The notes under the pieces are model-generated. The model did not search any database. It was not told where the DNA came from and worked only from the letters and a program-made list of their open reading frames with translations. The translations under genes were made by a program, and so were the position numbers. From Alphaproteobacteria bacterium (GTDB lineage Bacteria; Pseudomonadota; Alphaproteobacteria; UBA9655): a stretch of 32,599 nt of DNA. The stretch's first letter is position 1. Every line of letters begins with the position of its first letter. This document shows, in pieces, positions 1 through 32,599 of this stretch. The DNA is taken from positions 1-32,599 of the forward strand of contig JACDGE010000021.1 of the NCBI GenBank assembly GCA_013815465.1, read 5' to 3'.

Positions 1-66
1 GGAGCACCCGTAGTTGCAGGAGCTCCATTAGCGGGAGCACCCGTAGTTGCAGGAGCTCCATTAGCG
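1..66 (+). repeat. Tandem 33-bp repeat, two identical copies
   Basis: Bases 1-33 and 34-66 are identical and encode GAPVVAGAPLA twice; a diverged partial third unit (GAPGAALPG) follows. The array starts at the window edge, so more copies may lie upstream. The 33-bp period keeps the reading frame, so copy-number change would alter protein length without frameshift. Confidence 0.95.
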
Positions 67-3000
67 GGAGCCCCAGGCGCAGCCTTACCAGGCGTGGTGG
101 CTGTTGTAGGAGCTCCCCTTATCGCAGAACCTGTAGAGCCTAAGATCGAACAACGTCTTCCCTTTGCAAAGCAAATTAAACCCTTGAACAAATCTGCGGA
201 AAAACGTTTTGAGAAATCCAATCTTCCCAGAAAAAAGCCCATGCCAGATTTACAAAGGACAGGAAAGGTTCCGCCTGCTGCAGGGCAATTTCTAACAGGA
301 AGTACTATTCCTTTCCAGGTTGTACAACCCATTATTGATCTGGGTGAAGAAGTTGTTAATTTGACAAATTTCAGCAAAAACTTATTTAAAGAATTTGTTC
401 AAGAGGTTCGCTTAAATTTTGGGCCTCTTCAAATTGAGACAATGGCAACCCAGTCTAAGAGAACTGTCGATCTTGTCGAGCCTCTTCAGATAGGGTTGCT
501 CGAAACGAGCGAGTTGATCCAAAAGCGACCCATTGTTGATCTCGGTGAAGAAGTAGTTAATTTGACAAATTTCAGCAAAAACTTATTTAAAGAATTTGCC
601 CAAAATGTTCGCTTAAATTTTGGACCTTTGCAGGAGACAAGGACAGAAACTGTTGATCTGGTCTCACCTCTTCAGTTTGAGACAAAGGAAAGAGAGATAA
701 CACAGGCACAGAATCTAACAGGTGCTGGAAAAGCGAAATTGCAACCGGGATTCTTGTCGGCTCCAGCTGCTCCAGATACTAAAGGCAATTTACTTGCGCA
801 AGCTAGAGAGTTCGCTGATGCGATGGATGCGCTGAAAAAGACACTTAAATTCCAAACGCAAGCGCCCAAGGTAATTGCAGACTCTAAAGCATTAACGGCA
901 CAAGCTCCCCTTATCGCAGAACCTGTAGAGCCTAAGATCGAACAACGTCTTCCCTTTGCAAAGCAAATCAAACCCTTGAACAAACCTGCGGAAAAACGTT
1001 CTGAGAAACCCGATCTTCCCCGAAAAAAGCCCCTGCCAAATTTACAAACGACAGGAAAGGTTCCGCCTGCTGCAGGGCAATTTCTAACAGGAAGTACTGT
1101 TCCTTTCCAGGTTGTGCAACCCATTGTTGATCTCGGTGAAGAAGTAGTTAATTTGACAAATTTCAGCAAAAACTTATTTAAAGAATTTACCCAAAAGGTT
1201 CGTTTAAATTTTCCACCCCTTCATGGTGTAACAAGCGAAACTATCAATATGAAAGAGAATCTGGGCGTTACTCTTAGTGAAAGGACGATATATCCGGATC
1301 TTATTCAAGATTTACCCTTGCCGAAAAGGCTTCAAGGCTCACCCTTGGCAGCAAAGAGGGGAGCTCAGCCTGTTCAACTTGATTTTGATTATCCATTGGC
1401 AACTGACTTTACAGGAAAAATGGAGATCCCTGATCTAGATATTTTTACTCCATTTTTTGGTGCACTTAGAGATCTTCAAGATGACCGCAAGGAACCTATG
1501 AGTGACCGCCAGATTTTCGAAAAACCCCCTTTGACCCCGGAAAAGGTCGAGCTCATTCAGCCTCTTCATGTGGTGACGAGTGAAACTATCCATTTAATTG
1601 AACAACTTAAGGTGGAATTTAGTGAAATGACTATCTTCCCAGATGAAGTTATAAATTTACCCATGCCTAAAAAACTTCAACCCTCCCCCTTAGCAGGAAA
1701 GCAGGGAAGTGCAGCTACTAATCTTGACTTTGATTATCCATTGGCAACTGAATTTACAGGAAAAATGGAGATTCCCGACCTAACTTTTGTTCCTGCACCA
1801 ATTTTTGGCGCCCTGAAAGATCTTAACCTTACTGAGCGGAACCTTCCCATGGGAGGTTCAGAGTACTTTCCTGAACCAGCTATGAAGGGTGCAGAGAAAC
1901 AAGTTCCTCTTCCTAGGGATAATGATATGCAAAAGGTAGGTGGGAAGCTATTGTGGACCCTTGCTCCCACTGGCATGACAGCAAAAGTCCCTGCCGCTGG
2001 GGGTGAACCCCTAAAGGTAGAGGCAAAAGAAACTATTCTACACCAATTATTAAAGACTGCAAAAAAAATGACTTCCGCTCTTAAAGGAATTTCTTCTGTG
2101 TTGGAAAATGACTTAGATGAGAGAGAGAAACAGGACCAAAACGAGAAAGCCCTGATTGCGGCAGGCCGCGCTGGAACTTTACAATATACATCTCCACCTA
2201 TTCGCCCTAGTTTTATAGATCTTCCTGAATTATCAACAAGTCTAGCACCTACGGGTGCACCAGAACTTACGGATGCCTTTAAAAAAGTAAGCAAAGCCGC
2301 CACAGAAAATTTTGTTGTTAAGAAAACTGAACCTATTAAAGGACAACCCCTTCCTTTGATTATGCCTGAAGAAGCTGCGGAGACAGTTGACACACCTTCC
2401 CTTAGCCGTGCCCCTAAAGTCGCTGGGTCACCTTTCCTTACTCAACCCATTGAAGCTCCAGGAGCAACCACTATCGCTGAGTCAGCTTCACTGACCCCTG
2501 CACCTAAAGTCGTGCCAGGAGCTGTTCTTGGCACACCCCTCCAAGCCCCTGATGCAGCTCTTATAGCTGACCCAACAGAAGAGATGAGAACTCTTATAGA
2601 AAACTATCAAGGTGCTTTGCGGGATAATGTTTATAATCAGCCTCGCTATGCTAAGAAAGGAGGTATGCCTGACAAAATTAAAAATTCTAAACTTATGACA
2701 GATGACATGACAACTTATTCTGCAGATGAGGTATGGGCTCAGGCGACAAAAGTCTCAAAGAATGCGCTCGTACAAAAACGGGTTAAAGAGTTTTTGGGGG
2801 TCACTGACCTTACAGGATATAGTGATCATGAGATCCTTCAACGAGCCACAGAGGCCTTAGACGCCCAAACCAATAAAATAGTGGACAGAAAGAAAGCACT
2901 ATTTGACCGGGATTTTAATTTTGCCCAAGGTAAAATGGCTCAACCAATGGATCTGAGTTTGAACCTGAGAGAAGATGAATATGGAATAAATTTAGGTCAA

Positions 3001-5844
3001 GAACACGCTGCAAGCGCTCTCGATAATTTTAGGAACACAGCAACTCCAGAAGAGCTAGCGCTATTACAGGCCTATGAGTTTGAACTGGCCCAGCCATCTA
3101 TGGATCAGAATACTGTACAGAAAATTTTCACCCGAATTACTAATGCTTTTCCAAATGGGGAAGCCATAGCGAATGCGCTCTTTAATGAATCTTTAGTTAA
3201 AAATTATGCAAGAGATGATCGGCAACAGTTAGAAGACAACTTCACAGCTGCATTCCCCCATCTTAATATAGCTGACTATGATGATGCAACTGTACATACA
3301 ATGTGGGAGAACCACTTTGCTGCTTTGCTCTCACCCAAAACTACAACAGTTAAATCTCCCTCCTGGATGATACCAACAGGAGCGCCAGCGGTTGCTCCCG
3401 CCGATATTACGCCTGCTGATGATCTGGGTAATTTGAACACCTTTGATAGGAATGAGTTAATATCGCTTATGGGGCATTACATGAGCAATGTTAAAACTCC
3501 TGATAAATTCACTGATGATCAACTGCGTGAATTTCTTGGTATAAGGCTTAATGCGCTCGTAAGCGGCGCAGGAACTGCAACGGTAGCGTCAGCTGAATTA
3601 GACATTGACACTGCAGATTTAGAGACACTAAAGCAAGCTATTGATGTTGCTCAGGGGACAATGTATTCCCTAGATGAACTAAATCTCTTAGATGAGGCTC
3701 AAATACGTGACATTGCAGCTGATATGCGCGCTACAGGCACCTATTTTGCGGCGGTACCTATTGCAGACACTACAGCTTTACCACCAGCTGAATTAGACAT
3801 TGATACTGCAGATTTAGAGACACTAAAGCAAGCTATTGATGTTGCTCAGGGGACAATGTATTCCTTAGATGAACTGAATCTCTTAGATGAGGCTCAAATA
3901 CGTGACATTGCAGCTGATATGCGCGCTACAGGCACCTATTTTCCTGCAGGAGCAACTATCCCTTCACCCGCACCTGAATTAGACATCGATACGGCAGTTT
4001 TAGAGACACTAAAGCAAGCTATTGCTGGCGCTCAAGGGACGATTTACTCCTTAGATGAACTTGATATCTTAGATGAGAATCAAATACGTGATATTGCAGC
4101 TGATATGCGCGATGCAGGTACCTATTTTTCTGCAGGAGCAATTGGAGAAACGACAGCTTCACCTGCAGCAACTACAGTCACGCCTACACCTGCTTTCGAT
4201 CTCGACACCGTAGATCTAGATACATTAAAGCGGGTTATAAATGATATTAATCCAGATATCCTAGATGGCTCTGAAGATGAGAACATGGTACACCTGCTTG
4301 CGAAGACAATCCCTGATATACAGAGTAAAATTACAGCCGCTAGAGCTGCACCTGTCAAAGTTTCTGATGGACTACCTGATGTCAAGAAAGCGCCTGTCTC
4401 TGCATTGGAGAATTTAAGTGCAACCTTGGCGTGGGCTCTTAGGCAACCTCCTGTTTCCCAATTTGAATCACTAGATGCCTTGCAAAAATGGGGTAAGACT
4501 AACGTTGACAGATTTGCCGCATCTCAGCCTTTGCTTGCCCAGTTTAATGATGAATTTGAAAGATACTATACTGAGGGTAATGCAGAAAAAAAAGCAGAAA
4601 TTGCAGATGATCTACGACTAGCACGCAATGTCATAGAAAAGAAATTTGGCGTTAATGCAGCATTTGAAATTTTCAATAACGATCTCCTCATGGAACTGCC
4701 AGGTAAGTCTCCAGAGGAACAAAAATCTTACATTCATCGTCATTGGGATGAGCTTTGGAACGAGTATGGACAAGAGATTCTAAATAAAGCTACATCCTCT
4801 CAGATGGTCAGAAAAATGGTTGAACAAGTTGACAAGATCTTTGGAACTAACACAGGGAACAGGTTGTTAAAGGCTAGGATCGCAGGAAATCCAGAGGAAT
4901 ATGAAGCGCTTTGGGCCGAGTATGGGCAGAAAATAATGAATCCCTCTACGCCCCTGGGAAATGCTCAAGATCTTGTTAAAGAAGTGGATAATCTCTTTGG
5001 CCCCGACACAGGAGTGGAATTGTTGAAAGCCCGTATCGCGGGTGAAGGGAATCCGGAGGCTCAATCCCTCTGGGACGATTATAGGCAGAAAATAATGAAT
5101 CCATCCATAGATCTGCGAGAGGCTCAAGATTTTGTTAAGGAAGTGGATAATATTTTTGGTTCCGGCTCTGGAAATGTATTTTTGCAAGCTCGTAGTCAAG
5201 AAGAAGATAAACTTTCAGGGGCAGGATTAAAAAATAGTGTTAATGCTCTCTCACCTTTAGAGGAAGATAAAACACCACAAATTACGATAACACCATCGCC
5301 CACAACTACCAACCCAAGTATTAGTCCTGTTATTTCCCCTAAGGAACCCGAAAAACCAGTAGATGTTTATATAACAGGAGATATAACAGCCGAAGGTGCG
5401 GATCTTCTTAAAGAATTAGTAAGCGACCTTAAGACTGCTACAACTAATGAAGAGCGAGAAGGTCTCATTTATGCAATTGAAACGATGTATAGCGGGACTA
5501 AAGTACTTCTTGGTAAATATGAAGCGGGCGGGGATAAGTTCGTTTACAATATTGAGCAGACAAATAAAGTAAACCAAGAGATGATAAGTCGAACTGAAAA
5601 ATCAGGACAAACCCCAGCACAGCTTGCTCCACCATCTATTTTGGTGGATGTGAATGTCTTGAACTTGATTGGCTATAATAAGGCCGCCTTGGAACGAAAA
5701 GGTGAGTCTACCATAGAGTCAAAAGGGAAGGCAAAAGGGAAGGCAAAACAAGTCGTCATGACAAACTCACCAACAGAAGCGACGAAAAAGAAGAAAAGTG
5801 CGAAAAAACTACCCCTGAGGGGTTCGGACAAAGAGAGGGATTAA
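1..5844 (+). CDS. Giant internally repetitive protein, function unknown (5' end outside window)
   Basis: The frame is open from base 1 to the TAA at 5842-5844, at least 1947 codons; a GTG at 94 is only the first start-like codon inside the window, so the gene is 5'-partial. I recognise no catalytic domain. The protein is a chain of repeat families, residues counted from base 1. Residues 1-22 are two identical GAPVVAGAPLA units. A box containing GEEVVNLTNFSKNLFKEF lies at about 110-144, 177-211 and 374-408. A box ending in FTGKMEIPDL plus FGAL lies at 410-492 and 525-608. A 52-residue unit containing ETLKQAI and IRDIAADMR lies at 1198-1249, 1263-1314 and 1325-1376, with a degenerate fourth copy. 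A 52-53-residue unit (EYGQKIMNP, VKEVDNLFG) starts at about 1585, 1637 and 1690. The last ~45 residues are Lys-rich. No membrane span or beta-barrel end is evident in the visible part. A secreted or surface protein in a host-associated bacterium is a guess; the N-terminus would decide. Confidence 0.85.
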   Translation, partial: GAPVVAGAPLAGAPVVAGAPLAGAPGAALPGVVAVVGAPLIAEPVEPKIEQRLPFAKQIKPLNKSAEKRFEKSNLPRKKPMPDLQRTGKVPPAAGQFLTGSTIPFQVVQPIIDLGEEVVNLTNFSKNLFKEFVQEVRLNFGPLQIETMATQSKRTVDLVEPLQIGLLETSELIQKRPIVDLGEEVVNLTNFSKNLFKEFAQNVRLNFGPLQETRTETVDLVSPLQFETKEREITQAQNLTGAGKAKLQPGFLSAPAAPDTKGNLLAQAREFADAMDALKKTLKFQTQAPKVIADSKALTAQAPLIAEPVEPKIEQRLPFAKQIKPLNKPAEKRSEKPDLPRKKPLPNLQTTGKVPPAAGQFLTGSTVPFQVVQPIVDLGEEVVNLTNFSKNLFKEFTQKVRLNFPPLHGVTSETINMKENLGVTLSERTIYPDLIQDLPLPKRLQGSPLAAKRGAQPVQLDFDYPLATDFTGKMEIPDLDIFTPFFGALRDLQDDRKEPMSDRQIFEKPPLTPEKVELIQPLHVVTSETIHLIEQLKVEFSEMTIFPDEVINLPMPKKLQPSPLAGKQGSAATNLDFDYPLATEFTGKMEIPDLTFVPAPIFGALKDLNLTERNLPMGGSEYFPEPAMKGAEKQVPLPRDNDMQKVGGKLLWTLAPTGMTAKVPAAGGEPLKVEAKETILHQLLKTAKKMTSALKGISSVLENDLDEREKQDQNEKALIAAGRAGTLQYTSPPIRPSFIDLPELSTSLAPTGAPELTDAFKKVSKAATENFVVKKTEPIKGQPLPLIMPEEAAETVDTPSLSRAPKVAGSPFLTQPIEAPGATTIAESASLTPAPKVVPGAVLGTPLQAPDAALIADPTEEMRTLIENYQGALRDNVYNQPRYAKKGGMPDKIKNSKLMTDDMTTYSADEVWAQATKVSKNALVQKRVKEFLGVTDLTGYSDHEILQRATEALDAQTNKIVDRKKALFDRDFNFAQGKMAQPMDLSLNLREDEYGINLGQEHAASALDNFRNTATPEELALLQAYEFELAQPSMDQNTVQKIFTRITNAFPNGEAIANALFNESLVKNYARDDRQQLEDNFTAAFPHLNIADYDDATVHTMWENHFAALLSPKTTTVKSPSWMIPTGAPAVAPADITPADDLGNLNTFDRNELISLMGHYMSNVKTPDKFTDDQLREFLGIRLNALVSGAGTATVASAELDIDTADLETLKQAIDVAQGTMYSLDELNLLDEAQIRDIAADMRATGTYFAAVPIADTTALPPAELDIDTADLETLKQAIDVAQGTMYSLDELNLLDEAQIRDIAADMRATGTYFPAGATIPSPAPELDIDTAVLETLKQAIAGAQGTIYSLDELDILDENQIRDIAADMRDAGTYFSAGAIGETTASPAATTVTPTPAFDLDTVDLDTLKRVINDINPDILDGSEDENMVHLLAKTIPDIQSKITAARAAPVKVSDGLPDVKKAPVSALENLSATLAWALRQPPVSQFESLDALQKWGKTNVDRFAASQPLLAQFNDEFERYYTEGNAEKKAEIADDLRLARNVIEKKFGVNAAFEIFNNDLLMELPGKSPEEQKSYIHRHWDELWNEYGQEILNKATSSQMVRKMVEQVDKIFGTNTGNRLLKARIAGNPEEYEALWAEYGQKIMNPSTPLGNAQDLVKEVDNLFGPDTGVELLKARIAGEGNPEAQSLWDDYRQKIMNPSIDLREAQDFVKEVDNIFGSGSGNVFLQARSQEEDKLSGAGLKNSVNALSPLEEDKTPQITITPSPTTTNPSISPVISPKEPEKPVDVYITGDITAEGADLLKELVSDLKTATTNEEREGLIYAIETMYSGTKVLLGKYEAGGDKFVYNIEQTNKVNQEMISRTEKSGQTPAQLAPPSILVDVNVLNLIGYNKAALERKGESTIESKGKAKGKAKQVVMTNSPTEATKKKKSAKKLPLRGSDKERD
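111..1224 (+). repeat. Direct duplication of ~320 bp inside the giant gene (111-432 and 903-1224)
   Basis: The stretch beginning GCTCCCCTTATCGCAGAACC recurs 792 bp (264 codons) downstream with few substitutions. It covers the IEQRLPFAKQIKPLNK segment, the FLTGST segment and one copy of the GEEVVNLTNF box. A third copy of the box alone lies at 529-633. The offset is a multiple of three, so the frame is kept. Confidence 0.9.
1228..1824 (+). repeat. Diverged duplication of ~83 codons inside the giant gene
   Basis: Copies at 1228-1476 and 1573-1824 share VTSETI, the L-P-x-P-K-x-L-Q-x-SPLA segment, LDFDYPLAT, FTGKMEIPDL and FGALxDL. They differ at many other positions, so this is an older duplication than the one at 111-1224. 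Confidence 0.85.
3592..4128 (+). repeat. Three 156-bp repeats encoding a 52-residue unit
   Basis: Copies are at 3592-3747, 3787-3942 and 3973-4128. The first two are almost identical in DNA, the third has drifted, and 4192-4340 may be a degenerate fourth unit. Each unit contains D-ID-TA-LETLKQAI, then YSLDEL, then QIRDIAADMR and GTYF, and reads as two or three short helices. Units are separated by variable Ala/Pro/Thr linkers. Confidence 0.9.
4753..5196 (+). repeat. Three C-terminal ~52-codon repeats
   Basis: Units start at about 4753, 4909 and 5068, spaced 156 and 159 bp. Each has L-W-x-x-Y-x-Q-x-I, then a helix ending V-x-x-VD-x-IFG or VDNLFG, then LLKARIAG or a relative. The last unit ends at about 5196, before a Pro/Thr-rich linker. 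Confidence 0.85.
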
Positions 5845-6155
5845 ATTGCAGAATGAAACTTATGAGATGGGTAAGTTGTTTAAATTAAACTGTAAATAAG
5901 AAATTTATCTTCCACGTAGTGACCTCTATGTTAAGGCTGCTTCTGGGCGAAGTTTTTCCATGAACCCCGTCTATATTCGTCCTGAGCGCTAGCTTAAGAA
6001 GAATGGAAACGGGCTGTTTGTAGTGCTGAAATTAACATAATAGCAATGAGTAAGGAGAATTTTTAAGTTCATTGCTGATTTTTAAACCCTAATCGCCCAC
6101 CCATATACCCACCTCTCTCATCCTACATTTTTTATTAGACTTCTTTCAAAATGAG
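5845..6155. other. Intergenic stretch without a recognisable gene
   Basis: About 310 bases between the giant gene and the terminator at 6156. No open frame with a ribosome site and family resemblance was seen on either strand. It is AT-rich near 5870-5910. It presumably holds the 3' untranslated region of the giant gene. Confidence 0.5.
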
Positions 6156-6190
6156 AATGAGATCCCGGCCTTGAGCTGGGATCTCATTTT
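6156..6190 (+). terminator. Rho-independent terminator of the giant gene
   Basis: AATGAGATCCC (6156-6166) and GGGATCTCATT (6178-6188) are perfect complements. Three more pairs (one G-U) close the loop down to CTTGA, and the T-run TTTT (6187-6190) follows. It overlaps the first start-like codon (TTG at 6171) of the next frame, which argues that translation of that gene begins further down. Confidence 0.75.
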
Positions 6191-6320
6191 ATGGATCCAA
6201 TCTATATCATCCTATGTGTCGAATGAGGTCTATTTAACACCTCCTTTCTCCCCATCAAACTTTTTATTGCCCATATGGCAAAATAATTTTAAACTAAGAA
6301 AAACAGGTAAGTGCACGCCC

Positions 6321-9300
6321 GTGAAAAATATAATTAAAAACAAACCGTTTTGGGCTCTCTTTGGTGTTCAGTTTCTTCAAGCGTTTAATGATAATTTTTT
6401 TAGAACAACGCTCATTACGCTCATTACCTATCACTTAACGATCTATTCGGTATCGGAGAAATCTCTTTTTGTATCGACCGCTTTTGGTTTATTTATGCTG
6501 CCTTTTTTTCTGTTTTCGCCTCTTGCAGGTCAATTGGCTGATGCTTACGATAAATCAAGAATTATTAGAACTGTCAAAGTTGCTGAACTTTTAATCGTCA
6601 GCATAAGTGCCTATGGTTTTATTGAGAAAGATCCTTATTTTCTCTTAGGCGCTCTTTTTTTCATGGGAATTCACTCTTCTTTTTTTGGGCCCGCTAAATA
6701 CAGCATTATGCCCGATATTCTGGCCCACGAAAATCTTTTGAAGGGCAACGGTTATATTGAAGCGGGAACATTTTTTGCGATTATGTTAGGGACTCTTTGC
6801 GGCGCTCTGATGATACACATGGAAGTTCCTCTTTATATGATAAGCCTTCAATTATTTTTTGTAGCCTTTCTAGGGCTTATCATAAGTTGGCAAATTCCCG
6901 TCCTTTCACGAGCAGCTCCCCGCCTTAAAATTCATTTGAACTGGATGTTCGAGATGAAAAGGCTTTATAGGTATGCTTCTTATGAACCCAGGGTTTTTAA
7001 AGCTATTGTGAGTATTGGATGGTTTTGGTTGGTGGGGACACTTTTTTTGACTCAACTTCCCCCTCTAGCACATGGAGTCCTAAAACTTGAAGAAAGTATT
7101 TACATTTTTCTCCTGCTGGGTTTTACACTGGGAATTGGCTGTGGGTCAGTTTTGTGTAATTGGTTTTTTAAGGGAGAGATTACAACCAAATATGTTCCTC
7201 TACTGGCCTTTCTCATGGTTCCTGTTTTATTTGATATTTCAAGCTTTAGCAAGCCATTTGGTCCAACAACGACAGTGCTCTCTACTTTTCTAACCTCCTT
7301 CGAAGGGTTACGACTGATAGCTGATATCCTAAGCCTTTCCTTTTTGGGGGGCCTGTTTATTGTTCCTTTATACACGTTTATTCAAGTGGAAGTGTTGAGC
7401 CGACGACGCTCTCAAATTATTGCGTTTAATAACATCCTCAATGCAGGATTCATGGTTTTTGCGAGTGCTGCATCTTATTGTCTTTTGCGACTCAATTTTA
7501 CTATACCTACGCTGATTTTTCTGTGCGCCATGGGGCAAGTTGTAATGACTTTTTATGTCATTCGAATCCTTCCTGAATCTGCGTTTAGAACCCTTCTTTA
7601 TGGTCTCCTCCGACTTTTTTTTCGTCTTGAAGTCCACGGCCTAGAAAATTATAGTGCTGCAGGCAGTCGGGTGATTCTGATTGCAAATCACACTTCTTAC
7701 CTTGACGCTCTGTTAATCGCGGCAGTATTACCGGAAAAGCCTGCGTTTGCGGTTAATCTTTATACGGCTCAAAAATGGTGGATAAAACCCTTCCTCGTTC
7801 TCGCAAAGGTTTTTCCAATAGATCCCACCTCACCTTATGCTTTACGGCAGGTAATTGAAGAAGCAAAAAAAGGTCATAAGGTTATCATCTTTCCTGAAGG
7901 ACGTCTCACGACGACAGGGAGTTTGATGAAAATATATGAAGGACCAGGCATGATTGCGGAAAAAGCAGAGGCAACCCTTCTTCCCATTCGTATTGAAGGG
8001 GCCCAATATACTTTTTTCTCCCTTTTAAAAGGACCGTTTCCGCGTCATTTTTTTCCTAAGATCACCCTTACCATTCTCCCTTCCTTTAAATTGCCTATTG
8101 ATCCAGAGATTTTAGGAAGAGCACGCCGTCATCAACTTAGTGAACAACTTTATGACGTCATGACAACAATGATGTTCAGCACAAGCTCCTTTCACAAGAC
8201 CCTTTTTACATCCTTACTGGAAAGTCGCAAACGCTATGGCTCATCCACGCCAATTTTGGAGGATGCAACTCGCACAACCTTTACATATGGGGCTTTTTTA
8301 TTAAAGGTATTCACTCTCTCTCGTTTGATGGATCGAGCTGTGCAGGGGAAAGCACCTGTCGGCTTGATGCTTCCGAACACCCATGGACTTGTTGTAAGTT
8401 TTTGGGCTCTCTCAGCCATTGGCCGAATTCCTGCTCTTTTAAATTACACAAGTGGGGCGCAGGCTATTTTAGCTGCCTGTCGTATTGCAAATATTAAGAC
8501 CATTTTTACATCCCGTGTTTTTGTTGAAAAGGCCCACCTCCAGGATCTAATTACCCTTTTAAAAACCCACAAAATACATGTTCATTACCTTGAGAATGAG
8601 CGTAAAAAGATTTCGTGGTTGGATAAAGGGTGGGGAATTTATGGGAGAATTTTTCCTGAAAGAGCTTATAAAAAGAAAGTCTCTTCTCCCCAACCTGATG
8701 AGGCTGCTGTCATTTTGTTTACCTCAGGATCTGAAGGCGTCCCTAAAGCCGTCGTTTTAAGCCATATCAATCTTCTCGCCAACTGTCGTCAATTAGGCGC
8801 CATTGTGGATTTTAATGAGAAAGATAAAGTGTTGAACGTTCTCCCTATTTTCCATGCTTTTGGATTAACAGCGGGAATGATTTTGCCACTTTTGTCAGGC
8901 ATTAAGGCCTTTCACTATGTCTCACCCCTGCATTACCGTGTTGTGGCAGAGCTTGTGTACGACATTGGGGCAACGATTCTATTTGGGGCGGATACTTTTT
9001 TATATGGCTATGGGCGGGTGGCCCATGCTTACGATTTTCATACCCTGCGGTATGTTTTTGCTGGCGCTGAACGCCTTAAAGAGGAAACACGGCGTGTATG
9101 GTACGACAAGTTTGGTTTAAGACCTTTGGAGGGATACGGGACCACAGAAACAGGGCCTGTTCTTTGTGTGAATACGATGATGCACTACAAGGCTGGGACA
9201 GTTGGACGCTTTTTACCCGGAATTACATATCGCCTGAAGTCTGTTGAGGGGTTGCTTGAAGGTGGCCGACTCTCTGTAAAAGGTCCGAATATTATGAAGG

Positions 9301-9719
9301 GATACCTATTAGATTCTTCTCCCGGGATTCTAGTGCCCCCTCATGAGGGATGGTATGATACAGGGGATATTGTGCACATTGATGAGGAAGGCTATGTAAC
9401 CATTAAGGGACGCGCCGCTCGCTTTGCAAAAGTAGGGGGAGAAATGATCTCACTTATGGGTGTGGAAGACGCCCTTTATCGTCTTTGGCCCGAATATGTT
9501 CATGCTGTGATCGCACAACCTGATCAAAAAAAGGGAGAGCAACTGCTTCTTTTAACAACCTTCCCGACGGCTGATCGCACCGCCCTTATGGCCTTTTGGA
9601 AAGGACAAGGTTTATCAGACTTATCCCTTCCCCGAGTGATTAAGATCCTCCCCTCTCTTCCGCTGCTGGGGTCAGGGAAGATCGATTACAAGGCGTTAGA
9701 GGCGTTGGCACACCCGTAA
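6321..9719 (+). CDS. aas: Fused MFS lysophospholipid transporter / PlsC acyltransferase / acyl-ACP ligase (Aas-LplT type)
   Basis: Three parts are visible, numbering from the chosen start. Residues ~1-410 are a multi-span MFS domain of the LplT type (PFWALFGVQFLQAFNDNFF near the N-terminus). Residues ~440-650 are a PlsC/LPLAT acyltransferase with the HxxxxD box NHTSYLD (His ~457) and FPEGR (~524). Residues ~680-1132 are an AMP-forming ligase with FTSGSEGVPKAV (~800), GYGTTETGP (~940), GWYDTGD (~1011) and the C-terminal GSGKIDYKAL lysine. The family flips lysophospholipids into the cell, activates a fatty acid on acyl carrier protein and re-acylates the lipid. The GTG at 6321 was chosen because it follows AGGTAAG and sits just before the conserved domain. 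The 50 codons upstream have no homology signal and overlap a terminator. ygfZ follows after 23 bp. Confidence 0.9.
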   Translation: MKNIIKNKPFWALFGVQFLQAFNDNFFRTTLITLITYHLTIYSVSEKSLFVSTAFGLFMLPFFLFSPLAGQLADAYDKSRIIRTVKVAELLIVSISAYGFIEKDPYFLLGALFFMGIHSSFFGPAKYSIMPDILAHENLLKGNGYIEAGTFFAIMLGTLCGALMIHMEVPLYMISLQLFFVAFLGLIISWQIPVLSRAAPRLKIHLNWMFEMKRLYRYASYEPRVFKAIVSIGWFWLVGTLFLTQLPPLAHGVLKLEESIYIFLLLGFTLGIGCGSVLCNWFFKGEITTKYVPLLAFLMVPVLFDISSFSKPFGPTTTVLSTFLTSFEGLRLIADILSLSFLGGLFIVPLYTFIQVEVLSRRRSQIIAFNNILNAGFMVFASAASYCLLRLNFTIPTLIFLCAMGQVVMTFYVIRILPESAFRTLLYGLLRLFFRLEVHGLENYSAAGSRVILIANHTSYLDALLIAAVLPEKPAFAVNLYTAQKWWIKPFLVLAKVFPIDPTSPYALRQVIEEAKKGHKVIIFPEGRLTTTGSLMKIYEGPGMIAEKAEATLLPIRIEGAQYTFFSLLKGPFPRHFFPKITLTILPSFKLPIDPEILGRARRHQLSEQLYDVMTTMMFSTSSFHKTLFTSLLESRKRYGSSTPILEDATRTTFTYGAFLLKVFTLSRLMDRAVQGKAPVGLMLPNTHGLVVSFWALSAIGRIPALLNYTSGAQAILAACRIANIKTIFTSRVFVEKAHLQDLITLLKTHKIHVHYLENERKKISWLDKGWGIYGRIFPERAYKKKVSSPQPDEAAVILFTSGSEGVPKAVVLSHINLLANCRQLGAIVDFNEKDKVLNVLPIFHAFGLTAGMILPLLSGIKAFHYVSPLHYRVVAELVYDIGATILFGADTFLYGYGRVAHAYDFHTLRYVFAGAERLKEETRRVWYDKFGLRPLEGYGTTETGPVLCVNTMMHYKAGTVGRFLPGITYRLKSVEGLLEGGRLSVKGPNIMKGYLLDSSPGILVPPHEGWYDTGDIVHIDEEGYVTIKGRAARFAKVGGEMISLMGVEDALYRLWPEYVHAVIAQPDQKKGEQLLLLTTFPTADRTALMAFWKGQGLSDLSLPRVIKILPSLPLLGSGKIDYKALEALAHP

Positions 9720-9742
9720 CTTACGATGAAAGAATCTAAATC

Positions 9743-10603
9743 ATGATGATGACTAAACTGCCCCACCGGGGCGTCCTCGAAATTCAAGGAGAAGACAAGG
9801 CGTCTTTTCTTCAAGGCTTGATTTCAAATGATGTCACCCAAGTGACACCAGAACAGGCGATTTATGCGACTCTTCTCAGCCCTCAAGGGCGTTATCTTTA
9901 TGATTTTTTTATCATGGAAAAGGGAGGATCCTACTTCTTGGATGCAGAGGCTGCCCGCTTACTCGATCTCGTCAAAAGATTGAGCCTTTATAAGCTACGC
10001 TCAGCTGTGACGCTGATTCCTCGGCATGATTTAAATGTCTATGCCCTTTGGGGGGAAAATATAGCTGCAGCTCTTGACTTAAAAACGGAAAGAGGGAATG
10101 CCCATTCAGATGTCTATATGGACCCCCGTCTTGTTGAGCTGGGGGCTCGGCAAATGGCTGAATATCCTCCTACTGGTTTTGAACAAGTTCCTTTTGAAGC
10201 GTATGATCTGCATCGTCTTATGTGGGGCATTCCTGAAGGGGGGGCAGACATCATTCCTGACAAGTCGACACTTTTAGAATCAGGAATGGATGAGCTCAAT
10301 GCGATTAGTTGGACAAAGGGCTGTTATATTGGTCAAGAATTGACGACACGGAGTAAGTTTGTGGGACAAGTTCGCAAACGATTGTTGCCTGTTAAGATTG
10401 AGGGACCGTCTCCTGATTTCGGAGCAGAGATTTTTCTGGGTGAGACTGCCGTTGGGTCTATGCGCACCCACCGAGATGGCTATGGACTCGCTCTCTTGCG
10501 TTTAGAGCATATCAAAATCGATGGAGAAGGGGAGACTCCCCTTCAGTGTAATGGGATTATTTTGAGGCCGTATAGGCCAGAATGGATGAAGGGGGCGGAT
10601 TAG
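9743..10603 (+). CDS. ygfZ: YgfZ/GcvT-like folate-binding protein
   Basis: This 286-residue protein has the family signature KGCYIGQELTTR (KGCYxGQE) at about residue 192 and the N-terminal pattern LEIQGEDKASFLQGLISNDV typical of tetrahydrofolate-binding YgfZ/GcvT-like proteins. Family members support assembly or repair of iron-sulfur enzymes in the cytoplasm. That fits a position converging on the iron-sulfur-rich nuo operon, although no shared transcript is implied. Length is normal for the family. ATGs at 9743, 9746 and 9749 are equivalent candidates and no strong ribosome site separates them. It probably shares a transcript with the upstream aas-type gene (23-bp gap). Confidence 0.9.
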   Translation: MMMTKLPHRGVLEIQGEDKASFLQGLISNDVTQVTPEQAIYATLLSPQGRYLYDFFIMEKGGSYFLDAEAARLLDLVKRLSLYKLRSAVTLIPRHDLNVYALWGENIAAALDLKTERGNAHSDVYMDPRLVELGARQMAEYPPTGFEQVPFEAYDLHRLMWGIPEGGADIIPDKSTLLESGMDELNAISWTKGCYIGQELTTRSKFVGQVRKRLLPVKIEGPSPDFGAEIFLGETAVGSMRTHRDGYGLALLRLEHIKIDGEGETPLQCNGIILRPYRPEWMKGAD

Positions 10604-10610
10604 TTCACCC

Positions 10611-10734
10611 CTCTAGCGTCATCCCCGTCCTCGCGAAAGCGGGGAACACGGGAACCCAGGAAACACTTAGTACGGTGCAAACACTTTCCAGGGGCCCCGA
10701 CTCGCGCTTCGCGCTCTCGGGCATAACGCTAGAG
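10611..10734. repeat. Palindromic element between convergent ygfZ and nuoL
   Basis: CTCTAGCGT (10611-10619) and ACGCTAGAG (10726-10734) are perfect terminal inverted repeats; with mismatches the match extends inward (GCGTCATCCCC against GCGTTATGCCC). The left part resembles the GTCATCCCCG...GGGAACCCAGG arm found in the nuo gaps. The right part holds a hairpin at 10694-10721. Total length is 124 bp. It looks like a small non-autonomous repeat. Confidence 0.75.
10694..10721. terminator. Hairpin between convergent genes, possible bidirectional terminator
   Basis: CCCGA and TCGGG arms flank an inner GCGC/GCGC stem with a short loop. There is no clear T-run on either side, so intrinsic termination is uncertain. 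It lies between the 3' ends of ygfZ and nuoL. Confidence 0.35.
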
Positions 10735-10760
10735 TGATTGTCATTAACGAAGTTTGTATC

Positions 10761-12689
10761 CTACATCCACAAATACCAACCAAGCATCAGGACAAGGCCC
10801 AAAACCATGGCAAAAGCATAATGGTAAACGTATCCGGTTTGGAGACGACAAAGAAGTCCTCCACTTGCAAGAGAAAGGGCAGCCAGGCCATTGGGACCTA
10901 GTCCATCGATAGCCTTTTGATCCCCTTCTTTCCACAAAAACTCTCCGAGTTTTAAGGATGGCTTTACAAATAAGCGGTCATACAATTTATCAAAATACCA
11001 CTTATGATAAAGAAAATTATAGATTTTCCTAAAATAATGGGCAAGCTGGCCCGGCCACTTTTCTGCATATGTGTAGAATATATAGGCAATGCCTATGCCT
11101 ATAAGGGCCGCAAATGTGGGGCACCACCCCACCCACCTTTCTACATCATGAGCGGCTTTAATGACTTCGTCTTGAGGGAGGACAAAAATAGCTGACCCCC
11201 AAAAGTTGGTGTATTCCCCAACAAAAAGCTCGTAAAATATATATCCAGAGAAGAGGGATCCGATAGCGAGGAAAAAAAGTGGAATCAACATAGAGAGAGG
11301 AGATTCATGAATATGGCTCATCACCGCATCATCGGCTCTCGCAACTCCGTGGAAGGTCAGCAAGAGAAGACGCCAGGAATAAAAAGCCGTAAGAAGCGCC
11401 GAAATAACAGCGGACACAAAAGCGATCTTGCTTCCCGGTAATTGGGACACCCAATCAATCTCTATAATGATATCTTTCGAATAAAATCCTGCAAAGAAAG
11501 GTATGCCTGCAAGCGCGAGGCTGCCAATCCACATAATGACATAAGTGACGGGAATATATTTCCAAATGCCCCCCATCTTTTGAATGTTTTGCTCGTCCGA
11601 CATCGCATGAATCACGGATCCTGCTCCTAAGAACAGCAAAGCCTTAAAAAAGGCATGGGTGGTCAGATGGAACATGGAGGCACTGTAGCCAGAAAGGCCT
11701 GCTGCCATAAACATATAACCCAGCTGACTGCAGGTGGAGTAAGCAATGATTCGTTTGATATCATTCTGAACACAAGCAATAGTTGCCATGATAAATGCCG
11801 TTGCCGCCCCCACCACGGTAATTAATTCCCGCGCCAAAATAGCATACTCTAAAAGAGGCGAAAGGCGAACAACCAGAAAAACGCCAGCCGTAACCATGGT
11901 CGCTGCGTGAATGAGGGCCGAGACCGGCGTGGGGCCCTCCATGGCATCGGGCAGCCATGTGTGAAGTCCAATTTGTGCAGACTTACCCATGGCCCCTATG
12001 AATAGCAAAATCGAGGCAAGGGTCAACGCGTGTACGGGCATTCCGCAGAAGACAAAGATGTCATTTTGGTGAATTTCCATAAGCTCAAACATTGTGGAAA
12101 AATCAAGCGTTCCAAAGGTTACAAACAGTGTTAAAAGACCTAGAACAAAGCCCATATCCCCTATACGGTTGACGAGGAAAGCTTTTATAGCCGCTGCGTT
12201 GGCCGTTTCCTTATCATACCAGTATCCAATCAAAAGGTAGGAACATAACCCCACCCCTTCCCATCCAAAGAATAGCTGCAGCAAATTGGGGGCGGTGACA
12301 AGTGAAAGCATAAAAAAAGTAAAAAGACTTAAATAGGCCATAAAGCGTGGAACGCCTGGGTCCCCCTTCATGTAGCCAATAGAATAAATATGAACCATGA
12401 AGGACACAAACGTGACAACGCTTATCATCACCAGGCTAAGACTATCAAGTTGGAGTCCCCAACTGACCTCAAAAAACTCTACCTGTATCCAGGTAAAAAG
12501 GGGAATGATAAGAGATTTTTCCTGAAGGCCCATTTGAATAAAAAGATAGATAGCTAGGAGTGTTGATATACCCATTAGACTGCAGGTGGTAAGGTGAGAG
12601 AAGCGATCGTCTAGTTTTTGCCCTACGGTTCCTGCTAAAAGGAACCCCAGAAGGGGGAGTAAAACAACACAAAGAGCAATTGGGATCAT
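10761..12689 (-). CDS. nuoL: NADH-quinone oxidoreductase subunit L (proton-pumping, membrane arm)
   Basis: This 642-residue, highly hydrophobic protein is the antiporter-like subunit at the distal end of the complex I membrane arm. Visible signatures are GWEGVGLCSYLLIGYWY, with the conserved Glu of the proton path, and GKSAQIGLHTWLPDAMEGPT followed by SALIHAATMVTAG. Length is normal and the C-terminus looks complete. An AAGGA ribosome site lies about 10 bases before the ATG; nuoK ends 7 bp upstream. It is the last nuo gene here: nuoM and nuoN, usually next, are replaced by a repeat and the convergent ygfZ. Confidence 0.97.
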   Translation of the reverse strand: MIPIALCVVLLPLLGFLLAGTVGQKLDDRFSHLTTCSLMGISTLLAIYLFIQMGLQEKSLIIPLFTWIQVEFFEVSWGLQLDSLSLVMISVVTFVSFMVHIYSIGYMKGDPGVPRFMAYLSLFTFFMLSLVTAPNLLQLFFGWEGVGLCSYLLIGYWYDKETANAAAIKAFLVNRIGDMGFVLGLLTLFVTFGTLDFSTMFELMEIHQNDIFVFCGMPVHALTLASILLFIGAMGKSAQIGLHTWLPDAMEGPTPVSALIHAATMVTAGVFLVVRLSPLLEYAILARELITVVGAATAFIMATIACVQNDIKRIIAYSTCSQLGYMFMAAGLSGYSASMFHLTTHAFFKALLFLGAGSVIHAMSDEQNIQKMGGIWKYIPVTYVIMWIGSLALAGIPFFAGFYSKDIIIEIDWVSQLPGSKIAFVSAVISALLTAFYSWRLLLLTFHGVARADDAVMSHIHESPLSMLIPLFFLAIGSLFSGYIFYELFVGEYTNFWGSAIFVLPQDEVIKAAHDVERWVGWCPTFAALIGIGIAYIFYTYAEKWPGQLAHYFRKIYNFLYHKWYFDKLYDRLFVKPSLKLGEFLWKEGDQKAIDGLGPNGLAALSLASGGLLCRLQTGYVYHYAFAMVLGLVLMLGWYLWM

Positions 12690-12696
12690 GCTATAC

Positions 12697-13005
12697 TCAT
12701 CCTTTCATCACCGCCATGTCATCTACATCGATATCTCCGCGGTTGCGGAAAAAAACGAGAAGAATAGCAAGTCCCACGGCTGCTTCAGCAGCAGCAATTG
12801 TTAAAACAAAAAGTGCAAACACTTGACCCACTAGATCTCCCAGATACTGAGAAAAGGCGATAAAGTTTACATTGACGGCAAGCAACATCAATTCAATAGA
12901 CATCAAAATGACAATTACATTCCGGCGGTTAAGGAAAATCCCAATCGTTCCAATGATAAAAAGAAGGGCGGCTACAATAAGGTAGTGATCTAAGCTAATG
13001 GTCAT
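12697..13005 (-). CDS. nuoK: NADH-quinone oxidoreductase subunit K
   Basis: This is a small three-span subunit of the complex I membrane arm, 102 residues from the ATG at 13005, the usual length. [14 protein letters not shown] contains the conserved membrane Glu of helix 2. The start at 13005 (MTISLDHYL) is preceded by AGGGGAAAC, a good ribosome site. An in-frame ATG at 13029 would add eight residues and overlap nuoJ. The gap to nuoJ is 7 bp, consistent with tight operon packing. Confidence 0.96.
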
Positions 13006-13012
13006 GTTTCCC

Positions 13013-13630
13013 CTAAATTCCTGAGCCACTTGGAATGTCCATCAATTGGACGCTGTCTTTCATTTGTCTTTCGATCTGATCACCTATTTTTTGTCTTCTG
13101 ACCCCTTCTCGATGACGTAAGCTCAGCACAATAGCACCAATCATGGAAATGAGCAAAATAAGGCCTGCGCACTGAAAGATAAGGGCGTAATGGGTGTAGA
13201 GTAAGTTTCCAAGAGCTTGTGTGTTTGTCATATCTTTATACAAAGAAATATGGGCCACTGTTAAGTCAAAAGCTGAAGAGGACGTTCTCCAACTGACCAG
13301 CATCAAAAGAAGTTCAGTCATGAGCACGCCACCGACAACACCTCCTATGAGGGAATAGCGATGAGTAACTTTTTGCCCTTGTCTCATTTCTAAATTAAGC
13401 ATCATCACAACAAAAAGGAAAAGAACTGCAACCGCTCCCACATAAACCACGATCAACATCATGGCGAGAAACTCAGCTTGAGCTAAAACAAAAAGCCCTG
13501 CGGCATTAAAGAAAGCCACAATAAGAAATAAGGCTCCATGGACCGCATTACGAGATGTGATAACAAGTGCTGCGGCACTCAAAAGAGTACCGGAAAAAAT
13601 ATAGAATAATATGGCGGTGATGTTGATCAT
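13013..13630 (-). CDS. nuoJ: NADH-quinone oxidoreductase subunit J
   Basis: This 205-residue protein has about five hydrophobic spans and the NuoJ pattern [19 protein letters not shown] followed by [17 protein letters not shown]. It is part of the complex I membrane arm. AAGGAGAAATAA before the ATG is a strong ribosome site. The soluble C-terminal tail after ~165 is polar, as in other alphaproteobacterial NuoJ. It lies between nuoI (10-bp gap) and nuoK. Confidence 0.96.
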
Positions 13631-13640
13631 TTATTTCTCC

Positions 13641-14150
13641 TTAACGATAAGGTGCATCTTGTTCAAGACGTTGGGCAATGGCGGCTTCCCAACGATCCCC
13701 ATTTGCGAGTAATCTTTCCTTATCATAATAGAGTTCTTCTCGTGTTTCTGTTGAAAATTCAAAATTTGGTCCCTCAACAATAGCATCCACAGGGCAAGAT
13801 TCTTCACACAAACCACAATAGATACATTTTGTCATATCAATATCATAACGGGTGGTTCGTCTGCTGCCGTCTTCCCGTTCTTCTGCTTCGATCGTAATGG
13901 CTTGGGCGGGACACACGGCTTCACATAGCTTGCACGCAATACATCGCTCTTCCCCATTTGCATAGCGCCTCAACGCATGTTCTCCTCGAAAACGAGGGGA
14001 CAAAGGTCCTTTTTCATAAGGGTAGGCAATCGTCACTCTTTTCTTCATAAACATATATTTAAGTGTGAGTCCCATGCCGGAAAAAAGCTCTGTCAGGAAA
14101 AAAGCCTGAAAGAATCTATGGAGACGTTTTATAGAGCGGGAAGAAGCCAT
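13641..14150 (-). CDS. nuoI: NADH-quinone oxidoreductase subunit I (two 4Fe-4S clusters)
   Basis: This 169-residue protein has two complete ferredoxin-type cluster motifs, [12 protein letters not shown] and [12 protein letters not shown], each C-x2-C-x2-C-x3-CP. They hold clusters N6a and N6b, which relay electrons from the NuoG side toward Nuo[18 protein letters not shown] before the first motif is typical of the family. The gap to nuoH is 6 bp. Length is normal for alphaproteobacteria. Confidence 0.97.
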
Positions 14151-14156
14151 ACTTTT

Positions 14157-15179
14157 CTATACTCCATGGATTTGATTAAAGGCCACTATAATACTTGCCG
14201 TTAGGAAGACCCAGAAAAGAGAAAAGGGCAAGAAGACTTTCCACCCTAAGCGCATAAGTTGGTCGTAACGAAAGCGGGGAAAAGTCGCTCGAACCCAAAG
14301 AAAAATAAAAAGAATAAATGAAATTTTTAAGGCGAACCAGACGATTCCCGGAATCCACGTAAAGGGAGCGATACTAAAAGGTGGCAGCCAGCCCCCAAGA
14401 AAGAGAATGGTTCCCATCGCGCTCATCAGAATCATATTCCCATATTCTCCCAGGAAAAAGAGAGCAAAGCTCATGGAAGAATATTCCACATTATAACCAG
14501 AAACAAGTTCGGCTTCAGCTTCGGGCAAGTCAAACGGAGCGCGGTTCGTTTCTGCTAAGGCAGATATGACAAAGAGGACGGCCATGGGCAAGTGGGGTAC
14601 AACATACCAAAGCCCGCTTTGGGCTTCAACAATTTGACTTAAATTTAAGGATCCTGCCGATAAAAGGACAGTTATAATAATAAGCCCGATGGAAACTTCA
14701 TAAGAAACCATTTGGGCGGCTGATCTTAAGGCGCCTAAGAATGCATATTTGGAATTGCTCGCCCATCCTGCGATAATAACACCATAAACACCTAGAGAAG
14801 AGATGGCGAATAGATAGAGAATGCCTACATTAATATTGCTAATGACCACGCCTGCGCTAAAGGGAATCACAGCCCACGCGGAGAGGCTTAAACCAAAAGT
14901 AATTAATGGGGCCATCAGAAACAGCAAGGTATTGGCCCGGGTGGGGATAATCGTTTCTTTATGAAGGACTTTTAGGCCATCTGCAAAGGGCTGCAAAAGG
15001 CCAAACCAGCCCACCACATTAGGCCCAATGCGTAACTGCATAGAGGCAATAACCTTACGCTCTGCATAGGTTAAATAGGCAATGGCGAGCAATAAAGGGA
15101 CGACAACAAGGAAGACAGAGCCGATTAAAAAAATAAAGGGCACAACGGCTTCACTCCAAAAATGATGGATGTTAATCAT
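14157..15179 (-). CDS. nuoH: NADH-quinone oxidoreductase subunit H
   Basis: This membrane subunit (340 residues from the ATG at 15179) forms part of the quinone chamber. Signatures are [15 protein letters not shown] and [19 protein letters not shown]. The same frame is open up to 15293, but that extension is translation of the palindromic element upstream (…[12 protein letters not shown]) and is very unlikely to be protein. An ATG at 15212 ([11 protein letters not shown]) is an alternative start adding 11 residues; neither ATG has a strong ribosome site. The length from 15179 fits the family best. Confidence 0.93.
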
Positions 15180-15220
15180 GGGTGCACCAGTGATTTTTGG
15201 AGAAGTACTCATTACTACGA

Positions 15221-15384
15221 GCGTCATCCCCGCGAAGGCGGGGACCCAGGATGAATGAGGAAGATTTTTTAACTCCATTATCAACCGTATCATTTATCTT
15301 TAATCCACTTATCATTTTTGCCCTCTCTTAAACGTCTTCTAATCTCATATTATCTCTGGGTCCCCGCCTTCGCGGGGATGAAGC
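15221..15384. repeat. Palindromic element in the nuoG/nuoH gap
   Basis: Arms at 15221-15249 and 15356-15384 are inverted copies of a 29-bp sequence with core CCCCGCGAAGGCGGGGACCC, differing by about two bases. They enclose 106 bp of AT-rich DNA that does not match the interior of the 139-bp copies elsewhere in the operon. The right arm lies inside the nuoG reading frame; the left arm lies just before the nuoH start. Confidence 0.88.
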
Positions 15385-17432
15385 ACGTGGGGGGCGCCCC
15401 CCAAAATTTCTCGTGTACACTTTGCCATAGTAATGGAGTGGCGAGAAATAGGATCGGTCATGTAAAAATTCTTAATCCCTGATTCGAAAGGATCGGAAGA
15501 CACAACACCCACAGAGGAAAATGGGGTCCAAGGAGCTCGTTGAACAATGTCTAGCTCCTCAAAAAGCGGGTTCACGTCAACGAGCCGTTCGCGTACTTCT
15601 TCCAGTGTATTGTATGGCAATATAAACCCTAACTTTTCAGATAGCGCACGAATAATTTTCCAATCTTCCTTTGCTTCACCGGGAGGTGAGACAGCCTTTA
15701 AACTGCGTTGTACGCGCCCTTCCACATTGACATAGGTGCCCGATTTTTCTGTATAAGCTGCCCCTGGCAAAACAATATCTGCAGCCGTTGCCCCGCGATC
15801 ACCATGGTGACCTTGATAAATGATGAAGGCGTTCTTCAATGCCTCCATATCAAGCTCATCTGCGCCTAAGAGATAAACGGCTTCAATGTGTTTGCGAGAA
15901 ATAGCATCACTTATCTCTTTGACACCATGCCCACCGGGGCCAGGTAAAAAACCTAGATCGAGCCCACCCACCCGACTCGCAGCTGTGTGTAATATATTAA
16001 ATCCATTCCAGTCATCATAAATAAGACCATATTTGTCAGCAATCTGATACATAACGTTGAGAAGGGCAGGGCCGTCCCTACGACTTATGGCATTTTGGCC
16101 TAAAATTATCATGGGGAATTGAGCCGCCTTCAGTGCGGCAGAAACCGGATGCTTTCCTTTGAGAATTCTCTCAAGAATTAAGGGGTCATTCCCTAGATCG
16201 TCAACTGGATAGCCGAGATCATGATCGCATCCAAGACGAACCACGGGCAGCCCTGTTGCCAGATAATTTTTACGAATACGTGCATTAATCAAAGGCGCTT
16301 CCCAACGGGGGTTTGTCCCAATCAGTAGACAAAAATCAGCCTTCTCAATCCCTTCGATGGTGGTATTAAATAGATAACTGCAGCGGGGACCATCCCCTAC
16401 CACAACTCCATCCTGACGACAATCCATATGAGGAGAGCCTATGGCAGTCATCAAATCTTTCAAAGCAACCATCGCCTCCAAATCAACCATATCTCCCGAA
16501 ATAGCTGCAATATGATCACCGGGAATGTGTTGCAGTCGATCCACAATCAGCGCGAAGGCTTCATCCCAGCTTACAGGCTTAAGGCGCCCCTTGTTATCAC
16601 GTGCATAGGGTTGGTCAAGGCGTTGATACTTCAATCCATCGTATGCAAACCGGGTTTTGTCTGAAATCCAACCTTCGTTTATTTCGTCATTCCGGCGGGG
16701 CAGAATGCGCATGACTTCCCGCCCTCGGCTATCAATACGAATGGAGCTCCCCACTGCATCGAATACATCCACAGAAAGGGTCCTGGACAATTCCCACGAA
16801 CGTCCTCGAAAATTATAGGGTTTCGAGGTAAGGGCGCCTACGGGACAAATATCGATCATATTTCCTGAAAGCTCGGATCTAATAGCATTTTCAATATAAG
16901 TTCCAATTTCCATATCTTCGCCCCGGCCAAAAGCTCCCAATTCCGGGGCGCCAGCAATTTCAGTCGCGAAACGAATGCATCGAGTGCATTGGATACAACG
17001 GTTCATGGCCGTTTCGATGAGAGGGCCGAATTCCTTATCGGGAACTGCCCGCTTGTTCAAGTTAAAGCGACTCCCATCACTTCCATAGGCCATGGTAATG
17101 TCTTGAAGATCACACTCTCCACCTTGATCACAGATAGGGCAGTCCAGAGGATGGTTGATCAATAAAAATTCTAACACCCCTTGGCGAGCTTTTTTTACCA
17201 TGGGTGTATGGGTACGAATGACCATTCCCTCGGACACAGGCATGGCGCAGCTGGCAATAGGTTTTGGACTTTTATCCATCTCTACCAGGCACATCCGGCA
17301 ATTACCCGCAATGGAAAGCTTTGGATGATAGCAAAAGACAGGAATTTCAATCCCCAGTAACTCTGCCGCTTGCAGAACGGTCACTCCATCTTCAACTTCA
17401 ATTTCTTGATTATCAATGATTAACTTTGGCAT
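15345..17432 (-). CDS. nuoG: NADH-quinone oxidoreductase subunit G, with repeat-encoded C-terminus
   Basis: This 695-residue subunit of the NADH-dehydrogenase module carries a chain of iron-sulfur clusters. The N-terminal 2Fe-2S motif is visible (PVFCYHPKLSIAGNCRMCLVEM), then CPICDQGGECDLQD with the upstream His-containing region, then the cysteine set RCIQCTRCIRF. A molybdopterin-oxidoreductase-like domain follows. The start at 17432 (MPKLIIDN) is preceded by AGGG nine bases upstream and clears the nuoF stop at 17437; an ATG at 17471 overlaps nuoF. The last residues, [11 protein letters not shown], are encoded by the right arm of the palindromic element, and the stop lies 11 bp beyond that arm. 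The native stop appears lost or moved. Confidence 0.95.
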   Translation of the reverse strand: MPKLIIDNQEIEVEDGVTVLQAAELLGIEIPVFCYHPKLSIAGNCRMCLVEMDKSPKPIASCAMPVSEGMVIRTHTPMVKKARQGVLEFLLINHPLDCPICDQGGECDLQDITMAYGSDGSRFNLNKRAVPDKEFGPLIETAMNRCIQCTRCIRFATEIAGAPELGAFGRGEDMEIGTYIENAIRSELSGNMIDICPVGALTSKPYNFRGRSWELSRTLSVDVFDAVGSSIRIDSRGREVMRILPRRNDEINEGWISDKTRFAYDGLKYQRLDQPYARDNKGRLKPVSWDEAFALIVDRLQHIPGDHIAAISGDMVDLEAMVALKDLMTAIGSPHMDCRQDGVVVGDGPRCSYLFNTTIEGIEKADFCLLIGTNPRWEAPLINARIRKNYLATGLPVVRLGCDHDLGYPVDDLGNDPLILERILKGKHPVSAALKAAQFPMIILGQNAISRRDGPALLNVMYQIADKYGLIYDDWNGFNILHTAASRVGGLDLGFLPGPGGHGVKEISDAISRKHIEAVYLLGADELDMEALKNAFIIYQGHHGDRGATAADIVLPGAAYTEKSGTYVNVEGRVQRSLKAVSPPGEAKEDWKIIRALSEKLGFILPYNTLEEVRERLVDVNPLFEELDIVQRAPWTPFSSVGVVSSDPFESGIKNFYMTDPISRHSITMAKCTREILGGAPHVLHPREGGDPEII

Positions 17433-17436
17433 GCTT

Positions 17437-18711
17437 TTACCCTGCTCTCCGAACACCAAGTCGGCGTTCAAGTTCTGGCCGAAAATGGCGAATCAATCCC
17501 TGCACGGGCCAAGCGGCGGCATCTCCGAGGGCACAAATGGTGTGGCCTTCAATTTCATAAGTGACTTGCTCCAAAAGATCAATATCCTCAACTGTCCCAA
17601 TACCGTCGCTCAAACGGGTGAGCATGCGCCACATCCATCCTGTCCCCTCTCGACAGGGTGTACACTGCCCACAACTTTCATGCATGTAAAATTTGGATAA
17701 ACGGGCGATAGCCTTAACGATATCCGTCGATTTATCCATAACGATGAGAGCACCCGTGCCTAAACCGCTTTTACATTGGGCAAGAGAAGTGAAATCCATG
17801 AGCACGTTATCGCAAATATCCGTCGGTATAAGAGGAACGGATGCTCCCCCAGGGATGACAGCCAAAAGATTATCCCACCCCCCGCGCACGCCACCACCAT
17901 AGGTTTCAATCAGTTCTTTAAGAGGAATGCCCATGGCCTCTTCCACATTACAAGGGGTATTCACATGCCCTGCAATACAGAAGATTTTTGTGCCCGTGTT
18001 ATCCGGCGTACCCAGGGAAGCAAACCAGGCGCCTCCCCGCCGTAAAATGGTGGGGACGACGGCGATGGTTTCCACGTTATTGACAATGGTGGGGCATCCA
18101 TAAAGACCCACAACAGCAGGGAAGGGGGGTTTGAGACGAGGCATGCCCTTCCGGCCTTCCAGGCTTTCCAAAAGGGCGGTTTCTTCGCCGCAGATATAGG
18201 CTCCCGCGCCGCGATGTACATAAAGGTCAAAGTCCCAGCCGGACCCTGCTGCATTTTTTCCCAAAAGACCTGCCTCATAGGCCTCTTCAATGGCGGTTTC
18301 CAAATGTTGGGCTTCTCGATAAAATTCTCCACGGATATAAATATAACCCGTATGGGATCCAATGGCGAATGCGGACAGAAGAGCCCCTTCGATAAGTTTA
18401 TGGGGCTCATGCCGCAGAATATCCCTGTCTTTACACGTTCCGGGCTCGCTTTCATCCGCATTGATAATCAGATAACGAGGCGTCACGCCATCGTCTTTGG
18501 GCATAAAGGACCATTTTTTCCCTGTCGGAAAACCGGCTCCTCCTCGGCCTCTTAGGCCAGAGGTCATAACTTCTTGAATAATCCACTGTTGACCCTGTGC
18601 AATGTAGGTCTTTGTTTTATCCCAATCTCCACGACTTTTTGCTTCCGGTAGGTGCCAATCCTGCCTGCCATAAAGGTTCGTAAAAATGCGGTCGCTATCT
18701 TTTATTAGCAC
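17437..18711 (-). CDS. nuoF: NADH-quinone oxidoreductase subunit F (NADH and FMN binding)
   Basis: This 424-residue subunit binds NADH and FMN and is the entry point of electrons to complex I. Visible motifs are [16 protein letters not shown] (nucleotide/FMN site), [16 protein letters not shown] and the 4Fe-4S cysteines in [13 protein letters not shown] plus a further C near the end (HTICALGD). It starts at a GTG (18711) with GGGGGAG seven bases before, a strong ribosome site that sits between the gene and the palindromic element. The nuoG start follows 4 bp after its stop. Confidence 0.97.
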
Positions 18712-18729
18712 TGTGAATCTCCCCCATGA

Positions 18730-18868
18730 GCGTCATCGCCGCGAAGGCGGGGACCCAGGACGAACATAAATTCTGGGTTCAATACATCTTTTTCGTTTTT
18801 AAACTTCTTCTTAAAGAATTTTTCCATATCAAGCGTCTCCTGGCTCCCCGCCTTCGCGGGGATGACGC
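18730..18868 (+). repeat. 139-bp palindromic element, copy 1 (nuoE/nuoF gap)
   Basis: 29-bp terminal arms at 18730-18758 and 18840-18868 are inverted copies with two or three mismatches. The 81-bp interior aligns with the reverse complement of the interior at 21500-21580, about three quarters identical by hand count. Translated on the plus strand the element reads [11 protein letters not shown]…PRLRGDDA without stop. Its right arm is inside the nuoE frame. Confidence 0.92.
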
Positions 18869-19443
18869 TCGTGGGGTGGTTCTAAGGGAGCGCTGCCCTG
18901 ACGCCCTACGGCCGAACCAGGTTTTATGTCCTTACCTCCCTTCAAATCTTCCAGAAGGTTCAGAAAGGTTTCTTTAGTTAAATCCTCAAAATAATCGTCA
19001 TTTATCTGAACAGCCGGGGCATTTACGCAAGCTCCAATGCATTCCACCTCGTTTACGGTAAACAAGCCATCTTCCGTCGTTTCACCCTCGGCAATGCCCA
19101 AGTGTTTCTTACACACTCGTTTAAGGTCTTCACTGCCCCTCAGCATACACGGTGTGGTGCCACAGATTTGGACATGATACTGACCTACAGGCGTTAAATT
19201 AAACATGGTGTAAAAGGTTGCGACTTCATAGCCTCTGACGAGAGAAACGCCAAGAATTTCCGTCACTTTTTCGATGGCGCTCGGCGGAAGCCAGCCCCCA
19301 CATTGGCGCTGAGCAAGGTCAAAGAGGGGCAGAATGGCACTTGCCTGTCTCCCTTCCGGGTAGCGCTTTAAGATTAGCTCGATTTTCGCTTTGTTTTCTT
19401 TAGAAAACTCGAAGATTTTAAAGTCTTTTGGGGGGTTAGACAC
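18829..19443 (-). CDS. nuoE: NADH-quinone oxidoreductase subunit E (2Fe-2S), with repeat-encoded C-terminus
   Basis: This 24-kDa-type subunit holds the 2Fe-2S cluster N1a beside NuoF. Visible are RQASAILPLFDLAQRQCGGW, CGTTPCMLRG and ECIGACVNAPAVQIND, giving the C-x4-C and C-x3-C ligand pairs. The GTG at 19443 (204 residues) is preferred because GAGAGG lies eight bases before it. An ATG at 19485 (MWESPWKQYREEIT) would add 14 residues and has no ribosome site; it lies beside the next palindromic element. The family-like tail ends near GRQGSAPLEPP. The remaining HPREGGEPGDA is encoded by the right arm of the 139-bp element, with the stop 11 bp past the arm. Confidence 0.93.
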   Translation of the reverse strand: MSNPPKDFKIFEFSKENKAKIELILKRYPEGRQASAILPLFDLAQRQCGGWLPPSAIEKVTEILGVSLVRGYEVATFYTMFNLTPVGQYHVQICGTTPCMLRGSEDLKRVCKKHLGIAEGETTEDGLFTVNEVECIGACVNAPAVQINDDYFEDLTKETFLNLLEDLKGGKDIKPGSAVGRQGSAPLEPPHERHPREGGEPGDA

Positions 19444-19492
19444 GGTGATTTCCTCTCGGTATTGCTTCCAAGGACTCTCCCACATTCCCCAC

Positions 19493-19576
19493 GAGCGTCA
19501 CTCCCGAGCAGGCGGGAACCCAGAAAAAAATTTGCTGCTTGGCTCCTGGGTTCCCGCCTGCGCGGGAATGACGCTC
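19493..19576. repeat. Short palindromic element in the nuoD/nuoE gap
   Basis: 31-bp arms at 19493-19523 and 19546-19576 are inverted copies with two mismatches and a 22-bp spacer, so the transcript can fold into a long hairpin. The core (CCCGCGCAGGCGGGAACCC) is a variant of that in the other copies. It has no long interior, so it may be a different subfamily or a deletion form. Confidence 0.88.
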
Positions 19577-19656
19577 ACAGTTGGCACGTGAAGGGGTTTT
19601 GTTGAGCTCCCAGCAATCCTTCTGACCACAGAACACAGAACGCTGACTACTGCTTC

Positions 19657-20847
19657 TCATCGATCGATTTCTCCAAATACAATATCCAAGGACCCAATAA
19701 TACTGGGCACATCCGCCAGCATATGTCCTTTTGCCATAAAATCGAAAGCTTGCATAAAGGCAAAACTAGGGGCTCTGATTTTACATCGATAGGGTTGGTT
19801 ACTCCCATCGGCTATTAAATACACGCCAAACTCTCCCTTTGGGGCTTCAACAGCCGTATAAGTTTCTCCCGGGGGCACGTGGTAGCCTTCTGTATAGAGC
19901 TTGAAATGATGGATAAGCGCTTCCATAGACGTTTTCATTTCAGCTCGCGGCGGGGTCGTTACCTTATAGTTTTTAACCTTTACTAGCCCCTCAGGCATTT
20001 GTTCCAAACATTGCTTAATAATGCGTACACTTTGACGCATTTCTTCCATGCGCACCAAGTAACGGTCATAACAATCCCCATGCTTGCCCACAGGAATGAG
20101 GAAATCCATTTGCTCGTACACTTCATAGGGTTGAGAACGGCGCAAGTCCCACGCAACGTTAGAAGCCCGCAACATGGGACCTGAAAAACCCCAATCCTGG
20201 GCTTGTTCTGCATTCACAACCCCAATATTCACGGTTCTTTGTTTGAAGATGCGATTGTCCGTTAATAGTCTTTCAATATCGTCAATGACTTGGGGAAAGC
20301 GATCGGCAAATGCGCTAATGTCCTCTACAAGACCTGTGGGAAGATCTTTTTGAACCCCTCCGGGACGGAAATAGGCTGCATGCATGCGTGCTCCTGATAC
20401 ACGCTCATAAAAGCCCATCAAAATTTCCCGCTCTTCAAAGCCCCACAAAAGAGGCGTCATTGCTCCTACATCAATGGCCATCGTGGTGATATTTAGAAGG
20501 TGATTTAAAATGCGTGTAATTTCAGAAAAGAGAACGCGAATGTACTTGGCTCGTAAAGGAATTTCAAGGTCCAACAATTTTTCCACAGCTAGGGCAAATG
20601 CATGTTCCTGGCACATAGGTGAGACGTAATCGAGTCGATCAAAGTAGGGGATCGCTTGTAAATAAGTCTTGTATTCAATTAGTTTTTCCGTTCCTCGATG
20701 GAGCAGTCCAATATGGGGATCGGCCCGTTCAACAACTTCACCGTCCATCTCAAGAATTAAACGCAAAACCCCATGAGCGGCTGGATGTTGAGGGCCAAAA
20801 TTGAAAGTGAAGCTTTGGGTCTTCTTTGATTCTTGTTCAGCAGCCAT
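19657..20847 (-). CDS. nuoD: NADH-quinone oxidoreductase subunit D (49-kDa type)
   Basis: This 396-residue subunit forms the quinone site with NuoB. Signatures are [28 protein letters not shown] and [25 protein letters not shown], and the C-terminus ends in the usual FGEIDR. It is a stand-alone NuoD, not the NuoCD fusion of enterobacteria. Its ATG directly abuts the nuoC stop (20848-20850), and AGAGGA nine bases before suggests coupled translation. Confidence 0.97.
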
Positions 20848-21456
20848 CTAGCTTTTCCTCTTTTGCATCGCTTGGACTGCGACGTCCATTCCCTCCCAGG
20901 GACTTTCGAAATCAAAGGTCCGGAAAGCCTGAGGCAATTTTACTGGCTCATAAACAACCTGTTGTTTTTCTTGATCATAACGCACTTCCACATAACCCGT
21001 AAGGGGGAAATCTTTGCGTAAAGGATGCCCCTCAAACCCATAATCGGTCAAAATGCGTCTTAAATCGGGGTGATCATCAAAAGGGATTCCATAAAGATCA
21101 AATGCTTCTCTCTCCCACCAATTTGCACTGCTGTAAACGGCGCATGCTGAAGGAACGGGCATTCCCTCTTCCACTTCAACCTTAATCCGAATCCGCTTGT
21201 TGTGAACCAAGCTCAAGAGGTTATAGACGACTTCAAAGCGGGGTGTGCGTTCCAAATAATCGACCCCGCACACGTCCATAAGTTGGGAAAACTGCAAGGA
21301 TTCCGAGTCCCGTAAATAGGCTAAAACCCGTGGAATCGAGAGCCTTTCGACATTCATCATCAATTCATTATGGATAACACTCCATCCCAAAACATCGGTC
21401 CCGATTTCCGTGGCGATGAGCTGGCCCAGGTCTTGGAGGTTTTTGGAATTATCCAT
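20848..21456 (-). CDS. nuoC: NADH-quinone oxidoreductase subunit C (30-kDa type)
   Basis: This 202-residue protein has the family region [20 protein letters not shown] followed by [21 protein letters not shown]. It sits in the peripheral arm between NuoD and NuoI. The start at 21456 (MDNSKNLQD) is set by a strong GGAGG seven bases upstream. The frame is also open to 21477, but that part lies on the palindromic element. Length is normal. Confidence 0.96.
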
Positions 21457-21470
21457 ATACACCCTCCATT

Positions 21471-21609
21471 GCGTCATCCCCGCGAAGGCGGGGACCCAGA
21501 AGATGCTGAATATGGCAAAGTTCTGTAAAAAAAGATTTAGAAGCGAAATAAATGTATTGAGGCCGGAATTTATGCTCGTCCTGGGTCCCCGCCTTCGCGG
21601 AGATGACGC
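21471..21609 (-). repeat. 139-bp palindromic element, copy 2 (nuoB/nuoC gap)
   Basis: 29-bp arms at 21471-21499 and 21581-21609 are inverted copies differing at one base. Total length (139 bp) and interior length (81 bp) equal those of the copy at 18730-18868, and the interior matches when reverse-complemented. On the minus strand it reads [11 protein letters not shown]…PRLRGDDA without stop, the same peptide frame as copy 1. It ends 14 bp before the nuoC start and leaves the nuoC ribosome site intact. Confidence 0.93.
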
Positions 21610-21663
21610 CAGTTGTGGGAGATATTTTCCTAAAAAGTTGAGAATTGCACATATTCATTCCAC

Positions 21664-22242
21664 TCAACACCGAGAATAATGGCGTTCACGGACGATCTTC
21701 CGCTGAAGCTGTAAAATGCCATAAAGGAGGGCCTCTGCCGTTGGTGGACAGCCTGGCACATAAATATCGACAGGAACAATCCGATCACACCCTCTCGTTA
21801 CCGAATAAGAGTAATGATAATACCCCCCACCATTGGCACACGATCCCATGGAAATCACGTAGCGAGGCTCAGCCATTTGGTCATACACCTTACGTAAAGG
21901 GGCTGCCATTTTATTGGTCAGTGTTCCCGCTACAATCATGAGATCTGCTTGACGAGGGCTGGGACGAAACATGACCCCAAACCGGTCCAAATCATACCGA
22001 GCGGCAGCTGTCTGCATCATTTCGATGGCGCAACACGCAAGGCCAAAGGTCATGGGCCACAAGGAGCCAGATTGAGCCCAAGCAGCAACTTTATCAAGTT
22101 GGGTCACAATAAAGCCATTTTGGCTCACTTCTTGCGTTAGGGCATCCAATAAGGCATCAGGGTTAACTCCTGCCGGGATGGCTTCAATGCCATAGCCTGC
22201 TTTTAAAGATTCATTCGTTAAAAAGGGCTTGTTTATTCCCAT
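21664..22242 (-). CDS. nuoB: NADH-quinone oxidoreductase subunit B (cluster N2)
   Basis: This 192-residue subunit holds the terminal 4Fe-4S cluster N2 that reduces quinone. The ligands are visible: the tandem cysteines in [11 protein letters not shown], the Cys in [17 protein letters not shown] and the Cys in [15 protein letters not shown]. The start at 22242 (MGINKPFL) is preceded by GGGGG eight bases before and overlaps the nuoA stop by a few bases, a common translational-coupling arrangement. A longer frame to 22263 lies wholly within nuoA. Confidence 0.97.
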
Positions 22243-22634
22243 TCGAGTGCCCCCTTGCGCCATTCATAAATAAATCCAATTGTTAAGATGAGCAAAAAAA
22301 CCATCATCGAGAAATATCCAAAGAGACCAATATCCATTAAACTTATGGCCCAAGGAAAAAGGAAAGCGATCTCGAGGTCGAATATAAGGAATAAAATAGC
22401 GATCAGGTAAAAACGGACATCAAATTTTAGGCGTGCATCGCTAAAGGGTTCGAAGCCACACTCATAGGGAGAGAGCTTTGCTGCATTCGGCCGACGGGGA
22501 CCGCGCAAGAATGATAAAAGGACGAAAAGAAGGGAAAGCCCAAAAACAGTGCCCATAAAAATAAGGATAGAAAAATAATCCGTAAGGTTACCATTCAATG
22601 GCATCTTCATTAGCTGGCTTGAGGAAAGGTCCAA
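22233..22634 (-). CDS. nuoA: NADH-quinone oxidoreductase subunit A
   Basis: This small three-span subunit has the NuoA signature [12 protein letters not shown], then [21 protein letters not shown]. It is the first gene of the operon. The start is uncertain: a TTG at 22634 has AAGGA exactly eight bases upstream, whereas ATGs at 22610 and 22604 give the more usual length (125 or 123 residues) but lack a ribosome site. The TTG start gives 133 residues. Confidence 0.94.
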
Positions 22635-22687
22635 AACATACTTCCTTCATTATTATTATTCTTTATTCTTACAACGAATGAGAGCCC

Positions 22688-22831
22688 TTGAAAACTCAAA
22701 ACTTGAGGAAATTTAAAAATGAGAAACGCATCCGGCCAGAAGAGCGTGCACAAGCAATTACAGTCACATTCAAAAAGAGTAATGCTCTGGCAGTCGGCTA
22801 CGCTCTTGGTTATCTTGAAGAAGACGATTAG
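22688..22831 (+). CDS. Possible small ORF (47 codons), unrecognised
   Basis: A plus-strand frame bounded by TGA upstream and TAG at 22829-22831 can start at TTG 22688. It ends in RPEERAQAITVTFKKSNALA followed by VGYALGYLEEDD, a composition that looks like real protein. Sixteen bases after the stop there is an intrinsic-terminator-like hairpin, which supports transcription on this strand. There is no good ribosome site and the start is not ATG, so it could also be the 3' remnant of a larger gene. I recognise no family. Confidence 0.3.
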   Translation: MKTQNLRKFKNEKRIRPEERAQAITVTFKKSNALAVGYALGYLEEDD

Positions 22832-22846
22832 GATCTTTTGATCTGT

Positions 22847-22880
22847 TGTGGGGTTCCTTATGGGGGAACTCCACAATTTT
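22847..22880 (+). terminator. Intrinsic terminator between nuoA and the VOC gene
   Basis: TGTGGGGTTCC (22847-22857) pairs with GGAACTCCACA (22865-22875) over 11 positions with one G-U, loop of 7, followed by ATTTTA. It is best placed to end a plus-strand transcript from the small ORF just upstream. Confidence 0.6.
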
Positions 22881-22901
22881 ACATGTGACAAACACGGAAA
22901 A

Positions 22902-22929
22902 TTTACGCTACACTTACCAAAGATAATAA
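22902..22929 (+). promoter_or_regulatory. Candidate sigma-70-type promoter for the VOC-cupin-ligase genes
   Basis: TTTACG (22902-22907) and TAATAA (22924-22929) are spaced 16 bases, about 20 bases before the VOC start. Both are approximate matches to -35 and -10 boxes. Confidence 0.4.
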
Positions 22930-22948
22930 CAATGGCAGGAGATAACGC

Positions 22949-23383
22949 ATGTCGAACCGCCCCTCTAAACCTCAGGGCACCCCCGGATTATTCCCTTATT
23001 TAACCGTTCGCAGTGCCGAAAAAGCCATCGATTTTTATAAAGAGGCTTTTGGCTTTCGTTTAAGTTCAGAGCCCGCAAAAGATGAGCAGGGCCGCATCCA
23101 ACATGCTGAAATGAAATTTGGTGATGATGTCATTGTGATGTTTGCAGCCGAAGGTGCTTTCGGATCTCCTCGTAAAGCGCCCATTTCCCAAGGAATGCCG
23201 CCTTCTCTTGTGATTTATATCTATTGTGACGATGTGGATGCTCTGCATTCACGAGCTGTTGATCAAGGCGCCAATTCAACTATCGCGCCCAATGATGGAT
23301 TCTGGGGAGATCGCTTTTGTTGTCTAGTTGACCCAGACGGTCATGAATGGATGTTTGCCACAAATGTCGCTGATCATAAATAA
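22949..23383 (+). CDS. VOC-superfamily (glyoxalase/PhnB-like) protein
   Basis: This 144-residue single-domain protein begins with a PhnB-like strand-helix unit (LFPYLTVRSAEKAIDFYKEA) and ends GDRFCCLVDPDGHEWMFAT, the usual C-terminal VOC pattern with the metal-type residues H and E in this region. VOC proteins are metal-dependent lyases, isomerases, dioxygenases or resistance proteins; the sequence does not tell which. AGGAG seven bases before the ATG is a good ribosome site. The cupin gene follows after 13 bp and the ligase after another 33 bp, so the three probably form one operon. Confidence 0.88.
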   Translation: MSNRPSKPQGTPGLFPYLTVRSAEKAIDFYKEAFGFRLSSEPAKDEQGRIQHAEMKFGDDVIVMFAAEGAFGSPRKAPISQGMPPSLVIYIYCDDVDALHSRAVDQGANSTIAPNDGFWGDRFCCLVDPDGHEWMFATNVADHK

Positions 23384-23396
23384 GGGGAGCATAAGG

Positions 23397-23822
23397 ATGC
23401 CAGAACATAAAAAGGTAACACCTGATCCCACGAAAAAAGTTTCTATCGTCTCCCGTAATGATATTCCTGCGCTTGTCGTAGAGAGGGATGGTAAACAGGT
23501 TGATTTAGGTTTACGTATTTTTCATTCGAATGAGATTCTCGAAAATCTTCTTCAATCCCCGTCAGAATTTTCAATTGCTTGGGCCAGCTTGAAAGCGGGT
23601 GAAATTGTTCCAGCGCATACCCATGATACTTTAACGCTTCTGATTGTTTATCAGGGCTCTGGCCGGTTGCTTCCTGAAGGGACGCAGGAATTCGTTGCAG
23701 GGGATTGTATTGTGATTCCGCCCTATTGTGAGTCAGGAATTGTAGGAGGTGAACCTGATGGGTGTCACGCTATTTCTATTGAAGTGGGGAAAGACAGACT
23801 TCAAATGTCTAAGTATGCATAG
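23397..23822 (+). CDS. Single-domain cupin protein
   Basis: This 141-residue protein has a cupin barrel: motif 1 lies around GEIVPAHTHDTLTLLIVYQG with two His, and motif 2 around FVAGDCIVIPPYCESGI, where the usual motif-2 His is not evident. The start at 23397 has GGGGAG nine bases upstream and follows the VOC stop by 13 bp; an in-frame ATG at 23328 lies inside the VOC gene. Its layout closely matches the N-terminal domain of the cupin-diiron fusion at 25733: SR-x-x-IP near the N-terminus, AW-x-x-L before motif 1, QG-x-G, AGD-x-I-x-x-PPY and an A-x-S strand. The two look like paralogs. It may bind a metal and a ligand or act as a sensor; its substrate is unknown. Confidence 0.85.
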   Translation: MPEHKKVTPDPTKKVSIVSRNDIPALVVERDGKQVDLGLRIFHSNEILENLLQSPSEFSIAWASLKAGEIVPAHTHDTLTLLIVYQGSGRLLPEGTQEFVAGDCIVIPPYCESGIVGGEPDGCHAISIEVGKDRLQMSKYA

Positions 23823-23855
23823 AAACATGTAAGAAGTAATAGGGGAGGGGGCTAT

Positions 23856-25562
23856 ATGGCTTCTCGTGGCTTGCAAATCAATCATATTGGTGATGTAGAA
23901 GAAATTGAAAAAATACCCTTAGAGGCCCGGTTTAAAGAGCAGACAGCTTACGATATTATTGAAGGCGCGGCAAAGAAATGGGCCGAAAGAAATGCACTTA
24001 CCTTCCTACCCTCTGGATCTCCTTTAGCTAAACCGGTCACTTTTACTTATAAGCAGATCTTTGATCGGGTAAATCAAACGGCAAATCTCCTTCTTTCAAT
24101 TGGTGTTAAATCAGGTGATGCCATTTCATATATTTTACCAAGTATTCCAGAAAATTATTTTTTATTCTTTTCTTCACAAGCCGTTGGAATTGCAAATCCT
24201 ATTAGCTTTAGTTTACCTCCAGAACAAATAGCGGAACTCTTGCGGACAGCTGGGAGTAAGATTTTATTCACCACAGGATCTAAGACAAATCCTCAATTGT
24301 GGGACAACCTTCTAACTGTACGCAATCTTTATCCAGGGTTAAAAAAAATTATTGTGCTGGAAGATGAAACTGACCTGCGCCAGAGTATTTATAACTTTTA
24401 TGACCTTCTTTCAACTCAATCATCCTCACCTCTATTTCAAAAGAAGAAAATTAATTCTAAGGCCATTTGCTCCTATTTTCATACGAGCGGCACAATGGGG
24501 CCTCCTAAACTTGTGCAACATACCCACCATGGAGTTGTATATATAGCGTGGGTCGCGGGTATTTTTGCAAAATATGAGAGAACAAACTCGGTTATTTTGT
24601 CTGGGCTTCCCATGTTCCATGTTGCGGCGCCAGTAGTAGAAGCGCTTTCTGCCTTTTTCTACGGTGCATCAATGGTGGTGATGAGCCCTTTAGGGTGGTC
24701 GGATCCTTCGGTCATTCCTCACTTTTGGAAAATTGTTGAAAAATATCACGGCACTTCGATGGTAGCTGTGCCCCCTATTTACAAAGCATTATTAAAAGTC
24801 CCCCTCAATGGTGCGGATACCAGCAGTTTATATTCTACTATTTCTGGTAACGTGGCAATAAGTGAAGAAGACTTCAATCAATTTAAGGCTCTCACAAATG
24901 TAAGCATCGCAACTTTATGGGGGCAGACGGAAGCCCTCGTAGGATGTTTTAACTTTTCCTCTACCTCAAAAAGTAAGAACTTTGGATCTGCGGGCATCCG
25001 CTTACCCTATGAACAGATTAAAATTGTAAAATTAGATAAAAATGGGAATGTTTTAAGAAACTGTTTGCCTATGGAAGAGGGGGTTTTATGTATAAAAGGT
25101 CCTAATGTTAACGGATATAAAGTACAGGCATTAAATAAAACAGCTTTTTCCCCGGCCGGTTGGTTTAACACGGGAGATTGGGCATATCAAAACGCGGAAG
25201 GATATATCTGGATATTAGGCCGTCAAGCAGATTTTATTCAGTACAATGGAAAATATATATCCTTGTTAGAAATTGAAACAACGTTGCATCAACACCCCAA
25301 AATAAAAAAAGCAGCAGCAATTAGTCTCTCAGATGAGAATCTAGATATTTTTGTAATGCTACATGAGGGAACTCATATGACTGTTGATGATGTTAATCAG
25401 TACATTAATGATTCACTTAAAGAAAAATATGGTCTCATTAAGATGGATATCGAGTTTCGTCATGAGCTGCCTTTAAATGGGATGGGGAAAGTTCTCAAAT
25501 ATATATTAAAAGAAGAGCTGCAAAGAAGAAAGATAAACTGGGGCAAGAGGCGCGAAGCTTAA
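23856..25562 (+). CDS. AMP-forming acyl-CoA synthetase/ligase (ANL superfamily)
   Basis: This 568-residue enzyme activates a carboxylic acid through an acyl-adenylate, most likely to a CoA thioester. The P-loop-like motif HTSGTMGPPK is at about 209, LWGQTEA at about 354 and GWFNTGDWAYQ with EGYIWILGR at about 436-460. The C-terminal NGMGKVLKY holds the catalytic-type lysine. The order and length match a full two-domain ligase. The substrate cannot be read; an N-terminal PSGSPLAKPVTFTYKQIFDR resembles long-chain or aryl acyl-CoA ligases. A strong ribosome site (GGGGAGGGGG) precedes the ATG, 33 bp after the cupin. Neighbouring cupin, diiron and FadL-like genes suggest fatty or aryl acid metabolism. 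Confidence 0.88.
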   Translation: MASRGLQINHIGDVEEIEKIPLEARFKEQTAYDIIEGAAKKWAERNALTFLPSGSPLAKPVTFTYKQIFDRVNQTANLLLSIGVKSGDAISYILPSIPENYFLFFSSQAVGIANPISFSLPPEQIAELLRTAGSKILFTTGSKTNPQLWDNLLTVRNLYPGLKKIIVLEDETDLRQSIYNFYDLLSTQSSSPLFQKKKINSKAICSYFHTSGTMGPPKLVQHTHHGVVYIAWVAGIFAKYERTNSVILSGLPMFHVAAPVVEALSAFFYGASMVVMSPLGWSDPSVIPHFWKIVEKYHGTSMVAVPPIYKALLKVPLNGADTSSLYSTISGNVAISEEDFNQFKALTNVSIATLWGQTEALVGCFNFSSTSKSKNFGSAGIRLPYEQIKIVKLDKNGNVLRNCLPMEEGVLCIKGPNVNGYKVQALNKTAFSPAGWFNTGDWAYQNAEGYIWILGRQADFIQYNGKYISLLEIETTLHQHPKIKKAAAISLSDENLDIFVMLHEGTHMTVDDVNQYINDSLKEKYGLIKMDIEFRHELPLNGMGKVLKYILKEELQRRKINWGKRREA

Positions 25563-25650
25563 ATTATGGGGGGTGGAGTATTTTGGAGCGAGACAGGGAA
25601 GAATTTTATTAATAAACTGATAACATTAGATATTTTAATTAAATATTTTG

Positions 25651-25665
25651 TTTACAAATTGTAAA
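25651..25665. promoter_or_regulatory. 15-bp palindrome upstream of the cupin-diiron gene, candidate operator
   Basis: TTTACAA-A-TTGTAAA is a perfect 7-bp inverted repeat around one base, in the AT-rich 158-bp spacer between the ligase and the cupin-diiron gene. The symmetry and position fit a dimeric repressor site. No regulator gene lies beside it, and AT-rich DNA makes such palindromes less rare. Confidence 0.4.
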
Positions 25666-25732
25666 TAATAGTGTCTTCTATAGGTATAAGCGGTTTTAGC
25701 TTAAAAAAAAAAATAAAAAAATGGGAAAAACC

Positions 25733-26863
25733 ATGAAAACACAATCAAAACATTTGAATTCTAATAAGATGCAAGTCATTTCTCGATCCTCAATACCCGT
25801 CATTTCCTCTATAGAAATGGATGGAATTGCTCACGAGCTTGGAAAGCTCTTCGATTTTCGCAAGCACCCAGATTTGGCCTCCTTTATTCCTGAAAATGCC
25901 CGTCCTTCATTCGCCTGGACGAACCTAGAGCTCCAAGAAGAGCTCGCTGCCCATGAACATCCAACGCCAAGTATGATTATTATCTGCCAAGGAGAAGGAG
26001 AAGTGTTTGGAGATTGTGAGCAAAAAATATGCGCTGGGGATGTCATTATTGTTCCTCCTTACCACCAGCATGGCTTTCGGACGCAAAACAAGGACGGCTT
26101 TTGGGCTTTGTCTGTACAGTTTGAAGGTCCAGGTCTTTACGAAAACACGAAAGCCCCACGGGTTGAATTTGTTGAAGAGAGAGAAAAGCTCTCTAAAACT
26201 GCATTTGATTCACTTCTCAAAGACCAAGAACAGTTTGTTGAAAAATTTAAAAAACATCCTTTGATTCAGCTTGTACAATCAATGTCTCTAGAAGATAAGA
26301 AAATGCAAGAAAGGTTACTTGAAGCTCTAAACATTTGGGGAAATTGGTTTCAAAGAATTATTTATATGCGTGCAGCAACAGGATCAAGTGGAGTGTATCA
26401 AACTCTGGCAGAGCAGCACATTCAAGAAGAAGTTGGACATAATACTTCTTTGCTTAAGATGAGAGGGAACAAGGAAATTTCTTTAAATGACCCTATTTTA
26501 GAAGCAACAGCGAGCTGGTTTTTTGAAAAGATGCTTTCCTTAACGGTTGAGGAAAAAACCGTCCTTATCCATTTTGTAGTGGAAGCGGCGGGCGATGTTT
26601 TTCATACGGAAGCCCTTCATCTCTTCCACCATACGCCCCACTTTCAAACTCATGTAGAGCACGATGAAGATCATTTTGGAATAGGTTGTCGTGTTTTAGA
26701 AGCTGCAGAACACCTTGAGATTGAACAGTTAAGATTAATTTTGAGCCGGGGATGGGAGATGATGGATCTTTTGCTCTCACGTATTGCCTATTTTACCCAC
26801 CATGGGGGCATCGAAAAAGAAACTGATACAAGATACGATATGGCATACGCAAAAGCTTCTTAG
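25733..26863 (+). CDS. Cupin fused to a heme-oxygenase-like diiron oxidase/oxygenase domain
   Basis: This 376-residue protein has an N-terminal cupin (residues ~10-135; AAHEHPTPSMIIICQGEGEV and CAGDVIIVPPYHQHGF) and an all-helical C-terminal domain (~150-370). The C-terminal domain has an acid/His pattern typical of heme-oxygenase-like diiron enzymes (relatives: CADD, UndA). The visible elements are EEVGH (E233, H236), VEAAGDVFH (E284, H291) and HVEHDEDH (H307, D311, H314; H-x3-D-x2-H). Such enzymes use iron and O2 to decarboxylate, hydroxylate or cleave substrates. The ATG at 25733 is preferred because GGGA precedes it; an ATG at 25721 adds four residues and has no ribosome site. The cupin domain is a paralog of the neighbouring stand-alone cupin. 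Substrate unknown; the diiron call is from motifs only. Confidence 0.8.
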   Translation: MKTQSKHLNSNKMQVISRSSIPVISSIEMDGIAHELGKLFDFRKHPDLASFIPENARPSFAWTNLELQEELAAHEHPTPSMIIICQGEGEVFGDCEQKICAGDVIIVPPYHQHGFRTQNKDGFWALSVQFEGPGLYENTKAPRVEFVEEREKLSKTAFDSLLKDQEQFVEKFKKHPLIQLVQSMSLEDKKMQERLLEALNIWGNWFQRIIYMRAATGSSGVYQTLAEQHIQEEVGHNTSLLKMRGNKEISLNDPILEATASWFFEKMLSLTVEEKTVLIHFVVEAAGDVFHTEALHLFHHTPHFQTHVEHDEDHFGIGCRVLEAAEHLEIEQLRLILSRGWEMMDLLLSRIAYFTHHGGIEKETDTRYDMAYAKAS

Positions 26864-27004
26864 AGGATGGGCTGAAACAAATAAAAAAGGAGCAGGCTAT
26901 CCTTCATCCGTATAGCTGAGGTGTGGGCCTCTATAAAATCGGTATAATAATTCTTACGAAGTATCTAAAAGGAATAAAGAAAATACCGCTAGGGAGATCA
27001 CATC

Positions 27005-27214
27005 ATGAAAAAGAGGATAATGATTATAGTCGCACGTACATTAGGAAATGGCGTAGAATTATGTAATTTTGCTTTATATGGGATTTCTACACCTGTGTTA
27101 GCGCCTCTTTTTTTCCTTCTTCCGGCTCGAAAGCTGTTCTCGAGGCCTGCTCAACCTAAGGTCCAATTATGGAACTGTTTTAAATTGCATTTTAATAAAA
27201 TTTTTATCAATTGA
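27005..27214 (+). pseudogene. Frameshifted, truncated stub of an MHS-type MFS transporter
   Basis: The frame opens with RTLGNGVELCNFALYGIST, close to the N-terminal pattern of metabolite:proton symporters of the ProP type (GN-x2-E-x2-DFALYG), then VLAPLFF. At a run of seven T (about 27108-27114) the frame diverges. Reading one base over gives FFPSSGSKAVLEACST, which continues the family pattern, and stops at once near 27169. One lost T plus deletion of the rest of the gene explains this. AGGGAG before the ATG and TATAAT at 26943-26948 remain. Only about 55 of an expected ~430 codons are left. Confidence 0.7.
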
Positions 27215-27240
27215 CACGCCTCCTGCTCTATCATTATGTT
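27211..27240 (+). promoter_or_regulatory. Promoter of the FadL-like gene
   Basis: TTGACA (27211-27216) is a perfect -35 box, with TATGTT (27235-27240) at 18 bases, 24 bases before the ATG at 27265. Confidence 0.6.
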
Positions 27241-27264
27241 TAATAAAAAAAATATAGGGAAACT

Positions 27265-28509
27265 ATGAATAAGATAAAAAACGGCTCACCAAACGCCCTT
27301 CGTCTTCTTCTTATAAGCGCTCTAAGCACTGTAAACTCGACCTTATGCTCTCCCCCCCTTATGGCAAATGGTGCTCTACCCTATTGTATGGGCGCAAAAA
27401 TGTGCCAGATGGGTGGCGCAGGCGTGGCCATTCCTTTAGATTCAACCAGCGGAAATGTTAATCCCGCGCTTATGGCCAATGTGGGAAGAGATGCGGCTCT
27501 TGATCCTCTTGTTGTCTTTCAAAAGGAACACGTTGACACATCCCGCACTCAACTCACGAAGGGAACTCCTCTTCCTCCCCGTACCGGCCCCGTAACGAAT
27601 AGAATTAAAGCCTACGGCGCAGCCTATTCAGGTTTCAATTACGACATAAATCCGGAATGGTCCCTTGGAATTTCTACAGCAGGGGGAGGAAATAATGCGA
27701 GATACAACAGATCTATTGTATCCCCTGGCCTGTCTGCCCCTAGAAAGCTTGAGAGCATGGCTGCACTTGCTTCCCAAATACTCGCTTATAAACCGGGCTG
27801 TGATCAAGCGTATGGTCTAAGCCTGATTGTGGGTTATTTACAAATGAAAAACAATTTGACCCAATTTCCGAGCGGAATCGTAACAAAAGGAAACGATAGA
27901 ACGGATCATGTTTGGGGGATTGGTGGCAGAATTGGTGGACAATGGAATGTAAGCCAATTTCTATCCCTAGGCGCTGCTGCTTCCACGCCTACCTTTTTCC
28001 AGAAACTAAAAAAATATAGTGACGTTATAAAGCACTCTCCTCGATTACCCGCAATTGTCACGGGAGGAATAGCTTTGCATGTCCGGAATGATACGGACGT
28101 TCTTTTTGATCTAGAGGGTTTATTTTGGAAGGCATCTCCTTTTACAGGGAAAAAACCCCCGATTGGGCAAGGCTGGAGGAACGCTCTCGTCTTCAAATTT
28201 GGTGTTCAGCATAAAGTAATCCCCGACGTACAAGTTCGTCTTGGTTATAACTACGGTAGAACGCCTGTTCGAAAGAAATACGTTTTATTTAACGCATTAG
28301 ATGAGGTTATTACGATAAATGAACATGTTCTCTCAACTGGTTTTACATATGATTTAAATCCAGCAATGTCTTTTGATTTAGGCGGCGCCATTTTATTTAA
28401 TAAGAAAATTACAGATAATGGAAAAGGCCCTGCTGGACTTGCTGCTAAAGGTTTAAGGGTGGAAGCCAGAGCATTAATGGTTAGCTTAGGATTTAATTTA
28501 AAATATTAA
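27265..28509 (+). CDS. Outer-membrane transport protein, OmpP1/FadL type
   Basis: This 414-residue protein has an N-terminal hydrophobic export signal (LRLLLISALSTVNST, cleavage probably near LMANG). Next comes the FadL-family segment GGAGVAIPLDSTSGNVNPAL, which corresponds to the plug region. Alternating strands follow to a C-terminal strand ending SLGFNLKY with a terminal aromatic, as needed for beta-barrel insertion. FadL relatives pass long-chain fatty acids and other hydrophobic compounds through the outer membrane. It has its own -35/-10 and AGGG ribosome site. Substrate is unknown, but the ligase and diiron genes just upstream would fit import of a fatty or aromatic acid. Confidence 0.75.
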   Translation: MNKIKNGSPNALRLLLISALSTVNSTLCSPPLMANGALPYCMGAKMCQMGGAGVAIPLDSTSGNVNPALMANVGRDAALDPLVVFQKEHVDTSRTQLTKGTPLPPRTGPVTNRIKAYGAAYSGFNYDINPEWSLGISTAGGGNNARYNRSIVSPGLSAPRKLESMAALASQILAYKPGCDQAYGLSLIVGYLQMKNNLTQFPSGIVTKGNDRTDHVWGIGGRIGGQWNVSQFLSLGAAASTPTFFQKLKKYSDVIKHSPRLPAIVTGGIALHVRNDTDVLFDLEGLFWKASPFTGKKPPIGQGWRNALVFKFGVQHKVIPDVQVRLGYNYGRTPVRKKYVLFNALDEVITINEHVLSTGFTYDLNPAMSFDLGGAILFNKKITDNGKGPAGLAAKGLRVEARALMVSLGFNLKY

Positions 28510-28603
28510 TCCCCGAATACAACCATCTTCTATTTTATTATTTAATTTTTTTAGAAGTTATTTTAGTAATTTATTAATTTATCTCTGCTAAAGTTTTTTA
28601 TAA

Positions 28604-30658
28604 ATGATAGAGAGAATTGATATTTTTATGAAACGACTAAACCCGCTTTCTCTTATAGTAATTTTTTCTATTGCTGTACTTTTTTTTGTTTTTATATTTT
28701 TTTATATGCCGCTTGATGTAATTGCGCAAAATTTTTATGATAAAAGCTTCTTTTCACTTTCAGATCCTTTATTTCCTTCTTATTTTAGAATATTAATTTT
28801 TATAACAACACTTTTGTTAATATTATTTCTCTATAGAAATAGAATCATCTTAAAAAAAGAAATAAACCTTCGAAGAGAAATTGAGAGAGAAAGTTTTGAA
28901 AAAGGTAACAGATTGGAAGAATCTTTAGCGCTCAGCCATGCAACCCTAGAAGCAACAGCGGATGGAATTTTAGTGGTAGATAGGGATAGGCGGATTGTTG
29001 GCCATAATCAAAAATTTTCCAAGATGTGGAAGATTCCCTCTAAAATTTTGCGTCCTGGAAACGATGAAAAAGTCGCAGGATCTGTTATGAAACAACTTAA
29101 AGATCCTCCTAAATTTATTGAAAGCCTAGAACGACTCTATAATGCTGCGCCTGGTGAAGAGTATAAAGATGAGATTGAATTCAAGGATGGAAGGATTTTT
29201 GAACGTTATACAATGCCCCAAATCCGAGACAAGGAAATTATTGGACGCGTCTTTAGTTTCCGAGATGTAACTCAGCAAAAAACAATGGAAGAACAATTGC
29301 TATACCAAGCTACCCATGATTCCCTTACGCTGCTTCCAAATCGTGTCATTCTTCAAGATCGTATTCAACAGGAACTTCGTTATGCTAAACGAACAAATAA
29401 AATGGCAACTCTACTATTTTTTGATCTTGATGGTTTTAAACTTATCAATGATAGCCTTGGCCACAATTTTGGAGATATTCTCTTGCAGTCTGTAGCCAGA
29501 CGGTTAGAACGTTGCGTTAGAGAACAAGATACGATCGCCCGATGGGGAGGCGATGAATTTGTTATTCTGCTAACCTCTCTTTCTCATGAAAATGATGTTA
29601 TTCCCATTATTAATAAATGTCTTGAGGCAGTGGGAGAACCTTTTGTGCTTGATAAACATACAGTCAGCATTACAAGCAGCGTTGGAGTGAGTATCCTTCC
29701 TAAAGATGGTATAACGCCTTCTACTCTTCTAAAAAATGCTGATAGTGCAATGTATGACGCTAAATCTTCCGGTCGAAATAATTATAAATTTTACTCTGCT
29801 GATATGAATAAAAACATAGAAAAAAAACTAGGATTAATAAACGATTTACACGAAGCTATTGAAGATCAACAGCTTTTATTATATTATCAACCTTTGGTTG
29901 ATCTTAAAAATGGAGCTATTGTTGGAGCCGAAGCTCTGATTCGCTGGTATCATCCCTTGCGGGGATTAGTTTTTCCTCAAGAATTTATTCCCATTGCGGA
30001 AGAAACAGGACTGATTATCGCTATCGGAGAGTGGGTTTTACGTACCGCCTGCAAACAAAGTATACGTTGGCGAGAAGAAAATTTTTCCCCTCTTTTCATG
30101 TCAATTAATTTATCAGGACAGCAATTTAGACAAAGAGATATTGCAGAGCTTGTTGGGAATGTTCTGAACGAGACACAAATGGATCCAAAATATTTAAGTT
30201 TAGAGCTGACAGAAAGTGTGATTATGGAAAACTCTGAAGTTTATCTTAATTATATGTTAGAACTAAAAAAGCTTGGGGTCAGTTTGGTCATTGATGACTT
30301 TGGAACAGGCTATTCAAGTTTAAGCTATCTGAAGCGATTTCCGGTGGACAAGATTAAGATTGATCAATCATTTGTTTCTGGTCTTCCAAAAGACAGTGAT
30401 GATGCGGCAATTGTTCGCGCAATCCTTGCTATGGCGGATCAGCTTAACTTAGAAGTTGTCGCCGAGGGCATTGAAACAAAAGAACAGCTTGATTTCTTAT
30501 GTAAGTATTCTTGTAATATAGGCCAAGGCTATCTTTTTAGTAAGCCAATTCCTTCTGAAGATTTTGTTAATCTATTGAAAAAAAATAAGTTTAACGGTCT
30601 CATGGAGAAAAAAGATAAAAGTACTCAATCCACTCATGAACTAACGATGAGACCATAA
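28604..30658 (+). CDS. Membrane PAS-GGDEF-EAL cyclic-di-GMP protein
   Basis: This 684-residue protein has two membrane spans (~15-36 and ~60-78) and a short coiled region. A PAS domain follows (~110-225; ATLEATADGILVVDRDRRIV), then GGDEF (~235-400) and EAL (~415-670). The diguanylate cyclase motif is intact (RWGGDEF, ~315), with an inhibitory I-site RxxD (REQD, 306-309) five residues before it. The phosphodiesterase motif is also intact (GAEALIRW at ~443, DDFGTGYSS at ~564). Either activity, or a switch between them set by the PAS domain, is possible. Start ATG 28604 has no ribosome site; ATG 28628 is the alternative and begins closer to the first span. Confidence 0.92.
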   Translation: MIERIDIFMKRLNPLSLIVIFSIAVLFFVFIFFYMPLDVIAQNFYDKSFFSLSDPLFPSYFRILIFITTLLLILFLYRNRIILKKEINLRREIERESFEKGNRLEESLALSHATLEATADGILVVDRDRRIVGHNQKFSKMWKIPSKILRPGNDEKVAGSVMKQLKDPPKFIESLERLYNAAPGEEYKDEIEFKDGRIFERYTMPQIRDKEIIGRVFSFRDVTQQKTMEEQLLYQATHDSLTLLPNRVILQDRIQQELRYAKRTNKMATLLFFDLDGFKLINDSLGHNFGDILLQSVARRLERCVREQDTIARWGGDEFVILLTSLSHENDVIPIINKCLEAVGEPFVLDKHTVSITSSVGVSILPKDGITPSTLLKNADSAMYDAKSSGRNNYKFYSADMNKNIEKKLGLINDLHEAIEDQQLLLYYQPLVDLKNGAIVGAEALIRWYHPLRGLVFPQEFIPIAEETGLIIAIGEWVLRTACKQSIRWREENFSPLFMSINLSGQQFRQRDIAELVGNVLNETQMDPKYLSLELTESVIMENSEVYLNYMLELKKLGVSLVIDDFGTGYSSLSYLKRFPVDKIKIDQSFVSGLPKDSDDAAIVRAILAMADQLNLEVVAEGIETKEQLDFLCKYSCNIGQGYLFSKPIPSEDFVNLLKKNKFNGLMEKKDKSTQSTHELTMRP

Positions 30659-30751
30659 CCCCTTCTTCTTCAACTCATATTCTTAATCGGAAGCTTAAAT
30701 TCAGCCAGTCGTAAAAATGTGGTAGAACTTAACGCTTTTTATAGCTTTTTG

Positions 30752-30760
30752 TGGTATAGT
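30752..30760 (+). promoter_or_regulatory. Extended -10 promoter element of msrB
   Basis: TGG-TATAGT matches the extended -10 form (TGn-TATAAT) and lies 58 bases before the GTG start. No clear -35 box at 17 bases, as expected of extended -10 promoters. Confidence 0.45.
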
Positions 30761-30818
30761 TCTCGTAAGTCCTCAAGAGCTTTTGGGCATGGAGCCTACC
30801 CCAAAAAAGGAGAATCAA

Positions 30819-31265
30819 GTGGTTGATTATAAAAATAAGCCGGATACTTATTATAAAAAAAATCTTTCTCCAGAGGCTTATAAAGTTTGCCGTGAGCAGG
30901 GAACGGAAAAGGCTTTTTCTGGAAAATATGATAAATTTTATGAGAAGGGAACCTACACGTGCGCCTGCTGTGGCGGGGATTATCCTATCTATAATTCAAA
31001 AGCTAAATTTGATTCAAAAACAGGATGGCCCAGTTTTTGGGAACCTATTGATCCGAGCCATATCGAACTGGTGCAAGATAATAGCCTCATCCATCAATTT
31101 CTAGGGGCCCGTACGGAGGTGCGTTGTGCCCGTTGTGGATCGCACTTGGGACATGTATTTGACGATGGCCCTCCCCCTACAGGAAAACGCTATTGTATGA
31201 ATTCCGTCGCCCTTCATTTTGTTGCTGAAGGACAAACGCCCACACGAACGTTTTCGGCAGAATAA
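30819..31265 (+). CDS. msrB: Peptide methionine-(R)-S-oxide reductase
   Basis: This 148-residue cytoplasmic protein reduces the R form of methionine sulfoxide. Two zinc-binding CxxC pairs are visible (C48-x2-C51 in CACC; C103-x2-C106 in CARC), as is the catalytic Cys126 in RYCMNSVAL. The segment SKTGWPSFWEP is a family hallmark. The GTG at 30819 is chosen because AAGGAG lies six bases upstream; an ATG at 30789 would add ten residues but has no ribosome site. msrA follows after 65 bp. The product lacks an export signal. Confidence 0.95.
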   Translation: MVDYKNKPDTYYKKNLSPEAYKVCREQGTEKAFSGKYDKFYEKGTYTCACCGGDYPIYNSKAKFDSKTGWPSFWEPIDPSHIELVQDNSLIHQFLGARTEVRCARCGSHLGHVFDDGPPPTGKRYCMNSVALHFVAEGQTPTRTFSAE

Positions 31266-31310
31266 GGAAAGGCATGAGGAAATTTTATCTTTCATTCCTT
31301 ATGTTTTTTT
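31262..31310 (+). terminator. Terminator or attenuator between msrB and msrA
   Basis: ATAAGGAA (31262-31269) and TTCCTTAT (31295-31302) pair over eight bases. The loop can pair further (TGAGG with CTTTCA, G-U included), and a run of seven T (31304-31310) follows. It overlaps the msrB stop. As msrA begins 20 bases after, readthrough or a promoter inside this spacer is needed to express msrA. Confidence 0.6.
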
Positions 31311-31330
31311 GATTTATGATTGGAGCCCCC

Positions 31331-31873
31331 ATGACAAATGCAGTTAAATCATCTTCTACAGAAATTGCCATTTTTTCAGGGGGATGTTTTTGGTGTGAGG
31401 AAGAAACTTTTATGGACCTTCCAGGGGTTATCTCTGTTTTTTCGGGTTACACGGGCGGTCATACGAAAAACCCTACCTATGAGCAAGTTTCTGGAGAAAA
31501 AACCGGCCATAAGGAAGCGGTTCAAATAACCTTTGATCCTTCCAAAATTACCTATGATCAATTGTTGGAAAAGTACTGGTATAACGTTGATCCTCTTAAT
31601 GCTAAAGGGCAATTTTGTGACATCGGTGATTCCTACAAGGCTTTTATTTTCTACACCACTCCTGCTCAACAAAAGCAAGCAGAGGCCTCTAAGGAAAAAA
31701 TAGAAGTTCAACTGAATGAGCCCGTGGCAGTTGAAATTCAAGCCGCTACACCCTTTTATCTAGCCGAAGACTATCATCAAAAATACGCTGAGAAAAACCC
31801 CATACGCTATAAATCCTACCGCGACAATTGCGGGCGGGATGAACGCCTGCAGGAGGTTTGGGGGAAGAAGTAA
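31331..31873 (+). CDS. msrA: Peptide methionine-(S)-S-oxide reductase
   Basis: This 180-residue protein reduces the S form of methionine sulfoxide. The catalytic motif GCFWCEEE has Cys19; GYTGG, GHKEAVQITFDP, AEDYHQKY and a late NCG segment are typical. The start at 31331 has GGAG five bases upstream; an ATG at 31316 adds five residues. msrB lies just before it, so both stereoisomers of methionine sulfoxide are covered. Confidence 0.95.
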   Translation: MTNAVKSSSTEIAIFSGGCFWCEEETFMDLPGVISVFSGYTGGHTKNPTYEQVSGEKTGHKEAVQITFDPSKITYDQLLEKYWYNVDPLNAKGQFCDIGDSYKAFIFYTTPAQQKQAEASKEKIEVQLNEPVAVEIQAATPFYLAEDYHQKYAEKNPIRYKSYRDNCGRDERLQEVWGKK

Positions 31874-32599
31874 TTTGTGCCGTCCCGAGCCCGTATTGGA
31901 AGCATGGAGAATCCCAGAACACCTTGAATTTTTGTATGTAAATCCCAGAGAGGCCCCTATCTTGGGGGCTCGTTGGATTTTATGTTTAAGTCATTTTCTC
32001 TTCCTTTTCCTTTTTTTCTACTCGTCTTTGTTAATAAAAGTTGATCCCGGGATCGGCTGTATGTTTAGCTACGTTGCAACGTGCGAGAGAAGAGTTTGAC
32101 CCCTTCTTTCTTAAGAAGCGATCTCACCCTTAAGAGAAAGCTGTTTGTGGGAGTAACCTGTAAGTTTTTTACAAACGATACTCTTTGGGTTGAAGCTCGG
32201 CCGCATGCTTGTAGCCAATGAGTATGCTTTCTCTCAAAGTACAATTTCCGCACTCTTTGATAATTTAGGACATCTATTGACTGCACCTTCAGCACACTCG
32301 CAGCATGTCCTTTGTTATCGGCTACAGAATACCAAAGAAATTTTGATGCGCCTAAAAATTTGTTGAAATGGGCAATTAAAAATAATTAATGTATGTTTAG
32401 ACTAGGGCATGGCTTCAAATGCGCTATTGTCTAATGAATTCAAATGATTTAAAACTCCCAACTCCACAGGGAGCGAGTTAGCTGTTACATTTTGAGCTCT
32501 GAGAGGGGGATTGGTTCGACCTATTTAAGGTGAGACAGGTTGATTTTCTATGCAATAAAAGGGTTCTAAAAAATCATAAATTGACCCTCTAAATTTGGT
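31874..32599. other. Non-coding or decayed tail
   Basis: No convincing gene in ~725 bases. A minus-strand frame open from about 32390 to 32065 reads plausibly (KFLGASKFLWYSVADNKGHA, then VLNYQRVRKLYFERK) but has no start with a ribosome site at its upstream end, and the opposite strand also gives open frames here. It may be a decayed gene. The last 100 bases are AT-rich with no feature I can name. Confidence 0.35.
31949..31971 (+). terminator. Weak terminator-like hairpin after msrA
   Basis: GAGGCCCC and GGGGGCTC pair with one mismatch around a six-base loop, followed by CGTTGGATTTTATG. The T-run is short and offset. Confidence 0.35.

Follow-up and report, generated by a model that had tools for sequence, protein, structure and literature searches.

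Four adjacent genes of an alphaproteobacterial genome (G000; 2.26 Mb, 99.75% complete, 151 contigs) bring together a VOC protein, a free cupin, an acid-activating ligase, and a cupin fused to a putative diiron domain, which raises the question of whether they form a pathway and what the fusion does in it. Of more than 10,000 sequences of heme-oxygenase-like diiron oxygenases (HDOs), only about a dozen have been assigned a reaction; the only characterized one joined to a cupin is SznF (PMC13108848), whose homologs have been counted in over 400 clusters (PMC11177257). The genes were analyzed within the window, i.e., the whole 32,599-nucleotide stretch, and compared with genomes of the same genus and beyond.

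Gene layout of the locus

The initial annotation had placed four same-strand genes at 22949–26863, and all four ORFs were found at those positions (Table 1). Although the longest ORF would start the fusion at 25721, the relatives favor the ATG at 25733, which also gives the residue numbering used in the initial annotation. The ligase and the fusion are separated by 170 bases in the window. Promoter and terminator scans stayed at chance level, and no Rfam RNA was found in the window.

Table 1. Coordinates of genes, domains, and putative metal-ligand residues at the locus.
Feature	Position in the window	Strand	Basis
VOC/glyoxalase gene	22949..23383	+	PF00903, E 2.5e-17, 63.8 bits, cut-off 20.6
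Free cupin (cupin B), 141 aa	23397..23822	+	Cupin_2, weak, E 2.9e-4
AMP-forming acyl/aryl acid ligase, ANL superfamily, 568 aa	23856..25562	+	PF00501, E 2.2e-54
Cupin-HDO fusion, 376 aa from the conserved ATG	25733..26863	+	
N-terminal cupin domain (cupin A), residues 1-143	25733..26161	+	beta barrel in the model
C-terminal HDO domain, residues 145-376	26165..26860	+	predicted fold
Cupin metal ligands H74, H76 (H-E-H codons)	25952..25960	+	invariant in five fusions
Third cupin metal ligand H113	26069..26071	+	invariant in five fusions
HDO helix H229, E232, E233, H236 (H-x2-E-E-x2-H)	26417..26440	+	conserved motif
HDO ligand E284	26582..26584	+	invariant; corresponds to AetD E140
HDO helix H307, D311, H314 (H-x3-D-x2-H)	26651..26674	+	conserved motif
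FadL/OMPP1 gene	27265-28509		just downstream

The ligase keeps the P-loop SYFHTSGTMGPPKL, the WGQTE and TGD motifs, and the lysine of GMGK; its AMP-binding domain, P-loop motif, and C-terminal catalytic lysine place it in the ANL superfamily, and PF13193 was also matched (E 2.6e-5). The closest NCBIfam model was PRK07529, an acyl-CoA synthetase, at 455.8 bits against a cut-off of 632, and fatty-acyl-CoA synthetases are among the relatives of the enzyme.

Predicted fold and putative metal ligands of the fusion

Searches with Pfam returned a weak cupin match at the N-terminus of the fusion and nothing at its C-terminus, so an independent test of the diiron domain was needed. The family model PF14518 did not match the HDO domain of the window, and the best-scoring relative (from the genome G263) reached 20.8 bits against a cut-off of 28.9. 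Neither the single fusion sequence nor a profile of fusion HDO domains retrieved a solved HDO structure from the PDB.

Two AlphaFold2 models of the fusion were built from small alignments of 4 and 12 sequences (mean pLDDT 66.5 and 78.0, respectively). Both contain a beta barrel at residues of about 11–134 and a helical bundle at about 150–357. The barrel matches cupin structures with Z scores of 10–12 (12.0 for 5uqp). For the bundle of the second model, the top match was AetD (Z 19.3, rmsd 2.7 over 200 residues), followed by CADD (17.1), TenA proteins (16.7 and below), and UndA (16.2); SznF was not among the best 50 matches listed, which excludes nothing. In the first model, AetD (17.5), TenA (17.3), and HamA (17.0) were tied, and SznF reached 12.2. 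AetD thus leads in both comparisons, clearly in the second model and within a tie in the first. The seven-helix, heme-oxygenase-like fold of the HDO superfamily is present over about 200 residues of the predicted bundle.

The residues expected to bind metal are invariant across five fusions, which come from two alphaproteobacterial orders and one actinomycete: H74, H76, and H113 in the cupin, and H229, E232, E233, H236, E284, H307, D311, and H314 in the bundle. Nine diverged HDO homologs, AetD-type proteins included, keep the pattern H-x2-E-[ED]-x2-H ... E ... H-x3-[DE]-x2-H. In AetD, the ligands are D76, H79, E140, H172, E176, and H179, and H72 touches a stray metal (PMC10654658). By way of the alignment of AetD with the HDO of the related genome G001, the six AetD ligands correspond to E233, H236, E284, H307, D311, and H314 of the fusion, and H72 to H229; the AetD helix pattern H72-x2-E75-D76-x2-H79 recurs as H229-x2-E232-E233-x2-H236. 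The set of three histidines and three carboxylates typical of the HDO superfamily is therefore complete, and each of the six residues that the initial annotation had put forward as iron ligands aligns with a ligand of AetD.

The C-terminal domain is identified as an HDO by its predicted fold and invariant motif, and not by Pfam. This agrees with the initial annotation, which had described a cupin fused to a diiron-type domain and had regarded a different C-terminal fold as the outcome that would speak against it: the models predict a barrel followed by an AetD-like bundle, and the putative ligands of both are invariant. The choice of UndA and CADD as reference enzymes held in part. They share the HDO fold and ligand pattern with the fusion, but their fold match is weaker than that of AetD, and they have no cupin; UndA acts on free fatty acids, and CADD on the protein itself. 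The closer match to AetD points to an amino-acid-like substrate rather than a fatty acid, as far as predicted folds can indicate. AetD, the tryptophan-derived nitrile synthase of aetokthonotoxin biosynthesis, shares the ligand positions of the fusion but consists of a single domain, and it has no significant sequence match to the HDO domain of the window.

The free cupin is a paralog of the fused one, as had been noted initially (33% identity, E 1.7e-15), but the two differ at the metal site. Barrel, H-x-H motif, and third histidine, which together mark a metal-dependent cupin, are all present in cupin A, whereas cupin B keeps the H-x-H of motif 1 and lacks the third histidine in motif 2 (PPYCESG). 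In all five aligned cupin B orthologs, C-E-[SA]-G stands in place of the H-G of cupin A; orthologs of the window gene occur in G001, G003, G009, and G010 of the same genus. H113 is also kept in the unfused cupin A of G001. Cupin B proteins form their own clade with a tree support of 1.0. That the two are kept side by side, with cupin B as a separate clade, suggests from the sequences a division of labor between them.

Conservation of the cassette and its relatives

Within the genus, the ligase was found in 5 of 15 genomes (G000, G001, G003, G009, and G010), and an HDO in exactly G000, G001, G009, and G010, each with one copy and always at this locus. Fusion, free cupin, and ligase occur together in G000, G009, and G010; G003 says nothing about the fusion, as its contig breaks off some 20 bases after cupin B. 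In G009 and G010, the fusion comes first, then the free cupin and the ligase, versus the free cupin first, then the ligase and the fusion, in the window. An orthologous GGDEF/EAL gene lies close to all four complete loci. Between species, dN/dS was 0.09–0.23 for the fusion, the free cupin, and the ligase (simple Nei–Gojobori counts, in which the more distant pairs approach saturation at synonymous sites), so that these genes are under purifying selection and are not chance ORFs.

The conserved unit consists of the fusion, the free cupin, and the ligase, since the VOC gene has no match in the relatives and the FadL gene is missing from G009 and G010. Both flanking genes were considered as pathway members and rejected. 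For the VOC gene, no counterpart was present in the related loci of G001, G003, G009, G010, G123, or Embleya, and we judge it to be an upstream neighbor rather than a part of the cassette. The FadL gene is absent from G003 as well and is present in genus members without the cassette; it was also found at the G001 locus. The initial proposal that four genes stay together thus stands for three of them, with the ligase indeed linked to the cupins, and falls for the VOC gene.

At the G001 locus, the orthologous cupin A is unfused (L012, 5888-6364) and is followed by cupin B and the ligase; a separate HDO gene lies at 3491-4213 on the strand opposite to the cupins and ligase. Fusion is therefore not universal at orthologous loci. 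The G001 HDO belongs to the AetD subfamily, with a full-length sequence match to AetD (E 3e-6), and shares about 13–16% identity with the fusion HDO; it was rejected as an ortholog of the latter, as the two fall into different subfamilies. That HDOs of two subfamilies share this locus and its partner genes argues that the HDO reaction is a needed step of the cassette, not an accidental neighbor.

Also encoded at this locus are an aromatic prenyltransferase of the DMATS type, which matches a solved tryptophan dimethylallyltransferase with E 4e-23 and TIGR03429 with E 3e-28, a pair of MFS transporters, and two methyltransferases. Tryptophans are the substrates of AetD and SktA (PMC13108848), and the prenyltransferase points in the same direction, so that an indole or amino acid would be our leading guess for the substrate in G001. 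The window genome has no DMATS gene according to a family search that did find the one in G001, which confines the tryptophan hint to G001; for the window genome, we infer an indole or amino-acid substrate by analogy. Trp_DMAT was detected in 0 of 385 genomes of a class sample in which the controls also gave 0, a count that is no proof of rarity.

In total, the cupin-HDO fusion is common to five genomes in two phyla. Beyond the window genome, it was present in only 1 of 385 genomes sampled from the class, and a phylum sample of 398 yielded it in no other genome. The class-sample case, G123, belongs to another alphaproteobacterial order and carries the same fusion with 34% identity; it is flanked there by genes for a lactate/malate-type dehydrogenase, a 763-residue protein that matched no family, a membrane protein, and a LysR regulator, without a ligase. 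The actinomycete Embleya sp. NBC_00888 (NZ_CP108785.1) also has the fusion (36% identity over 88%, E 1e-63), in an uncharacterized type II PKS-like cluster. As in the window, a ligase accompanies the fusion there. Unlike in the window, this ligase is a benzoate-CoA-ligase-like enzyme, only a distant relative, and the cluster further encodes four ketosynthase-like proteins, a thioester reductase, a PaaZ-like bifunctional protein, and a P450. Single halves occur elsewhere, with the HDO only in G263 and the cupin only, together with an MFS transporter, in G249.

The partners of the fusion differ between G123, Embleya, and the window, which suggests that it is a portable two-metal oxidation step. 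Given the polyketide-like context in Embleya and the lack of a ligase in G123, the substrate may differ between clusters.

Possible chemistry and meaning of the cassette

We read the locus as a small oxidative biosynthesis cassette built around a two-metal fusion, in which diiron oxidation, cupin conversion, and an acid-activating ligase work together, and we would put this reading at about an even chance. We infer the metals, the kind of substrate, the sequence of steps, and the product as follows. The HDO domain would bind two irons and activate O2, oxidizing an amino-acid-like substrate by N-oxygenation or oxidative C–C cleavage, after the example of AetD. The fused three-histidine cupin, with one metal, would then convert the unstable HDO product, in the manner of the SznF cupin. 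The ligase would make the acyl-adenylate or CoA ester of a carboxylic acid, either the substrate or product itself or a partner acid, and might act before or after the oxidation. Cupin B, with its altered metal site, could be a helper or a second-step enzyme. The most likely outcome is a small-molecule natural product formed via two-step oxidation.

A known precedent for this pairing is SznF/StzF, the streptozotocin N-nitrosating enzyme, a characterized HDO-cupin fusion (PMC13108848, PMC11705231). Like the fusion described here, it combines an HDO and a mononuclear three-histidine cupin in one protein; its HDO ligands H311/D315/H318 form the same H-x3-D-x2-H motif, and the histidines of its catalytic cupin are H407, H409, and H448 (PMC11705231). 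The fusion residues H74/H76 share the pattern of H407/H409, and H113 matches H448. By analogy, the fusion may work on a similar two-step principle. The architecture differs: SznF is arranged as an N-terminal dimerization domain, HDO, and cupin, whereas the fusion has its cupin first and no third domain, and the partner genes are different. The domain order of SznF was looked for and is not the one found, so we did not file the fusion as an SznF. A second precedent is the fragin cluster, in which HamA and HamB are encoded by adjacent HDO and cupin genes, with hamA overlapping hamB (PMC5878181). As in the window, an adenylating enzyme is part of the cluster; unlike in the window, HDO and cupin are separate proteins with the HDO gene first, and the cluster has NRPS-type adenylation, AurF-type N-oxygenase, and cyclase genes that the window lacks. 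The initial annotation had not recognized the arrangement. The combination of HDO and cupin does have these precedents, but no report of a cupin-first fusion with an AetD-like HDO was found in the open-access papers covered.

The same precedents raise the alternative of N–N bond formation, in which an amino acid or guanidine N-hydroxylated by the HDO would be rearranged at the cupin to an N-nitroso, diazeniumdiolate, or hydrazine group. The shared domains, histidines, and diiron motif of SznF, the overlap of hamA and hamB, and the high rank of HamA in the first model all fit such a reaction. We nevertheless consider it unlikely, because SznF lies well under AetD in that model (12.2 versus 17.5), the domain order is reversed with the dimerization domain missing, no arginine- or N-methyl-arginine-type enzyme was recognized nearby, and HamB is not needed for valdiazen in the fragin pathway (PMC5878181).

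It is improbable, to a slightly greater degree, that the fused cupin is a non-catalytic regulatory or substrate-binding domain, with the HDO alone catalyzing and the free cupin likewise a binding protein. Pfam cupin matches are weak, AraC_binding also scores, many cupins are sensors, and the third histidine is lost in cupin B. However, the three metal histidines of cupin A are retained without exception among the fusions of the two phyla, and also where the protein is unfused in G001; this disfavors a mere binding barrel, which would not require them.

Rather doubtful, too, is a route resembling that of UndA, where a FadL-type porin would import fatty acids, the ligase would activate them, and the HDO would decarboxylate or desaturate them. 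The fatty-acyl-CoA synthetases among the ligase relatives, the FadL gene just downstream and in G001, and the fold match to UndA accord with it; against it, FadL is absent from three genomes that bear the cassette in whole or in part and present elsewhere in the genus without it, AetD is the better fold match, and UndA needs neither ligase nor cupin, binding the free acid at its iron.

Lastly, a chance adjacency of unrelated genes, to which the differing gene order, the 170 bases ahead of the fusion, and the shared ancestry of the genus relatives (which makes shared position partly a matter of descent) might point, is very improbable, since the genes remain together despite rearrangement, an HDO of another subfamily still sits at the G001 locus, and presence and absence coincide across the genus.

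Returning to the cassette reading, we propose, with somewhat less than even confidence, that fusions with the cupin ahead of the HDO form an undescribed two-metal oxygenase family of their own in Alphaproteobacteria and Actinomycetota, with an AetD-like diiron domain and a new coupled reaction of diiron oxidation followed by cupin conversion. They would serve uncharacterized pathways to natural products, one of them encoded by the cluster of the small-genome G001, which apparently prenylates an indole. A second, differently built HDO-cupin enzyme, AetD-like and found in two phyla, makes it possible to test directly whether the pairing stands for a single chemistry or for a two-step tactic of general use. 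The G001 locus, with the same cupins and ligase, a free-standing AetD-type HDO, and a prenyltransferase, provides a natural comparison.

Other settings of the fusion and of AetD-type HDOs

Standalone heme-oxygenase-like diiron (HDO) proteins of the AetD (nitrile synthase) type are encoded on two plasmids, pSCL4 of Streptomyces clavuligerus and one of Calothrix sp. PCC 7716; both have the motif H-x2-E-D-x2-H in common, and their genes are either without annotation or labelled hypothetical. Weaker matches were found on many plasmids of Piscirickettsia salmonis.

In the actinomycete Embleya sp. NBC_00888 (NZ_CP108785.1), the cupin-HDO fusion is contained in an uncharacterised type II PKS-like cluster, with an aminotransferase-like ORF lying farther along. 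In G123, from another alphaproteobacterial order, a 763-aa protein encoded after the fusion and dehydrogenase genes had no Pfam or NCBIfam matches.

The small alphaproteobacterial genome G001, a relative from the same genus as the window's genome, carries a gene cluster of biosynthetic appearance; its two boundary genes are acetyl-CoA-synthetase-like and FadL-type.

Features in the window and at other loci (L-numbers are our locus handles)
Location	Feature
Window 1-5200	Degenerate direct repeats
Window 15214-15393, 18722-18876, 19487-19582, 21469-21617	GC-rich palindromic repeat element, 4 copies
Window 27265-28509	FadL/OMPP1-type outer membrane protein, downstream of cassette
Window 28604-30658	GGDEF/EAL protein, downstream of cassette
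Window 30783-31873 (+)	Putative methionine sulfoxide reductase pair, MsrB-like + MsrA-like (named from sequence only)
G001 L012 / L030	AetD-type HDO, DMATS prenyltransferase, two cupins, ligase, two MFS transporters, two methyltransferases
G001 L012 6760-6950	Palindromic repeat element
G123 L027 8210-14425	Cupin-HDO fusion, then lactate/malate-type dehydrogenase, 763-aa protein, membrane protein, LysR regulator
Embleya L039 1-25000	In the cluster with the fusion: thioester reductase, PaaZ-like ALDH-MaoC protein, FAD enzyme, P450
S. clavuligerus L040 8001-8657	Standalone AetD-type HDO
Calothrix L041 7788-8537	Standalone AetD-type HDO

Cassette site and repeats

In four genomes, the GGDEF/EAL gene serves as a landmark for the cassette site. 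Copies of the window's GC-rich palindrome, which comprises CGTCATCCCCGCGAAGGCGGGGACCCAG and the inverse of CGTCATCCCCGCGAAGGCGGGGACCCAG, lie inside or next to the nuo gene region, and the G001 element, of the CCTCTCCC...GGGAGAGG type, sits between cupin B and the ligase. The direct repeats form several families of long units (~130-300 bases, 75-94% alike) and are perhaps repeat-protein genes.
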